Of a DNA stretch of 64,000 nucleotides, positions 1-64,000 are shown piece after piece; positions within the stretch are counted from its first letter, which is position 1; every line of letters starts with the position of its first letter. The notes under the pieces are model-generated. The model did not search any database. It was given only the letters and a program-made list of their open reading frames with translations, and was not told where the DNA came from. Source of the DNA: an uncultured Spirochaetales bacterium (GTDB lineage Bacteria > Spirochaetota > Spirochaetia > Sphaerochaetales > Sphaerochaetaceae); NCBI GenBank assembly GCA_944388965.1, contig CALXKL010000017.1:1-64000 (forward strand), in the 5' to 3' direction. The translations under genes and the position numbers were made by a program.

Positions 1-186
1 TCATCTGTCCCTTCTCCTTCTGTTACCTCCTTTGGCTCTGTGGTACAGAAGGTGTTACCTAAATCGGGTTCAGATCAGATTACTGGTGCTTTTAAGCTGG
101 AATATTCGAATATTCAGCATTGTTACAGATTAAGCAACTTTTGACCTGATTCGAAAGGAATTCTGCTGGAATAGTAAAACAGCCTA
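1..186 (-). other. Left-edge gap with a possible start of the next gene
   Basis: Short stretch downstream of the flippase gene. On the minus strand a purine-rich AAGGAGAAGGGACAG sits just before an ATG at 4-2, so a gene may begin here and run off the left edge. Only the start codon would lie inside the window, so no product can be named. The open frames inside the gap are short and carry no recognisable signal. Confidence 0.3.
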
Positions 187-1587
187 TTAATGACGGGAAA
201 CCTCTCTGGACTCCCTCCGAACAGAAAGGATATCCACAGCAAGATAAATTGCATACGCAAACAGATAAATGAAAAAACCTGTCTTAAGATCAAACAGATT
301 TGCAGAAACAAAGAAAGCGCTAGCTAATATGACATCGGCAAGAACTTCCTTTTTTAGAGAGATTCCAATCAACTTTCCGACAATATTCTCAGACGCAATG
401 GAAATCAATGCAATGGCGGCTACAACAGCGATAAGGACAAGAATCATGTTATCCAAGACGAATGCTGATAGGGCATAAAGACAGATTGCAATCACCGCAA
501 ACAGGATGTTAACAAACAACATTGTCTGCTCTTTCCTGTACGCCTTGAGATAGTTGTTAGTAAGAAGATTGATCCTAGCAGAAAACACAATATAAGGAAG
601 AAGAATTCCCCAACATGACAGGCTGGGTAGATAGGAAGGCAACCACAACGCCAATATGAAATAACCAGGGAAATACAGCAGAAGCACACCAAAGAGGAAA
701 CGTGATGATATCCGCCTCAAGCCAACATAGAAGTCAGAATACTCACTCTTATCCATTCTTTTCAATGACGGAAATAGAACTACACTGATTGCAGAAATAA
801 AAGTTAAAAACAATGAGGATAGGCTGAATGCAAATGATATCTGACCGAAGACAAGCGTGCCCCAATGCCACTGTATCATCATCTTCGCACTGCTTATCAG
901 CAACATGGAAGAGAAATTGGCAAGCATCAGCTTGGCTCCAGCAAGAAAGCTCTCCTTTATATCCGTCAAAGCATATCCAAACGATTCAGGCTTGCCGAAA
1001 AACGCTTCCTTGCACATGCACATGCAATAAATTATTGCAAACAAATCACTTGCAAGGTCAACCAAGCAGAAAAGTTCAAATCTCTCGAATCTGCTAACCA
1101 GTGCGGCAACGACAAGGCCCCCAAATACAACCCTATGCATCACGACTAGGCGTGCATATCTGGAAATCTGATTGGTTATCTGCAGGAGAAAAGAAGAATA
1201 CGCGAAAATGTTTTTACTGATCAGCCCAATTGCTACCATGGAAAAGATTCTTCTGTTTTCAGAAGAATCAAAACCGATTGAAAATAGTAAGAGGAGAATA
1301 GAAAGCAGACTTTCCAAGCACAACAGGAAAAAGAAATGCGCGCTGACACGCCCCTTGTCCAACTTGTCATAGTCATATTGCGAGAATCGCAGAACCATAC
1401 CATCAAGAATGCCAAAATGAAAAACGCCAGCATAACCAACATACAGTACATAGGTCTGCCAATATGCATATTGAATCTCAGGGATGAACTTGGGAACAAT
1501 CAATCCTGTTATAAAGCTGACAGCTAATGATATGACCTGTGCTGAAACCGAATATAGGATGTTCCTTTTCGCAAGATTTGCCGACAT
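187..1587 (-). CDS. Wzx-type polysaccharide flippase (MATE/MOP superfamily)
   Basis: A 466-residue, strongly hydrophobic protein with about 12-14 predicted membrane segments, the usual size of Wzx/RfbX O-unit and capsule-unit flippases. Members carry lipid-linked repeat units across the cytoplasmic membrane. It starts with NLAKRNILYSVSAQVI, the usual entry into the first helix, and has the few charged loops expected. Its ATG overlaps the stop codon of the rhamnose reductase gene, so it is translationally coupled as the last complete gene of the polysaccharide locus. With the EpsG-like polymerase upstream it suggests Wzx/Wzy-type assembly. The family assignment is firm; which glycan it moves is inferred from the neighbours. 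Confidence 0.85.
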   Translation of the reverse strand: MSANLAKRNILYSVSAQVISLAVSFITGLIVPKFIPEIQYAYWQTYVLYVGYAGVFHFGILDGMVLRFSQYDYDKLDKGRVSAHFFFLLCLESLLSILLLLFSIGFDSSENRRIFSMVAIGLISKNIFAYSSFLLQITNQISRYARLVVMHRVVFGGLVVAALVSRFERFELFCLVDLASDLFAIIYCMCMCKEAFFGKPESFGYALTDIKESFLAGAKLMLANFSSMLLISSAKMMIQWHWGTLVFGQISFAFSLSSLFLTFISAISVVLFPSLKRMDKSEYSDFYVGLRRISSRFLFGVLLLYFPGYFILALWLPSYLPSLSCWGILLPYIVFSARINLLTNNYLKAYRKEQTMLFVNILFAVIAICLYALSAFVLDNMILVLIAVVAAIALISIASENIVGKLIGISLKKEVLADVILASAFFVSANLFDLKTGFFIYLFAYAIYLAVDILSVRRESREVSRH

Positions 1588-2483
1588 CAGCCCTCTTTTC
1601 CCAATCCAATAAGATATCTCTTCAGCGCATCCTTCCAGTCAGGAAGAGGAGTGAATCCGTTCTTCACCAGCTTCGACTTGTCCAGCCTGCTGTTGAAAGG
1701 TCGCTTCGCCTTCGACAGCCCATACTCCGCCGTCGATACGGGAATCACCTTCACATCCCTACCTGCCTGCCTGAATATCTCCACGGCGAAGTCGTACCAC
1801 GAGATGTATCCGCCTTCGTTGGTCGCATGATAGTAGCCGTATCTATTGGAAAGGATCATGTCCACCAGAAGCCTTGCAAGATCCAGGGTGTATGTGGGCG
1901 TTCCTATCTGGTCGTCCACCACCCTCAGCTCATTATGGGTCTCGGACAGCCTAAGCATCGTCTTGATGAAGTTGTTTCCATTCGCTCCGAACACCCAGGC
2001 TATCCTGACGATGAAGTACCTCTCCAGAATCGAGGAGACGGCAAGCTCCCCTTCCATCTTCGTCTGTCCATAGTGGTTCAGAGGTGCATAGTCCATGCAG
2101 TCCGGTTGCCAGGGGTCACTCCCCTGTCCGTCGAACACATAGTCGGTGCTGATGTACATCATCACCGAGTCCAGATCCTTGCACACCCTGGCGATGTTTT
2201 CGGTTCCCACCGCATTGATCAGATGCACCTTCTCCCTGTTCGCCTCGTCCTCGGCGGCATCCACCGCGGTCCATGCGGCACAGTGGATCACTGCATCCGG
2301 CGAGACATCAGTCAGCACTCTTCTGACGGCATCTGGATCGGTTATGTCCAGCTGTCGATATGCATAGGGTGTGTCGAGCGTCTCGTGGATGTCGCTACCG
2401 ACGGCCTCGATGCCTCTTCCGGCAAGCTCGTCCATAACGTCATGTCCGAGCTGTCCTCCGACTCCGGTGACGAACACCTTCAT
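1587..2483 (-). CDS. rfbD: dTDP-4-dehydrorhamnose reductase
   Basis: Last step of dTDP-L-rhamnose synthesis: reduces dTDP-4-keto-L-rhamnose with NAD(P)H. The 298-residue protein has the Rossmann start VFVTGVGGQLGHDV, the STDYVFDG segment and a YGQTKMEGE active-site YxxxK, all typical of RfbD. The start was placed at the ATG at 2483, which gives MKVFVTG and overlaps the end of rfbB by four bases; a longer upstream frame would add 31 residues absent from the family. Gene order on the strand is rfbA, rfbC, rfbB, rfbD. Confidence 0.95.
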   Translation of the reverse strand: MKVFVTGVGGQLGHDVMDELAGRGIEAVGSDIHETLDTPYAYRQLDITDPDAVRRVLTDVSPDAVIHCAAWTAVDAAEDEANREKVHLINAVGTENIARVCKDLDSVMMYISTDYVFDGQGSDPWQPDCMDYAPLNHYGQTKMEGELAVSSILERYFIVRIAWVFGANGNNFIKTMLRLSETHNELRVVDDQIGTPTYTLDLARLLVDMILSNRYGYYHATNEGGYISWYDFAVEIFRQAGRDVKVIPVSTAEYGLSKAKRPFNSRLDKSKLVKNGFTPLPDWKDALKRYLIGLGKEG

Positions 2484-3508
2484 GCCTTCACCTTCCCCGA
2501 GTACATCCTGTCGTAGTAGTTCATGTACTCTCCGGAGATGATCGGTCTCCACCAGCTCTCGTTCTCCAGATACCACCTTATTGTCTTGACTATTCCGTCA
2601 CGGAACATGGTCTCGGGAAGCCACCCGAGCTCGCTGTGCATCTTCGCCGGGTCTATCGCATACCTCAGGTCATGCCCCTTCCTGTCGGCGACATATGTGA
2701 TCAGGCTCTCCGGCTTCCCCAGCTCCTCCAGGACGAGCCTCACTATGTCGATGTTCCTCATCTCGTTGTGCCCGCCTATGTTGTACACCTGGCCGACACG
2801 CCCCTTGTGGATGATCAGGTCTATCGCCTTGCAGTGGTCCTCCACATACAGCCAGTCCCTCACGTTCTCACCCCTGCCGTATACGGGAAGAGGCCTGTCG
2901 GACAGCGCGTTGATGATCATCAGCGGTATCAGCTTCTCCGGGAACTGGTAGGGCCCGTAGTTGTTCGAGCACCTCGATATCGTCACCGGAAGCCCATAGG
3001 TCCTGTGGTATGCAAGCACAAGAAGGTCCGCCCCAGCCTTGGAGGACGAATACGGACTGGACGTATGCAGCGGAGTGTCCTCCGTGAAGAACAGGTCCGG
3101 CCTGTCCAGGGGAAGGTCGCCGTACACCTCGTCGGTGGACACCTGATGGAACCTCTTCACGCCGCACCTCCTGGATGCATCCATCAGCACAGACGTGCCT
3201 ATGATGTTCGTGCGCAGGAATATCTCGGGGTCCTCTATGCTCCTGTCCACATGGCTCTCCGCGGCGAAGTTCACAACGACATCCGGCCTCTCCTCCTCGA
3301 AGAGGGAGTAGACGAGATCCCTATCGGCGATGTCGCCCTTCACGAAGCGGAAGCCCCCGGCATCCAGCACGCTCTCAAGCGTGGACAGGTTGCCTGCATA
3401 CGTGAGTGCATCCAGGCACACGATCCTGTCCTCGGGGTGCGCCTCCATCATGTGGAAGATGAAGTTCGATCCTATGAAGCCGGCTCCTCCGGTCACGAGA
3501 ATGGTCAT
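2480..3508 (-). CDS. rfbB: dTDP-glucose 4,6-dehydratase
   Basis: Second step of dTDP-rhamnose synthesis: converts dTDP-glucose to dTDP-4-keto-6-deoxyglucose. 342 residues in an extended SDR fold. It shows the NAD-binding TGGAGFIGSNF at the start, the HVDRSIEDP and STDEVYGDL motifs of the active site, and YSSSKAGAD with the catalytic YxxxK. Start chosen at 3508 (MTILVTGG), which overlaps the rfbC stop by four bases; the longer frame upstream would add 32 residues that do not look native. Confidence 0.96.
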   Translation of the reverse strand: MTILVTGGAGFIGSNFIFHMMEAHPEDRIVCLDALTYAGNLSTLESVLDAGGFRFVKGDIADRDLVYSLFEEERPDVVVNFAAESHVDRSIEDPEIFLRTNIIGTSVLMDASRRCGVKRFHQVSTDEVYGDLPLDRPDLFFTEDTPLHTSSPYSSSKAGADLLVLAYHRTYGLPVTISRCSNNYGPYQFPEKLIPLMIINALSDRPLPVYGRGENVRDWLYVEDHCKAIDLIIHKGRVGQVYNIGGHNEMRNIDIVRLVLEELGKPESLITYVADRKGHDLRYAIDPAKMHSELGWLPETMFRDGIVKTIRWYLENESWWRPIISGEYMNYYDRMYSGKVKA

Positions 3509-4071
3509 ATCCGGTCTCCTTCGTATGTGAAATTGCAATCGCTGTCCTTCAGGAACGGCGAGGTGGTGTCCTTCTGGGATAGGATGGGGTTCTCGACTCC
3601 CCACTCCACACCGATATCCGGGTCGTTGAACCTTATGCCCCTGTCATGTTCCCTGCTGTACAGGTTGTCCACCTTGTACACAAACTCGACGTCATCAGTG
3701 AGCGTGACAAACCCGTGTCCGAAGCCTCTGGGTATGTAGAGCATTCTCCTGTTGTCAGCACTCAGCTCGACACCCACCCACTGTCTGTACGTCGGAGAGC
3801 CCTTCCTCAGGTCCACCGCCACATCCAGCACGGCACCACGTATGACCCTCACCAGCTTTGCCTGCGCCATGGGGCCGTTCTGGAAATGTATGCCTCTCAG
3901 CGTGCCCTTCTCCTTCGTGTACGACTGGTTGTCCTGCACGAACACGGCATCTATGCCCAGCTCATGCAACACCTTCGTCGAGTATGTCTCCATGAACCAG
4001 CCCCTGTGGTCGCCGAACACCTCCGGCTCCAGGATGCATACGCCTTCAAGCTTCGTATCGATCCTCTTCAT
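3505..4071 (-). CDS. rfbC: dTDP-4-dehydrorhamnose 3,5-epimerase
   Basis: Third enzyme of the dTDP-rhamnose pathway, a small cupin-fold epimerase of 188 residues. Family motifs seen are DHRGWFMETY near the start, QDNQSYTKEKGTLRGIHFQ with the catalytic His, and IPRGFGHGFVTL. Two bases separate its start from the rfbA stop and its end overlaps rfbB, so the four rfb genes form one tight unit. Length and motifs are normal for the family. Confidence 0.96.
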   Translation of the reverse strand: MKRIDTKLEGVCILEPEVFGDHRGWFMETYSTKVLHELGIDAVFVQDNQSYTKEKGTLRGIHFQNGPMAQAKLVRVIRGAVLDVAVDLRKGSPTYRQWVGVELSADNRRMLYIPRGFGHGFVTLTDDVEFVYKVDNLYSREHDRGIRFNDPDIGVEWGVENPILSQKDTTSPFLKDSDCNFTYEGDRI

Positions 4072-4073
4072 CT

Positions 4074-4958
4074 TCAGTACCTCACCTTGCCTTCGACGAC
4101 CGTCCTCAGATACTCCCCGTACGGCGACTTGCCATACAGCGCGGCGCTCTCGAGCAGACGCTCCTCGTCTATCCAGCCGTGCCTGTATGCTATCTCCTCG
4201 GGCGAGGAGATCATCATGCCCTGTCTCAGCTCGACCATCCTCACGTAGTCAGATGCATCCAGCAGGCTGTCCATCGTCCCCGTATCCAGCCATGCGAAGC
4301 CCCTTCCAAGAAGCTTCACGTCCAGAAGCCCCTCGTCGAGGTACATCTGGTTGAGGGTGGTTATCTCGAGCTCCCCTCTTGCAGAAGGCTTCACATTGTC
4401 CGCCATGGCGGATACGCCTGCCGGATAGAAGTACAGACCGGTGACCGCATAGCTGCTCTTGGGTTCCACCGGCTTCTCCTCTATGGAGATGACCTTCTCG
4501 TCCTCGTCGAACTCCACCACGCCGAACCTCTCCGGATCCTTCACGTAGTAGCCGAACACCGTGGCTCTACCGTTCTCCGCATTCGCCTTCGCAGAGCGGA
4601 GTATCGTTCCGAACCCGTTGCCGTAGAAGATGTTGTCTCCAAGTATCATCGCACAGGAATCGTCCCCGATGAACCCACGGCCTATGATGAAAGCCTGGGC
4701 AAGTCCGTCCGGAGACGGCTGTACTGCATACTCGAGATGGATACCGAACTGGCTCCCATCTCCAAGCAGGTCCTCAAAGCGCGGAGTGTCCTCCGGCGTC
4801 GAGATGATCAGGATCTCGTCGATTCCTGCAAGCATCAGCGTCGAGAGCGGATAGTACACCATGGGTTTGTCGTACACCGGCAGCAGCTGCTTCGATGTCA
4901 CCCGCGTCAACGGATATAGTCTGGTGCCGGCTCCGCCGGCAAGGATGATTCCCTTCAC
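4074..4958 (-). CDS. rfbA: Glucose-1-phosphate thymidylyltransferase
   Basis: First enzyme of dTDP-rhamnose synthesis: joins glucose-1-phosphate and dTTP to make dTDP-glucose. 294 residues, a standard length. The nucleotide-binding loop [20 protein letters not shown], the [18 protein letters not shown] segment and LGDNIFYG are typical of RfbA/RmlA. It is the first rfb gene on the strand. Directly upstream (towards 4971) base composition drops sharply to AT-rich, so a boundary between two sources of DNA probably lies here. Confidence 0.97.
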
Positions 4959-4970
4959 TTGTCTAACCCA

Positions 4971-5589
4971 TCAGTTTTTCAGAGGCAACCATGATAAATC
5001 TGATTCCTCTGGATTCCTATAAAACTTATTGAGGTTAAGCTCAATAAAACTCTTATCAATCCTCGAATAATCTATTTTCATCAACCGAGCGATTGTACCT
5101 TGTGAGAATCTATACTTAATGTGCCTTGCAGGCACCCCCCCCCCAGACTGCATAAGGAGGAACATCATGAGTAACCACAGCGCCAGTTGCGATTATCGCC
5201 CCCTGCCCGATGTGAACCCCAGACATGATTCTGACATCATTACCAATCCATACATCGTCATCAACAACAATATCACCTTTCGATATTGCCTCTGGTTTGT
5301 GATCAATCAGTTTTGCTTTGAAAGGATATGTGGATATAAAGTCAGAATGGTGCTCATTATTGAGAACAAATGTGACATCGTTTCCAATTGAACAGAAGTG
5401 GCCAATCTTCAGATGTGATATGGAATTAGATGAAGAAACATTGATTGCACCATATGTATAATTTCCAACCTCAACCAATGAAAAATCGAACATTTTGTTG
5501 ATAATTGTGAAATTATTCTTGTTCAACATGCGCCAGGACTTTTTCGCCCTTATTGTTCTCATTTGTCTCATGAAATAACCAGCGATCAT
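4971..5589 (-). CDS. CatB/LbH-type O-acetyltransferase, split by a G10 tract (probably phase-variable)
   Basis: A left-handed beta-helix acyltransferase of the CatB/xenobiotic acetyltransferase type, likely to add acetyl groups to the surface glycan. The first 149 residues are normal, with hexapeptide repeats such as VWIGNDVRIMSG, but at a run of ten G (C on the plus strand, 5135-5144) the frame is lost and translation ends at 5116 after 157 residues. The expected continuation, GVPARHIKYRFSQG, lies in the next frame and runs to a stop at 4971. Nine G (or twelve) would join the two parts into a protein of about 205 residues, the usual family size. As sequenced the gene is in an off frame. A sequencing indel is the alternative, but long G runs at such a spot are the hallmark of slipped-strand switching. 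Confidence 0.85.
5135..5144. repeat. Homopolymer C10 (G10 in the coding strand), slippage tract
   Basis: Ten consecutive C on the plus strand inside the acetyltransferase gene, at the codons for the conserved GGVPA turn. Loss of one base restores the full reading frame. Confidence 0.95.
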
Positions 5590-6497
5590 GAATTCCCCCT
5601 ACAAATTGCAATGAGATCTCCATACCAGGTCCTCCATGTAGGATAGTATGTCAAGCCACAAGAAAGGATAGACAGCCACCGAGCCACCGATTTCTTTTCA
5701 AGAGCATTCAATCTCTTCGAAAGAAACTCCTTGCATCCATACAGACCCTTAATTTTATCAGAATCAAGATTCGAAGAAGATTTGTCCAACAATGAAGCAA
5801 CAAAATTAAGGTGTGATTTTGTGTCCTCAATACGCTTTTCCAGAAGATAACTTCTCTTCCCTGTGGCATTGAAGCCATGAATCCTATGCTCAATCAATGG
5901 CTCATCTACATATGCTAGTTTTCCAAAAAGCAGGAGCATTGCTTGTATGAATTGATCATGAGCCATAAGCGGATTCCACAACTCAAGATATTTTTCTACA
6001 AACTCTTTTTTTACAGCCATCGCGGCTCCGACTTGCTTAGTGTAGTAGAATTTTCTATCGAAGGTATATTTGTTTGAAATAACCTCGCCAGAAAAATGCC
6101 CATGAGTCAACGGTGTCCCAGACATATCTATATTTAAACACCCAGTCACCACCCCTTCCGCTTTAGTACAAAGCATAGCATCTAGCGACTTTTCTATCTT
6201 GGTTGGCATCCATATATCATCCTGATCACAAAAGAAAAGCACGTCGCCAGTAGCAATTTCCACCCCATGCATGAACGAAGCCTTCCAGCCCAGATTCTTC
6301 TCGTTTCGAATGCTTCTCATGAACGGATACTTTCTCACATACCCTTCGAAAATCTCTTGAGTAGCACCTCCATCTGTAGAACAATCATCAATCAGAAGTA
6401 CCTCATCAGGGCACATTGTCTGCTGAACAAGTGAATCAAGCTGGCACTCAAGAAATCGGCTGCCATTGTAAGCAGACAAAATGACACTTATCTTCAT
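5586..6497 (-). CDS. Family 2 glycosyltransferase
   Basis: A 303-residue GT-A fold glycosyltransferase acting on the cytoplasmic face, where it would add one sugar to the lipid-linked repeat unit. The N-terminus MKISVILSAYNGSRFLE and LLIDDCSTDGG are the GT2 nucleotide-sugar-binding motifs, followed by FFCDQDDIWMP, the DXD metal site. The C-terminal third resembles the rhamnosyltransferase-like branch (H-x(n)-GHRIHG type pattern, here IEHRIHGFNATG). Start taken at the ATG at 6497; the longer frame would add 33 hydrophobic residues that belong to the overlapping polymerase gene. Being close to the rfb genes, rhamnose is a plausible donor, but this is a guess. AT-rich like its neighbours. Confidence 0.88.
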   Translation of the reverse strand: MKISVILSAYNGSRFLECQLDSLVQQTMCPDEVLLIDDCSTDGGATQEIFEGYVRKYPFMRSIRNEKNLGWKASFMHGVEIATGDVLFFCDQDDIWMPTKIEKSLDAMLCTKAEGVVTGCLNIDMSGTPLTHGHFSGEVISNKYTFDRKFYYTKQVGAAMAVKKEFVEKYLELWNPLMAHDQFIQAMLLLFGKLAYVDEPLIEHRIHGFNATGKRSYLLEKRIEDTKSHLNFVASLLDKSSSNLDSDKIKGLYGCKEFLSKRLNALEKKSVARWLSILSCGLTYYPTWRTWYGDLIAICRGNS

Positions 6498-6499
6498 CG

Positions 6500-7600
6500 T
6501 CAAACTCCAAGAATCCAGTTGCTCGAAAAGAATGGCACAACAATCGAATCCCAGTGAAACGCATAAGTAGTGAAAAAACCAATGACTGTAGCCCAAAGGA
6601 ACATCAGTACCTTTATGAGAACTTTGGATTTACTTTGAAAGTACTCACTATAAGCCACAGAACAAGAAATAAACGGAATTAAACAAATATCTCTCGTTAG
6701 CCTATTAAGCGTTGATTGGAACCTGAAAAGGGGGAAGAAAAAAAAACCATACAGAGACACGAGTACAAAGAAACGCAAAATCTTTCTGCTCTGCAAATTT
6801 AAGCGTTTTGCCTTTCGATAGAGAACCATACATATCAAGGTGCCGCACACATGCTGAAACATTGGAACAAGATGTCCAAACCTAGTATGCGACCCAGTAT
6901 ATTCCAAGTAGAAGGATAATCCCAATAAATCAAGCATGCTAGACAACATACTGACCAAGGCTGACTGGCTAATGATCAAAGACAAGAAGCAGTATAACAA
7001 AATTAAAATTATACCAATCTGCAATAGAACCTTTTTCTGTGTTATCTTCGAGAAGATTACAAATGGTATAAAGACAATGAAAACAATGTGACAGCCACAA
7101 GCTAGAAGAACACAAATTATGTATTTGGTTTCATTGTTCTTCCCTTCATCAGGTTGCAGGAAAGCAAAACCTAAAAGGAGAAAGCACATTCCCAAGAAGT
7201 TATATGTCTGGGTACTATCCATCAGCAACAATGACAGTGCATAACAAATCAGAAGGAATAATGGCTTTTGAGTAAATTTAAGCATTGCCTTATATAAGAC
7301 AAAATAGCCTAAGGAATATATTGCCAAACGAAATCCATAGTATGAAACACCAGCAAGCTGAAATATATGGACCAGAATAAAATATAGGAATGCCCCTTCC
7401 TCAACACTTCCACTGTTATAATAGTTATTGATGTAATTTTTTATATCCGGGTTATCACTATTTCCTCCAACAAGAACTATAAACAGAAGCAGACATAACA
7501 ATGAGAAGAGCTTGTTCCATGTCAATTCAACGCAAGTGCCTCTGCCAACTTGTTTGCCCAAATACAAAGAAACCTGTTTCATTCTCATACTTATGGACAT
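6500..7600 (-). CDS. EpsG/Wzy-like polysaccharide polymerase
   Basis: A 366-residue integral membrane protein with about ten membrane helices. The sequence NSDNPDIKNYINNYYN after the first helix matches the (N/D)PDxxNYxxxY pattern of the EpsG family, which polymerises repeat units at the outer face of the inner membrane. It is the only polymerase candidate in the locus and sits between two glycosyltransferases. The gene has no clear ribosome-binding site; ATGs at 7600, 7588 and 7582 are all possible starts. A run of nine T in the coding strand (near 6740, encoding Phe residues) could also slip. Confidence 0.8.
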   Translation of the reverse strand: MSISMRMKQVSLYLGKQVGRGTCVELTWNKLFSLLCLLLFIVLVGGNSDNPDIKNYINNYYNSGSVEEGAFLYFILVHIFQLAGVSYYGFRLAIYSLGYFVLYKAMLKFTQKPLFLLICYALSLLLMDSTQTYNFLGMCFLLLGFAFLQPDEGKNNETKYIICVLLACGCHIVFIVFIPFVIFSKITQKKVLLQIGIILILLYCFLSLIISQSALVSMLSSMLDLLGLSFYLEYTGSHTRFGHLVPMFQHVCGTLICMVLYRKAKRLNLQSRKILRFFVLVSLYGFFFFPLFRFQSTLNRLTRDICLIPFISCSVAYSEYFQSKSKVLIKVLMFLWATVIGFFTTYAFHWDSIVVPFFSSNWILGV

Positions 7601-7640
7601 ACAATGGAAAAAAAGATTTGGGAACTCTTTGCAATACTAC

Positions 7641-8813
7641 TCAGCATAGGACCTGCCTCATAAATCTTACTCGCCTATCAGTCAATACATCAGCATCATA
7701 CTCATGACTCTTTTTAATATTTCTCTCAGCCTGCATAGTAGCAAAATCACCTTCATCAATAATCTTCTGGATAATCTTTGCGATGGTGTTGCAACTTCTT
7801 TTTGGGAAAAGAACTGATGCATCTAACAGCTCGGGGATACCGCCCACCCTGGTCCCAGCACAAGGGATGCCGCAACTCATGGCTTCAACTAGAGACCGCG
7901 GTAATCCTTCTGTAAGACTTGGCTGTATATACATATCCAATGATTTGTACCATTCAAAGACATTATCATGCTTTATATTTCCAACGAAAACAACTTGGCT
8001 CTCGACGCCAGCGGCAACCGCCATATTCTTTAGATAAGTCGAATCTCCCGGACCTGCAATCTGATATTCAATGCAATCAATCCCCTTCCTTTTCAATTTT
8101 CCAAGGGCTCTTATCACAAATTGTTGTCCTTTGTACTTAACATTGACAGCACCAGCAGTACCTATGACAAAGCGAGTACCGTTACTTTTGTCCTTTAATC
8201 TTAGTTCATCATCAACTTGTCTCTGATGTCTGAGCAACCTTACATTTGAGCAGTGTATAGATCTCCCTGATGTAGGATATCTTTGCTGAAGAAAATTCTC
8301 AGAAACATAAACGACATTTTCAGCTTTTTTTACTGTCTTCCGCATCTTGAGAAAAAATGGCACTGCCAAGACTTTCCCCTTGATTCCATGGTTCCAATAT
8401 GCATCAAATGTACACCCGACAACTTCAACAAGATTTTTCTTGCCTAATTCGTTCGCTATTCGTGTGGCGTAACAGATACCAGGCAATCTGTTTATTACAG
8501 CATCTGCAGCCTTAACTGCGTCATACAGCTTTTTCCGTGTTTCCCTTCTTTCTCTCAAACTAAAGAAATCGAAAACAGAAGCGAACCGATTTGGGATTGA
8601 AATAAAGTTGATACATTCTGGAAGTAAATTATACCTTTTCTCCATGGCTTTACGAGGATAGCAATTTGGCTCGGCCTTCATAACAACTGTTATTTCGGAA
8701 AAGACGGAAAGATAAACATCCCAGACTTCTTTTGTATACCCTCCACTAGTATATCGATTTCCTTCATCATCATAACGGATCTCCCCGCCAGAATGGATAA
8801 ATACCAATTTCAT
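7641..8813 (-). CDS. Family 4 glycosyltransferase
   Basis: A 390-residue GT-B fold enzyme of the GT4/GT1 group. The C-terminal domain carries FVIGTAGAVNVKYKGQQ, the donor-binding start of the second Rossmann domain, and QPSLTEGLPRSLVEAMSCG, the E-x7-E motif that binds the nucleotide sugar. It would transfer a sugar to the growing lipid-linked unit in the cytoplasm. It starts one base after the ATP-grasp gene stop, so the two are coupled. The acceptor and donor cannot be read from the sequence. Confidence 0.87.
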   Translation of the reverse strand: MKLVFIHSGGEIRYDDEGNRYTSGGYTKEVWDVYLSVFSEITVVMKAEPNCYPRKAMEKRYNLLPECINFISIPNRFASVFDFFSLRERRETRKKLYDAVKAADAVINRLPGICYATRIANELGKKNLVEVVGCTFDAYWNHGIKGKVLAVPFFLKMRKTVKKAENVVYVSENFLQQRYPTSGRSIHCSNVRLLRHQRQVDDELRLKDKSNGTRFVIGTAGAVNVKYKGQQFVIRALGKLKRKGIDCIEYQIAGPGDSTYLKNMAVAAGVESQVVFVGNIKHDNVFEWYKSLDMYIQPSLTEGLPRSLVEAMSCGIPCAGTRVGGIPELLDASVLFPKRSCNTIAKIIQKIIDEGDFATMQAERNIKKSHEYDADVLTDRRVRFMRQVLC

Positions 8814-8814
8814 T

Positions 8815-9852
8815 TCATACTCTCCTTGTCAACATCATCAAAATTTGACCATGCACATCAATAGCCTCATTATGACAAACACCACCTCTCGTCCAATAGC
8901 ACCCCGCATCTTTCACCGCATCTGCATCAAAGCCATAACTCATTTCAATGATCATGGGCTTCTTCGTTTTACTGTCAATTACAAAATCATATCCCATGCA
9001 CTGACATCCAATAGCGTCTGATGCTTGGAATGCAACATCAATGAGCTCCTTTGTTATAACTGACTTATCATAATAGAATGCTCCACCACCAGAAGCTCTA
9101 AAGTCATGTTTCCGAATATGTCTGCAAAAGAACGAGAGCTTACCATTACAGACTACGACCTTAATATCATATCCATCGTTTGGAATGAACTCCTGGAAAT
9201 AGCAATACCCTCTTTCCCTTGGAAGAAGCTTTCCACCTCGTCTTGTACGCAGAAACTCCGGAATCCTCTTGAACCTTGATACGAATGTCTTCCAATCATG
9301 TGTCGACTGGATCTTCGAGAACGACTTGTAGACAAGACTCGGAGCAGGGTTATACCCTTTGCCAAACATCCTGTTCGCATATCGTACAGCTGCACCATAT
9401 GAATCCAGCTTCTTTACATTGTTTGCACCGGAGCCGGCTTTGAGCTTTGCGATAATCGGATACGTTGCACTCTTCAGATACTCTATGCAATCGGCTTTGT
9501 TGAAAAAGGCCACACTGCTCGGGATTGAGGCACCTACGGCCTGTAGGAGATACATCTCCGCAATCTTGTCGTCGAAATGATATGCCGTATTGTAGTCAGG
9601 GAACGTAGAAACGCCTTTCCTGCTGATTGCATATAGGATGTTCCTAGCCTCCATCATATCCCTTGGTGAATAATTTCCAAAATGCCATAGAACGGCACTG
9701 TACTTCTCACATTCTGGAACAAGAGATGGATCATAACCATCTACCACCTCATATGGTATGCCATTCTCTTTACATATCTCGATCCATTTGATTGACCAAT
9801 TGGTGGAATGGATCTTCCTGTCCTTGTCCTGAACTATTGCTACTGGCTTCAT
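8815..9852 (-). CDS. ATP-grasp carboxylate-amine ligase-like protein
   Basis: A 345-residue protein with the ATP-grasp fold: YPIIAKLKAGSGANNV (ATP-lysine and glycine loop), YCYFQEFIPNDGYDIKVVV (glutamate contacts) and GYDFVIDS...PMIIEMSYGFD near residues 290-315 (Mg-binding acid residues). The family joins an amine to a carboxylate using ATP. It lies between an asparagine-synthase-like gene and a glycosyltransferase in a locus predicted to make GalNAcA, so it may link an amino acid or amine to a uronic acid of the glycan. That role is inference; the fold is well supported. Confidence 0.75.
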   Translation of the reverse strand: MKPVAIVQDKDRKIHSTNWSIKWIEICKENGIPYEVVDGYDPSLVPECEKYSAVLWHFGNYSPRDMMEARNILYAISRKGVSTFPDYNTAYHFDDKIAEMYLLQAVGASIPSSVAFFNKADCIEYLKSATYPIIAKLKAGSGANNVKKLDSYGAAVRYANRMFGKGYNPAPSLVYKSFSKIQSTHDWKTFVSRFKRIPEFLRTRRGGKLLPRERGYCYFQEFIPNDGYDIKVVVCNGKLSFFCRHIRKHDFRASGGGAFYYDKSVITKELIDVAFQASDAIGCQCMGYDFVIDSKTKKPMIIEMSYGFDADAVKDAGCYWTRGGVCHNEAIDVHGQILMMLTRRV

Positions 9853-9896
9853 ATCTCCATCCTTTGGAATCGAACAGAGATACGAGCCTCACAAGA

Positions 9897-11888
9897 TTAT
9901 TCTTCTGGAGAGACGGGATTCTGTCCGTTAAAATCCTTGCTCAAGCAGCTTTCATCATGCTGCTTCTGCCCCCCACAATGCGTCTGAAATAGCAGTCCGT
10001 TTACAGTTGTCTTAACATTTTTCATCTTCTCAAACCAATTCTGGAAAACCAGGAAAGTCCATAATTCACTCGTCCTGTTACGCCTGTTCTGCAAATGTTC
10101 TTCAGCAGTAGAGGAAACCATGGCGGGATTAAATAATCCCTGAGACAAAATATAATCCTTATTGCAATAGAATGATAATTTATCACGAAGGACAGTTCTC
10201 ATCCATTCTCCGACAGGCACTCCAAATCCGTGTTTTGAGGCATGGAATAATTCATCCGGCAATAAATCCTTGAAAGTGTCCTTGAGAATAATCTTCCTTT
10301 GTTTGTCGTTGATTTTGAATTCGTCCGGCATACTGAAGGCAAGCTCGATCACATTCGTATCCAACATTGGAACACGCGTTTCAACAGATGCAAGCATGGA
10401 GGCTCTATCCACCTTGGTCAGCATATCACCTTCAAGGACAGTTTTCATATCCACGTATTGGGTCTTGGCCTGGTCAGAAGCATCAAGATAATCATACTGA
10501 TCTTTTATGAATTGCATATCATCAACAAATCCATCCTTCGTCAAATGATGCATTTCTTCTTCCTTGAACCCGAGCATCATCATCTGCTTGTGTTGAGAGA
10601 ACAGATCCTTTCCACTGGCGCTGATTACCTTGTTCGCTTTTCTATATATCGGACTGTTTACTGGAAGCTTATGGACAAACGGTTCAATCAATCCCTTTCT
10701 AATAAACATCGGAATTCTTTCGTATTTCTGTCCATAATAGGAAATGAGATATTTGTTATAACCTGCAAACAGTTCATCGCCAGCATCGCCAGTCAATACG
10801 ACCTTCACGTATTTTCGTGCCATCTTTGACACCGCATACGTTGCAAGCAATGACGAATCGCCGAAAGGTTCGTCTATATTGTCTAGAACGGTGTCCAAAT
10901 CGGATAGAACATAATCCCAGTCCATGGTCAATACATGGTGATTGGTCTTGTTCTTCTTCGCTACAAGATTAGCCAATGCGCTCTCGTCGTATTGCTTCTC
11001 CTTGAATCCGATAGTGAAAGTGTTCACAGGTTGTGATGAAAGATGCGACATAATCCCGACAATAATCGAAGAATCAAACCCACCACTCAAAAAGGCACCA
11101 ATAGGGACATCGCTTACCATTCGCTGTTCGACCGATTGGAACAGCGCTTCTCTGAGCTTTTTCTTCGACTCAGCAAAACTTAGTCCGTAATCATGTCCAA
11201 TGTTTCTATCCAAGTCCCAGTATTGTTCGAAAATGCACTTCCCGCTGCTATCGATTTTCAGCCAATGTCCAGGCACCAGCTTGTATACATTCTCATAAAT
11301 CGACAGCGGAGCCGGGATATATGTCAACTGAAAGTAACGAGAGAGTGCTGTCCTGTCGATTTCCATCGGAACAAGACCAGATGCAACCAAACTTTTGAGT
11401 TCTGAACCGAATATGAAATACCCTTTTCCCTGATGATAATACAGCGGCTTCTCCCCAATCCGGTCACGGGCTATATACCATTCTCTTTTTCGACAATCGT
11501 AGATTGCAAAGGCGAACATCCCCTCCATCTGCGTCAGGAACTGTGGACCATACTCTTCAAACCCATGCAGTACCACTTCCGTATCAGAAGATGTATAGAA
11601 CGAATGTCCCTTCTTAACGAGCTGTTCTCTCAATTTACGAAAGTTATACAGTTCACCATTGAAGACGATCACCATATCATGTCTCTCATTCCAGATCGGC
11701 TGATTTCCTGTCGCAAGGTCAATGATGGATAGTCGTCGCATTCCCAGTGCGCAACGCGTATCAGCAAAGAGTCCTTCTGCATCCGGCCCTCTGTGAACGA
11801 TCTGGTCATTCATTACATGTACACGGTTCTTTAACTCCAGCTCCGAGAACATGTTCTCGAATTGAATCAGTCCGTTGATTCCACACAT
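9897..11888 (-). CDS. Asparagine-synthase-like glutamine amidotransferase (WbpS/AsnB type)
   Basis: A 663-residue two-domain enzyme. The N-terminus begins MCGINGLIQ with the catalytic Cys2 of class II glutaminase, followed by NGELYNFRKLR and the SSDTEVVLHGFEEYG segment. The synthetase domain has the ATP-pyrophosphatase loop LSGGFDSS and the GDAGDELFAGY motif. True AsnB makes asparagine, but homologues in polysaccharide loci (WbpS of Pseudomonas aeruginosa O6) amidate hexuronic acids. Here the gene directly follows the tviC/wbpP-like epimerase with a one-base overlap, so amidation of GalNAcA is the likely job. About 30 residues at the C-terminus are extra and Cys/Gln-rich. Confidence 0.88.
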   Translation of the reverse strand: MCGINGLIQFENMFSELELKNRVHVMNDQIVHRGPDAEGLFADTRCALGMRRLSIIDLATGNQPIWNERHDMVIVFNGELYNFRKLREQLVKKGHSFYTSSDTEVVLHGFEEYGPQFLTQMEGMFAFAIYDCRKREWYIARDRIGEKPLYYHQGKGYFIFGSELKSLVASGLVPMEIDRTALSRYFQLTYIPAPLSIYENVYKLVPGHWLKIDSSGKCIFEQYWDLDRNIGHDYGLSFAESKKKLREALFQSVEQRMVSDVPIGAFLSGGFDSSIIVGIMSHLSSQPVNTFTIGFKEKQYDESALANLVAKKNKTNHHVLTMDWDYVLSDLDTVLDNIDEPFGDSSLLATYAVSKMARKYVKVVLTGDAGDELFAGYNKYLISYYGQKYERIPMFIRKGLIEPFVHKLPVNSPIYRKANKVISASGKDLFSQHKQMMMLGFKEEEMHHLTKDGFVDDMQFIKDQYDYLDASDQAKTQYVDMKTVLEGDMLTKVDRASMLASVETRVPMLDTNVIELAFSMPDEFKINDKQRKIILKDTFKDLLPDELFHASKHGFGVPVGEWMRTVLRDKLSFYCNKDYILSQGLFNPAMVSSTAEEHLQNRRNRTSELWTFLVFQNWFEKMKNVKTTVNGLLFQTHCGGQKQHDESCLSKDFNGQNPVSPEE

Positions 11889-12862
11889 TACAGGTTTTCC
11901 CTATACCACTCTATCGCAGCCTTGATTCCCTTCTCAAAACTCCAGTCTGGATCATAGTCAAGCATTGTCCTGGCCTTTGAGATGTCGGCATTGCTATGCT
12001 TGATGTCACCAGCACGATCAGGGCCGAAGGTGGGTTCCATCTTGACACCAAGCGCATCACAGAGTCCGTAATAGATGTCGATCAGGTATTCACGACCACC
12101 ATATGCTACGTTGAACGCCTCACCTGCCGCATCATGAGAAGCAAGGCAGGCCTTGAAATTGGCCTCGATCACATTCTCGATGTAAGTGAAGTCCCTGCTC
12201 TGCTTTCCATCTCCATTGATTGTCGGTCTTTCTCCATTCATCAGCTGTTTGATGAACTTGGGAATGACTGCGGCATAGGCTCCATTTGGATCCTGTCGTC
12301 TACCGAAGACATTGAAGTACCTCATGCCATAAGTATCAAGGCCATAATGCCTTGTATACTGCTTAGCCCATTCTTCATCAGCTCTCTTGGAGACGGCATA
12401 GGGAGAAAGCAGATTGCCCTCTCTGCCTTCCTTCTTGGGAAGTACAGGCTCATCCCCATATACTGAAGAGCTGGATGCATAGACGAACTTCTTCACTTTG
12501 TTCTGTCTTGCAGCTTCCAGCATGTTCAATGTGCCGTTGATGTTGTTCGCACAATAGAAGAGAGGCATCTCGATGGATCTCGGGACACTGCCCCATGCGG
12601 CCTGGTGAAGGACATAATCCACATCTTCACATGCCTTCATGCAGGTATCAAGATCCTTGATGTCACCTTTGATGAACTCATATTTCTCATTACCAGCAAA
12701 CAGGTCAATATTCTCCTGCTTTCCTGTTGAGAGATCATCAAGGCATCTTACCTTGTATCCAAGGTTCAAGATTGCCTCACAGAGATTGGAGCCTATGAAC
12801 CCCGCGCCACCGGTCACAAGAAAAAGCGAACCTTCAGGAAACGATATGTTATGATACCCCAT
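11888..12862 (-). CDS. UDP-GlcNAc 4-epimerase, TviC/WbpP type
   Basis: A 324-residue extended SDR epimerase. It has LVTGGAGFIGSNLCEA for NAD, VLHQAAWGSVPRSI, SPYAVSKRADEEW with the catalytic YxxxK, and YFNVFGRRQDPNGAYAAVIP, which is a hallmark of the WbpP/TviC/Gne group acting on N-acetylated sugars. It should interconvert UDP-GlcNAc and UDP-GalNAc, feeding the dehydrogenase gene just upstream and the PglA-like transferase. Ribosome-binding site GAGGTG precedes the ATG. Confident in family; the preference for N-acetyl sugars is inferred from the conserved motifs. Confidence 0.9.
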   Translation of the reverse strand: MGYHNISFPEGSLFLVTGGAGFIGSNLCEAILNLGYKVRCLDDLSTGKQENIDLFAGNEKYEFIKGDIKDLDTCMKACEDVDYVLHQAAWGSVPRSIEMPLFYCANNINGTLNMLEAARQNKVKKFVYASSSSVYGDEPVLPKKEGREGNLLSPYAVSKRADEEWAKQYTRHYGLDTYGMRYFNVFGRRQDPNGAYAAVIPKFIKQLMNGERPTINGDGKQSRDFTYIENVIEANFKACLASHDAAGEAFNVAYGGREYLIDIYYGLCDALGVKMEPTFGPDRAGDIKHSNADISKARTMLDYDPDWSFEKGIKAAIEWYRENL

Positions 12863-12931
12863 TTCAACACCTCTTCAGAGAAATTGGGGCATGAATGAAT
12901 TCACCATCCACGCCTCTGCTCTTGGTTGATA

Positions 12932-14242
12932 CTACAATCTCCAGTAGGAATAGCCTGCATTCTCATAGGAATCCCTATCGAGAACGCCTTTGATATCCAG
13001 AAGGACCTTCTTGCCAGCGCCGAAGAATCCATCAATATCCTGCATCTGGAATGATTCGAACTCCTTATGGGCAACAGCAAGAATCACCGCATCCATGTTT
13101 CTGATTTCATCCATACCGACGAACTCGACTCCATAAAGCCTTCTGGCCTCATCTGCATCAGCAACAGGGTCGGTGATGGCGGGATTGATGCCATACTCCT
13201 TGAGCTCGTTAACGATGTCGATGATCTTCGTGTTGCGTGTATCAGGGCAGTTCTCCTTGAATGTAAATCCAAGAATTGCAACCTTTGCATTCTTGACCGT
13301 CTTGTCTGCCTTGATGAGATTCTTCACACAGTTCTCTGCAACATACTTGCCCATATCGTCATTGATACGTCTGCCGGAAAGTATTATCTGACTATGATAT
13401 CCAAGCATCTCCGCCTTGTATGTCAAATAATACGGGTCTACACCGATGCAGTGCCCACCGACAAGTCCTGGCCTGAAGTTCAGGAAGTTCCACTTGGTTC
13501 CTGCTGCCTTGAGGACAGAAAGAGTATCGATACCCATCTTGTTGAAGATGATGGACAACTCGTTCATGAAGGCTATGTTGATGTCCCTCTGGCTGTTCTC
13601 GATGACCTTGGCCGCCTCTGCAACCTTGATGCTGGATGCTTTGTAGACACCAGCCTCTACGACAAGCTCATAGACCTTGGCAACGGTATCGAGTGTCTCT
13701 TCATCCATACCGGAGACAATCTTTGTAATAGTTTCCAGCCTGTGGACCTTGTCACCGGGATTGATTCTCTCCGGAGAGTATCCAATCTTGAAATCGACTC
13801 CGCACTTCAGCCCGGATTCCCTTTCCAGGATAGGGACACAGACATCTTCAGTGACGCCAAGATACACAGTCGATTCGAAAACGACTACTGAGCCTTTGGT
13901 AAGGTTCTTGCCTAGAATCTCGCTGGCACCTTCGACAGGAGTGAGATCCGGGGTATGGTCTGCATTGACAGGTGTCGGAACTGCAACGATGTGGAACTTG
14001 GCTTCACGAAGCTTTGATGCATCAGCAGTGAATTTCACTTCCGTCGCCTTGATTGCATCATTGCCAACTTCATTAGTCGGATCGATCCCGCTCTTGTACA
14101 GCTCTATCTTCTTTGCATTGAGATCGTAGCCTACGACATCAATCTTCTTGGCAAAAGCGACGGCAATCGGCATGCCGACATAACCAAGTCCGACAAGTGA
14201 GAGCTTTGTCTTCTTCTCTAGCAACTCTTCATAAAGTTTCAT
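12932..14242 (-). CDS. UDP-N-acetylhexosamine 6-dehydrogenase, TviB/WbpO type
   Basis: A 436-residue UDP-sugar dehydrogenase. It oxidises C6 twice with NAD to give a uronic acid. N-terminal Rossmann motif LVGLGYVGMPIAVAFAKK, the middle EAAKVIENSQRDINIAFMNE, and the active-site region RPGLVGGHCIGVDPYYL with the catalytic Cys. The sequence follows the TviB/WbpO branch (UDP-GalNAc or UDP-GlcNAc substrate) more than UDP-glucose dehydrogenase. Together with the downstream epimerase it predicts UDP-GalNAcA. Its start overlaps the end of the PglA-like gene by four bases. Confidence 0.92.
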   Translation of the reverse strand: MKLYEELLEKKTKLSLVGLGYVGMPIAVAFAKKIDVVGYDLNAKKIELYKSGIDPTNEVGNDAIKATEVKFTADASKLREAKFHIVAVPTPVNADHTPDLTPVEGASEILGKNLTKGSVVVFESTVYLGVTEDVCVPILERESGLKCGVDFKIGYSPERINPGDKVHRLETITKIVSGMDEETLDTVAKVYELVVEAGVYKASSIKVAEAAKVIENSQRDINIAFMNELSIIFNKMGIDTLSVLKAAGTKWNFLNFRPGLVGGHCIGVDPYYLTYKAEMLGYHSQIILSGRRINDDMGKYVAENCVKNLIKADKTVKNAKVAILGFTFKENCPDTRNTKIIDIVNELKEYGINPAITDPVADADEARRLYGVEFVGMDEIRNMDAVILAVAHKEFESFQMQDIDGFFGAGKKVLLDIKGVLDRDSYENAGYSYWRL

Positions 14243-15315
14243 TTTCCAATAGCCTCTCTTATAGCCTTCATGTACTCATCCACCACGATTCTGCGGTCGA
14301 AGTTCTCTTCTACAAATCTTCTACCTTCAATGCCCATATGCTTCCATTCATTCCATGGAAGCAATGCAAACTTATTGCATGCATCGACAACCGCATCTGA
14401 AGACTTCCGAACAAATGAGATTCCGGTCTTTCCATCTTCGATTGCGTCGATACATCCTGCGACATTTGTCGTCAACACCGGTCGTCCCAAAGCATGTGCT
14501 TCAAGTATTACATTGGCCATGCCTTCATGATAGGAAGGGAGGATCAGCACATGGCTCGCAGCAACATTCTTCAATGTCTCGTTATGAGAAAGCCTTCCCA
14601 GATAAGTTATGTTGGGACAATCTTTGAAAGCATCAACGATTGTCTTGTCTTCTCCATCTCCGATTACAGTGAAATGCCAATCAGGCAATCTTTTCGATGC
14701 TTCAATAAACTCCCAATAGCCCTTGTCCTTCTGCACCCTTGCGACAAACGTGCATTCTATCTTTCCTGAATACAACGGGTATTCGGTATAGCGAATTGTC
14801 TCGACATTCACACCCGACCCGGGAAGAAGACGAATGTTCTTCAATCCAAGATGTTCAAACCGTTCGTATGTTTCCCTGTTCTGACAGAAAAGACAGAATG
14901 CCCTCTTGAACATCATGTTCTGAATCTTTGAGATAACACTCGGAACAAGTCCTGATTTGAACAGGAAGGCACTGAGTCCGGTCACATTTGCTATAACAGG
15001 GTATCTTCTTCCACATGCAATGAGCGAATACAGATTGGGCTTGATTGTGAATGTGACGACAGTATTCGGATTGACTTGCCTGATCTGCTTTCGCAAGGCC
15101 AGAACTGTCTTCAACTCTGAAAGAGGATTCGTTCCAAACCGGGAAATACTGTTCCTTACAAACGCTATTCTCTCATCACGCAATTCTTCTGGAAGATTAT
15201 CAGGAATGGAGACAATGATATCATAGCCTTCCTTCTTCAGCTCTTCCAAAAGCTCATGCCTAGTTGAAAGAATGACATTCTGATGATTGCCGACAAATAA
15301 AATACTCGCTTGCAT
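14239..15315 (-). CDS. PglA-like family 4 glycosyltransferase
   Basis: A 358-residue GT-B enzyme. TIKPNLYSLIACGRR and NVTGLSAFLFKSG in the N-terminal half and LPSYHEGMANVILEAHALG (E-x7-E) in the C-terminal half match the PglA/CapM-like group, which adds GalNAc to a lipid-linked bacillosamine-type sugar. That fits the PglC, PglE and PglF homologues further up the locus. Start taken at the ATG at 15315; an upstream TTG at 15327 would add four residues. A decayed partial copy of the same gene lies at about 16975-17215. Confidence 0.88.
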   Translation of the reverse strand: MQASILFVGNHQNVILSTRHELLEELKKEGYDIIVSIPDNLPEELRDERIAFVRNSISRFGTNPLSELKTVLALRKQIRQVNPNTVVTFTIKPNLYSLIACGRRYPVIANVTGLSAFLFKSGLVPSVISKIQNMMFKRAFCLFCQNRETYERFEHLGLKNIRLLPGSGVNVETIRYTEYPLYSGKIECTFVARVQKDKGYWEFIEASKRLPDWHFTVIGDGEDKTIVDAFKDCPNITYLGRLSHNETLKNVAASHVLILPSYHEGMANVILEAHALGRPVLTTNVAGCIDAIEDGKTGISFVRKSSDAVVDACNKFALLPWNEWKHMGIEGRRFVEENFDRRIVVDEYMKAIREAIGK

Positions 15316-15352
15316 GATAGATCTCAAGTTTGGAACTCAACAGTAATTCAGT

Positions 15353-16177
15353 CTACTTATCTGTTCCTACTACATACACGTAATTTGTAGTTGCACTTCC
15401 TCCGATGTTGAGCATCATTGCATTTCTTGCATCAGGAACCTGATAATCCCCGGCTTCGCCTGCCACCTGCTTATAGCAGTCAAGAAGCATTCTGGCACCG
15501 GATGCACCGACAGGATGTCCACATCCAATCAGTCCGCCGCTTGGGTTGACAGGTTTACTTCCTTCGAAGGAGATCATTCCGGACTCGATTGCTTCAAACT
15601 CCTTTCCGGGTTCAGACAACCCAAAAGCGGATATCGCTGCGTATTCGCTTGATGTAAAACAATCATGCGTTTCGAACACGTCGATATCATCGACCGTCAA
15701 TCCGCTTCTGTGATAAGCGTCAACCACAGTATGTCGGGTCCAAGGAAGAACATATCTTGACTCTCTGTTTTCCAAGATTTTCTTGTCAAAGAGCAACGGT
15801 GCGGTCCTATGCCCATATCCTTTTATCACAGGCTTGTGCACAAGCCCGCGGCGTCTTGCAAACTCCTTTGAAGCGAGGACAACGACAACAGCGCCATCTG
15901 TCACCTGAGAACAATCCGAAGAAGCAAGCCTGCCTCCAATATAGGGATTGGTCTCTGTTCCACGTGTGCTTGCCTGATCAAGACTCATGAACCACTTGCG
16001 GGTCTGAGCCAAGGGATTCCGTTTTGCATTCTGGTAGTTGATGCTCGAAATCAAGGCAAGGTCGTCCATGAACCGCTTTTCGTCCAGCCTGTATTTCAGA
16101 ATCATCTCGTCAGCAAGACGCGCAAAAAGCTTGGGAAACGGGAATGCAACATCCCTGCCTTCCTTTTCGTAATACAC
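15353..16177 (-). pseudogene. Thiolase (SCP-x/acetyl-CoA acetyltransferase type), N-terminus lost
   Basis: The remaining 274 residues are the C-terminal two thirds of a thiolase of the SCP2/acetyl-CoA acetyltransferase group: [19 protein letters not shown] and [17 protein letters not shown] carry the catalytic His and Cys of the second half. The N-terminal part with the acylated cysteine is missing. Homology stops at about 16165-16177, exactly where a transposase fragment begins on the other strand, so the gene was cut by a rearrangement. No proper start is present (a GTG at 16177 is merely the first in frame). It may once have worked with the CoA-transferase at 17986-19194. Confidence 0.85.
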
Positions 16178-16953
16178 TGCCCGGCAGGATCGTCGACAGG
16201 TCGGCCTTCGTCGAGACGCTGCGTCGCTGCAGATGCCGGGATGCCATCGTCATCGCGGACAAGGGCTTCTACTCGAAGGCGAACGTCTCATATCTTATGA
16301 AGGAGAAGCTGCGCTTCATCCTGCCGCTCCAGGACAACACGACGATGATTCCCAAGTCCTTCGACAGCCAGGAGGGTAATGGGCGTTTCGACGGACGCTT
16401 CACATACAAGGGCAGGAACATCTGGTACAAGGTCTTCCCGACAGGCGACAATGGCAACAGGATCTTCATCTACCAGGACGACTTCAGGAAGGCCGAATAC
16501 AACTCGCTCTTCACCGAGAGGCAGGAGAAGGCCTACGGAGAGGTTCCGCTGACGGACAAGGACATCCTGTCCAACAACAGGAGGGGACTGATCGCCTTCG
16601 TGAGCAACCTTGACGAGAACGCCAAGGAGGTCTACCTCGACTACAAGGAGAGGTGGGAGATCGAGAACTGTTTCGACTACATGAAGAACTCTGTCGCAAA
16701 GAAGCCGATGCATGCCCATGACAACGGCAGCATCGATGCACAGTGTTTCATCAACCATGTCGCACTCATGTATTTCTACCGTCTGCTGAGGACGATGGAC
16801 AAGTCTGGCCTGAAGGAGGAGTACTCCGCTGAGGAGATCATCAAGAGGGGCAACAACATCTACAAGATCTCGGAGCACATCGGCCACAAGCAGCTTACGG
16901 AGATGACAGCGGAGGACGAACAGATCTTCACCAGGCTGGGCGTTGTACTATAG
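16165..16953 (+). pseudogene. IS4-family transposase, C-terminal fragment
   Basis: About 260 residues from the catalytic half of a DDE transposase. [10 protein letters not shown] holds the second Asp, and YKERWEIENCFDYMK fits the IS4-family Y-(2)-R-(3)-E-(6)-K signature exactly. The N-terminal half with the first Asp is absent, and the readable homology begins at about 16165 against the truncated thiolase. GC-rich compared with the DNA on either side. The stop is at 16953, and within about 20-30 bases the flanking sequence turns into the remnant glycosyltransferase, so the right end of the element probably lies near 16955-16980. No intact terminal repeats can be paired because the left end is gone. 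Confidence 0.85.
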
Positions 16954-16974
16954 GCCTAAAATGCAAGGAGTTTG

Positions 16975-17215
16975 TGTGATAACAGCATCAGGGTTGATTT
17001 GTCTGATTTGGTTTCGAAAAAATAAAATATCTTTTTCAGAAAATGGATTCGTTCCAAACCGGAAAATATTGTTCGCTACAAATGCAACTCTCTCGTCATG
17101 CGTTTCCAGAGATGAAGACAACAATACCAAAACCTTTCTTTTTCAGATCTTACAAAAGCTCATGACGTGTCGAAAGAATGACATTATGGTGAATGCCAAC
17201 AAACAAAATCGTCTA
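16975..17215 (-). pseudogene. Decayed N-terminus of a second PglA-like glycosyltransferase
   Basis: Reading the minus strand gives ILFVGIHHNVILSTRHELL, then an in-frame stop, then after a frame change DERVAFVANNIFRFGTNPFS and NQIRQINPDAVIT. This follows the first 85 or so residues of the intact enzyme at 14239-15315 (ILFVGNHQNVILSTRHELL, DERIAFVRNSISRFGTNPLS). The DNA is also clearly alike. Similarity ends where the IS fragment begins. It is a duplicate gene head broken by the insertion element and since decayed by one stop and at least one frameshift. Confidence 0.85.
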
Positions 17216-17279
17216 ATTTAAAATTGACTGCCCTAAAATACAGAATGCAATCAACTCTTCTATAAGATATTGATGCCCA

Positions 17280-17289
17280 CCCCCCCCCC
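17280..17289. repeat. Second homopolymer C10 (G10 on the minus strand)
   Basis: Ten C in a row on the plus strand, about 20 bases beyond the stop codon of the NeuD/PglD-like gene and before the remnant glycosyltransferase. Same length as the tract at 5135-5144. No intact frame spans it, so it may be the leftover of a second switchable gene. Confidence 0.9.
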
Positions 17290-17309
17290 AGCTAAAGACC
17301 TGTTCAAAT

Positions 17310-17972
17310 CTAACCGAATACCATTCCCTTTCCATTCATACGAACAACCTTGCATGGATTTCCATAAGCCACAACTCCATCCGGAATATCCTTTGTGACG
17401 ACGGAGCCCATCCCGATAATTGAATTGGAGCCGATTCTGATTCCATTTCTCAGGCAGCAATGAGGAGCAATATAGGTGTTGCTTCCAATTACAGTTCCGC
17501 CACCGATGAAATCGAAAGAAGAAATTATGGAGTTATCTCCAATCTGAACACCATGCCCCATCGTCGAAAGAGCCTGAATGAGAACGTTGTTACCTATCTT
17601 GGCTTTTGTCGTCAGACTACAGTATCGGCCTGCAATTATGCCATCACCCAATTCGAGGTCTTTGCCGCATGATACAGTCGGGTGAATCAGATTTGTACAT
17701 CTAAGCCCTTCGGATTTCAGAATCGAGAATATCTTCTCTCTCAGAAAAGGCTCGCCCATTGCAACTATGAACTCGATTCCCTTGTCACCGAACATGTCCG
17801 CCGCAGCATGTCTGGAAAGTATCATACGGCCAAGAAGCGTCGTACCATCCTTTGTTTCATCATCATCAATGAAGACGATGTCTTCCCAGCGATTCTGCTG
17901 TCCCTGAACCAGAGTCGCAACGGTTTCTAATTCCATGCCAAGCCCACTGGCCCCGTAAATTCCCAGTACCAT
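17310..17972 (-). CDS. NeuD/PglD-family sugar N- or O-acyltransferase
   Basis: A 220-residue protein: an N-terminal Rossmann-like domain ([22 protein letters not shown]) followed by a left-handed beta-helix from about residue 95. [18 protein letters not shown] carries the catalytic His-Gly of the family. PglD acetylates UDP-4-amino-4,6-dideoxy-GlcNAc to UDP-diacetylbacillosamine; NeuD-type members O-acetylate sialic acids. With pglC, pglE and pglF homologues in the same locus the PglD role is most likely, although the gene is separated from them by the peptide transporter. Start set at the ATG at 17972 ([10 protein letters not shown]), 13 bases after the CoA-transferase stop. Confidence 0.82.
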
Positions 17973-17985
17973 TTTTCTGACTCCT

Positions 17986-19194
17986 TTAGATAATCTTTTC
18001 CGCATGCAATTGGGAGATTTCCGCATCACAAAGGCCAAGCGCCTTGAGAACGCGATCTGTATCTGCACCAATCGCTTTTGTCGGCTCTGTCTTCAAACAG
18101 CCGACCGATTCCATCTCAATCGGGCTTGAGACAATCTTGTCCACATGCCCATTCGGATATGCCACTTCTTCAATGTAGCCATTCGCCATGGCCTGTTCAT
18201 CATCGGAAACATCTGCAAAATGCTGCATCCTTGTTATTGGAATATCATACTGCTTTGCCAACTCAAGCCAATCAGAAGCAGGCTTTGAGAGAAACGCATC
18301 TCGAAGAATGCCATAAAGCAAATCACAATTGACCTTTCGTCCCGATACGGAATTGAAACGTGAATCATTCCAGAGTTCATCTCTCCCAATCATGGAGAAT
18401 ACTTTAGGAATCAAGGCTTGAGCATATCCAGCAGCGATATAGATATATTCCCCATCGCTGCATTTATAGCTTCCGTGTGGAAGCCCATGCTGCGCTCTTG
18501 TCTTGGGATAGACATCTCCAAAAGGCCGCTGGCACTTGATCTGCATGGTTCCCATTGCGAAAATTCCATTATGAAAAAGAGAGGCTTTCACATAATCGCC
18601 TTCACCTGTCATCTTCTTACGATATATCGCAGCACATACTTCTGCAGCCAATGTCATGCCTACGAAAGTATCCCCCATTGATGAAGGAGGAAATATAGGA
18701 TAGTAATCGTCATTAAGAGGAGCAAGGTCGAGAAGAAATCCTGTCTTTGCCCAGAAGGCGGTGTGGTCATATGCAGGATCATTCGCATTCGGCCCCTTCT
18801 CACCATAGCCTAGTCCGATTGCATAGACCAATGCAGGATATTTAGTCCTAACCGTCTCATGATCCAGCCCCAGACGGACAAGAGCCGGCAATCGGAAATT
18901 GGTGACGAACACATCCGCCTTCTCCAATAAACGATGAAACAGGCTCAACCCCTTGTCCGTCTTCAAGTCAAGAACGATATGCTTCTTCCCTGTATTGTAA
19001 ATGTCATAAACTGGATTCTCTTCATCACAGAACCGGTCAGGCCTGTTTACCTTACCCGTTTCTCTCCATGTATTTCCTGCCGGTCTTTCCACCTTGATTA
19101 CGGTAGCTCCCATGTCAGCAAGGAAACGACAACAAACAGGAGCGGAAACGAAATCTGCGAGTTCCAGAACTTTGATACCTTCTAATGGTTTCAC
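17986..19194 (-). CDS. Family III CoA-transferase (CaiB/BaiF)
   Basis: A 402-residue enzyme that moves CoA between carboxylic acids. It begins [21 protein letters not shown], has [17 protein letters not shown], and [13 protein letters not shown] with the catalytic Asp at about residue 167. The sequence resembles the HadA/FldA branch used in amino-acid reduction by anaerobes more than CaiB itself, but this is only an impression. GTG start at 19194, with AGAAGGGTGAT upstream, 15 bases after the transporter ATPase. It is coupled to the oligopeptide transporter and lies near a thiolase fragment, suggesting a small catabolic cassette within the glycan locus. Confidence 0.9.
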
Positions 19195-19209
19195 GATATC
19201 ACCCTTCTA

Positions 19210-20160
19210 TCAATCGAACAAAGTACACGCAACATAATGCCCGAGGCTCACTTCCTTCAGAGCCGGGATTACATTGCGACACGTATCATGACAATGCCTG
19301 CATCGTCCAGAAAACCTGCATTCGGCTGGCAAGTTGATTGGCGACTTGATTTCTCCCTTCAAGACAATCCGATTCTTTTTCTCATTCAAGTCAATCGATG
19401 GAATTGCAGAAAGCAGTGCCTGAGTATAGGGATGAAGAGGATTTGCAAAAAGCTCATCTGACGATGCCTTCTCGACAATCCTTCCCATATACATCACTAT
19501 AATCTCATCTGCCAAGTAGTAGATAACTGACAAATCATGAGTGATGAAGACATATGACAAGGAGAATTGCTCCTTGAGCTCCTCAAGCAGGTTTATGATC
19601 TGTGCCTGGATTGACACGTCAAGTGCTGAAACAGGCTCGTCGCAGACAATGAACTTCGGATTTGTTGCCAGCGCCCTGGCAATCCCGATTCTTTGTCTAC
19701 GACCTCCATCCAACTCATGTGGGAAGGAATAATATAGTCGTCTCGCGATGCCAACCGTATCCATCAGATCAAGGACACGGGCTTCTCGTTCTGCTTTGTC
19801 AGGAATCAATCGATGTTGCAGAATCGGTTCTTCAATCAGCTGGTGCACTGTCATGCGAGGATCCAGAGATGAGAAAGGATCCTGAAATATCATCTGAATG
19901 TCTTTGGTCCTTCCCCGTCTCTGCCTCGCCGAAAGAGTAGCCATATCGACTTTGTCGAAGATGACGCTTCCACTAGTCGGCCTTATTAGATTTACCAACA
20001 TTCTACCAACAGTGGACTTCCCGCTTCCAGACTCCCCGACAACGCCAAGTATCTTACCTCGCTCCAGATTGAAACTCACATCATCGACTGCAAGCAATGG
20101 TCCGCGTGGTGTGTCGAAGGTCTTCGTCAAATGTTCAACTTCAAGAATATAATCACCCAT
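19210..20160 (-). CDS. oppF: Oligopeptide ABC transporter ATPase, OppF/DppF type
   Basis: A 316-residue ATPase that powers the OppB/OppC channel. Walker A GVVGESGSGKSTVGRM, Walker B KFIVCDEPVSALDVS and a signature written DGGRRQRIGIARA in place of the common SGGQRQR; that variant occurs in other OppF proteins. The C-terminal region has the Cys cluster of OppD/OppF (CRFSGRCRHCHDTC), which may bind a metal or FeS centre. Start at the ATG at 20160, overlapping oppD by eight bases; the longer frame adds 24 unlikely residues. Confidence 0.93.
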   Translation of the reverse strand: MGDYILEVEHLTKTFDTPRGPLLAVDDVSFNLERGKILGVVGESGSGKSTVGRMLVNLIRPTSGSVIFDKVDMATLSARQRRGRTKDIQMIFQDPFSSLDPRMTVHQLIEEPILQHRLIPDKAEREARVLDLMDTVGIARRLYYSFPHELDGGRRQRIGIARALATNPKFIVCDEPVSALDVSIQAQIINLLEELKEQFSLSYVFITHDLSVIYYLADEIIVMYMGRIVEKASSDELFANPLHPYTQALLSAIPSIDLNEKKNRIVLKGEIKSPINLPAECRFSGRCRHCHDTCRNVIPALKEVSLGHYVACTLFD

Positions 20161-21166
20161 GTCTTCTCTGCATATCGATTTCGAAGTCTTTATCTTCATA
20201 TCTGCAACATGCTGCAAAATGACTACCACCAAAGCTCAACATCTGAGGCATCTTCTCATGGCACCCAGGTACAGCATATTTGCACCGCTCTGCAAAGGGG
20301 CAACATGTGAACTCGATGGTCGGATCTGGAGTCAATCCTCTGATTGGGCTAAGGCGCATTTTGCGGTCCTTCATGTTCGGCAGTGAATTGAAAAGCCCCT
20401 CCGTGTATGGATGTTTAGGAGATGAAAACACTTCGGCAACACTACCAGACTCGACGATTCTGCCTGCATACATGACCATCACATCATCACAGCTCTCTGC
20501 AACGATACCCAGATCATGGGTGATCATTATCGTCGAGGTTCCAAGCTTCTTCTTCAACTCATTGATCAGATCAAGGACCTGAGCCTGTATCGTCACATCC
20601 AAAGCAGTAGTAGGCTCATCCGCTATCAGGATTTCAGGCTGACAGGCCAAGGCGATTGCGATCACGACTCGCTGCTTCATTCCTCCTGATAACTGGTGGG
20701 GATAATCGGAATACCTGTCTGCCGGGATACCCACCACATTCAACATCTCCTGGGCCTTCCGCTTTGCTTCATGCTTATCGATGTCTTCATGTATCTCCAA
20801 TGCTTCTAGAATCTGGTCTCCGATTCTCATCACGGGATTCAAGGAAGTCATAGGATCCTGGAACACCATCGCAATCTCTTTCCCCCTCATCTGCTGAAGC
20901 TCATGACCGTTCAAAGAGAAGATCGATCTGCCATTGATTTCAATGTCACCGGAAGTGATTTCTCCTTGCGGCTTCTGCACCAGCCCGAGCATAGCCAGAA
21001 CCGTGGTCGTCTTTCCTGCACCAGTCTCACCAACCAAGCCGATGGTCGCGCCTCGCTTAAGTGAGAAGCTTACGCCATTGACCGCATATACTATCGCGTC
21101 ATCAGTGACATATCGTATGTGGAGATCTGAAACCTTCAGGACTTCTTCTGAACGATTATCTGCCAT
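20153..21166 (-). CDS. oppD: Oligopeptide ABC transporter ATPase, OppD/DppD type
   Basis: A 337-residue partner ATPase. Walker A GLVGETGAGKTTTVLAM, signature LSGGMKQRVVIAIALA, Walker B EILIADEPTTALDVT, and the C-terminal C-x(5-7)-C cluster CCPFAERCKYAVPGC of the family. The ATG at 21166 was preferred because GAGGTG lies eight bases ahead; the GTG at 21175 sits inside that ribosome-binding site. It overlaps the tail of oppF. Confidence 0.94.
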   Translation of the reverse strand: MADNRSEEVLKVSDLHIRYVTDDAIVYAVNGVSFSLKRGATIGLVGETGAGKTTTVLAMLGLVQKPQGEITSGDIEINGRSIFSLNGHELQQMRGKEIAMVFQDPMTSLNPVMRIGDQILEALEIHEDIDKHEAKRKAQEMLNVVGIPADRYSDYPHQLSGGMKQRVVIAIALACQPEILIADEPTTALDVTIQAQVLDLINELKKKLGTSTIMITHDLGIVAESCDDVMVMYAGRIVESGSVAEVFSSPKHPYTEGLFNSLPNMKDRKMRLSPIRGLTPDPTIEFTCCPFAERCKYAVPGCHEKMPQMLSFGGSHFAACCRYEDKDFEIDMQRRHG

Positions 21167-21171
21167 ATGTG

Positions 21172-22047
21172 TCACCTCTTCAGCTTTGGATCGAGTGCAT
21201 CACGAACACCATCGCCAATCAGATTGATGCAAAGAACAGTAATGAAAATCGCAAGGCCCGGGAAAAATACCAGATAAGGGTATTCCCACATATATGACCT
21301 AGCATCTGAAAGCATTGCTCCCCACTCAGGAGTAGGAGCCATCACGCCAAGACCGAGAAAACTGAAAGACGATGCAGTTACGATACATCCACCTAATCTT
21401 GTCGTAGCCTGAACTATCATCGGAGACATGGCGTTTGGAATCACGTGCTTGAGCAATATCTTCAGCTTCGGCTCACCTATTGCTGCAGATGCCTCGATAT
21501 ACTCTTTTCCACATACCGTCATGACTGAAGCACGGGCATTCCTGGCAAAATGAGGAATGGTCGAGACACCCAAGGCGATAATCAGGTTGGACAGATTCAC
21601 ACCAAACAAGGCGACGATGATTATCGCAAGCATCAGACTTGGAAGCATGAGCATCATCTCTACGATCCGCATAATGATCCACTCGACCTTTCCTCCATAG
21701 AAACCTGCAACGGAACCCAGAAATACACCAAAGACAGTGGAAATCAAAACAGCAAGAATACCGATTACCAAAGAATAGCGAGCCCCATAACAGACACGTG
21801 CAAAGACATCCCTTCCCATATGGTCCGTTCCAAAAGGGTGCTCGAGACATGGGGAAATCAGCCGTTGGGAGGAATTCATTCCAATGACTTCCGTTTCGTA
21901 ATCCCAGACGAGAGGAGAAATCAGAGCAATCAGGACAATACCCAAAAAGACAATAAGGCTGATCAATGCACCTTTATTCTTCTTGAACTGGTGCCAGAAG
22001 AAACCAAATTGACTTCTCTTCTTCGTCAACCCTGTTTCCTGCATCAT
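21172..22047 (-). CDS. oppC: Oligopeptide ABC transporter permease, OppC type
   Basis: A 291-residue membrane protein with the long OppC N-terminal tail, about six helices, and the ATPase-coupling EAA loop YIEASAAIGEPKLKILLKHV. The segment GTDHMGRDVFARVCYGAR is typical of DppC/OppC. It overlaps both oppB and oppD by a few bases. Confidence 0.94.
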   Translation of the reverse strand: MMQETGLTKKRSQFGFFWHQFKKNKGALISLIVFLGIVLIALISPLVWDYETEVIGMNSSQRLISPCLEHPFGTDHMGRDVFARVCYGARYSLVIGILAVLISTVFGVFLGSVAGFYGGKVEWIIMRIVEMMLMLPSLMLAIIIVALFGVNLSNLIIALGVSTIPHFARNARASVMTVCGKEYIEASAAIGEPKLKILLKHVIPNAMSPMIVQATTRLGGCIVTASSFSFLGLGVMAPTPEWGAMLSDARSYMWEYPYLVFFPGLAIFITVLCINLIGDGVRDALDPKLKR

Positions 22048-22979
22048 GCCACCTTTGTTGTATATCTGGCCTTTATCCTTGGATCGACAAAGGCATACAG
22101 AATATCGACTACCAGCAATACTCCTGCGATAAAGACAGTAGTCAACAATACGAATCCAGTAACCATGTTGTAATCATTCGACCGGATACTGGTAATTAGG
22201 TAAGATCCAACACCAGGCCATGCGAAGACGCTTTCAACTACGACAGTGCCACCCATGAGAATGCTGAACTGACTGCCAACTATCGTTATTATCGGAATCA
22301 GGGCATTCTTCAATGCATGCTTCAGAATCACCATCCGCTCGCTAACGCCCTTTGCCCGGGCTGTTCTCAGAAAATCAGCATTCAGATTGTCAATCATAGA
22401 AGATCGAGTCATCCTCATGACAAGAGAAGCGTTGCTGATTCCTGCACAGAAAGCTGGGAGGATGATACTTCTAAAACCGTCTGTAGCCCCAGATGTTGGA
22501 AGCCAACGCAACTGTACTGCAAAGACTATGATCAGCATCAGGCCTAGCCAGAACCCAGGAATCGAGATTCCACAGATTGCAATTGATGAAAGAACGGTAT
22601 CTGTCAATTTGTTCTGGCGGACCGCAGCGATTATCCCCAATGGGATGGCTATAATCACTGTGATGAACATCGATGCACATGCAAGCTGAATGGTGTATGG
22701 AATTCTGACAAGGAACTCGTCCAATACGTCATTTCCGTACAGTCCCTGTCCAAAGTCCCCATGTAGCACGCCAGATAGATAACGAAAATAACGGACAATC
22801 AGTGGATCGTTCAATCCCATGGACTCACGAAGCAGTTCAATGTCCTCGGCAGAGGCCTCACTACCAGCCAGTGTTGAAGCCGGATCACCTGTAAGACTCA
22901 TTACCCAGAAGACAAGGAAGGACAATACAAGCATCATCGGGATAATCGTCAAAATCCGCTTTAATACGTACTTGCCCAT
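22044..22979 (-). CDS. oppB: Oligopeptide ABC transporter permease, OppB type
   Basis: A 311-residue membrane protein with six helices. YVLKRILTIIPMMLVLSFLVF is the usual OppB start, LNDPLIVRYFRYL the conserved loop before helix 2, and FLRTARAKGVSERMVILKHA the EAA loop. It follows the substrate-binding protein gene by 27 bases. Confidence 0.94.
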   Translation of the reverse strand: MGKYVLKRILTIIPMMLVLSFLVFWVMSLTGDPASTLAGSEASAEDIELLRESMGLNDPLIVRYFRYLSGVLHGDFGQGLYGNDVLDEFLVRIPYTIQLACASMFITVIIAIPLGIIAAVRQNKLTDTVLSSIAICGISIPGFWLGLMLIIVFAVQLRWLPTSGATDGFRSIILPAFCAGISNASLVMRMTRSSMIDNLNADFLRTARAKGVSERMVILKHALKNALIPIITIVGSQFSILMGGTVVVESVFAWPGVGSYLITSIRSNDYNMVTGFVLLTTVFIAGVLLVVDILYAFVDPRIKARYTTKVA

Positions 22980-23006
22980 CCTAATCTATTCCTATCCTCA
23001 GACTGT

Positions 23007-24569
23007 TCAGTCTTCATATGCATAGACCGTTGAAAGATCCATATAGTTCGAAGTTGGGGAAATCTCAACTCCATGCACGTTGTCATGGTATGCGACTATC
23101 ATGTTGTTCAGGACAAGAGGATATATCGGAATATTATCGGCAACCCACTGCTGCAAATCAGCAAACCTGGAAAGCATTTCATCCCATGTAATCCCTTCAC
23201 TGACGCTATCCTGCAAGCTCTCATATTCCTCGCTGTGGAATCCATATGTATTCGAAGACCCACCCGTATAGAAGAACCTGTTGAAGTTATAAAGAAGGGC
23301 TCCTTGATAAGCGGCATAGTCTATGAAAAGATCATACCCATCCTGGTTTGCCTTAAACTGAGACCAGTTGGCAGCCTCGACAACTTTCATCTCAATCTTC
23401 AAGCCAGCAGCATTCAGATTTGACTGGATAACCTCAGCCATTCTGGACTTTGATGGCGTATAAGCCAACGTAAAAGTTTTCCCTGCAAGGCCCAATGCTG
23501 CAAGTTCACTTCCGGCATGCTCCGGGTCATAACTCACAGTATTTTCAATCTGCGCATAACCTAATCCAGATGGAGCACAGAAATTATTGCTTTCGACTCC
23601 GCCGACACCACCTTCAAAAGCGATTGCAACAATGTCCTCTTTGCTTATGGCTTCGGAAATTGCACGCCTGACGGCAAGGTCACTGAACACAGGATTGGAG
23701 TAATTGAAACCCAGGTAATACGAATTAGCTCCGGTCTTTGTTTCAATTGTGACATCAGTATTTCTGGAAATCGTATTATAGGACGATGCGTCTACATCGA
23801 AAAGAATATCCACCTCTCCTGCCAGAAGTGCAGACACTCTGGTATTTGCATCTGTTATCTCCTTGAACACAATATGCTTAGTGGGATAACTATCAGTGCC
23901 ACCCCAATATTCATCGAATCGTGTTACGCCATACTGGATGCCAGACTGGGTTATCGCCTTGTCGAAATAATATGGACCTGTTCCAATCACGCAAGCATCT
24001 GTCTTGTCCATATTCTCAAATGCCGTGTGAGAATAAATCTTTGTTTCAAGATAGGAAGGGAAATCCAACATCGGACGATTCAAATGGAACACGATTGTAT
24101 AATCATCAACAATTTCATACTCGTTTACATATGCCGAAGCCGCATTCGTCTTGACGACATTGCCGGCACCTGTTGCCGTATACTCCCATGTGAACTTTAC
24201 ATCTTCTGCAGTGAATCCGCTTCCGTCATGGAAAAGCACTCCTTCCTGCAACTTGACCAGCCAGTCGCTCCCGTTTTTTTCTTCACTGATATCCTCCCAG
24301 CTGACCGCTAGTTCACCGTTTACTTCTCCCGTGTCGGAATCGACGTATGTCAGCGTGTCGAATGTCATGTTCGAAATGAACTGATTCTGCAGCCCTGTCG
24401 AGCCATAAGGATCAGCCGTATCCATTGCCGAGTGAGCAGAATAAACTGTCTCTTTCAGTACCGGTTCACGATTAGCATCAGCGCGCCCCTCTTCCTCTCC
24501 ATTTGCGCAGGAGACAAAGGACATAAGCATCAAAATGATAAGCAAAAATGCAAAGCGATTCCTTTTCAT
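23007..24569 (-). CDS. oppA: Oligopeptide-type ABC substrate-binding lipoprotein (SBP family 5)
   Basis: A 520-residue lipoprotein that captures the substrate outside the membrane. A hydrophobic signal ends in LMSFVSC, a lipobox of the loose spirochaete type, followed by an acidic linker. The family 5 signature region WEDISEEKNGSDWLVKLQEG and DVKFTWEYT is present. Ligand could be a peptide but also nickel, sugars or other small molecules, since family 5 is broad. No good ribosome-binding site precedes the ATG at 24569, while promoter-like boxes lie so close that the mRNA might be leaderless. Confidence 0.92.
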   Translation of the reverse strand: MKRNRFAFLLIILMLMSFVSCANGEEEGRADANREPVLKETVYSAHSAMDTADPYGSTGLQNQFISNMTFDTLTYVDSDTGEVNGELAVSWEDISEEKNGSDWLVKLQEGVLFHDGSGFTAEDVKFTWEYTATGAGNVVKTNAASAYVNEYEIVDDYTIVFHLNRPMLDFPSYLETKIYSHTAFENMDKTDACVIGTGPYYFDKAITQSGIQYGVTRFDEYWGGTDSYPTKHIVFKEITDANTRVSALLAGEVDILFDVDASSYNTISRNTDVTIETKTGANSYYLGFNYSNPVFSDLAVRRAISEAISKEDIVAIAFEGGVGGVESNNFCAPSGLGYAQIENTVSYDPEHAGSELAALGLAGKTFTLAYTPSKSRMAEVIQSNLNAAGLKIEMKVVEAANWSQFKANQDGYDLFIDYAAYQGALLYNFNRFFYTGGSSNTYGFHSEEYESLQDSVSEGITWDEMLSRFADLQQWVADNIPIYPLVLNNMIVAYHDNVHGVEISPTSNYMDLSTVYAYED

Positions 24570-24576
24570 GATTTGA

Positions 24577-24604
24577 ATACTATGAAAAGGCCATCTTCTT
24601 TCAA
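24577..24604 (-). promoter_or_regulatory. Possible promoter for the peptide-transporter operon
   Basis: On the minus strand TTGAAA (24604-24599), a 16-base spacer and TAGTAT (24582-24577) precede the binding-protein ATG by only seven bases. If used, transcription would begin at or next to the start codon. Found by eye only. Confidence 0.3.
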
Positions 24605-24640
24605 AGGAACCATTGGTTTAGTTTGGCTATCGTTTCAGAA

Positions 24641-25399
24641 TCAGAAACTGCCAGCGGCTGCACCTATTATCAAGCCAGTATTATGCTGATAGATTCTTAT
24701 CAGCTCTGCCACATCCTCTATTCTCTCTTTACTGTCCAAGTCAATGGAAATCATTGCCCGACCAAGATTCTTCGGCTTAGCCCTTTCCCGCAACCCCTCA
24801 AACTTCTCATTATTCATGACAAACTGCACCGCAGGACAGAAAATATATGATTCCTTGTTGTATGATGTCACAAACTTAACCAAAGAATCGGAAGCCATGG
24901 CGACATTGAAATGGCGTGTCAAATCAGATCCGAATACAAAACTAGGTCTATCCAGCAGAACGAAATTGCTCACGGGAAGAGTTTCCAGAGTGAAACGACA
25001 CGAAAAGCCAAGCCTACACAAATCAATGCTATCTATATAAGCTCTGTTCCGAGCTGATACATTGAAATATAGCGAATGTATTCCTGCAAGTGAGAAGTTC
25101 GAAAGGAAATACGAAACCATTGGCTTATCGTAAAGAATCTCACTCAAATCAAGCCAGTCGAATGGCAAATCAAGCACACCAATCCAATCACTTTGTGAAA
25201 GCGAATTCGCAACTAAACATTCCATGTCGACATCAAGTAGAATCGAAAGCTGTGGCAACAGCGAGATGTCAGGAAGACATAAACCACGCTCCCATTTAGA
25301 TACTGCCTTGTCTGTTATATTCAAGACTTCAGCCAGCGATAATTGTGTATAGCCTGCCTTTTTCCTTAGCTGCGCAAATAAAGTACCGAAATCACTCAT
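24641..25399 (-). CDS. XRE-type HTH regulator with a nucleotidyltransferase-like C-terminal domain
   Basis: A 252-residue protein. Residues 1-60 form a Cro/CI-type HTH: AQLRKKAGYTQLSLAEVLN, then ITDKAVSKWERGLCLPDIS. From about residue 88, LYDKPMVSYFLSNFSLAGI closely follows [19 protein letters not shown] of the RfbA enzyme in this same window, and SNFVLLDRPSFVFGSDLTRHF resembles the acid-containing strand of sugar nucleotidyltransferases. The GGxGTRL catalytic loop is missing, so it is unlikely to be an enzyme; it may sense a sugar nucleotide and control the locus. It lies between pglC and the transporter on the same strand. The fusion reading is my inference. Confidence 0.7.
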   Translation of the reverse strand: MSDFGTLFAQLRKKAGYTQLSLAEVLNITDKAVSKWERGLCLPDISLLPQLSILLDVDMECLVANSLSQSDWIGVLDLPFDWLDLSEILYDKPMVSYFLSNFSLAGIHSLYFNVSARNRAYIDSIDLCRLGFSCRFTLETLPVSNFVLLDRPSFVFGSDLTRHFNVAMASDSLVKFVTSYNKESYIFCPAVQFVMNNEKFEGLRERAKPKNLGRAMISIDLDSKERIEDVAELIRIYQHNTGLIIGAAAGSF

Positions 25400-25455
25400 C
25401 GTAATCGCATTTAGCTGAAATCAAATATGCAAACATGATACCCGTTCGCACCAAG

Positions 25456-26085
25456 TTAGTTCTTTTTCATCCCTCTGAAAGGTTCCATGGTCACAGAACT
25501 TGAAGAGGAGATTCCCTCCCTCTTCAAAACCGTCAGCACTGTTCTGAGTATGATTCTCCAGTCCATGAGAAAGGAGACATGGTCGACATAGTAGACATCC
25601 TTGTCGAACTTGTCCTCCCATGTGATGGCGTTTCTACCATGTACCTGGGCATAGCCGGTGAAGCCCGGCCTTACTTCATGTCGCCTTGCCTGGTGTTCAT
25701 TGTAAAGTGGAAGGTATCTCACCAGAAGAGGTCTCGGCCCCACTATGGACATATCCCCTTTCAGGATGTTCACAAGCTCGGGAAGCTCATCAAGGGATGT
25801 AGACCTGAGAATCTTGCCAAAACGAGTGAGCCGCACATCATCAGGAAGGAGGTTCCCATTTTCGTCCCTGGCATCGCTCATGCTTCTGAACTTGTAGAGG
25901 GTGAAGATCCTGCCATTGAGGCCTGGACGCTCCTGCTTGAAGATCACAGGGGAGCCGAGCTTCGCCCTCACCAGTATTGCAAGCACAAGGAACACGGGGG
26001 ACAGGACGATCAACGCGATAAGAGAGAGTATGAAGTCCTGCGGCCGCTTGATGAATCTTTCGTAGAAGCCCTTTCTGTGTGCCAT
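25456..26085 (-). CDS. PglC-like initiating phosphoglycosyl transferase
   Basis: A 209-residue monotopic enzyme that puts the first sugar phosphate on undecaprenyl phosphate. [21 protein letters not shown] is the re-entrant membrane helix, [19 protein letters not shown] carries the catalytic Asp-Glu pair region, and [24 protein letters not shown] is the family signature. The short form without extra helices matches PglC, which uses UDP-diacetylbacillosamine, rather than WbaP. The last 15 residues are Ser-rich and probably disordered. Confidence 0.92.
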
Positions 26086-26090
26086 GAGAT

Positions 26091-27365
26091 CTATTTGTTG
26101 AAACAGGCCCAGATCACCTCTATGATCCTGTCCTGCTCCTCAGGCGTCATCTTGTTGTCGCTAGGCAGGCAGAGCCCACGGGAGAAGATGTCCATTCCGA
26201 CATCAAGAGGTCTACCGTCCCTTCCCTTCGTTCCACCAGAAATGTAGGCGTTGGTCTTGCCTCTGCCATCTCCATCTCTGGTTACGAACGGATTCATCCT
26301 GAAGACAGGCTGCATGTGCATCGGCTTCCAGATGGGTCTTCCTTCGGCATTGATGGATGCAATGGCGTCAAGAATCTCCGTCGGGCACGACTTGCCATGC
26401 TCCTTGATGTAAAGGGGGTCGGTCTCGCCTCTCACCTGAGGGCACATCGCATCCTTGTCGATTATGAGACAGCTCAACCAATGGTTGGGAACCGAATTCA
26501 CATCATCAAAAGGGTTCATGGATACAGGAAGACCTTTCAGTCCTTCCTTGTATCGGTAGTAGATTGCAGTCTTCTGTGCAATGTGATCGTCAAGGTGCGG
26601 AATCTGGCCGCGGATGACACCTGCAATCACATTGCTCATCCTGTAGTTGTAGCCGATCTCCTCATGCTGGTACCAGGGGGCGTTCTCCCTGGACTGCGTG
26701 GACCACTTGCGGACCTTGTTGGCGACCTCGATATCGTCTGTAAGCAGCATGCCGCCACAGGAGCCTGTGATGATCTTGTTGCCGTTGAACGAAATCGCAT
26801 TGAAATCCCCGAAGGATCCCGTCTGTCTACCCTTGTAGGTAGCGCCCAGGGATTCGGCCGCATCCTCGATGATGATGGCATCATGTCTTTGGCAGACAGC
26901 CCTGATCTCGTCTATCTTTCCGGGGGTGCCGTACAGGTGGGCAACAACGACAACCTTCACATCAGGATGGAGCTCGAAGGCCTTCTCCAGGGCGGCAGGA
27001 TCCATGTTCCAGGTGCCGTACTCGGTATCGATGAATACCGGCACACCCTTTTCATAGACGACAGGATTCACTGTAGCACTGAATGTCATGTCGCTGCAGA
27101 ACACCTTCTGCCCTGACTGGATACCAGCCAGCTTCACTGCCATATGCAGAGCAGCCGTACCTGAGGACAAACCTACGGCATAGCCGACACCGACCTTCTC
27201 GGCAATGAGCCTCTCGACTTCGTTTATGTTCTCGCCGACTGTGCTCATCCAGTTGGTGTCGTAGGCCTCCTGGACATACCTTATCTCCTCCCCATGCATC
27301 GTGGGAGATGAAAGCCATACCTTCTTATCGAAGGGTTTGAAATCATGTCTGCTGTTGTCGAACAT
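26091..27365 (-). CDS. PglE-like sugar aminotransferase (DegT/DnrJ/EryC1)
   Basis: A 424-residue PLP enzyme that would aminate C4 of the UDP-4-keto sugar from the PglF-like dehydratase. [18 protein letters not shown] at the start, [13 protein letters not shown] for phosphate binding, [13 protein letters not shown] with the PLP-contacting Asp, and [16 protein letters not shown] with the Schiff-base lysine are all in place. Slightly longer than usual through an insert near residues 310-345. Six bases upstream of pglC; RBS AGGAT. Confidence 0.92.
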
Positions 27366-27389
27366 TTATCCTACAGACCTCTCTTCATG

Positions 27390-27809
27390 TCATTTGCGCT
27401 CATGTTTCATCTTGAAGATGATGGTGAATACCTTACACACTACAATCCCAATCACCACCCCTATCAGGTCCACCCAAACATCGCTTATCAGAGAGCCGCG
27501 ACCTGACAGGAGCTGGATGCTCTCGTCAAGGAATGCCACGGTGAAGCATACATAAAAGCCTTTGAGGACGCTTCCTCTGAGATATGCACACACCAGCAAG
27601 GCAAGAATGAGGAATTCACTTACATGTGCAAGCTTCCTCACCAGATGTGTGCTGACTTCATCCACACCGAACAAGGCCAGTACCGGGGCTATGATGTGTT
27701 CGGTTATCCAGCCGCTCTCCTGAGCGGACATGTCCATCGGCACAAGGGAATGGACCCAGATGAAAGCAAGGACAAGGATGATTGCAGCAAGTAGCAGCTT
27801 TCTTCTCAC
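27390..27809 (-). CDS. VanZ-like membrane protein
   Basis: A 139-residue protein with four membrane helices and the VanZ-family pattern: HLVRKLAHVSEFLILALLV, then FLDESIQLLSGRGSLISDVW with the DE-x-x-Q and GR...D motifs. Its function is unknown; members often sit in cell-envelope and glycan loci. GTG start at 27809 preceded by AGAGG, overlapping the stop of the pglF-like gene by one base. Confidence 0.85.
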   Translation of the reverse strand: MRRKLLLAAIILVLAFIWVHSLVPMDMSAQESGWITEHIIAPVLALFGVDEVSTHLVRKLAHVSEFLILALLVCAYLRGSVLKGFYVCFTVAFLDESIQLLSGRGSLISDVWVDLIGVVIGIVVCKVFTIIFKMKHERK

Positions 27810-29668
27810 TATGCCTCTTTCAGCACATGGTGGCTGTGCTGGTCCGTGAACTCGGGAACGAAACCTCTCAGTCTGGCCTCGAGTTCATCATCACCCATCG
27901 AGTCCATATCATGGTAGAAGGCCATGAACTCGTCCGCATCGAGCTTCTGGTCGTTCAGCTTCGCCTTGAAGACGAGCTTGTCGTCTGTCGGTATGGTGGT
28001 GTCCTCCTTGGCAAGGAGCTCCTCGTAGAGCTTCTCACCGGGACGCAGTCCGGTGACGACTATGCTGCTTCTTCCGTCACCGTAGTACTTGATGAGGCGC
28101 TGGGCGAAGTCGTAGATCTTCACGGGCTGTCCCATGTCGAGGACCATGACCTCCCCACCCTTCGCCATGGCTCCTGCCTTGAGGACGAGACTGACGGCTT
28201 CGGGGATGGCCATGAAGTAGCGGATGATGTCCTTATGTGTGACTGTTATCGGGACGCCGGCATGGATCTGGTCGATGAACAGCGGAAGCATCGAACCACG
28301 GCTGCCGAGGACGTTGCCGAACCTGACGGCGACGATCTCCGTCCTGTTGCTCGTGAGCATCGAGGCGACCAGCTCGACCATCCTCTTGGAAGCCCCCATG
28401 ACGTTGGTAGGGTTCACTGCCTTGTCGGTGGAGATGACCACGACCTTGCCAACGCCGCTGTTCCTTGCAGAAGAGAGGACGTTGTATGAACCGGCAACGT
28501 TCGTGCGGATGATCTCGTCCGGCTCCCTCTCGCCCATGGGCACATGCTTGTAGGCGGCGGCATGGTAGACGATGTCCGGTCTGAACTGCCTGAAGATCCG
28601 CTCGATCTTGGCGGCGTTCCTTATGTCGCACAGGATCGGGATGATGGAGTCGTTTATCTCCTCCTTGAATCCCGTGAGGCGCAGGCCGGAATCATGAAGA
28701 CCGGATTCGTCTATGTCTATCATGACAAGACGCCTTACGCCAAATCCGACGAGCTGCCTGCAGATCTCGCTGCCGATGGAGCCGCAGGCGCCCGTGACGA
28801 GGACGACCTTGTCACGTACCATGGCCTCGATCGGCGCCTTGTCTATCTTGATGAGCGGTCGCCCCAGAAGATCCGGGTAGTCAAGGTTCCTCAGGTCTAT
28901 CTCCCGGGCACCCTGCTGCATCTCGTACAGCGTCGGGATGATCTTCACGTCTGCGCCGTTGTCCTTGGCGGCATCGACGGCCTTGTAGAGATTGTCCTGC
29001 GACAGGTCGGTTATGCCGATGATGACCGTCTTGACCTCATGCTTTCTTATCTGGTCTGAAAGGCTGTCAACTGTCCCGAGGACGGGAAGTCCGAGCACCT
29101 CCGTCTTCTGCAATGAAGAATCGTCGTCAACGAAGCCTATGATGTCGTAGTCCAGCTTGCCTTCGAAGTACTGGCGGGCAAGCGTCGTCCCGATCTCGCC
29201 TGCTCCGTAGACGATGGTCGTCGGATAGTCGCTCCGGGCCTTCTTCCTGTTGGACGCCTGCATGAGGAAGCGGAACGAGAAGCGGGCTCCGAATGAGAAC
29301 AGGAGGAAATAGGAGTACAGGACGAAGGCGAACGACACGCTGTGCGTCCGTCCTGTCAGAATGAGGACAAGCGCCGCAACGGCAAACGACACGATCGTCG
29401 CTTCGAGACCCCGCACCACTATGATGAAAGAGCTGGTCTTCACCCTGACATTGTAATAGTGGAATAGATATAGAAGAACCAGCGTCAGCACTCCTGTGAT
29501 GACGGCGGAGAGGACGTCCATTGCAGAAGCCGGGATGATGATGAATGCAATCATGTAGCCCAGCATGAAGCAGACGATGTCTGCAACTATCTGGATGAGC
29601 ACCTTGTATCTGCGTGACAGGCTCACCATGCCATGCATGCCGGCTATGAAATCTCTCTTTCTGGTCAT
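27809..29668 (-). CDS. PglF/CapD-like UDP-N-acetylglucosamine 4,6-dehydratase
   Basis: A 619-residue membrane-anchored SDR enzyme. Four helices fill the first 130 residues, then an NAD-binding-like domain (TIVYGAGEIGTTLARQYF), then the catalytic dehydratase domain from about residue 270: LVTGACGSIGSEICRQL, YHAAAYKHVPMGE and ISTDKAVNPTNVMGASKRM. It should make UDP-4-keto-6-deoxy-GlcNAc for the aminotransferase next door. ATG at 29668 preferred; a TTG at 29722 would add 18 residues. It is the first gene of the glycan locus, with a 366-base gap before it. Confidence 0.92.
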   Translation of the reverse strand: MTRKRDFIAGMHGMVSLSRRYKVLIQIVADIVCFMLGYMIAFIIIPASAMDVLSAVITGVLTLVLLYLFHYYNVRVKTSSFIIVVRGLEATIVSFAVAALVLILTGRTHSVSFAFVLYSYFLLFSFGARFSFRFLMQASNRKKARSDYPTTIVYGAGEIGTTLARQYFEGKLDYDIIGFVDDDSSLQKTEVLGLPVLGTVDSLSDQIRKHEVKTVIIGITDLSQDNLYKAVDAAKDNGADVKIIPTLYEMQQGAREIDLRNLDYPDLLGRPLIKIDKAPIEAMVRDKVVLVTGACGSIGSEICRQLVGFGVRRLVMIDIDESGLHDSGLRLTGFKEEINDSIIPILCDIRNAAKIERIFRQFRPDIVYHAAAYKHVPMGEREPDEIIRTNVAGSYNVLSSARNSGVGKVVVISTDKAVNPTNVMGASKRMVELVASMLTSNRTEIVAVRFGNVLGSRGSMLPLFIDQIHAGVPITVTHKDIIRYFMAIPEAVSLVLKAGAMAKGGEVMVLDMGQPVKIYDFAQRLIKYYGDGRSSIVVTGLRPGEKLYEELLAKEDTTIPTDDKLVFKAKLNDQKLDADEFMAFYHDMDSMGDDELEARLRGFVPEFTDQHSHHVLKEA

Positions 29669-30034
29669 TGTCCTGCGTCTTTCCGAATAGGTTCCGTCCG
29701 ATGAAGCGGTACCGGGATGCAATGGACAATCAATTCACGGCCTGTGAAAAGAAGACAGGAACCCCAAACCCCATCGACGAGAGTGGACACAGTATGCCAC
29801 AGGACCAACGTATGCAAAGCAGTGCCGCCATCCCCTCATAGCATGCTTCGTGTGCACCCCGATGGGCAGCCGACATGACTCTTCACCTGGCGTCCGCTGG
29901 GCGAACCATGCAGACAGAGCCATGCCGAACGGCGAATTGTCCATCAGGTGCTCATAAAGGCACCGGATTCACTTTAACCCACCGTTTTCCGTTTGGTAAA
30001 CAAGAATCATGGTGCCAATTTGGAAATTGTCAAC
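29669..30034 (-). promoter_or_regulatory. Leader region upstream of the polysaccharide locus
   Basis: 366 bases without a gene. On the minus strand a perfect TTGACA lies at 30033-30028 with a weak ATGATT 17 bases further on (30010-30005). A start there would leave a leader of about 330 nt before the pglF-like ATG. I found no ops/JUMPStart element and no strong terminator; a short stem (CCTGT/ACAGG, near 29739-29757) is the only structure noticed. An attenuated or processively controlled leader is possible but unproven. Confidence 0.35.
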
Positions 30035-30712
30035 CTATTTGGCGGATTTTAACGCCTGGCAATCGACGGGGAGCCTTCCCGTGGACTTGAAGAAGAGGAT
30101 CTTCAGATAGAAGTCGACGAAGCTCTCCTTGAAGTAGCAGGCCCCGTCATAAAGCAGCGACACCCTCATGTCGGAAAAGCGTCTGCCCCTGTTGTTGTAG
30201 AGTCTGCACTTCCTCAAATCGTGCTCGTTTCTGTGCGAATAGCATCTGTATGGGCTGAAGCGCTCCCGCTCTTCAGCGTCCATCAGGTCATAGCGGGCAC
30301 ATGAATATTCATACATGGCCATCAGATACCTGTCCACATCGCCGCGTGTCACGATCTGGGTTTCGTCATAGCGGGCATCCCGGAACTCCTTCAGGTATTC
30401 CCTTTCTCCGGACAATGCGGCGATCAGAAGGACAATGGAAGAGTCGACCAGCCGGGCCATGCGGCCAAGCGTACCCAGGTACATGTCCCAGGGGGTGCCC
30501 GACTCAAGGACCCTGTCGATCCGGGCGAAATAGTCGTCGCACATTCCCGCCTTCCTTGAGGCAGCGCACCATTCGTCCCTGAAGGCCATATGGCGTCTAC
30601 GCCTCACATCATAGCGGCCCTCTAGAAAATGGAAGAGCCTGAGCCCCATCCTGTAATCGAAACCCGTGTGTCCGGAAGTTGTCTGAGATGATGTCCTGTC
30701 GTCGTCCTGCAT
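30035..30712 (-). CDS. Hypothetical protein
   Basis: 225 residues, not recognised. It is basic, with many Arg and Tyr, has no signal peptide and no membrane helix except a weakly hydrophobic stretch SSIVLLIAALSG near the middle. The C-terminal half is rich in RNEHDLRKCRLYNNRGRRF-type charged sequence, which could bind nucleic acid. GGAGAGGAGACTC is an excellent ribosome-binding site for the ATG at 30712; a longer frame adds 41 residues without support. It stands alone between the glycan locus and the defence island. Confidence 0.6.
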   Translation of the reverse strand: MQDDDRTSSQTTSGHTGFDYRMGLRLFHFLEGRYDVRRRRHMAFRDEWCAASRKAGMCDDYFARIDRVLESGTPWDMYLGTLGRMARLVDSSIVLLIAALSGEREYLKEFRDARYDETQIVTRGDVDRYLMAMYEYSCARYDLMDAEERERFSPYRCYSHRNEHDLRKCRLYNNRGRRFSDMRVSLLYDGACYFKESFVDFYLKILFFKSTGRLPVDCQALKSAK

Positions 30713-31519
30713 GAGTCTCCTCTCCAATGATGATCTTTCCACACCTTCACCATCCCAGGCTCCCTCTCCTGTCATCCACTCCGGCTGGAGTGGAACGCAT
30801 CCGGACTGTACGCAGAAGGACGCACATGATGGCACGCCCTGCAGTTTCTGTTGACAAGGTGGCCGCTTTGCAGAGTATCTTCTCTACCCATGTGCATCTG
30901 CCGATCCTGCTCCTTTACGAAGTATTTCCCTACCACACAAGACACACGAAGATCCATGATGCATATGACGAGGAAGACCGCTCTGCATTCATGCCCATAT
31001 GACTGTCATGAAACCTTGCGGGTCCCGGTATCCGGAAGCAGTGGCAGACTAGCAGAAAAGGGAGGGATGCGCAAGATGTAGTTTTCACAATTTTAATTGT
31101 TTTTTTTGATAATTCAGCTTAATTAAAGAAGCAATGGCCTTTCACATGAGTGAAAAGGAGGCTTTGTTGTTCAGTTTTGCAACCTGCGCTTTCATATTAC
31201 CCAGGCATTACATTGTCCCTGTGGGTGAAAGAACGCAAGATGGTCTGGACAGGAACAGGACACCAAGCCTCAGATGATTGATGAACGATACACGATACTT
31301 GACAGACCCGCGTCTTGTAGCCCCTTCATCGATTTCCATGATGATAGGCATCTGGATGAGCAGATCACCCGGGACCCGCAAAATGCCCTTATATAGATAC
31401 TTCCTGGCTTACAACAGCCCTCTTCACCAAACCGGGTATCATGAATTCCGGGCCTTCGATTGTTCCCGGGAATCCTGAAAAACGTGCATATCCGACTGGC
31501 TTGTTTCAGACAACAGGAC
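30713..31519. other. Intergenic gap, no gene seen
   Basis: About 800 bases with only short, unconvincing frames on both strands. An AT-rich patch near 31080-31130 contains CAATTTTAATTG followed by eight T, a weak AT-only hairpin. It marks the left edge of the defence island; nothing else can be supported. Confidence 0.5.
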
Positions 31520-32149
31520 TCATTTTCGTCTCATCCTACCCACCAGCTTATACATGTCCGTTGTCGGTGAGAAATCCGCACAGTACCGGCAATAGCCTGA
31601 AGCAAGAGCCTTCTTCTCAAGGTTCTCTGCATTTCTGATAGCCGATTCGATATTGTCCTTTATAAGCTTATGGATTCCGTCCAGGGATTTCGCATACCCC
31701 TTGATATACCGATCCATATCCTTGACAAGTTCACTGCTGGAGGCATATCGCCTCGGGCTGGATGTATAGTGGCATATGAACCACAGCTCAAAGCAGGGAT
31801 TCGAGACTATTATCTGGATCTCATTCTTCTTTGCGAGTCTCAATGCCTCCTGTAACGGCTTCTCCTTGTCTCTGCTGCAGTCCATATCCAGGAGGCAGAA
31901 GGCAAGATCTCCTTCTCTGGAATCGAAACCGAGATCCTCCATCGTCGAGATAAGACCTTTGACCATTCCGACAGGATCCGTACTTGCATCACGTGAGCGA
32001 TGAAGCTTCATACCTCCTACATCCCGGACAAAGTCCTTCAGGTAATATGTCTCTGTCCTGTTATGGCCTTCTGCAGCAAACAGGACAAGCCTGTTACGTC
32101 GTCGGCAGTGGCGCACTCCCTTGTCCTTGTCATCACGTCTTCTTGCCAT
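31520..32149 (-). CDS. RloB-like protein, partner of the AAA ATPase upstream (AbiL-type defence)
   Basis: A 209-residue protein of the RloB family. LVLFAAEGHNRTETYYLKDF has the E-x(3)-TE pattern, LAFCLLDMDCSRD the DxD, and VSNPCFELWFICHY the family signature. These acidic motifs recall Toprim-type nucleases. It follows the RloA-like ATPase by six bases; such pairs (RloA/RloB, AbiLi/AbiLii) are known or suspected abortive-infection modules. Tail is basic (LVGRMRRK). Confidence 0.85.
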   Translation of the reverse strand: MARRRDDKDKGVRHCRRRNRLVLFAAEGHNRTETYYLKDFVRDVGGMKLHRSRDASTDPVGMVKGLISTMEDLGFDSREGDLAFCLLDMDCSRDKEKPLQEALRLAKKNEIQIIVSNPCFELWFICHYTSSPRRYASSSELVKDMDRYIKGYAKSLDGIHKLIKDNIESAIRNAENLEKKALASGYCRYCADFSPTTDMYKLVGRMRRK

Positions 32150-32155
32150 ATTCGT

Positions 32156-33370
32156 CTACACAATGTCCGGGACTGCGCCAAACCTTCCAGCCATATATGC
32201 CTTGCGGACATCCTCATTGAGCCTGACCGGGAAATCGTCAAGGGAATACAGCTCGGAGACACCCGTATCGTTATCCTTGTCGACGAAGAGAATCTGATCC
32301 CGCCTGAACAGTTTCAGCGTCATGACTTCCGTACTATGCAAGGTGACAATCAGCTGAGCTCCATGAGGATTCGTATCCGATGAGTTGAACAGCCCTATGA
32401 GATACTGAAGGAGATCGGGATGCATGCTCGAATCAAGTTCATCGACACAGAATACATAGCCATTATCCAGTGCCTTCTTCAATTGAGGACTGAGAAAGAA
32501 CAGATTCTGGGTACCTCTCGATTCCTCTGACATCTGCAGATCATATGCCACACGCCGGCCATCATCAGTTCGTATGTCATGTCTGGATACGACCTTGTAT
32601 TCCTTCGAGCGCACCAGCTCACCACGAGGAACAGAGGGCATGTTCACAGTCCTCGCCTCGACAGTGTAATCGCTTATGTTGATGTCCGATTCCTTCAGGA
32701 GCCTGGTCGTGAACTGCCTGAGCTCTCCATTCCTGTCTGCCTCATATAGTTCAAGCGACTGCAGCATCGGCTGCTGTGAGTCGAACACGTCGATGTACCG
32801 GCTGAACCACATGAATGCCTCCTTCGTCGCATCGGCATTCCAGTTCGTCGCCGTTGCCAGAAACAGCTTGTTCGGGGTGTTCCGTTCCTTCAGCGGATCC
32901 AGAATACGTGCCGTATTACTGTTGAAGAAATCATATTTCTCCCCCTTGCGGGAGAACACGCGAGTCGGCCTCTGAGAGGAATAGAGCACCAGATGCTCTT
33001 CCGTCACCTTCTTTCTGGTACATGAAAAGCCATATACATACCTTCGCGAACCCAACATGAATTCGAACTCGAATGAACTGTCCTTTCTGCCGCCATCACA
33101 GAAGGCGAACGGCTCCACGAATGGAATCTGGCTGTCGATCTGCCTCGTGACCGATGTCCTCACAATCATTATCGCCGCCACAAGGGCCTTGATCAGATTG
33201 GACTTTCCTGCGGCATTCGGGCCATATATCACCGCCGATTTCAACGCCCTTGCCCCATGCGCTTCACTGACTAAATTCTCAGGATGCTCGTTACTACCAG
33301 AAGCCTTCAATGAAAGCACAGCCGTTTCCTTGAACGACCTGAAATTACTCACCTTGAATTCCAAAAGCAT
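32156..33370 (-). CDS. RloA-like AAA15 ATPase (AbiL-type defence)
   Basis: A 404-residue ABC-type ATPase of the AAA15/AbiEii-RloA group. FKVSNFRSFKETAVLSL is the usual start, IYGPNAAGKSNLIKALV the Walker A, and YVFCVDELDSSMHPDLLQYL the Walker B with following D-loop. Ends with AYMAGRFGAVPDI as in homologues. Expected to sense phage and unleash the RloB partner. Start taken at the ATG at 33370; an ATG at 33430 overlaps the likely -10 box. A near-perfect inverted repeat sits in the promoter, suggesting self-control. Confidence 0.88.
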   Translation of the reverse strand: MLLEFKVSNFRSFKETAVLSLKASGSNEHPENLVSEAHGARALKSAVIYGPNAAGKSNLIKALVAAIMIVRTSVTRQIDSQIPFVEPFAFCDGGRKDSSFEFEFMLGSRRYVYGFSCTRKKVTEEHLVLYSSQRPTRVFSRKGEKYDFFNSNTARILDPLKERNTPNKLFLATATNWNADATKEAFMWFSRYIDVFDSQQPMLQSLELYEADRNGELRQFTTRLLKESDINISDYTVEARTVNMPSVPRGELVRSKEYKVVSRHDIRTDDGRRVAYDLQMSEESRGTQNLFFLSPQLKKALDNGYVFCVDELDSSMHPDLLQYLIGLFNSSDTNPHGAQLIVTLHSTEVMTLKLFRRDQILFVDKDNDTGVSELYSLDDFPVRLNEDVRKAYMAGRFGAVPDIV

Positions 33371-33428
33371 ATACCCGACACAAGCTCCTTCTCCCTGAAT
33401 GGTAAGAAATATAACTCGGAAAATCAAC

Positions 33429-33455
33429 ATTATAAACCAGAAATTTGCAATTTCT
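33429..33455 (-). promoter_or_regulatory. Promoter -10 box with a 17-bp inverted-repeat operator
   Basis: A perfect inverted repeat AGAAATT-TGC-AATTTCT (33439-33455) ends four bases upstream of a perfect TATAAT (minus strand, 33434-33429) in front of the RloA-like gene. A protein bound there would cover the spacer between the -35 and -10 positions and block transcription. Confidence 0.6.
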
Positions 33456-33669
33456 ATTCAAAAACTGGAAATATGGCAATATGGACTTCACCATTTCAAA
33501 CCTAGATCTTCCATGCATCATCCGCAGACCATGTCATCGACGGTCATGTAGCAGAATCAGTCCGCAATTCCAAGCAATAGCGTAGACAAAGAACCGCCAT
33601 TGTCAAATGTCTACCGGATTCCTGTACCATGCAAAGCATGGAAAATCTGTTTCCTGCCGATTCGGAATA

Positions 33670-36660
33670 TCAATGCTGTAATAGAGGAATCTGGTCATCG
33701 ACAAGTTCCATTGCCGTATTCGCATCCACTATGCGCATGATCGTCCCTGCCTCCTCGCTCTTCCTGCACATCCCCAATGGCTGGATCTCTCCATACCAGC
33801 TGATTCTTCCATCTATGATTATGCAGTTCATCTGTCTTTCACAGGAAGTCCATGGCAAGTCGAGACGGGACAGCATTTCATCAACGGCATTCTTCAACTT
33901 GCCGTCCATCTTTTGAAGTCCACCTTGAATCCCGATCCTGATACCGTCATCTTCGCCTCTTGCCTTGACCGCTTCCAGAATGCGTTTTGTGGTGGAGGAA
34001 GGAAGAATGAACGAAAAGAAGACGAATACGCTTCTGGCCGCCGATGCGATATCGGCAAGCAGCACCTCGAGAAAATCCTTCTCACCATAGAGGATCTTCA
34101 CCTGGGGAGCATGCTCATCTCCTGAAGGAAGGAATCCCAGTTTCCTGTAGATTCTCTGCCTGCTTGCAAACATGCGCGACAATGCGGGAATTCTGTAGTC
34201 GACATAGTCATAGATGGTCACGGAGGTCTTCCCCTGCGATAACCGTGACAGCCGACCTGCACATTGCTGCACTATCCGCTCCTGCTTGAAGGGAGAGGCC
34301 AGGAACAACGTGTCGAGAGAAGGCAGGTCGACGCCCTCTCCGAGCAGTTTGTCCGTCGCTATGAGAACATCCGGACGATCCGCGTTCCGGACTCCATCAA
34401 GGACGGTCCTTGCCTCTTTTCTGGACATAGTCCCATCAAGCGCTACGCACGGGATTTCGGCCCTCTCAAGGGCATCGGCGATGGAGCTGTTCTGTTCAAG
34501 TCTTCTCGTGAACACGAGAATCCTGTGTCCGTCACGATATGCGGATGCGATATCGTCTGCGATTGTCGCCGACCTGTCTTCATTACATGAAAGGTCATCC
34601 ATCATGGCGGCGAATGAAGTGTTCCGCCTGTCACTGGATATCGTGGTCTCCAGAAACCGTGGCACATAGCGTTGCATCATCCCCCGTTCATAGGCAAGCT
34701 GCGCAGCCGATACACCGTAGACGACAGGTCCACATTGGGAATAGACGATACGCTCAAGACCGTCTGCCCTCTTCACAGTCGCGGAAAGCCCGAGGACATG
34801 TTTCGGAGCAAGATGTTCCAGGACGAATCTGGACTTCTGCGCCGCGATATGATGACACTCGTCGACTATCACGAATCCATAGGCCAAGGCGAAATCGAAA
34901 TCACCCGACTCGATTCTTGCAGAAAGTGTCTGCAACGTCACGATGTCGAGTACTCCGGAAAGACGGTCATGCCCACCTCCAAGCATTCCAGGCACCTTCC
35001 GGCTCCGCCCTTTTTCCGTCTTCATTGTAGAGACGGTCTCGATTTCCATGAGCTGTCGTATCTTCTCGGCCCATTGGTCCAGAAGGTTTCTGGATGGGAC
35101 AATCACAAGGGTACGCTCCTTGCGCTTCATCGCGGTGGACAAGGCGACATAGGTCTTCCCGAAACCTGTCGCACCGGCCAATATCCCGATATCCGACTCG
35201 AGAATCTTCTCGAGTGCCTCCTTCTGCCGGGGCCAGAGATCCTTCCGCCCCCGAGCCAGGAAATCGCCGGTGCTGACCCTATGATCCTCAACCACATAGT
35301 CGCCTCCAACAGTCTTGAGGACAGTCTCCACCGCATGAAGCAGTCCCCGTGGGAGCTTCAGCACTCTCTCGTTCTCCTCATACAATGGTATTCGGGAGGC
35401 GATATCCCCGGCATGTCCATCATTGCGAACCAGGGTCTTGTAGTATTCCGGGCTGGATATCGTCGCCATTCTCCTGAATGCCTCCTGCGCCTTCGAGGAC
35501 AGCACGTTCTTGTCGAGGCCGACTCCACTCGAAAGGTAGAGCACCATCCTATCGGAGAAGTCCTTTCTCTCGAGTCTTGGAATTCTCCTGATCCATCCGG
35601 GATTCATCTCCTCATCGCTCGGCATCGAAGAAATTGAAGCGGAATATCCTGAATCATGGATACGCAATATCGCCTCGACTTCCGCCTTCGAATGTCTGTG
35701 GACAGTGGAAAGGTATGTCAGTTGTTCTCCAAGAGGAATCGGAGAGCCGTCATCATCCATGAAGACAGTACACCCCCGCATTGCAGCGGATGCCACAAGT
35801 GGAAGCAGAATAAGATTGCCTATTCCACCCTTCGTCAATGAATCCTGTGCGGGAAACATCCTGTCATATGAATCTAGACTGATTGAAGGATGATTCTCGC
35901 GTGTCTTGTCTATCACGGCTGCGGCCAGTCTTCTGGCAAGTGAAGCCGGTACGTCTTCACTGAAGAACGTCCACAGATGGGCGCCCTTTCCACTACAGCT
36001 CCGTTCCCACAGCATCGCGATGCCCATTTCCCTTGCTGTCTTCACAAGCAGCCGTGCATCGCTCTGCCATGAGGCCGAATCGAGATCGATTGCAACGAAT
36101 CTGGTGACATTCCCATCCTTCAGAGGGTATATTCCAATGGCTCCCAGACACTGTTCATCGTGGTTTGAGAGATTCCTGCGTACTATCTCGTCTGCAGTCA
36201 GCCGAGGCCTGATCCTGTAGTCACATGTCTTGCAGAATGCTCCACTCTCCCTGCCCTGCCGGATTGGACAGCAGTCGTTCCATCGGTTGCTGCACACGGG
36301 GTAATACCCTACACCCTTTGGTGATTTAGACCGTCCTCTGGTTGCATATACGTCCATACGAGGCGAGAAGAGATCGATCATGAACCCGGCCTTCGACATT
36401 ACATCAGGGAAGTCGACAGGTTCCCTGTCACACTCGACTGCAGGAAGTCGTATGTCATCGGTTTTCTGCTGAAGTTGAGCAGAAAGACTGTCACGTTGTG
36501 CAACAAGGGATACTAGACGCTCGTTCAGTTCGGATATCTGCGCATCCATCTCGGCAATCCGTTCGCGAAGACCTCTCTCATCAAGTCCACTAAGCGAAGC
36601 CTCTCCTGCCAGAGTCATGCTGTCTATGAAAAGGCTGTCAGGAACATTGGACATAGCCAT
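33670..36660 (-). CDS. TOTE-type primase-helicase with degenerate phospholipase-D-like tail
   Basis: A 996-residue multidomain protein. A coiled coil (about 25-70) leads into an archaeo-eukaryotic primase-like domain (about 85-330) with a Cys cluster (CPIRQGRESGAFCKTC), DLDS (VAIDLDSASW) and SGKGAHLWTFF. Then comes an SF2 helicase with Walker A LAGATGFGKTYVA, box II VDECHHIAAQ and box VI QQCAGRLSRL. The last 150 residues look like a phospholipase-D fold, IIIDGRISWYGEIQPLG, but the HxK of the HKD motif reads QMN. Homologues belong to TOTE conflict systems, thought to act against invasive DNA. Start could also be the ATG at 36654; no clear ribosome-binding site. Confidence 0.82.
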   Translation of the reverse strand: MAMSNVPDSLFIDSMTLAGEASLSGLDERGLRERIAEMDAQISELNERLVSLVAQRDSLSAQLQQKTDDIRLPAVECDREPVDFPDVMSKAGFMIDLFSPRMDVYATRGRSKSPKGVGYYPVCSNRWNDCCPIRQGRESGAFCKTCDYRIRPRLTADEIVRRNLSNHDEQCLGAIGIYPLKDGNVTRFVAIDLDSASWQSDARLLVKTAREMGIAMLWERSCSGKGAHLWTFFSEDVPASLARRLAAAVIDKTRENHPSISLDSYDRMFPAQDSLTKGGIGNLILLPLVASAAMRGCTVFMDDDGSPIPLGEQLTYLSTVHRHSKAEVEAILRIHDSGYSASISSMPSDEEMNPGWIRRIPRLERKDFSDRMVLYLSSGVGLDKNVLSSKAQEAFRRMATISSPEYYKTLVRNDGHAGDIASRIPLYEENERVLKLPRGLLHAVETVLKTVGGDYVVEDHRVSTGDFLARGRKDLWPRQKEALEKILESDIGILAGATGFGKTYVALSTAMKRKERTLVIVPSRNLLDQWAEKIRQLMEIETVSTMKTEKGRSRKVPGMLGGGHDRLSGVLDIVTLQTLSARIESGDFDFALAYGFVIVDECHHIAAQKSRFVLEHLAPKHVLGLSATVKRADGLERIVYSQCGPVVYGVSAAQLAYERGMMQRYVPRFLETTISSDRRNTSFAAMMDDLSCNEDRSATIADDIASAYRDGHRILVFTRRLEQNSSIADALERAEIPCVALDGTMSRKEARTVLDGVRNADRPDVLIATDKLLGEGVDLPSLDTLFLASPFKQERIVQQCAGRLSRLSQGKTSVTIYDYVDYRIPALSRMFASRQRIYRKLGFLPSGDEHAPQVKILYGEKDFLEVLLADIASAARSVFVFFSFILPSSTTKRILEAVKARGEDDGIRIGIQGGLQKMDGKLKNAVDEMLSRLDLPWTSCERQMNCIIIDGRISWYGEIQPLGMCRKSEEAGTIMRIVDANTAMELVDDQIPLLQH

Positions 36661-37115
36661 ACATTACCACAGATCGACATGGACCCATGCCGTTTCTGAC
36701 GTCAAATCTCTGCATCTGGAATTGGAGCTATGCTGGAATGGACTTTCGTCCGCAGACTGTCTTTTCCCTGATCTTGCCGGTTTACTCACATTTGTGGTTA
36801 CTAGATTCTATTTTCATGCGGTATCTGCTTTCCTTGGAGCAAGCAGATACGACCGAAATCACCATCCAGGCATGACATGAATGATGTGTGCGGTGCAGAC
36901 TCTCATTGTCGGGTTATCATTCACGTCGGCTGTCACAAACATCACAGTAAGAAAGCGGTCTGGGTCACAGCAAGCCTTCTGTAGGCACATCGATTCATCC
37001 GCTGTGCACCCACCAAGGATAGCTGCAACAGCTTTGCAGAAGAAATGGAATCCCTCACAAACATGAGGACAACAACAGTTTACCTGCAACCCATCTCGAC
37101 CGACATTGCCGAAGA
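36661..37115. other. Intergenic gap, no convincing gene
   Basis: About 450 bases between the DUF2188 gene and the primase-helicase gene. The minus strand has a Cys-rich frame of about 75 codons (36859-37089), but it starts with TTG, lacks a ribosome-binding site and matches nothing I know. No RNA gene or repeat seen. Confidence 0.45.
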
Positions 37116-37352
37116 TTACCCACGTGGTGGGAATGGGTCGCCACCATGGGAATCCTTCTGCCCAATCTTTCCATCCTTGTTATGGATGAAGAGCTCTGTT
37201 CCCTGATTACGCGAGATAATTCTTGCCGCATCAATCGCATCCTGTTTTGTATCAAAATGTCCGCTGGCTCTAGTTGCCCCGCTCCTTTTGACATCCCAGC
37301 CTCCATCGTTGTTCTTCACAACATGATGCTGTCCACCAGACTTGCCATTCAT
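37116..37352 (-). CDS. DUF2188 domain protein
   Basis: A 78-residue protein that is almost wholly one DUF2188 domain: QHHVVKNNDGGWDVKRSGA, then DTKQDAIDAARIISRNQGTE and the hallmark tail KDSHGGDPFPPRG. The function of the domain is unknown; such small proteins appear in defence and mobile regions. AGGAGG eight bases before the ATG at 37352 supports this start over a longer frame. It is divergent from the ATPase-protease pair. Confidence 0.85.
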   Translation of the reverse strand: MNGKSGGQHHVVKNNDGGWDVKRSGATRASGHFDTKQDAIDAARIISRNQGTELFIHNKDGKIGQKDSHGGDPFPPRG

Positions 37353-37459
37353 TGCATCAACCTCCTGAAAAGCCACATCGGGTCTTCGTTTGCAATATCC
37401 TGAATCCACACAACCGTACTCTTTCCACGCATATGATTGGACACGCCGATAAAATGCCA

Positions 37460-37488
37460 TTGACAGTGTCCCATTATACAACTACCAT
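37460..37488 (+). promoter_or_regulatory. Possible promoter of the AAA ATPase-subtilase pair
   Basis: TTGACA (37460-37465), 17-base spacer, TACCAT (37483-37488), ending 27 bases before the ATG at 37516. Confidence 0.45.
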
Positions 37489-37515
37489 GTCCCACAGTAA
37501 AGGTTTGATTTCAAT

Positions 37516-38571
37516 ATGAAGAAGAAGGATATCCTCAACCTGATCAGATACCATGCGGACCGGAACGAAGAGGCGTTCAACAAGACGGCGTATTCAATTG
37601 CCGAGGACTTCAGTGCAAGTGGTGACAAGGATCTTGCCGAATATATCGTAGCACAGCTGTCTCCACGGACTGCATGGACGGCACAGGAGCAGGAGGCTCC
37701 GTATCACGCATTCTTCCGTCCTCTTGCTTCAAGCAACGGTATCCTTCCCCTTCCAGAACCTGTCATGCAGGATGTGAGGGGCATCATGAATGCGATAACG
37801 AACAACACGGGAGTCAACAGATTCCTTTTCTCGGGAAGACCAGGAAGCGGCAAGACCGAGTGTGTGAAGCATATTGCACGCATCCTCGACCGGAGACTCC
37901 TCATGGCGGACTTCGAGTCGGTCATCGACAGCCGTCTTGGGCAGACGGCGAAGAACATCAGTCAGCTTTTCGAAACCATGACAAGATACCCACAGCCGGA
38001 CAAGGTCATCTTCCTATTCGATGAGATCGACTCCATCGCAATGGACAGGATCGACACAAGGGATGTGCGCGAGATGGGCAGGGCGACAAGCGCCTTCCTC
38101 AGATACATGGACGATATCGATGACAGGATCATACTGATAGCCACGACGAATCTCGCCTCGTCGTTTGACAAGGCATTCATCAGACGGTTCGACTATGTCA
38201 TCGACTTCGACCGGTATTCCCAGGACGACCTGGAAGAGGTTGCAGAGAAGATACTCGCAGACCAGTTGTCGCAGTTCGACATAAGGGAGCGCAACATCGC
38301 TCTCTTCAGGAAGATCATGAGTCTGTTGTCACCTCTTCCCTATCCCGGAGACCTGAAGAACCTGATCAGGACCTCGATTGCATTCAGCTCAAGAGAGGAG
38401 AATCTGGGATATCTGAAGACCCTGTTCCAGAAGGTATGCCCAGGCTACCAGAAGCTGACGGTACAGGATTACCGTTCCATGGGCTTCACGATAAGGGACA
38501 TAGAAATCCTTAGCGGAATACCCAGGAGCACAGTGGCAAGAATGCTCAAGGAGAAGGCCGGTGAAGACTAA
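37516..38571 (+). CDS. AAA+ ATPase, IetA-like (antitoxin/regulator of the subtilase)
   Basis: A 351-residue AAA+ protein. Walker A FLFSGRPGSGKTECVKHIA, Walker B VIFLFDEIDSIAMD, sensor 1 ILIATTNLASS and arginine finger FIRRFDYVIDFDRY are all intact. The last 30 residues (MGFTIRDIEILSGIPRSTVARML) form a helix-turn-helix, so it may bind DNA or its own promoter. The gene overlaps the subtilase gene by 11 bases. AAA ATPase plus subtilase pairs are known as IetAS, first seen as a plasmid exclusion pair and later as a phage defence system. The ATPase is expected to restrain or direct the protease. Confidence 0.85.
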   Translation: MKKKDILNLIRYHADRNEEAFNKTAYSIAEDFSASGDKDLAEYIVAQLSPRTAWTAQEQEAPYHAFFRPLASSNGILPLPEPVMQDVRGIMNAITNNTGVNRFLFSGRPGSGKTECVKHIARILDRRLLMADFESVIDSRLGQTAKNISQLFETMTRYPQPDKVIFLFDEIDSIAMDRIDTRDVREMGRATSAFLRYMDDIDDRIILIATTNLASSFDKAFIRRFDYVIDFDRYSQDDLEEVAEKILADQLSQFDIRERNIALFRKIMSLLSPLPYPGDLKNLIRTSIAFSSREENLGYLKTLFQKVCPGYQKLTVQDYRSMGFTIRDIEILSGIPRSTVARMLKEKAGED

Positions 38572-40894
38572 CAAGCTGTTGAAGCTGAAGGGGCGTCTCC
38601 AGGAGAATCCAAGGCCAAGAAGTGGCACTGAGGCGAATATAAAAGAAAACGACACTGTCACAAGCGATCGGATACGGGATCTGTCCGCATCACTGCACAA
38701 GGTGTGGGAGTACTGGCAGGCCGACGATACAGGTCTTCCACCCATTGTAAGTGCAAGGTTCAAGCGAATCGTCCCGAAATCGCTCCGTATCAAGGAGATA
38801 CTCAGGAAAAGCCAGACACGGATTCTTGGTGTGAAGTTCATCGGCAACTGTCCGGTCTGTCACCTGTTCACATACATGTGCAGTCTCAGGACGATAGAAG
38901 ATGGAATCGGGAAACTTGACAAGCTCGCAGAAACAATCGATGCAGCTCCATTCTCAGGAAAGATCACAGGACGGCAGGTAAAGGCGATGGCGGCAAATAA
39001 GCCGATCGATTCGGGAGACCCGAAATCGGAAGACAAGAAAGCGAGAATGGAGACGAAATTGAAGAAGCTAGGCGTCTCCAAATCCGAAGCCCAGCGATAT
39101 GTCGATGCTGTGCAGAACGGTGGCTTGGCAAAGACCGTGTTCATCGATCTCGTCACCGAGGTGAATGTACTTTCCGGTTTCTCCGTCGAGGAGGCACCAC
39201 GGGAGATATCCGATTCTCAGATCATCACCCTGTATGATGTCGGAAGGTCATTCGAAGAGCTGAGCTCCCTCTTCGGTCTGTCCTCCGTCCAGATAAGTAC
39301 ATCCGGACCTGTCACATGGCTGGTGACACCAAAACAATATGCCACCATTGCGGCAAGAGCGCCTTCCCTGATTTCCATGGCGATGCCTGATATGCAGACC
39401 ATTGCGGTGCAACCTTACATCGAGACAGGAATGGATTCTGCAATCCGATTCGCAAGTCCGGGCAACGAGCCTGTGATCGGCGTCATCGACTATCCATTCG
39501 ACAAGTCGGTCCCCTTCTCCGACTGGGTGGAAATGCACAACTGTCTCTCACCCGAACTGGAGAGCGAGTCTTCAGACTATGAACACGGTACCGCCGTCAC
39601 GTCGCTAATCGTCGACGGGCCTGCCCTGAATCCTGGGCTTGATGACAACTGCGGGAGATTCAGAGTACGCCATTTCTCGGCTGTCAATGGCAGCCGCTTC
39701 AGCTCGTTCTCCCTCATGAAGACCATAGCATCGATTGTGGCGTCGAACCCGGACATACACGTCTGGAACCTTTCACTTGGAGCCGATCAGGGAATCGACA
39801 GGAACTTCGTGTCTATAGAGGCCGCCATGCTTGACGACCTGCAGAGACGACATGACATCCTCTTCGTGATATCAGGAACGAACAACCGGGCTGGAGACCA
39901 TTCCTACCCGGTCATGGGCCCACCGGCCGACTCCATCAACTCGCTTATCGTGAATTCGGTCAGAATCGACGGCATGCCTGCAAGCTATACGAGAAAGGGT
40001 CCGGTTCTGGATTTCCACACCAAGCCGGACCTATGTGCCTATGGAGGTGATACGGGAGAGGAGCTAAGAGTCTGGGCCGGTTCCGGACCACGTCTTGTAA
40101 AGGGCACCTCCTTCGCCGCCCCATGGATTTCACGAAAGGCATCGTTCCTCATCGACAAGCTCGGGCTGTCCGTGCAGGAGGCGAAGGCTCTTCTGATCGA
40201 CTCCGCCGCCGGGTGGAACACCGATGAAACGCACAAGGACCTTATCGGCTATGGCATCGTACCGCATGACATCAACAAAATCGTCACATGCCCGGAAGAT
40301 GAGATCAGGTTCATTCTGAGCGGACAGGCATTGGCATATGAGACGGTCACGAACAGGATTCCAGTCCCGCTGGACAAAGCAGGCAAGTTTCCTTATACAG
40401 CCAAGGTCACATTGTGTTATCCTTCCGCCTGCAATCGTAACAATGGTGTCGACTACACCGAAGATGAGCTGGACCTGCATTTCGGACGCCTTGATGAAGA
40501 AGGGAACAAGATAGAAAAGACCATCAACGACAACAGGCAGAACGAGGCGGGTGCCTTCACCGGAGAAGAATCGGCCAGGCAGGAATTCCGCAAATGGGAC
40601 AACGTCAAGCACGTCACGGAAACTCTTGACAAGAGGCTCGTCGCCAAAAGCAACAAGGCACCGAACCCATACTGGGGACTGAAGCTGGTGAAGACGACGA
40701 GATTGGACTCCCCATCACGCGATAGAATCCCCTTCTCCGTCGTCGTGACACTCAGGGAGATCAAGGGCGAAAACCGCATCAACGACTTCAAGAGGATGTG
40801 CGATGCCGCGCTATGGAATATCGAGACGGTCGATGTCGAACAGCGGCTGGACTTCTATGAAAGAATCGAGGAGAACGTCACCTTCACGGAATGA
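38561..40894 (+). CDS. S8 subtilisin-like protease, IetS-like effector
   Basis: A 777-residue serine protease. The catalytic triad is complete: Asp in PVIGVIDYPFD (about residue 310), His in DYEHGTAVTSL (about 345), Ser in VKGTSFAAPWIS (about 515). The first 280 residues and the last 190 are outside the protease fold and not recognised; no signal peptide, so it acts in the cytoplasm. GTG start, with AAGGAG eight bases ahead inside the end of the ATPase gene, giving coupled translation. Fits the IetS partner of the upstream IetA-like ATPase. Confidence 0.87.
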   Translation: MKTNKLLKLKGRLQENPRPRSGTEANIKENDTVTSDRIRDLSASLHKVWEYWQADDTGLPPIVSARFKRIVPKSLRIKEILRKSQTRILGVKFIGNCPVCHLFTYMCSLRTIEDGIGKLDKLAETIDAAPFSGKITGRQVKAMAANKPIDSGDPKSEDKKARMETKLKKLGVSKSEAQRYVDAVQNGGLAKTVFIDLVTEVNVLSGFSVEEAPREISDSQIITLYDVGRSFEELSSLFGLSSVQISTSGPVTWLVTPKQYATIAARAPSLISMAMPDMQTIAVQPYIETGMDSAIRFASPGNEPVIGVIDYPFDKSVPFSDWVEMHNCLSPELESESSDYEHGTAVTSLIVDGPALNPGLDDNCGRFRVRHFSAVNGSRFSSFSLMKTIASIVASNPDIHVWNLSLGADQGIDRNFVSIEAAMLDDLQRRHDILFVISGTNNRAGDHSYPVMGPPADSINSLIVNSVRIDGMPASYTRKGPVLDFHTKPDLCAYGGDTGEELRVWAGSGPRLVKGTSFAAPWISRKASFLIDKLGLSVQEAKALLIDSAAGWNTDETHKDLIGYGIVPHDINKIVTCPEDEIRFILSGQALAYETVTNRIPVPLDKAGKFPYTAKVTLCYPSACNRNNGVDYTEDELDLHFGRLDEEGNKIEKTINDNRQNEAGAFTGEESARQEFRKWDNVKHVTETLDKRLVAKSNKAPNPYWGLKLVKTTRLDSPSRDRIPFSVVVTLREIKGENRINDFKRMCDAALWNIETVDVEQRLDFYERIEENVTFTE

Positions 40895-40920
40895 CTTGAG
40901 ACATCCTGACAAACGACATG

Positions 40921-40941
40921 GACTATTCCATAGTCTTATTT
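40921..40941 (+). terminator. Weak terminator-like hairpin after the subtilase gene
   Basis: GACTAT-TCC-ATAGTC, a perfect six-base stem followed by TTATTT, starts 27 bases after the stop codon. Confidence 0.4.
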
Positions 40942-41468
40942 CAGATTCTGGATTCGCCTCTTCGCTCCTTCATTGAGCAGATCGTACAGCGACATCTCCC
41001 CAACCACCCTGTCTGGGAACATACCGCTTGATCGTCTTCAGCAGCAGGTCGATATCGCTGAAGCAGCTACGGAAGAACCCGTAGGTCTTGACTTCAGGAA
41101 GGCCAAGGACATCCTTGCAGTAGATCGAAGGCTTCATGAGCCTTTTCTGGAAGTCTTCATAGCAATCCTCGGATATGATCACGAGCATCTCGATCTCCGG
41201 CCTGGTGAGGCATTTCACCTCGCTTCTGATTTTACACCGATAGGTCGATCGAGTTCTCCTTAATCGAATAGCCAAGGAACATCGATGCAAATACCTTCCC
41301 GTATACCCGACAAATTAAATCGGCACTGGGAAGATCGGCCTTTGAGAAGCAAAGACATTCGATCGAGCATACATAGCCTTCTTCCGCTCTTTTTCGAGGA
41401 AAGGCAATCAAATCACCGGCCAATTCAATCAAAAAGATATATTTGCTACGGAATATCCGTAATAACAC
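40936..41468 (-). pseudogene. Decayed gene with at least two frameshifts, family unnamed
   Basis: Three frames on the minus strand read on into one another: SKYIFLIELAGDLIAFPRKR and SADLICRVYGKVFASMF (41468-41240), then CLTRPEIEMLVIISEDCYED and MKPSIYCKDVLGLPEVKTYG (about 41240-41005), then GEMSLYDLLNEGAKRR ending at a TAA at 40936. Together they look like one protein of about 170 residues that lost its frame twice. I do not know the family; the pattern EIEML, MKPSxYCK, YDLL seems conserved. It lies within the defence island, between the protease and DUF6429. Confidence 0.6.
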
Positions 41469-42019
41469 TACAGGACGCTCTCAAAATCCTCAAACCAAGA
41501 TTCCCAAGGCACTCAGAACACGAAGGCCTTACCTATCCGCTTCCTTGTGCTCATCTTCGTCTGTCTCTTTTCAGGTAGAGACCGCTTCCACATCGCCATC
41601 AACCAGATGGACATTTTTCCGCAGATCATGTCGAAGCCGTGGAAGTGGATCCATGATGTTTATACAAACTACCGTTTCATTATAAGAATTCAAAGGACGT
41701 TTATAGAAAAACACCAAATCGTATAAACGTCTTCAGGCACAAGGGCAGATTCCGACCACATAGACAAATGGAGCAGTCAAAAGGAATGAAGACTCTTCCC
41801 ACAAAGGGAGAGATATTCCTGCACATCGGGAAGAGGAAATCAGAACGCATTTCTTCTGGCCAAATACGGACATTGACCGCATCCTTTCGAACCCTTCTCA
41901 TCTCTTCACCCACATTCGGCAATGACGTCTGTTCACGTACAAAACGGAAATCTTCTCTCCTCTTCAGCTAAAAACGCCTTCACCAATAAGCACATATGGT
42001 CATGGCCGCATATGCCGAT
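41469..42019. other. Intergenic gap, no gene seen
   Basis: About 550 bases with many short frames on both strands and no clear start, motif or structure. Probably decayed sequence. Confidence 0.45.
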
Positions 42020-42277
42020 TCATACCTGCCAGTCCTCGATTCCATACTTGGCAAGCAGCGACCTGGCGTAATCGACGCCCTTGTCCAGGATGTAGGCCCT
42101 CTTCGTGCCGTATCTTCCCTGGTCTATGCAGCCATCCGCATCAAGGTCGTTGAGCACCTGGAAATCGTAACCTTTCCAGACATACGGCATAGAGGCGTCC
42201 TTTTCGACAATGCGGGACAGATACATGAGCATCATCGCCAGTTCCTTCATGGCGACATCAGGTCTGGTCTTCTCCAT
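42020..42277 (-). CDS. DUF6429-like small protein
   Basis: About 85 residues, MKELAMMLMYLSRIVEK, then WKGYDFQVLNDLDADGCIDQ and KRAYILDKGVDYARSLLAKYG, which follow the DUF6429 pattern (WKGxDWDxLxxLxxxGxI, then LTxxG). Role unknown; often found near mobile elements. GGAG precedes the ATG at 42277; an ATG at 42307 with GGAGG is also possible and would add ten residues. No partner gene is coupled to it. Confidence 0.6.
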   Translation of the reverse strand: MEKTRPDVAMKELAMMLMYLSRIVEKDASMPYVWKGYDFQVLNDLDADGCIDQGRYGTKRAYILDKGVDYARSLLAKYGIEDWQV

Positions 42278-42661
42278 GTCATCACTCCATGAAGAAGATG
42301 ATAGCATATGGTCATCTCCCTCCGATTTGGCTGTTGCAATTGCACTTTCAAGATCTGCACCATCGATATAGTCATAGAACGTCTTTACGGGAAATCGATG
42401 ACGATTAGAATGCAGGACAATCCGATTGAAAGACATCGTCGGGGACGACTTACATGCAAGCATGAACATGATGGGTCCGTGTATTCCGAGGCATCACAGA
42501 AGCTGAAGGCTTGTCGTGATGGAATTGACAGAGGACACCTCCCGATTCATCTGCAATAGAAAAGTGCAACAAGTTGCAAAAATCTTCTCCAAATCTGATC
42601 TGAATGATGTACTTGATGAGAATCCAACAAAAAGACCATTCACGTTTTCCATAGAATCTGG

Positions 42662-43327
42662 TCAGGAAAAAGATACAGGCATCCCATGCTTCATTTCCCG
42701 TTCACTGACCGGGCAAGTGGCTAGGATCGACTTGACCAGTCTACCAGCTCCGGTACCCGGATTCAAAGGGAGGCCATCCTGACCGTATACTGTCTTCTGT
42801 GCTTCTTCGACAGCCTTGTAGATATAAGGGACATAATCCTCTTCAATCAAATCCGACTTCGAATAGCGTCCCAAACGTTTACGCAACCTCTCCTCCATTG
42901 TCCTGGAATCCTCGACCGGAGCTGAAGGCATATCAGCGAAATGGAGATACAGAAACAGCTCGAAACAGGGATTGCTTACTGCAAGCTGCACAGGGATACG
43001 CGAGATTCTTGCATTTAGGAGCTTGCTGAGCTGTGTCTCCACCGGCCAGCGGTCCGTATCCACTACAACCCACAGCTGATCCCGACTCGTCAGCTTGTAT
43101 CTACCAGCCTCCTGTTTCAAGTTCTCAAGGACATGAGCAGGTGCAGACCTGCCGTCTTTCGATGGGATGATACACAGTTTGACTCTGGAATTAAGAAAGA
43201 ATGAGAACCCGAAATAGTCTGCCTCGGTCTTCTCTCCTTCACATGCGATGATAATCAATGATGCATCACGATATGTCCTCCTTACTCCGGAAATGGAGAT
43301 GGAAGGCTTGTTCCTCAATCTCGGCAT
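42662..43327 (-). CDS. Second RloB-like protein
   Basis: A 221-residue RloB-family protein. LIIIACEGEKTEADYFGF carries the E-x-x-TE pattern, LWVVVDTDRW the DxD and VSNPCFELFLYLHF the signature. It differs clearly from the RloB at 31520-32149, so this is a separate system and not a recent copy. GGAGGTGAT just before the ATG at 43327 fixes the start, and the ATPase stop lies within that site (TGATATG), so the two are coupled. Confidence 0.87.
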   Translation of the reverse strand: MPRLRNKPSISISGVRRTYRDASLIIIACEGEKTEADYFGFSFFLNSRVKLCIIPSKDGRSAPAHVLENLKQEAGRYKLTSRDQLWVVVDTDRWPVETQLSKLLNARISRIPVQLAVSNPCFELFLYLHFADMPSAPVEDSRTMEERLRKRLGRYSKSDLIEEDYVPYIYKAVEEAQKTVYGQDGLPLNPGTGAGRLVKSILATCPVSEREMKHGMPVSFS

Positions 43328-43328
43328 A

Positions 43329-44687
43329 TCACCTCCAATCAAGGTTATGATGCATGATGGGAATGGCACCGAATCTTCCGTCAAGATATCCATTCTTGAT
43401 GTTCAGCCCTGCAACACTCTTGAACTCTGCAAAATTCGTGATATGAGAAGCTCCGCAATGCCTATCCTTTTCCATGAACATGATTTCATCGCGACGAAGC
43501 ATGGACAGGTCAAGCAGATTGATGTCATGCGTTATGAATATGAGCTGGAATGCCAGTCCCCTAGCAAGGCTACTGGCCTTCAGTGCATCGACCAGATGCT
43601 TAGAGATGAGAGTATGAAGACTGCGCTCGATCTCATCTATGACCACCGTGGAGTTGCGCATCATGTCATCATCGAGTAGCAGGACCACTAGGTCCAGCAT
43701 ACGTCTGAAACCGCTTGAGGCCTCGTCTACCGACAGATAGGCATAGGACCCGTCAGGTCTCTTGTGCTTAAGCAACAGCGATTTCTCCACGAGCTTCCCA
43801 TCCTCGTCCCTTTGTATGAGCGAATACCTTTTGTGAGAGAACTTCCATACCATATTACGTTCGTTTTCAAGTTCACCTGCAAGCTTTTCCCGTTCATCGG
43901 AATTCATCCCGGACTGCGCCAGGAGATAGTCGATATCGACTTCACGGGAAGAGATATGGAAACCATTGAAATCGAAATCCATACTCTGTAGAATCTCCGT
44001 CGCCTTGGCGCCAAGATCATCATCGAGGATGAAGACATCCGGGACTGCTGAATAAACAGAATCGGGTTTTATGACCATCAATCTCTTCTCGAACCATGCA
44101 TAGACATCCTGGGCAATCGAATTGCCTTTCCTCCTGGCAAGCTCACTCAGCAACAAGTCGGTCTTCTTCAGACCTGATGTGGTGAAGTCCAGATAGCTTC
44201 TCCTTCCCCTTGTCAAAGCATCTCTGAATTTCTTGCCATAGGCATAATCGAATTCATCGGAGACACTTTCCCGCGACCTCTCGAAGAGCATGGTCTCACG
44301 CCTTGTATAGTATGCGGAAAGCCATTCCTCGAGGACCTCTTCACCGATGACGGAGAAGCCATAGTGATACATCACCTTCTTGTCGTCGATGAACAATACG
44401 GCAAAAGAAGATGGCTCGGAATCCCGACTCTGACATGCGAGCTTGAATGGAACAGGAAATGGGCAGTCATGCGAAACGACCTTGCGACGCACGAAGTCCA
44501 ACGCATTTACCAGATTGGACTTTCCACTCCCGTTGGCACCATATATTCCGACGACAGGAAGGACATTCACGTCTTTGATGCCTGTCATGAGCGTTCCATC
44601 GAGCTTCAGCCTCTTGGTTGCAGTCAGATCGAGCAAGGTCTCTTCATCGAATGACTTGAAGTTCTTCACCATGAAATTGACAAGCAT
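43329..44687 (-). CDS. Second RloA-like AAA15 ATPase
   Basis: A 452-residue ATPase. MVKNFKSFDEETLLDL starts the fold, GIYGANGSGKSNLVNAL is Walker A, and STVVIDEIERSLHTLISKHL is Walker B with the catalytic Glu. LSVDEASSGFRRMLDLVVLL stands in place of the ABC signature. The end NGYLDGRFGAIPIMHH matches the RloA-type tail. GGGGAGG precedes the ATG at 44687. Forms an operon with the RloB-like gene after it. Confidence 0.88.
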   Translation of the reverse strand: MLVNFMVKNFKSFDEETLLDLTATKRLKLDGTLMTGIKDVNVLPVVGIYGANGSGKSNLVNALDFVRRKVVSHDCPFPVPFKLACQSRDSEPSSFAVLFIDDKKVMYHYGFSVIGEEVLEEWLSAYYTRRETMLFERSRESVSDEFDYAYGKKFRDALTRGRRSYLDFTTSGLKKTDLLLSELARRKGNSIAQDVYAWFEKRLMVIKPDSVYSAVPDVFILDDDLGAKATEILQSMDFDFNGFHISSREVDIDYLLAQSGMNSDEREKLAGELENERNMVWKFSHKRYSLIQRDEDGKLVEKSLLLKHKRPDGSYAYLSVDEASSGFRRMLDLVVLLLDDDMMRNSTVVIDEIERSLHTLISKHLVDALKASSLARGLAFQLIFITHDINLLDLSMLRRDEIMFMEKDRHCGASHITNFAEFKSVAGLNIKNGYLDGRFGAIPIMHHNLDWR

Positions 44688-44910
44688 GGCACGCCTCCCC
44701 TCGCATGGGAATAATATCATCCACCAGTCGGAAAATCAATGGAAAGGTTCATGAATCTGTTTCAAACCCGGACTTTAGAAGCAAAAAGCTCACAAACATT
44801 GATTAAAAAAACATTTTCTGATCTTTCAAGTATATTCCGCAATCCCCATGTCAATCGCAAGCGATACATCCGGGAAAACAGGACATTCGTCATGCCTGCA
44901 GGTTCCACCT

Positions 44911-44938
44911 TTGCGTCGATCGTGCCATGTAGTAGAAT
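44911..44938 (+). promoter_or_regulatory. Possible promoter of the rpiR-like gene
   Basis: TTGCGT (44911-44916), 16-base spacer, TAGAAT (44933-44938), about 30 bases before the ATG at 44967. The -35 is poor, the -10 good. Confidence 0.4.
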
Positions 44939-44966
44939 CGAATAAGAAAGACCACCAGGGGGCCTG

Positions 44967-45815
44967 ATGAGCAGCAACACGATCGAAATCAGCATCAGGG
45001 ATGCAAAGCAGTCCATGACCCGGAAGGAACGGATGATCGCCGAGTACATGGAGTCCTGTCTGGATTCCATAGCCAGCCTTTCGCTGAAGGAGCTGGCGGC
45101 CCTCACCAAGACGAGCGAGGCCTCGATCGTCAGGTTCTGCAAGACGCTCGGCTTCAGAGGCTACAGGGACTTCGCGCTCAAGCTCTCCGAGGAGATGGGG
45201 TCAAGGAAGAGCAGCCTTTCTGCAAACGAATACACCGACATCCGCCCTGGTGATGACACAAAGACCATAGTGAAGAGCGTATGCATGACGAACATACGCT
45301 CAATATCAGATACGCAGGCGGTGCTCAACATGCAGTCGGTCGACAGGCTCGTGGAGATGCTGCGTACATCCGACAGGATCTTCTTCTTCGGCATGGGTGC
45401 CTCCGGTCTTGTCTGCATGGACGCCTGCCAGAAGTTCATGAGAATCAACAAGAAGGCATGGTACCTGACCGACTCCCATACCATGAGACAGACGGCATCG
45501 CTGCTGACCCCTGACGATATGGCCATATTCATATCCTACTCGGGCACCACGGCGGAAATCGTCAGCGCCCTCGATATCGCGCTCAAGACGGGGACGAAGA
45601 CTGCGGCCATCACGAAGTACTCGAAAGGCAACATCGCGGCGAAGACGGATGTGGCGCTCTACATCTCATCGCCTGAGGTCACCATCAGAAGCGGTGCCAT
45701 GGGATCGCGGATTGCCATGCTGAATGTCATCGACATCATCTTCTCCGTCATGGCCTCGGCGGAATACGACCGGATCAGACAGTATCTGGACAATACGCAT
45801 GAAGCTCTGCAGTAG
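44967..45815 (+). CDS. MurR/RpiR-family regulator of amino-sugar catabolism
   Basis: A 282-residue transcription factor: HTH at about 1-77 (LSLKELAALTKTSEASIVRFCKTLGFRGYRDF pattern split over two helices) and a SIS domain from about 125 (RIFFFGMGASGLVCMDACQK, IFISYSGTTAEIVSAL) that binds a phospho-sugar. It faces, with convergent direction, the MurQ-containing operon. By analogy with MurR of Escherichia coli it probably senses MurNAc-6-phosphate and represses that operon. AGGGGG precedes the ATG. Confidence 0.88.
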   Translation: MSSNTIEISIRDAKQSMTRKERMIAEYMESCLDSIASLSLKELAALTKTSEASIVRFCKTLGFRGYRDFALKLSEEMGSRKSSLSANEYTDIRPGDDTKTIVKSVCMTNIRSISDTQAVLNMQSVDRLVEMLRTSDRIFFFGMGASGLVCMDACQKFMRINKKAWYLTDSHTMRQTASLLTPDDMAIFISYSGTTAEIVSALDIALKTGTKTAAITKYSKGNIAAKTDVALYISSPEVTIRSGAMGSRIAMLNVIDIIFSVMASAEYDRIRQYLDNTHEALQ

Positions 45816-46268
45816 TGCCCGCTTTTTTGGCTTGATCTGCCTCTTTCATCGGACATCATTCCACCCGGCAGTCTTGCTCAAGCCCATGGAAAGGTGGGAG
45901 AAAAGACATGACCAGACCATGATTTTCGGACACCATCGGCACAGACATGGCATAACAGGGAACTGCAACCAGGTCGGTCTCAATCAGTTTTCATGAAAAA
46001 CGACTTTTGGAAAACCGATTTTCATGAAATATGACTTTACATCGCATGGCCGTCCTCAACCCACCCCGCTGGCAAGTGAGGGCTTCACGATAAACGGCTT
46101 CATGCGATTCCATCCGGACCTGGATTCCTGACGTTTATAAGGATTTGGGAAAAGGATAAACCCTCCACTCCACGAAGGAAGGAGGCGATGACAGGGAAAA
46201 CCTGACGGCCATCGGCATGAGCGGCCGCAAAGGGGTTGCTGGCGACCAGGGACAGCTGCCGATGACCA
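45816..46268. other. Gap between convergent genes, with repeats
   Basis: About 450 bases between the 3' ends of the rpiR-like gene and namZ. It holds a TTTTCATGAAA repeat cluster and the 3' stem of the NamZ operon, entered separately. No gene is supported. Confidence 0.6.
45988..46029. repeat. Tandem palindromes TTTTCATGAAAA
   Basis: A perfect 12-bp palindrome TTTTCATGAAAA (45988-45999), a related TTTTGGAAAA (46005-46014) and a second TTTTCATGAAA (46019-46029). The CATG centres are 31 bp apart, about three helical turns, and the units recur every 15-16 bases with CGA/TGA-C between them. Confidence 0.8.
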
Positions 46269-46270
46269 TC
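46204..46270 (-). terminator. Large stem-loop at the namZ stop codon
   Basis: The arms 46270-46257 and 46217-46204 pair over 14 bases in minus-strand RNA; the two non-Watson-Crick positions are G-U pairs there but would be A-C mismatches in plus-strand RNA. The loop contains a further CTGG-TCG-CCAG stem. A short T run (AGGTTTTCCC) follows. Likely a terminator or mRNA-end protector. Confidence 0.6.
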
Positions 46271-47414
46271 AGGAATACAACCAGTAGTCTCTCCAGATCC
46301 CATCTTCGTAACGGCGGCCATAGCTGGAGATGTCTTCGAACACATTCTCCACCGTCACCTCGTCATCCCTGAGCAGAGGGCTGCCGTAGAACAGGTCGAC
46401 TGTCCAGTCGCCCGTCTCATGCTTCGGGGATGTGAATCTGAACTCGTCTGCAAACAGCCGCCTTGCACTCAGCAGCATGACGATGCCGGTCCTCAGGGGA
46501 TCCACCTTCGTCCTGTCGGTGATGTGCACATGCAGCCCATGGCACACCTGACCGCTGTACTTCGAATACATCGGGATGAAGGAACACGGGCGGAAGAACA
46601 GCCCTTCGAGGCCGTATTCCGCAATCTCGGCCGCCCATCTGTACGGATCGACGAAAGGGGCTCCGATGTTCTCGAAGGGATGCGTCGTCCCCCTTCCCTC
46701 GGACATGTTCGTCCCTTCGAAGAAGCAGGTGCCGTTGTACAATATGGCCGCATCGAGCACCGGAATGTTCGGCGACGGCGCGACCCACACGAGTCCGGTC
46801 TGGTCGTAGAACATGTCACGGCTCCATCCGGCCATGGGGATCACCTGCAGGTCCACATCCAGATTCTCCATGTCGCGCACCAGCATCGCCAGCTCCCCTA
46901 TTGTGAGGCTGTAGCGCTGTGGTATGTCATACATCCCGACGAAGGACCGGCACGAATCGGTCATTGCGGACCCCTGTGGATGAAGACCCGTTATGGGATC
47001 TGGACGGTCGAAGACCACGAACGTGATGCCCGCACGGGATGCCGCCTTCATCGCGTTCGCCATGGAATAGATGAACGTGTAGAATCTCGAGCCGACATCC
47101 TGTATGTCGTAGCACAGCACATCCAGACCACGGAGGTCTTCGTCACGGGGCTCACGCCTCTCTCCATAGACGGAGTGCACGGGTATTCCCGTGCGCTCAT
47201 CCACATAGTCGACGATCTGCGCACCGTCCTGCCGGTCGCCCCGCACCCCGTGCTCGGGGGCGAAGAGCGCGACGAGATCCGAGTGTCGGGCAAGCACGTC
47301 AAGAGAACTTTCACCTGTGGACGTGATGCCGGTCGGATTGGTCAGAAGACCGGTACGTCTCCCTTTGAAGAGCCGTGCGTATTCACCGATCCGGTCTATT
47401 CCCGTAGCAGTCAT
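46269..47414 (-). CDS. namZ: Exo-beta-N-acetylmuramidase NamZ (DUF1343)
   Basis: A 381-residue protein of the DUF1343 family. NamZ of Bacillus subtilis releases MurNAc from the non-reducing ends of peptidoglycan strands. Motifs: GRRTGLLTNPTGI, FAPEHGVRGDRQDGAQI, YDIQDVGSRFYTFIYSM, VFDRPDPI and FFEGTNMSEGRGTTHPFE. No signal peptide is visible, so it acts on imported fragments inside the cell, unlike the secreted forms. Last gene of the MurQ operon; its ATG overlaps the PIG-L stop by four bases. Confidence 0.92.
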   Translation of the reverse strand: MTATGIDRIGEYARLFKGRRTGLLTNPTGITSTGESSLDVLARHSDLVALFAPEHGVRGDRQDGAQIVDYVDERTGIPVHSVYGERREPRDEDLRGLDVLCYDIQDVGSRFYTFIYSMANAMKAASRAGITFVVFDRPDPITGLHPQGSAMTDSCRSFVGMYDIPQRYSLTIGELAMLVRDMENLDVDLQVIPMAGWSRDMFYDQTGLVWVAPSPNIPVLDAAILYNGTCFFEGTNMSEGRGTTHPFENIGAPFVDPYRWAAEIAEYGLEGLFFRPCSFIPMYSKYSGQVCHGLHVHITDRTKVDPLRTGIVMLLSARRLFADEFRFTSPKHETGDWTVDLFYGSPLLRDDEVTVENVFEDISSYGRRYEDGIWRDYWLYS

Positions 47415-48121
47415 CTTCCACCTCCGAAATCCAGGACGGAGGACAGTGCGACATGATGGTGGACATCCCTCACCATGAAGGCCTCAGCCCTGGTGTACCC
47501 GCTCTCGCATCCTCTGATGGTGCTCAGTGCATCATAGTAGTCGAGGTACCTGTGGTCCGTGCTGTGGGTGACGAACCACATCTTCGCCACCTCCCTTTTC
47601 CAAGCCTCGAACCCTGAGGACACGTCGACATACAGGTAGGGGCTGAAGCCGGCCATGTCCTCGAGGTTCTCGGCGAATATCATCCTGGGGCAGGCATGCG
47701 AGGGAAGCCGTCTCTCGAATCCCGCGTTTCCGGCGTAGTACCTCGCGTGCTCCGCGATTCGGCTGGTTTCGGCATGGTCCTTGTGTATGCTGTTCCTCCA
47801 GTGAGTGATGATGACATCGGGCCTGTACTGTCTGATCAGGTCCACCAGGGTCCAGACGTTCTCGTCATCCTCCTTCAGCAGGCCATCGACCCCGTCGAGG
47901 ACTATCGAGACGCCGGAGAATGCGGAGGCGAAGGCCTCGGCCTCCTCGACCTTCTGTCTGCGGTATTCATCCACACCCATTCCCGGAGGGTTCCCCTTCT
48001 CGCCTGCAGTCATAGAGACCAGCACCGTCCTGTTGCCCTTTGCGGCTTCGCTTGCGACAAGTCCGCCTGCGGTCAGCTCCATGTCCCCGACATGGGCTCC
48101 GATCGTCATGATCGTCTTCAT
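47411..48121 (-). CDS. PIG-L family deacetylase
   Basis: A 236-residue zinc-dependent N-deacetylase. The metal motif reads AHVGDMELTAGG instead of the usual AHPDDE, keeping His and Asp; IIHW...HKDHAETSRI supplies the other His. Family members remove acetyl groups from GlcNAc-containing small molecules. In this operon it may deacetylate an amino sugar or a muropeptide-derived compound. Overlaps both neighbours by four bases. Confidence 0.85.
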   Translation of the reverse strand: MKTIMTIGAHVGDMELTAGGLVASEAAKGNRTVLVSMTAGEKGNPPGMGVDEYRRQKVEEAEAFASAFSGVSIVLDGVDGLLKEDDENVWTLVDLIRQYRPDVIITHWRNSIHKDHAETSRIAEHARYYAGNAGFERRLPSHACPRMIFAENLEDMAGFSPYLYVDVSSGFEAWKREVAKMWFVTHSTDHRYLDYYDALSTIRGCESGYTRAEAFMVRDVHHHVALSSVLDFGGGR

Positions 48122-49089
48122 ATCATTCTCTCCATCACGGCGAAGCGGCCTCCCGTCCTGAAGCCGATGCTCTCATACAGGTGCAGCGCAGGATTGCCCT
48201 CGTCAGTGAATATCGTGCTGTATCCTGCACCGATGTCATGGAAGACACCGAGGAGTCTGGAGAACAGCACCCGGGCGATACCCCTGCGCTGCCAGTCAGG
48301 ATGCACGGCGACGCCATTGAACCAGCCACGTCCGTTCTCCTCACATGCAATCGGACCGGCGAAGCCTATGATCAGATCGTCATGGACGGCGACGAGCACA
48401 GGAAGCGGGGATGCAAGCCGTCCGTTGTCCTCGATCGTCCGTCTCCACACCTCGCCGTGAAGCGCGTCGAACAGTTCATCGAAGCCATGATGCCGTATCC
48501 TGTCGTACATGACGACGCCGATTCCATCAGCAGAGAGTGCCTTCTCGATATCGAGCACATGGGGCGGAATGGAATAGCCCGCCAGAGGGTAGTACAGCCC
48601 GCACTCGAGTCTGCACACATCGAAGCCGTGACGCTCCAGGAGAGACTGCCAGATGGAGCCGACAGGAACCCCGGGGGCGTTGTTATGGTGGTACACTCCA
48701 TTGCCGTCGCTCATGGACCATGGCAGCATGACCGGGTTGCGATACGTGGCGGCGATGCTTCTCTTGCCGACCGAACGGGCATACGAGACGACATCCTCGA
48801 CCAGCATGTCCCCCGCTTCATCGTCATCGGCGAGCGTGATGGTAAGATACAGCGGCGTGTTGTCATAGTCCTCGCCGTTCAGGTATTCCGTCTTGGAATA
48901 CGCACTGCAGAAGCCTGTCATGATTCCGCCCTCTTCCACCTTGACCGTTCGTGAACCGTTGTCGATGAAGAGCGATCGGAACGCCTTCTCTCCCAGCTCG
49001 TCATAAGGAAAGCCGACATCGCCCCTGTGGGCATTCCACAGCGCAAGAGCCTGCGGCACATCGCGGTGTGTCATTTCAGACAGTGTCAT
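48118..49089 (-). CDS. GNAT-family N-acetyltransferase (two GNAT-like halves)
   Basis: A 323-residue protein. The C-terminal half is a clear GNAT domain with VAVHPDWQRRGIARVLFSRL (acetyl-CoA loop R-x-x-G-x-A). The N-terminal half, MTLSEMTHRDVPQALALWN, also looks like a GNAT fold but lacks the loop. Substrate unknown; a sugar amine or amino acid freed from peptidoglycan would fit the operon. Start at 49089 because the kinase gene runs to 49076; a longer frame adds 26 residues. Confidence 0.8.
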   Translation of the reverse strand: MTLSEMTHRDVPQALALWNAHRGDVGFPYDELGEKAFRSLFIDNGSRTVKVEEGGIMTGFCSAYSKTEYLNGEDYDNTPLYLTITLADDDEAGDMLVEDVVSYARSVGKRSIAATYRNPVMLPWSMSDGNGVYHHNNAPGVPVGSIWQSLLERHGFDVCRLECGLYYPLAGYSIPPHVLDIEKALSADGIGVVMYDRIRHHGFDELFDALHGEVWRRTIEDNGRLASPLPVLVAVHDDLIIGFAGPIACEENGRGWFNGVAVHPDWQRRGIARVLFSRLLGVFHDIGAGYSTIFTDEGNPALHLYESIGFRTGGRFAVMERMI

Positions 49090-49972
49090 ATGATCCTTTC
49101 CACTCCTCATACATAGGAACGACCGCACGTGTCGCACTGCAGCATGTGCAGTCCACATGGACGGCACCGGGAAGCGATTCGAACATCCGTCTTCTTACGG
49201 GTTCGCACTTGTCCAGGATGCTTCCGACCAGGCCGATCTCCAGTCTATCCATGTCCAGCACATCGGCCAGCTGTCTGACCATTCCGGCAAGCTCGTCCCC
49301 TGCATCCAGGAGGATGCGCATCGCCTCGTCGTCGCCTTCGAGTGCGGCCTTCTCGACAAGCGGGGCGAGCGAGGCCAGTTCGGCCTTCGAAGCCGAATAC
49401 AGTCTTCTCGGCAGCACAAGCGGCGACGGGAGCGCGAATGCATCCAGCACCGCACGGTCGAGGTCCGTCGCACTGCGGCACATGTCGAATCTGTGAAGCA
49501 TGGCCCTGACCGCCTGCAGGGCGATCCAGGTTCCGCTTCCCCTGTCGTCGACGAGATGTCCCCAGCCGCCTACGGAATGGTATCGCCCACCCTTCTTCCC
49601 GTAGCACACGGATCCGGTTCCGCTTATGACCAGAATCCCGTCTCCATGGCCGAAACGGGCATACAGGCCCATCATGCCGTCATCGACGACCCTGCATGGG
49701 ACATGGAACGTGGCCGAAATGGTCTTCTGGACATCATCGGCCCTTCCGCATCCACGCATGCCGGATGCCCCGAGGGCGATGAACAGCACTTCGCCTTCAT
49801 GCCGACTGATGAAGGCGGATGCGGATTCGAGCACGAGATGCAGTGCACGATCGTAGTCCATGGAGAAGTTGGCTCCCTGGTGGACGGCCTCGTCGAGAAG
49901 ACTTCCATCCGGCGTATAGGATGCAAGGGAGATCTTCGTGCCGCCTGCATCCAATGCGAGCAGGTAGTCCAT
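49076..49972 (-). CDS. BadF/BcrA-type amino-sugar kinase (MurNAc/GlcNAc kinase)
   Basis: A 298-residue ASKHA kinase. LLALDAGGTKISLASY is the phosphate loop, ALGASGMRGCG and RVVDDGMMGLYA follow, with catalytic Asp in the last, and LVISGTGSVCYGKKGG is the adenosine motif. Being next to murQ, it probably phosphorylates MurNAc (as MurK of Clostridium) and possibly GlcNAc. This would give the MurNAc-6-phosphate that MurQ needs, since the importer here is an ABC system and not a PTS. Confidence 0.87.
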   Translation of the reverse strand: MDYLLALDAGGTKISLASYTPDGSLLDEAVHQGANFSMDYDRALHLVLESASAFISRHEGEVLFIALGASGMRGCGRADDVQKTISATFHVPCRVVDDGMMGLYARFGHGDGILVISGTGSVCYGKKGGRYHSVGGWGHLVDDRGSGTWIALQAVRAMLHRFDMCRSATDLDRAVLDAFALPSPLVLPRRLYSASKAELASLAPLVEKAALEGDDEAMRILLDAGDELAGMVRQLADVLDMDRLEIGLVGSILDKCEPVRRRMFESLPGAVHVDCTCCSATRAVVPMYEEWKGSYDTV

Positions 49973-49973
49973 T

Positions 49974-50867
49974 TCAGCCTCCCAAGGCCCTGGCGATTAT
50001 GCCGTCGTTCTTGGCAAGGAGCATACGTGCCGCCTCCTTGCTCGTGTTCTTCTTGAGCATGACTATGGCGGTCTTCACCTCGCCGTCCGAGTCGTCGAGG
50101 ACCTTCTTCGCATCCTCCTCGCTGCATCCGGTCGAGAATGACACTATCCTGCATGCACGGCCCGCAAGCTTCCTGTTGCTGACCTGCATGTCCACCATGA
50201 GATTGCCGTACACCTTGCCCAGCTTCACCATGACCGACGTTGAGATCATGTTCAGCACCATCTTCTCTGCCGTCCCCGCCTTCATGCGGGTGGAACCCGT
50301 TATGATCTCTGGTCCGACAACCGGAGTGATCGCTATGTCCGCCACTTCGCAAATGGCCGACCCCTCGTTGCATGCAAGGGCGACCGTGACGGCGCCAAGG
50401 GCCTTTGCATACCGCAGTCCTCCAAGGACGAAAGGGGTGGAACCGCTTGCGGCGATGCCGACCAGGACGTCTCCTGTGGTGAAGCCGCGCTCCTCCAGCT
50501 GACGGCGGCAGCCGTCCTCATCGTCCTCCGCGCCCTCGACCGCGGTGAACACCGCACCGCTTCCACCTGCAATCACGCCCTGGACGAGAGAGGGCGGAGT
50601 GTTGAACGTCGGTGTGCATTCGGAGGCGTCGAGGATGCCGATTCTGCCGCTGGTGCCTGCGCCGGCGTAGAACAGCCGTCCGCCCGATGCCATCTTCGCA
50701 TGGATCGCGTCCACGGCCCGGGCTATGTTGCCAAGCTCCTTCTCGACAGCGTATGCGACCTTCTTGTCCTCGTCGTTGATCACGCGTAGGATCTCCATGG
50801 TCGACAGAGTGTCGATCCTGTCCGAATGAGGGTTTCTGCGTTCCGTCTCGACTTTACTGTTAAGCAT
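49974..50867 (-). CDS. murQ: N-acetylmuramic acid 6-phosphate etherase
   Basis: A 297-residue SIS-domain enzyme that splits MurNAc-6-phosphate into GlcNAc-6-phosphate and D-lactate. ERRNPHSDRIDTLSTMEIL, YAGAGTSGRIGILDASEC and PEIITGSTRMKAGTAEKMVL are diagnostic for MurQ. Length is standard. One base separates it from the kinase gene. Confidence 0.96.
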   Translation of the reverse strand: MLNSKVETERRNPHSDRIDTLSTMEILRVINDEDKKVAYAVEKELGNIARAVDAIHAKMASGGRLFYAGAGTSGRIGILDASECTPTFNTPPSLVQGVIAGGSGAVFTAVEGAEDDEDGCRRQLEERGFTTGDVLVGIAASGSTPFVLGGLRYAKALGAVTVALACNEGSAICEVADIAITPVVGPEIITGSTRMKAGTAEKMVLNMISTSVMVKLGKVYGNLMVDMQVSNRKLAGRACRIVSFSTGCSEEDAKKVLDDSDGEVKTAIVMLKKNTSKEAARMLLAKNDGIIARALGG

Positions 50868-50870
50868 TGG

Positions 50871-51332
50871 TCATTTCTCCAGTTCGAATATCACCTCGGT
50901 CTCCACGCTGATGTCTCCAGGCAGAGACGCGACACCGACGGCCGACCGGGCCCCGAGTCCGGCATCCTGTCCGAATATGTCGGCAAGAAGTCCAGTGCCC
51001 CCATTGGCCACGAGCGGCTGGTCATGGAAGTCCACGGCGCTGGCGACGAACGTCAGGACCTTGACAACCTGGCGTATCCTGTCCAGCCCGATGTCACGCT
51101 CCATGACGGCAAGCACATTGAGCATGGACGAGCGGGATGCCTCCACGGCCTCCTCCAGCGAGACCTCGGCGCCGACTTTGCCGACACTGTTCCAGCCATC
51201 ATGCTGCGGCCCGCAGCCGGATACGTAGCACAGCGTGCCGGCGAACACTCTTGCCGGTGTATACAGACCGCCCCTGGCAGGGGCCTTTGGCAACGTAATG
51301 CCAAGTTCGTGCAGTCTCCTCTTCACATCCAT
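50871..51332 (-). CDS. RidA/YjgF-family protein
   Basis: A 153-residue protein of the YjgF/YER057c/UK114 group (VSGCGPQHDGW, GQDAGLGARSAVGVASLPGD with the conserved Arg). Classic RidA hydrolyses reactive imines from PLP enzymes; this longer type, often beside amidohydrolases, may do a related deamination. ATG at 51332 chosen; a frame from 51368 would add 12 residues. Confidence 0.85.
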   Translation of the reverse strand: MDVKRRLHELGITLPKAPARGGLYTPARVFAGTLCYVSGCGPQHDGWNSVGKVGAEVSLEEAVEASRSSMLNVLAVMERDIGLDRIRQVVKVLTFVASAVDFHDQPLVANGGTGLLADIFGQDAGLGARSAVGVASLPGDISVETEVIFELEK

Positions 51333-51337
51333 ACCGC

Positions 51338-52915
51338 TCACTCCTCTCTTCTCAGCAGACGGCCGCAATCCCGTGCAACCATCCGGCCGCCTTCATACGC
51401 CTTCCTTCCGGCCACATAGACCTTCTCAATACCCTCGCACGGCAGCGTCGCCTGTGCGTAGGTCGCCCTGTCACGTATCCGTGTGGGATCCAGGAGCACG
51501 AGGTCGGCCCTTCTCCCCTCCTCGACAAGGCCCCTGTCCGCCAGGTGATAGCGCTGTGCAGGCAGCCCCGTCATCTTCCAGACCGCCTCCTCCAGCGACA
51601 CGACCTTCCTGTCGAGGGCGAAATCCCTGATGAAGCGCGGGAAGCTCCCGTACAGGCGGGGATGGGGCGTGTCGGTTCCCGAGTACAGCGAATCCGAGAT
51701 CAGGGAGCTGTACGTAAGGCGGGCTACGGCATCCACATCATCCCCGTCCATGCTTCTCACGATCACGGCGGCCTTGCCCGCCTCCTCCTTCATCACGTCG
51801 ATGAAGACGTCGGAAGGAGTCGATCCGAGAGCCTGGGCGATCGAGATGAAGTCCCTCGACAGGAACGGTCTGAACCTCTCATGCGATGCCGATGACAGGA
51901 TCACGCGCTCCCATCCGATGGAGGCCACCATGTTGTCCCATCCCGGCTGGTCTCTCATCACCTCGAGTGCAAAGCGGCTGCGCCCCTCAGGCGTGTCCAG
52001 ATACCTTATCGTGGACTCGAGGTCCTCCTTCTGTACCACTGGAGGCACCAGCGTCAGCATCGTGGTGGAACCCGCGTCGTATGGATAGAAGTCCACCGAG
52101 ATGTCCACCCCGTCACGTCTTGCATCGTCAATGATGCCGACCGCCTCGGCGATGCGGCTTCTCCAGTTCCGTCTGCCGAACACCTTGAAGTGGCTTATCA
52201 CCAGCGGCAGAGACGTACGTCCGGCGATGTCCATGCACTCCCTGACGGCATCCACCATGCGGTCGCCTTCGCTTCGCATGTGGACGACCAGAGGACGATG
52301 GAACCTCGACACCGAGGAGAGAATCTCCACATAGGTGTCAGTGGAAGTGTAGAACTCCGGTTCGTACATGATTCCCAGCGACACGCCCTGCGCACCGCAC
52401 TCCATCGCACGCACAAGCGCGTTCTTCGCCCGCTCGATGTCGGCATCCGTCCATGGCACATCGCGCATGCCCTTCACGTACGACGTCACGGACCCCATGC
52501 CGATGAAGAAGCCGACATCCAGAGGCTGGACGTGGTCCAGGGAATCCAGGAACCGTGGAAAGTCGTCCATCACTGTGCAGGCAGGCCCGAGGCATGGGGA
52601 GATGTAGTCGCTCCACTCGCCGGTGGCGGGGGCTCCCGACATGCCGCAGTTGCCGCCGAATGCGGTGGTGATTCCCTGGGACAGCTCTATGCGCCCGAAT
52701 CCGGGATTGCGGGAGATCTCGTAGTCCAGATGCCTGTGTGCATCTATGAAGCCGGGCGTCACGACAAGACCTTGTGCATCCACCACATCGTCCGCCTCGC
52801 AGGAGATGTCCTTTCCCACACGTGCAATCAGAGAATCCTCGATGAGAATGTCGGCCACCGACGGTCGGGTGCCGTCACCAGTGACGACCAGCCCTTTCCT
52901 TATCAGCGTCCTCAT
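51338..52915 (-). CDS. N-acyl-D-amino-acid deacylase (D-aminoacylase)
   Basis: A 525-residue amidohydrolase-superfamily enzyme. Metal ligands are seen in GFIDAHRHLDYE (HxH), LVISHFKVFG and SGTDTPHP (last Asp). D-aminoacylases remove acyl groups from D-amino acids; here the substrate may derive from the D-Ala or D-Glu of muropeptides, or an N-lactoyl-type compound. Start at the ATG at 52915 overlapping the permease stop; an open frame runs further upstream but has a different, non-native composition. Confidence 0.88.
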   Translation of the reverse strand: MRTLIRKGLVVTGDGTRPSVADILIEDSLIARVGKDISCEADDVVDAQGLVVTPGFIDAHRHLDYEISRNPGFGRIELSQGITTAFGGNCGMSGAPATGEWSDYISPCLGPACTVMDDFPRFLDSLDHVQPLDVGFFIGMGSVTSYVKGMRDVPWTDADIERAKNALVRAMECGAQGVSLGIMYEPEFYTSTDTYVEILSSVSRFHRPLVVHMRSEGDRMVDAVRECMDIAGRTSLPLVISHFKVFGRRNWRSRIAEAVGIIDDARRDGVDISVDFYPYDAGSTTMLTLVPPVVQKEDLESTIRYLDTPEGRSRFALEVMRDQPGWDNMVASIGWERVILSSASHERFRPFLSRDFISIAQALGSTPSDVFIDVMKEEAGKAAVIVRSMDGDDVDAVARLTYSSLISDSLYSGTDTPHPRLYGSFPRFIRDFALDRKVVSLEEAVWKMTGLPAQRYHLADRGLVEEGRRADLVLLDPTRIRDRATYAQATLPCEGIEKVYVAGRKAYEGGRMVARDCGRLLRREE

Positions 52916-53757
52916 GCCTTGAGCCCCGATGTGGCCACACCTTCCACGAAGTTGCGCTGGAAGATGAAGAACAGGACGACGACCGGGAGGACGAAGATCA
53001 CGGCGGCAGCCATGAGCAGCGTCCAGTCGACGGTGAACTCGTTGAGGAACTGCTGGAGGCCGAGCGACAGTGTCATCCTGTCCTTGCTGCTGATGTAGAT
53101 CAGCGGAGCCAGGTAGTCGGACCATGCCGCGATGAAGGTGTAGATGCCCACCGTGGTCAGCGCCGGTTTGCACAATGGGATGCCGAGCGTGATGTAGCGC
53201 TGGAACTCGTTGGCCCCGTCTATCTTCGCCGCCTCGAACAGGGAGTTGGGGATCCCCTTCATGAACTGGCGCATGATGATTATGTAGTAGGCATGGCCAA
53301 CGAAGTGCGGAGCTATGAGAGGGACATATGTCCCTGTCAGACCGAACGCATGCCAGGTCCTGTACAGCGGGATCATCGTGACCGTGTAGGGGATCATCAT
53401 CGTCGCCATCAGGAGGCCGGAGACGATGCCCGCCCCTCTCCACCTGATCTTGGCAAGCGAGTATGCGACCAGCGGCACGACGATGAGCTCGCCCATCAGG
53501 CTCAGCAGCGTGATGTAGGCGGTGTTGCCCATGTACCTCCAGTACGGAACCCGCTCGACGGCATCGCCATAGTTGGAGAACGTCCATTCGCGCGGAAGGA
53601 TCTTCACGGGGACCGTGAACGCGTCGTCCAGCGTCTTGAAGCTCGTCGTCACCATGACGATGAACGGCGAGAGGAAGACGATGAAGAGCGCAATGGCCAG
53701 AATGTAGAAGGCGACATGCGAAGCCCTTCTCCTGATCTTGAACACGTTGATATCCAT
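52912..53757 (-). CDS. Carbohydrate ABC permease, MalG type
   Basis: A 281-residue membrane protein with six helices, and the EAA loop LFEAAKIDGANEFQRYITLG that meets the ATPase. SHVAFYILAIALFIVFLSPF is helix 1. Start at 53757; RBS GGAG. It overlaps the deacylase by four bases. Likely imports a peptidoglycan sugar or muropeptide with the next two genes. Confidence 0.92.
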   Translation of the reverse strand: MDINVFKIRRRASHVAFYILAIALFIVFLSPFIVMVTTSFKTLDDAFTVPVKILPREWTFSNYGDAVERVPYWRYMGNTAYITLLSLMGELIVVPLVAYSLAKIRWRGAGIVSGLLMATMMIPYTVTMIPLYRTWHAFGLTGTYVPLIAPHFVGHAYYIIIMRQFMKGIPNSLFEAAKIDGANEFQRYITLGIPLCKPALTTVGIYTFIAAWSDYLAPLIYISSKDRMTLSLGLQQFLNEFTVDWTLLMAAAVIFVLPVVVLFFIFQRNFVEGVATSGLKA

Positions 53758-53758
53758 A

Positions 53759-54673
53759 TCACTCCGCCCCCGCATTGCTCACGGCCTTGTTCGACAGCTT
53801 GACCATGACTATGGTAAGCAGACCGACTATTATCATCAGAATCCAGGCCATGGCCGAGGCCTTGCCCATCTTCTGATACACGAACGCGTTGTGGAACAGG
53901 TACAGCGGGTACATGAGGATCGAGTTCTCGGGACCGCCCGATGCACCGGAAGTGTTTCCACCGCTTGCCGTCGTGATGACATACACCTGCGTGAAGTACT
54001 GGAAGGCGTTGATCAGGTTCAATATCGCCTGGTAGACCAGCACGTGCGCCACGGAGGGAATCGTTATGTGGAAGAACTTCTGAACCGCGTTGGCCCCGTC
54101 CAGGTCCGCGCTCTCGTAATAGCTCCTGGGAACATCCTGCAGGGCCGCAAGACATGTGAGCATCGATGTACCGGTGCACCAGGATCCCATCATCACGAGC
54201 GCCCACTTGGTGGTCTTGGGGTTTATCAGCCATGCGGGCCCCTCGATGCCGAAGAGCGCGAGGAAGTTGTTGATGTAGCCGTATGTCGGGTCGAACATCC
54301 ATATCCAGACCATGGTCGCCGCGACCATGGGGATTATCGAAGGAAGGAAGAAGATCGTCCTGGCCGCAGAGCGCAGGGCGAAGCGTCGGTTCGCGATCAG
54401 TGCCAGCAGCAGTGCGACGAGAAGAAGTATCGGAGTCGCGACGAACGCATAGAAGCACGTGTTGCCAAGGCTCTTGTAGAACCTGCGGTCGCTGAAAAGC
54501 TGTCTGAAGTTGTCAAGCCCAACCCATTCGGGATCCGAAATGAAGCTGAACTCCGTGAAGCTGTAGTAGAGGGACATGATCAGCGGATAGATGCTCAGAA
54601 GCAGGAATCCGACGATCCATGGAAGCGCGAAGAGGAATCCGTTCCTGTCGTCCCTTGTCAATCTTGTTTTCAT
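53759..54673 (-). CDS. Carbohydrate ABC permease, MalF type
   Basis: A 304-residue membrane protein with six helices; FLFALPWIVGFLLLSIYPLI begins the core, and YESADLDGANAVQKFFHITI is the EAA loop. ATG at 54673 with GAGGGG ahead was preferred to the GTG at 54679. Partner of the MalG-type permease. Confidence 0.92.
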   Translation of the reverse strand: MKTRLTRDDRNGFLFALPWIVGFLLLSIYPLIMSLYYSFTEFSFISDPEWVGLDNFRQLFSDRRFYKSLGNTCFYAFVATPILLLVALLLALIANRRFALRSAARTIFFLPSIIPMVAATMVWIWMFDPTYGYINNFLALFGIEGPAWLINPKTTKWALVMMGSWCTGTSMLTCLAALQDVPRSYYESADLDGANAVQKFFHITIPSVAHVLVYQAILNLINAFQYFTQVYVITTASGGNTSGASGGPENSILMYPLYLFHNAFVYQKMGKASAMAWILMIIVGLLTIVMVKLSNKAVSNAGAE

Positions 54674-54749
54674 CTGCACCCCTCTTCAAGTCCGGGAGGC
54701 GGAGAGCCTCCCGGAGGAATCATGTGATCGGAAAAACGGCGGCCGTATG

Positions 54750-56039
54750 CTACTTCGCCATCGACTCCGCCTGGGCCTGGAGCTCGTCCATGGCCTCCTG
54801 AGGCGTCATCGTTCCATTGTAGACATAGTCGAGGTACTCGTCGATCAGAGAGGTGTACTCGGCAGAGTAGTCCATTCTCGGGGCCTCGATTCCATTTGCG
54901 GTCTTGAGGGCCGCCATGAACGACGGGAACGCCTCGTTGCTGGCCAGAAGGTCCGGGTCGTCGAAGAGCGTGTTGTTGGCCGGAAGGCTTCCGATCTCGA
55001 GCAGGAAGTCCTTCGCACCCTCCGTGACGAACCAGGAGATGAACGCATAGGCGCCTTCCTTCTCCTTGGCGACAACGGGGATCGCCAGCGAAGTGTTCTC
55101 ATAGCGGCTGACTCCGAGAAGCTCGGGGTTGGCCTCCGTTCCGGGAACCATGGCGACGCCGAAGTTCACGTCGGGGTTGTACTCTCTGATCTGGTTGGCG
55201 AACCAGGGGCCGTCGAACCTGAACAGCTGCTTGCCGGCGAAGAAGATGTCCTGCGGCGTGTAACGGTTGGTGTTTCCGGTCGCGACAAAGCGCTGCACCT
55301 GCTCGACTCCGTACTTCTCACGGAAGGCCATGTTCATCTCGAGGCTCTTGAGGTTGCCTTCGCAGTTGGCGGTAGGCGTGACTCCGTCCTCTGCCGCCCA
55401 TCTGCCACCGAATGCATAGATCAGCTCCTGGCGGGCGCTGGCGAGCGGGAAGAGCGGATAGCCGAGGATGTCGATGTTGCCGCTCTCGTCGACGGTGGTG
55501 ACCTTCTCGGCCATCTCGAAGAGCTCCTCCATGGTCGTCGGGGGCTCCGTCTCTCCGATGGAGTTGAGAAGGTCGATGTTGTAGAACATCTGGATGACGA
55601 CGCTGGTCAGCGGGAATGCGTACATCCTTCCGTCCACGCTGTTGGCGGTGAGCGCCGGAGCGTCATAGATGGAGAAGTCGAATCCGTTGGCCTCGCCCAT
55701 CGTGCTCATGTCCTCGAGCAGACCGCTGGTCTGGTAGCTGATGACCTCGGCGTTGGTCAGAGCGATCACGTCAGGGGACTCGTCGCTTGCCATCGCGACA
55801 AGGTACTTCTGCTTGTCGGGGACGCTGAAGCCCTGGACGAAATACTTGTCCTGGGACTCGTTGAACCTTGCAATCGCATTCTCCTGATATGTCGCCTCGT
55901 TGCCCTTGTGGTAATACCAGTAGGTGACTATCTGTCTTCCGTCTTCAGTGAGATTCGCCTCCTCGCTGCCTCCCTGGGCGAAGACGAAGGAAAGCGAACA
56001 CAACAGGACCAGCAGAATCGCAATAGTCTTTCTTGTCAT
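54750..56039 (-). CDS. ABC sugar-binding protein (SBP family 1)
   Basis: A 429-residue secreted binding protein. A signal peptide (KTIAILLVLLCSLSFVFA) is cut before QGGSEEANLT, a spirochaete-type mature start with no lipid-anchor Cys. The mature part shows the MalE-like layout, with IVTYWYYHKG near the start and LFRFDGPWFANQIREY in the middle. First gene of the MurQ operon; AAGGAG at the right distance from the ATG at 56039. No ATPase gene is in the operon, so a shared MsmK-like ATPase elsewhere must drive it. Confidence 0.93.
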   Translation of the reverse strand: MTRKTIAILLVLLCSLSFVFAQGGSEEANLTEDGRQIVTYWYYHKGNEATYQENAIARFNESQDKYFVQGFSVPDKQKYLVAMASDESPDVIALTNAEVISYQTSGLLEDMSTMGEANGFDFSIYDAPALTANSVDGRMYAFPLTSVVIQMFYNIDLLNSIGETEPPTTMEELFEMAEKVTTVDESGNIDILGYPLFPLASARQELIYAFGGRWAAEDGVTPTANCEGNLKSLEMNMAFREKYGVEQVQRFVATGNTNRYTPQDIFFAGKQLFRFDGPWFANQIREYNPDVNFGVAMVPGTEANPELLGVSRYENTSLAIPVVAKEKEGAYAFISWFVTEGAKDFLLEIGSLPANNTLFDDPDLLASNEAFPSFMAALKTANGIEAPRMDYSAEYTSLIDEYLDYVYNGTMTPQEAMDELQAQAESMAK

Positions 56040-56063
56040 TGTGGTTTCTCCTTTTATGCTTCC

Positions 56064-56091
56064 AGAATAAACCAAAATTTCATATTTGCAA
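56064..56091 (-). promoter_or_regulatory. Promoter of the MurQ operon
   Basis: TTGCAA (56091-56086), a 16-base spacer and TATTCT (56069-56064) on the minus strand, 25 bases before the ATG. Just upstream of the -35 lies an inverted repeat at 56100-56114. Confidence 0.5.
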
Positions 56092-56099
56092 GAATTTTT

Positions 56100-56114
56100 T
56101 GAAAGTTTTTTTCA
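56100..56114. promoter_or_regulatory. Inverted repeat TGAAA-N5-TTTCA, possible operator
   Basis: A perfect 5+5 inverted repeat nine bases upstream of the predicted -35 box of the MurQ operon. A site for the RpiR/MurR-like regulator is a reasonable guess. Confidence 0.45.
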
Positions 56115-56184
56115 TAAGCCTGAAGCAGACATCCCTCCTCCCTGACCAGGAGCAGGAGGAAAACCGTCATACCTCAAGTCCCGC

Positions 56185-56220
56185 AAAAAACGCTACCGGA
56201 TCGGCTGATGGAAAGGCAGC
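56185..56220 (-). terminator. Rho-independent terminator of the FGGY-kinase operon
   Basis: Directly after the stop of the last gene, GCTGCC (56220-56215) can pair with GGTAGC (56197-56192) through six pairs, one G-U, followed by G and a run of six T. Confidence 0.6.
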
Positions 56221-56952
56221 CTATTCGCCTATTGAATTGAGAGGAAGCCAGAGCCGGCCTATGCGTTCCATCGCCGCATCGAAATGTCTATACCCCCTCT
56301 CGAGCGAGAAGGCTCCGTGACCGGGGAAGAACCCTCTGACATGCAGGCCATGAAGCTTCCGTACGGTGTCCAGATACGCCTGTATGTCGCAATCCCATAT
56401 GTCCTGCAGCGCGATTCTGCCTCCGGCGCTCATCACATCCCCACAGAACAGGTCTTCACCCATGAGGTAGCAGCAATGCCCGCTGCAGTGCCCAGGCGAA
56501 TATATCGCACTCAGCCGTACATCTCCGACTTCGATCGTGCTGCCGTCGGCAAGAGGCGTCACAGGGACGGAAGGCACATGGAAGTCCTGCGGGTACAGAC
56601 CCGCATCCCTGGCCACATCCACCGACAGCGCCTTCTGGTCTCCTCTGGACACGTAGGCCGCCGTGGCATCGGATGCATAGACCTTGGCACCAAGCCGCAG
56701 GCTCAGCCACCTGGCGCCTGCCGCATGGTCTCCATGCCCATGCGTGAGCAGGATGCTGTCCACCCTGTCGGGATCGATTCCGTCGTCCTCGATGTTCCTC
56801 ACGATCTGCTCGGGCTCGAGCGTGAAGCCGGCATCGATCAGGGCACATGACGATCCACCGTCCACCAGATAGACCGTGCAGTCGGCAGGTCCGGTCAGTG
56901 ACAGCCCCGAATCACCGGATGCGACTATACAGACATTCTTAGAGATTCTCAT
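56221..56952 (-). CDS. Metallo-beta-lactamase-fold hydrolase
   Basis: A 243-residue MBL-fold enzyme with a complete metal site: LLTHGHGDHAAGA (HxHxDH), YSPGHCSGHCC, DLFCGDVM and FFPGHGAF. Closer to glyoxalase II-like thiolesterases and lactonases than to true beta-lactamases. Last gene of the right-hand operon, start overlapping the kinase stop (TGATG). Substrate unknown; a lactone or thioester of the operon's sugar acid is possible. Confidence 0.87.
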   Translation of the reverse strand: MRISKNVCIVASGDSGLSLTGPADCTVYLVDGGSSCALIDAGFTLEPEQIVRNIEDDGIDPDRVDSILLTHGHGDHAAGARWLSLRLGAKVYASDATAAYVSRGDQKALSVDVARDAGLYPQDFHVPSVPVTPLADGSTIEVGDVRLSAIYSPGHCSGHCCYLMGEDLFCGDVMSAGGRIALQDIWDCDIQAYLDTVRKLHGLHVRGFFPGHGAFSLERGYRHFDAAMERIGRLWLPLNSIGE

Positions 56953-58436
56953 CACACGACTCCATGCAGACGGCCATACGCCTCGAGATACCTGCGATAC
57001 AGATCGCCATATGTGCCGGCAAGGCTCTCATCCGGAATCATCGTATCCTGCTCGACCACCATGGATGACGCCGCGCCCGGAAGATCTTCAAAGAGACCTA
57101 CCGCATTCCCTGCGACAAGCGCCGCTCCAAGAGTCGATGCATCGGCGTTCTGGACGGTCCTGATCGGACGCTGGAAGACATCTGCAATCATCTGCGGCCA
57201 GCCCTCTATCCTTACGCCGCCACCTCCAAGCAGGACATGCGCTACCGGATGGGACAGCATCCGGTCATACAGCTCCAGTGTCTGGTACAGGTTCATCGAG
57301 ATCCCCTCCAGCATGCTTCTGAACAGCTCCGCCCTGCCGGTGGATGCGCTTGCACCCAGCAGGACCATCCTGTCCGATGACGAGAAGTACGGGGAACCGC
57401 TGCCTGCCAGGAACGGTATGGTCAGCAGTCCATTGCTCCCTGGCGGGACCTGTGCGGCCTCATGGGCAAGATCGTCCATCATGTGGAAATCAAGTTCGCC
57501 CCTCTCGTTGAGAATCCGCGTGATCCAGTTGACCGCCAGGCCTCCGTTGAAGTGGGAACCGAGGGCATAGAAGCGGTCCTTCAGCGCATGAAGATGGTAA
57601 GTGACCTGGCCGAAGCCTTCATCCCCTATGGCGGGGACAAGGGCGAGGAAGGTCGCGCAGGTACCCAGCGTAAGCGCCGATGAGCCCTCGGCGAACAAGT
57701 TGGTCCCGACAGCGGCCGCAGCCATGTCGGCGACGCCGGACACCACGGGGATCCCCTCTGGAAGAGCGAACTCGTCATGTGCCCTACGCCCGGTCTGACC
57801 GACGATGTCGAACGGAGAGAGGACCTTCGGAAACTTCAGACGGTCCAGTCCCACGGATGCCAGGACATCGTCATCCCAGTCCCTCGTGTCCTTGTCCAGG
57901 GCGAGCGTGTTGAAGGCATCCGTGTATTCGGTGGAGACGACACCTGTCAACAGAAAGCGCAGATAGTCCTTCGGCGACAGTACATGCCGGGTCCTTGACC
58001 AGACATCAGGATGGTTCTCCTTTATCCAGAGAAGCTTGGGCAGCGTGAATGCGTTTATAACCGGGTTGCCGGTGATTGCACGTATGCGCTTCCCCGCGAC
58101 CCTGTCTATCGTCCCACACTGTCCATCGCTTCGGGAATCGGAAAGCATGATGCATCTGGAAAGCACGTCCCCGTTCCCATCGAGCAGTACAGTGCCGCTC
58201 ATATGCCCCGAGAAGCCGATTGCACATATTCTGCGTCCGTCAACCCGGGCCAGGACATTGGACAGGACGATCCTCATCGCATTTCTCCAGTCGTCCGGAT
58301 CCTGTTCCAGATGGCCTGCGCAAGGGGCATATGTCTCATAGCCCTGGCTGGCGGATGCGACGAGCCTGCCGTCATGATCGATGAGCGAGCACTTCAACTG
58401 CGTACTGCCGAGGTCCAGAGCGAGGACGAGCGCCAT
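56952..58436 (-). CDS. FGGY-family sugar kinase (xylulokinase-like)
   Basis: A 494-residue ASKHA kinase. VLALDLGSTQLKCSLID and GFSGHMSGTVLLD form the N-terminal nucleotide and substrate loops, GTCATFLALVP the phosphate-2 loop, and LLGGGGVRIEGWPQMIAD plus ASTLGAALVAG the C-terminal FGGY signature. Phosphorylates a pentose, hexose or sugar acid; which one cannot be read. Coupled to the genes on both sides. Confidence 0.92.
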   Translation of the reverse strand: MALVLALDLGSTQLKCSLIDHDGRLVASASQGYETYAPCAGHLEQDPDDWRNAMRIVLSNVLARVDGRRICAIGFSGHMSGTVLLDGNGDVLSRCIMLSDSRSDGQCGTIDRVAGKRIRAITGNPVINAFTLPKLLWIKENHPDVWSRTRHVLSPKDYLRFLLTGVVSTEYTDAFNTLALDKDTRDWDDDVLASVGLDRLKFPKVLSPFDIVGQTGRRAHDEFALPEGIPVVSGVADMAAAAVGTNLFAEGSSALTLGTCATFLALVPAIGDEGFGQVTYHLHALKDRFYALGSHFNGGLAVNWITRILNERGELDFHMMDDLAHEAAQVPPGSNGLLTIPFLAGSGSPYFSSSDRMVLLGASASTGRAELFRSMLEGISMNLYQTLELYDRMLSHPVAHVLLGGGGVRIEGWPQMIADVFQRPIRTVQNADASTLGAALVAGNAVGLFEDLPGAASSMVVEQDTMIPDESLAGTYGDLYRRYLEAYGRLHGVV

Positions 58437-58437
58437 T

Positions 58438-59163
58438 TCATTCTCCTTTCGTCAGAAGATGGACTATGTTGTCCACCACCGAATCGATTATCGCCCTGCC
58501 CTTCTCGGCAGTGGCGAGTGTGGCATCCCCGAGCACTGCGGTGCTGAACAACTCGGTCCAGCGGGTCGGAGTGTAGTCGAAGTCATCCGGAAAATCGGGG
58601 TACTGCCTTATCGCCTTGGACATGTCCACCTTGTCCGGTGCAAGATACAGCATATAGCTGGTCTCGATCTCGCAGGCATGGAAATACGCCTTGTGCGGAC
58701 GATGCGAGACACACACTTTCGATATGACCTCCTCCGCTCCCGGATAGGTGAACGAATATGTCTTCAGGTCGCACAGATCGAGACACCTGCGCATCGCGCT
58801 CTTGATCGCCGCATTGTTGCCTACATGGGCGTTTATGAACGCAAGCGTCCTTATCCCCGAGCGGTGCATGCTGGTCGCGATGGCGACAAGGTACGGCACC
58901 AGGACATCATCGGGGATGTCGACGGTTCCTGTGGTCAGACCCAGCGACCACACCTGACCGTAGTTCACACTAGGCAGGACAAGAGCCCTGTCCTGACCAA
59001 GCCTCTCTGCAACCTTCCGGGTCACGCCTTCTGCAAGGAAAACGTCGGTGCACAGCGGAAGATGGTCGCCATGCACCTCGGTCGCACCGACCGGAAGGAG
59101 GGCGATCGTCCTGTCATCGATGAACGAACGCACCTCATCCTGTTTCATATCAGCCAAAACCAT
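58438..59163 (-). CDS. Creatininase-family amidohydrolase
   Basis: A 241-residue protein. The metal site PVGATEVHGDHLPLCTDVF matches E-x-H-x-x-H and the following Asp of creatininase, while the usual NGHGGN reads NAHVGNN; HACEIETS supplies the Glu. The family includes creatinine and formamide hydrolases. ATG at 59163, overlapping the phosphotriesterase-like gene stop (TGATG). Suggests the pathway opens a cyclic amide or C-N bond. Confidence 0.86.
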   Translation of the reverse strand: MVLADMKQDEVRSFIDDRTIALLPVGATEVHGDHLPLCTDVFLAEGVTRKVAERLGQDRALVLPSVNYGQVWSLGLTTGTVDIPDDVLVPYLVAIATSMHRSGIRTLAFINAHVGNNAAIKSAMRRCLDLCDLKTYSFTYPGAEEVISKVCVSHRPHKAYFHACEIETSYMLYLAPDKVDMSKAIRQYPDFPDDFDYTPTRWTELFSTAVLGDATLATAEKGRAIIDSVVDNIVHLLTKGE

Positions 59164-60140
59164 CACGTCGTCCCCTTGAACGTGAAGCATTCCCTCGGGT
59201 TGTTGATGAAGATGTCCTCGACGAGCTGCTCTCCATCAAGCCCTGCCGCGTCGGCCTCCTCAATCAGCCGAGGCACCCATCCCTTGATGATATACGGAAG
59301 TCCAAGGGCATAGGTGTATGAATAATAGTAACTCTTCCTCGCCGTGTCGCCGCTGACCAGGATCTGCTTCTGGAAACCGTCCTTGGCAAGCTGGAGGATG
59401 CAGTCGATTCTGACGCTCTCCGGGTTGTACTTCACCTTTGCGATGCCGTCGAAGCAGAGGTAGGCTCCCGTCTCCGCGATCTTCCTGTGCATCCACTTGT
59501 CAGGATTGCGGTCCATGTGACCGAAACTGATGTTGTGGAGATCGACGCCCTCCTCGCGCAGGTACTGCATCTGCTGAAGGGCCATCGTACCGGCTTCCGT
59601 ATGCGCATGCATCGGAGCACCGGTTGCCAGATGCGCACGACATGCGGCGCGGATCGTCTTGATCTCGAGGTCCGTGATCGAGTTGTACCCCGTTCCGAAC
59701 TTCACCTGACCACCCTTGACATCTGTGCCGTTCATGCCGACCTCAACCTCACCGATGATGAAGTCCGCAAGCTTGTCCTCGCTGGAGGACGCTATCCACT
59801 GGGCGTACGTCCTGTCCTCGCCAGGCATCTTCGCACTCCACAGGAAGCCCTTGTTGAACCCCGCCGTTCCTATGATCTGCACCCCGGTCTTCCGGGAGAT
59901 GTCCCTGACGGCTGCAGGATCGCGGCCATAGTCGATGGCGGTGGCATCGACTATGCTCTTGCCTCCCGCCTCCTTGAAAAGGCGCACCTCGTTGCATGAC
60001 CTGTCGGGGTCGTCGAGCAGCAGATCGTCCTCTCCCCGCTCCTGCCAGTATGCAGGACGGCAGACGATATGCTCATGGGAATATGTGAATCCCAGATCCT
60101 CGGGTCTGATGTCTCCCAGCATTGTACGAACAAAACTCAT
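59163..60140 (-). CDS. Phosphotriesterase-family hydrolase (lactonase-like)
   Basis: A 325-residue amidohydrolase-superfamily enzyme. Metal ligands are all visible: HxH in GFTYSHEHIVC, bridging Lys in GGQVKFGTGYN, His in PMHAHTEAGT, His in SFGHMDRNPD and Asp in LVSGDTARK. Several COG1735 members hydrolyse phosphorylated sugar lactones and not phosphotriesters. Following a ribose-type importer and beside a sugar kinase, a lactonase role is plausible. Confidence 0.9.
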   Translation of the reverse strand: MSFVRTMLGDIRPEDLGFTYSHEHIVCRPAYWQERGEDDLLLDDPDRSCNEVRLFKEAGGKSIVDATAIDYGRDPAAVRDISRKTGVQIIGTAGFNKGFLWSAKMPGEDRTYAQWIASSSEDKLADFIIGEVEVGMNGTDVKGGQVKFGTGYNSITDLEIKTIRAACRAHLATGAPMHAHTEAGTMALQQMQYLREEGVDLHNISFGHMDRNPDKWMHRKIAETGAYLCFDGIAKVKYNPESVRIDCILQLAKDGFQKQILVSGDTARKSYYYSYTYALGLPYIIKGWVPRLIEEADAAGLDGEQLVEDIFINNPRECFTFKGTT

Positions 60141-60161
60141 ATCTTCACTCTCCTAAGAATT

Positions 60162-61121
60162 TCAATTCCTGTTTCCCTGTCTCATCTGGTTGATGGCCAC
60201 CATCACCGCAATCACTATGCCCTGGGTGAGGAACTTGCCTGCAGTGGAGATGCCGAGAATGGTCATCAGGCTCTGCAGCATCGTCATGATCAGCACACCG
60301 GGGAAAGTCCCCTCGAGCGTGCCTATTCCTCCGCTGAACGCGGTTCCTCCGATTACGGACGAGGCTATCGTGTCCAGCGTGTAGTCGTTGCCGACACCCG
60401 TTGATGCCGTACCGATGTAGGCGGTGAGCATGAGTCCACCGACACCGGCAAGCAGAGAGCAGATCAGATAGGCGGATACGATCATGCCTTCGCTGCGTAT
60501 GCCGGAGATTCTAGCCGCAGTCGGATTGGCACCCGTCAGATAGAGCTTCCTGCCGTATACGGTCTTCCTGAGCGTGAACGACAGTGCCGCCCATATCGCG
60601 ACCCAGATGATTCCGGCGACAGGGATGAAGCCTATCCATCCATCCGAGATGACACGGAACGACGAAGGCACGTCACCCCTTGCAATGCCCTTCGTATAGA
60701 TGAAGTATCCCCCTTCTATGATCATCGACATGGCCATGGTGACGAGGAAGGGCTGCATCTTGAAATGGGCGATGATGTAGCCGTTGACAAGTCCTATGAC
60801 GGCACATAGCGAAAGCGACACGAGCACCGCCGGAAGGATGTTCCCGGGATTCCCCATCATTATGCTTGCCGAAACCAGGTTGACCATGGACATGGTCGCG
60901 CCCACGGACAGGTCGAGACCTGCGACCAGAAGCGCTATCGTCTGACCTATCGCGGCGATTCCCGTCGGTGCAGCCTGGCGGACTATGTTCATCAGGTGGC
61001 TTGGCGAGATACGGCCCTGGGTGGCGACGAAGAACACGACTATGACCGCCACCAGGAGCAGGTACACCCCCAGGGGGAACTTGGAATATGGATTCCTCTT
61101 CAGCTTCAACGGACTCTTCAT
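60162..61121 (-). CDS. Sugar ABC permease, RbsC type (second)
   Basis: A 319-residue permease with about ten helices. PTGIAAIGQTIALLVAGLDLSVGATMS is the RbsC-family core (here split: IGQTIALLVAGLDLSVG). GRKLYLTGANPTAARISGI is the cytoplasmic loop that meets the ATPase. Two different permeases in tandem suggest a heterodimeric channel. Overlaps the first permease by four bases. Confidence 0.92.
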   Translation of the reverse strand: MKSPLKLKRNPYSKFPLGVYLLLVAVIVVFFVATQGRISPSHLMNIVRQAAPTGIAAIGQTIALLVAGLDLSVGATMSMVNLVSASIMMGNPGNILPAVLVSLSLCAVIGLVNGYIIAHFKMQPFLVTMAMSMIIEGGYFIYTKGIARGDVPSSFRVISDGWIGFIPVAGIIWVAIWAALSFTLRKTVYGRKLYLTGANPTAARISGIRSEGMIVSAYLICSLLAGVGGLMLTAYIGTASTGVGNDYTLDTIASSVIGGTAFSGGIGTLEGTFPGVLIMTMLQSLMTILGISTAGKFLTQGIVIAVMVAINQMRQGNRN

Positions 61122-62065
61122 ACGCTTCTCCTCCTTCTCAGCTGGAAGATCAGGAGGCTGAGCACAAGCACAAGCCCCTTCGTGATGTACTGATAATAGG
61201 GAGAGATGCCGAACTGGTTTATGACGTTGTTTATCAGCGTCATTATCACGGCACCGGCAAGTGCGCCGACCACCGACCCGACACCTCCGTTCATCGACAC
61301 GCCTCCGACGACGGCGGCCGCGACACTGTCCATGGCATAGCTGTCGCCTACAAGCGGATTGCCTGTGGAGATCCTCGTGCTCAGGACGATTCCAGCGAAC
61401 GCGGCGACCAGGCCGGACACCACATATGTGATGACCGTGGTCCGCTCGACGGGGACGCCTGACTGTGCGGCATACAACGGACTGTTGCCGACCGCATACA
61501 TCCTCCGTCCGAATGTCGTGTAGTGGTACATCACATAGAAGATGACGTAGAGGATGAAAGTGATGATCGCGGCGTATGTGAAGATGCCCACCCTGTTTCG
61601 CATGAACGACGAGAAGGCGATGTTCACCCTGCCTCCGGAAGATGGCATGAGTATGAGGGCCACACCCTTGAGGAAGGCCTGCGTCGAGATGGTGATGATC
61701 ATCGCGGGGATGCGGAATCTCACCACGCCGATACCGTTCACGAGTCCCGTGAGTGCACCCACGGCCAGCGCGAGGGCTATCGATCCGACCAGTCCCAGGG
61801 TGCTGTCATAGCTGAACAGCGCGACGAATATCGTGCTGATGGAGATCACGCTCGACACGGACATGTCGATTCCGCCTATGAAGAGCACATTTGCCTGCGC
61901 TATGGCGACAAGCGCAAGCACCACGCTCTGCGTGACGAAGTTCCTGATGTTCCCGATCGTCCTGAAGGAGGACGAGAACAGCGAGGAAAGCAGGATAATC
62001 GCGACGAGGATTATCCAGGCGGGAACGGCCTGCCTCACCTGTCTTCTTACGGATCCTGTCAACAT
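61118..62065 (-). CDS. Sugar ABC permease, RbsC type (first)
   Basis: A 315-residue permease like its neighbour: VLFIGGIDMSVSSVISISTI is the core motif and GRRMYAVGNSPLYAAQSGV the ATPase-facing loop. Overlaps the ATPase gene by seven bases. Confidence 0.92.
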   Translation of the reverse strand: MLTGSVRRQVRQAVPAWIILVAIILLSSLFSSSFRTIGNIRNFVTQSVVLALVAIAQANVLFIGGIDMSVSSVISISTIFVALFSYDSTLGLVGSIALALAVGALTGLVNGIGVVRFRIPAMIITISTQAFLKGVALILMPSSGGRVNIAFSSFMRNRVGIFTYAAIITFILYVIFYVMYHYTTFGRRMYAVGNSPLYAAQSGVPVERTTVITYVVSGLVAAFAGIVLSTRISTGNPLVGDSYAMDSVAAAVVGGVSMNGGVGSVVGALAGAVIMTLINNVINQFGISPYYQYITKGLVLVLSLLIFQLRRRRSV

Positions 62066-63582
62066 TCCACCGCCTCCTTGTCAAGCTCGTTCACGCCTGC
62101 ACTGAAGCGCATGAGCTTCTCCTCGGTCGCATCATCTCCTTTCAGGTGGCCGGAGATGCGCCCTTCATACATCACGTAGATTTCATCGGACAGTCCTATG
62201 AGCTCGAGCATGTCGCTTGTGAACAGGACCACGCTGACCCCCTTCTCGGCAAGAGACCTGACAAGCGAATATATCTCCAGCTTGCTCTGTACATCGACGC
62301 CCCGCGTGGGCTCATGGAGATACAGTATCTTCGGATCCGTCTTGATCCATTTACTGAACACGACCTTCTGCTGATTGCCTCCGGACAGGTACATCACCAG
62401 CTGCTGAGGATCCTGGACCTTGATGTTCAGCTCCTGGATGCCTTGAGCAACCTCGTCATCAAGTCTGCTGCGGCTGATGACGCCGAACCGGCTGACCTTG
62501 TCCAGCACCAGTGTGCTGATGTTCTCCTCGACGGACAGAGGAAGCACCAGCCCCTCCGCCTTCCTGTCATCAGGCACGAATGCAATCGACTGGCGGATCG
62601 CCGAGTGCGGCGATGTGATGCGGACGGTCTGGCCGTCGATCAGATAGTCGCCGCTGCTGAAGCGCTCAATCCCGAACAGCGCCCTGCACAGCTCGCGCTG
62701 GCCCTGCCCCTCCAGACCTCCGATTCCGATGATCCGTCCCTCCGGCACGTCAAGGCTGACATCCCTGACGGCATCGCCCACACAGACGTTCCTCAGGCTT
62801 ATCCTGATCCGCCCGCTGTCATATGTTCCACGTGGGGGATACGCCGTCTTGAATTCGCGTCCCACCATCTTCGAGATCAGTTCGTCCGATGTCGTATCGG
62901 CCACAGGCGAGCTGAAGACGAACTCGCCGTCCTTGAGGACGAAGGCTGTGTCGCATGTGGCGAATATGTCGTCCATCCTGTGCGAGATCATGATGACCGA
63001 CACGCCCTGCGCCTTGATCCTGGAGATGAAGGCGAACAGCCTCTCACTCTCCGCCTGATTGAGACTCGACGTGGGCTCATCGAAGATCATCAGACGTGGA
63101 GAAGACGAATAGGCCTTGGCGATCTCCACGATCTGCCGCTCTGCAGGGGTGAGATCCCCTGCCATTCTGTTGACATCTATATCGAATCCGATGTCCCTGA
63201 GGATGACCTCGGCCTTCGAATGGATCTCCTTCTGTCTGAGGAAGATGCCCTTTCTCGGTTCTATGGACATCATGATGTTCTCGCCCACTGTCATCTCGTC
63301 CAGAAGACTGAGTTCCTGATGGACGAATGCGATACCAAGCGATCTAGCGTGCAGCGAAGAGGAGAACTTCACCTCTTCACCGTCTACGAATATCTGACCG
63401 GAAGTGGGCTTCAACCCACCGCTGATGATGTTCATGAGGGTCGTCTTGCCGGCTCCGTTCTCTCCGACAAGCGCTATCGCCTCACCTTCGCGGCAGGTGA
63501 TCGAGACATTGTTCAGAACGACGTTGTCGTTGAACTTCCTGACCAGATTCCTGCCTTCGACAATGACTCTGCCCTGCTGCAT
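62059..63582 (-). CDS. Sugar ABC ATPase, RbsA/MglA type (two nucleotide-binding domains)
   Basis: A 507-residue double ATPase. First domain: Walker A LVGENGAGKTTLMNI, Walker B RLMIFDEPTSSLNQ, but its signature reads LTPAERQIVEIAKA. Second domain has the usual degenerate loop GLEGQGQRELCRALFG, signature LSGGNQQKVVFSKW, and Walker B with the Asp replaced (LYLHEPTRGVDVQ). Start at the ATG at 63582, with GGAG six bases before; a longer frame adds nine residues. Follows the binding-protein gene after a stable hairpin. Confidence 0.93.
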   Translation of the reverse strand: MQQGRVIVEGRNLVRKFNDNVVLNNVSITCREGEAIALVGENGAGKTTLMNIISGGLKPTSGQIFVDGEEVKFSSSLHARSLGIAFVHQELSLLDEMTVGENIMMSIEPRKGIFLRQKEIHSKAEVILRDIGFDIDVNRMAGDLTPAERQIVEIAKAYSSSPRLMIFDEPTSSLNQAESERLFAFISRIKAQGVSVIMISHRMDDIFATCDTAFVLKDGEFVFSSPVADTTSDELISKMVGREFKTAYPPRGTYDSGRIRISLRNVCVGDAVRDVSLDVPEGRIIGIGGLEGQGQRELCRALFGIERFSSGDYLIDGQTVRITSPHSAIRQSIAFVPDDRKAEGLVLPLSVEENISTLVLDKVSRFGVISRSRLDDEVAQGIQELNIKVQDPQQLVMYLSGGNQQKVVFSKWIKTDPKILYLHEPTRGVDVQSKLEIYSLVRSLAEKGVSVVLFTSDMLELIGLSDEIYVMYEGRISGHLKGDDATEEKLMRFSAGVNELDKEAVEC

Positions 63583-63597
63583 GCACAACTCCAATGA

Positions 63598-63626
63598 GGA
63601 TTGAGGCACTCAACGTGCCCCAATCC
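63598..63626 (-). other. Intercistronic hairpin between binding-protein and ATPase genes
   Basis: GGATTG-G-GGCAC, loop GTTGA, GTGCC-T-CAATCC on the minus strand: 12 pairs with one G-U. No T run follows. Such hairpins commonly protect the 3' end of binding-protein mRNA so that this protein is made in excess. Confidence 0.7.
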
Positions 63627-63660
63627 AGGAAAACTCCGTATTTCCAGAATGAAAAAAGCC

Positions 63661-64000
63661 TTAGCCGAAGATCTCTCTCAGGACATCCTCAGGAAGCTCG
63701 GTTCCACACCAGACATCGTCCGGAAGATCCGGGTAGACGTAGTCGGGAATCTGCTCCGTGGTGATGGTCTGGACAGGATAGATCATGTCCTTCTCGACCT
63801 CTTCTCCGTTCATCATCGCGATTGCAGCCTCGATGGCGACTCTGGCCAGCCAGGTCGGCTTTGCACATCCGATGCCCTCCGAACCGGACTCGTACCATGC
63901 CTTCATCAGGCCGTTGTTGTCCTCGCCGGTCATCGGGACCAGAGGTCTGTTGGCGGCTTCGAAAGCCTCGATGGCGCCAAGCGTCATGGCTCCGCCCTGG
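63661..64000 (-). CDS. Sugar ABC substrate-binding protein, RbsB type (C-terminal part)
   Basis: About 113 residues from the C-terminus of a periplasmic sugar-binding protein; the gene continues past the right edge. QGGAMTLGAIEAFEAANR and KPTWLARVAIEAAIAMMNGE are typical of the RbsB family, and the tail YPVQTITTEQIPDYVYPDLP is the hinge-side end. First component of the importer formed with the RbsA- and RbsC-type genes downstream. Confidence 0.88.
   Translation of the reverse strand, partial: QGGAMTLGAIEAFEAANRPLVPMTGEDNNGLMKAWYESGSEGIGCAKPTWLARVAIEAAIAMMNGEEVEKDMIYPVQTITTEQIPDYVYPDLPDDVWCGTELPEDVLREIFG

Follow-up and report, generated by a model that had tools for sequence, protein, structure and literature searches.

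A G10 tract breaks the frame of an acyltransferase gene in a spirochaetal surface-glycan cluster and is a probable phase-variation switch

The window analysed here, 64,000 nucleotides from an uncultured bacterium of the Sphaerochaetaceae, contains a cluster of glycan-related genes on the minus strand (Table 1). One of them, an acyltransferase gene, is interrupted by a tract of ten G, which corresponds to exactly ten C on the plus strand. The open reading frame (5589->5116) stays in register through Trp149 and then runs into GGGACKAH and a stop. The frame that follows the tract, GGVPARHIKYRF..., stays open until the stop at 4973-4971.

Table 1. Genes and poly-G tracts of the glycan cluster, in window coordinates.
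Feature	Position	Strand	Remarks
Flippase-like membrane protein (Wzx-like)	187..1587	-	Named by reading only; no Pfam/NCBIfam match
rmlD, rmlB, rmlC-like dTDP-rhamnose genes	1587..4071	-	Named by reading sequence
rmlA-like gene	4074..4958	-	Named by reading sequence
Intact C-terminal part of acyltransferase, next frame (VPARHIKYRF...LPLKN)	4971..5144	-	Homologous to CatB/Vat C-termini to residue ~190
Acyltransferase gene as assembled	5116..5589	-	157 aa, cut short at G10; Hexapep PF00132; best NCBIfam matches Vat/CatB families, below cut-offs
G10 tract, proposed switch	5135..5144	-	
GT2 glycosyltransferase	5586..6521	-	Stop overlaps acyltransferase start (ATGA)
EpsG-type polymerase	6500..7600	-	Intact across A9 run at 6738-6746
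GT4, ATP-grasp, asparagine-synthase-like, TviC-like epimerase, TviB-like dehydrogenase, GT4	7641..15327	-	Rest of glycan cluster
Second G10 tract	17280..17289	-	20 bp after stop of NeuD/PglD-type acetyltransferase gene, before decayed glycosyltransferase fragment
NeuD/PglD-type sugar acetyltransferase	17310..17978	-	TIGR03570 above cut-off
PglC/WcaJ-like sugar transferase, LegC/PglE-like aminotransferase, PglF/WbpM-like dehydratase	25456..29722	-	

Translation with different tract lengths gave 205 aa for 9 G and 206 aa for 12 G, and between 157 and 169 aa for 8, 10 or 11 G. Among lengths 8 to 12, only 9 or 12 G join the two halves. Apart from the frame break at G10, no lesion is present in the 205 codons. 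The full-length frame ends 12 nt before the start of the rmlA-like gene (4958). At its other end, its start codon shares bases with the stop codon of the preceding glycosyltransferase gene (ATGA, 5589-5586), an overlap by which the full-length frame fits an operon. The initial annotation had described a CatB-type enzyme in frame for 149 residues and broken precisely at ten G, with the conserved end (GVPARHIKYRF on) intact in the next, undecayed frame and about 205 residues restored by nine or twelve G. This observation is confirmed in each detail that we checked, with both halves intact and the downstream frame open and conserved.

In terms of family scores, the Vat model of NCBIfam rises from 92.1 bits for the truncated form to 124.9 bits for the 9-G reading. 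In a comparison with known structures, the read-through protein matches VatD, CatB and Vat(A) at E values of about 1e-28, and the alignments reach residues 187-199. GC3 is 0.41 in the downstream frame and 0.39 in the upstream part, and in shuffled sequences the downstream frame was open in only 54 of 5000 cases (~1%). Judged by these sequence measures, the second half of the gene is real coding sequence.

The hexapeptide-repeat domain PF00132 scores 37.7 bits, above the Pfam cut-off of 27, which places the predicted product among the left-handed beta-helix (hexapeptide) acyltransferases. With the CatB/Vat xenobiotic acetyltransferases (3eev, 1khr) it shares the fold family, the hexapeptide repeats, the catalytic-His region and the PAxxxKxRF C-terminal motif. 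Unlike them, it sits in a glycan operon and stays below the NCBIfam equivalog cut-offs of the resistance families (Vat 124.9 of 300 bits, CatB 109.2 of 350). The protein is thus a relative of these families and, by the NCBIfam test, not a resistance enzyme. The catalytic-His region, in the loop that precedes the S-T-[YF]-P-F motif, is present, with NEHHSDFISTYPF aligned to NQGHRSDWISTFPF of 3eev; His80 is the likely equivalent of the catalytic His, and His81 is a possible alternative. A structure prediction of the read-through protein reached a pLDDT of 39.6 and was not used as evidence.

The neighbours include a glycosyltransferase, an EpsG-type polymerase and rhamnose genes, which point to a surface polysaccharide as the context. 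From its family and this neighbourhood, the enzyme would acetylate a surface glycan. GC content is 37-43% in the acyltransferase and the neighbouring glycan genes (4974-9852), compared with 57-58% in the rhamnose genes (1587-4958) and at 45000-64000, a contrast that makes the glycan genes look horizontally acquired. A thiolase-like ORF appears to have been cut short by an insertion at 15353-16953, where its end is overlapped by a transposase-like ORF. A contig of another genome (G011:C16) carries a gene set resembling that at 25456..29722 together with two G10 tracts, one of them at the 3' end of a NeuD-like gene.

The acyltransferase gene has a GC content of 39%, and runs of at least ten appeared in 5 of 20,000 Markov simulations of it. 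Synonymous recoding of the protein, with Trp-Gly-Gly-Val required at this place, gave a G/C run of at least 9 in 2.8% of cases, and by this measure the tract itself is only moderately unlikely. The window holds 4 G9 matches against a dinucleotide-shuffle mean of 0.47. At genome scale this surplus of long G tracts disappears, with 13 G9 matches and about 15 expected from dinucleotide shuffles.

As for the assembly, the genome has 17 contigs, the ends of which share exact 77-nt prefixes or overlaps in many pairs. This is the pattern left by a de Bruijn assembler run at k=77, hence by short reads, and in such assemblies a run of ten G is seldom miscounted in the consensus; on the evidence of the overlaps, a long-read homopolymer error was rejected as cause of the ten G. 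We also looked at A9 control tracts in the genome (n=10), where few cases were informative: an intact gene holds one, another coincides with an IS3-like frameshift site and a third lies at a phage-like gene junction. The last (G000:C12:14031-14039) joins two phage-like ORFs (Mu-type portal and head gene) and may be a frameshift site or a plain overlap.

Other poly-G tracts occur in the same genome. G/C tracts of at least 8 number 22, composed of thirteen of 8, five of 9 and four of 10. A G9 (G000:C3, ~19094-19102) splits a DNA methyltransferase, both halves of which are intact and weakly match N6_N4_Mtase; this is possibly a phase-variable methylation gene. One homologue of ~50% identity was found in the genus, with an approximate query in which ~30 residues were guessed. 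The small genes beside the split methyltransferase look phage-like. Two lipoprotein genes are broken right after the lipobox, one by a G10 (G000:C1:205883-205892) and one by a C8 (G000:C11:47540-47547), and in both a long downstream frame is open. Furthermore, a G9 lies in frame just past the signal peptide of an OMP-like protein gene, another G9 is located 5' of a PapD-like chaperone gene, and TTGAC precedes five G8 tracts in an arrangement resembling a promoter, most of them beside lipoprotein genes.

Of the 16 genomes of the genus, 11 contain tracts of G10 or longer. The pattern TTGAC-N0-10-G9 gave 148 match rows, overlapping ones included where the run exceeds 9, in 47 of 139 family genomes, compared with 2 for the reversed pattern. 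At 30 sampled loci, the G run mostly sits directly against a TAnnnT (-10) box placed 15-21 nt from TTGACN, and the genes that follow begin for the most part like lipoprotein genes (MKKxxx...SC). The lipoprotein-promoter layout TTGACA-N8-G9-TAnnnT was seen in at least 4 genera. In the phylum sample of 296 genomes, 69 have the promoter motif, and some families have it rarely or not at all. Runs of 40 G (G043:C76) and 24 G (G017:C83) near contig ends are probably sequencing artefacts, which calls for caution when counting very long G runs.

Several homologous sites differ in tract length, and these differences are between species or paralogues rather than within-strain switching. At the site 5' of the PapD-like gene, the tract is G9 here and G10 in G012, between conserved flanks (ATGC[G]TGAC). 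Related promoters of the form TTGACAAGAGG..[G]TAGCCTTCCAGCAGAAAA have a run of 8 G here, against 9 or 10 G in G014, and near-identical lipoprotein promoters within G050 carry 11, 12, 12 and 14 G. In an orthologous small-protein gene, a C tract at about codon 8 is C12 and in frame in one genome (G030), and C11 and out of frame in another (G032). In G008, a lipoprotein is split at a G10 into open frames of 287 and 615 aa.

Homologues of the acyltransferase itself are distant. With one genome per species searched, none is close, and the best in the family is 46% identical and from another genus. A search of genome contigs returned only an Omnitrophica match (38%) and a weak Segetibacter match. 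The G tract is absent from all homologues readable at the Trp-Gly-Gly-Val motif. Flagellin is absent from the 61 family genomes searched.

In terms of known systems, two phase-variable O-acetyltransferases are among the closest. The meningococcal enzyme PglI is a membrane acyltransferase-3 protein, whereas the protein described here is of the soluble left-handed beta-helix type; NeuO of E. coli K1 switches through a heptanucleotide repeat near its start, whereas the poly-G of the present gene lies near the C-terminus. PglI acts in protein glycosylation and was phase-variable in paired carriage isolates, and homopolymers of at least 7 are reported for meningococcal pilin glycosylation (PMC5445459). 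The likeness is that of a glycan O-acetyltransferase of a surface glycosylation system under phase-variation switching, although variation was observed for PglI and is only inferred here. NeuO is a phage-encoded, phase-variable capsule O-acetyltransferase (PMC13001214); the parallel lies in a surface polysaccharide whose O-acetylation is phase-variable. Our read-through protein also matches, weakly, a polysialic acid O-acetyltransferase with a left-handed helix (3jqy).

Poly-G switching in Treponema pallidum and Campylobacter, to which the initial annotation had appealed, is indeed documented. In T. pallidum tp0126, the poly-G lies between -35 and -10 and activity is best at 17-nt spacing (PMC7864442). 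The tp0126 layout recurs upstream of lipoproteins in the host family. The poly-G promoters of T. pallidum (tp0126, tpr genes) act on transcription, whereas the acyltransferase tract is within coding sequence. In the Campylobacter phasome, tracts are mostly in reading frames, mostly of 9-10 G and in surface-structure genes (PMC6321876), similar to the case here, although the phylum is different and length variation is documented across strains there. The mechanism is therefore of a known kind, as phase-variable glycan O-acetyltransferases and poly-G switching are already documented. Our literature search, incomplete in coverage, found no description of poly-G switching in the host family.

We consider that G10 is quite probably a live slipped-strand phase-variation switch, caught in the OFF state. 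As in other genes of this kind, a G/C tract of at least 7-8 lies within the ORF, a change in its length would toggle between a full and a truncated product with the downstream frame intact, and the lineage has other poly-G loci differing in length at homologous sites. The G runs at surface-protein genes in the same genome and family make a reversible on/off switch the most likely reading. The tract would act as a simple-sequence contingency switch in a surface-glycan operon, inside the gene for an O-acetyltransferase of the left-handed beta-helix type that is related to CatB and Vat. Slippage during replication would alter the number of G. With 9 (or 12) G the frame would be kept and the full enzyme made (ON). 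With 10 G, as assembled, the 157-residue product would keep the putative catalytic His80 and lose the GGxPAxxxKxRF segment and the C-terminus, and would be inactive (OFF). A population would then be a mixture of cells with and without acetylation of the surface glycan. Reversible switching of a surface modification had been proposed from the start, and this part of the claim stands less fully: the assembly type, the intact downstream frame and the poly-G context of genome and family speak for it, whereas length variation at 5135-5144 and the glycan substrate are what we infer.

Three other explanations were weighed. It is unlikely that the ten G are a fixed, recent loss of function, that is, a codon coincidence in the Gly-Gly motif followed by one slip, with no selection for reversal. 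The motif does favour a G run, as the recoding result indicates, long G tracts are not in excess genome-wide, no readable homologue carries the tract, and decayed genes and an IS lie nearby. Against such a loss stand the absence of further lesions in 205 codons with an open and conserved downstream frame, and a lineage rich in poly-G tracts of differing length at surface genes; moreover, G10 runs are unstable in other bacteria.

An error of assembly or sequencing, with a true length of nine G and an intact gene, is very improbable. The short-read de Bruijn assembly, the distance of 5 kb between G10 and the contig end and the intact A9 in the EpsG-type gene all count against it, even though homopolymers of 9-10 are the usual error sites, several of the genome's coding tracts break the frame, and artefact-like runs of 24 and 40 G exist near contig ends in other genomes. 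Little more probable is that transcriptional or translational slippage at G10 yields some full-length enzyme, a leaky or programmed frameshift rather than an OFF state. Long G runs can slip, and a 6-bp hairpin (GUGCCU/AGGCAC; 5118-5135) lies directly 3' of the tract. The 3' fold is nevertheless no more stable than shuffles (z -0.33 and -0.59), and a programmed ribosomal frameshift hairpin is not supported by this test. Inspection by eye showed no such hairpin following the tracts of the methyltransferase and the lipoprotein, and we know of no programmed signal that combines a +1 shift at a G run with a 6-bp stem beside it.

Lastly, most work on poly-G switching concerns pathogens, among them Treponema pallidum, Campylobacter and Neisseria. 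The same poly-G anatomy appears here at scale, in this genome and in a whole related family that is flagellin-less, and this repertoire is more interesting than the single acyltransferase tract. It seems to us an evenly balanced prospect that this probably commensal, largely uncultured spirochaete family has a broad poly-G repertoire, covering lipoprotein promoters, surface proteins, a DNA methyltransferase and glycan-modifying enzymes, and that this genome switches glycan acetylation and possibly a wider, methyltransferase-driven regulon, as known pathogens do. For annotators, split genes of this type should not be called pseudogenes. If reads confirm the switch, surface variation by homopolymer slippage would be a broad trait of the lineage, checkable in existing metagenomes, with glycan acetylation as one of its outputs.
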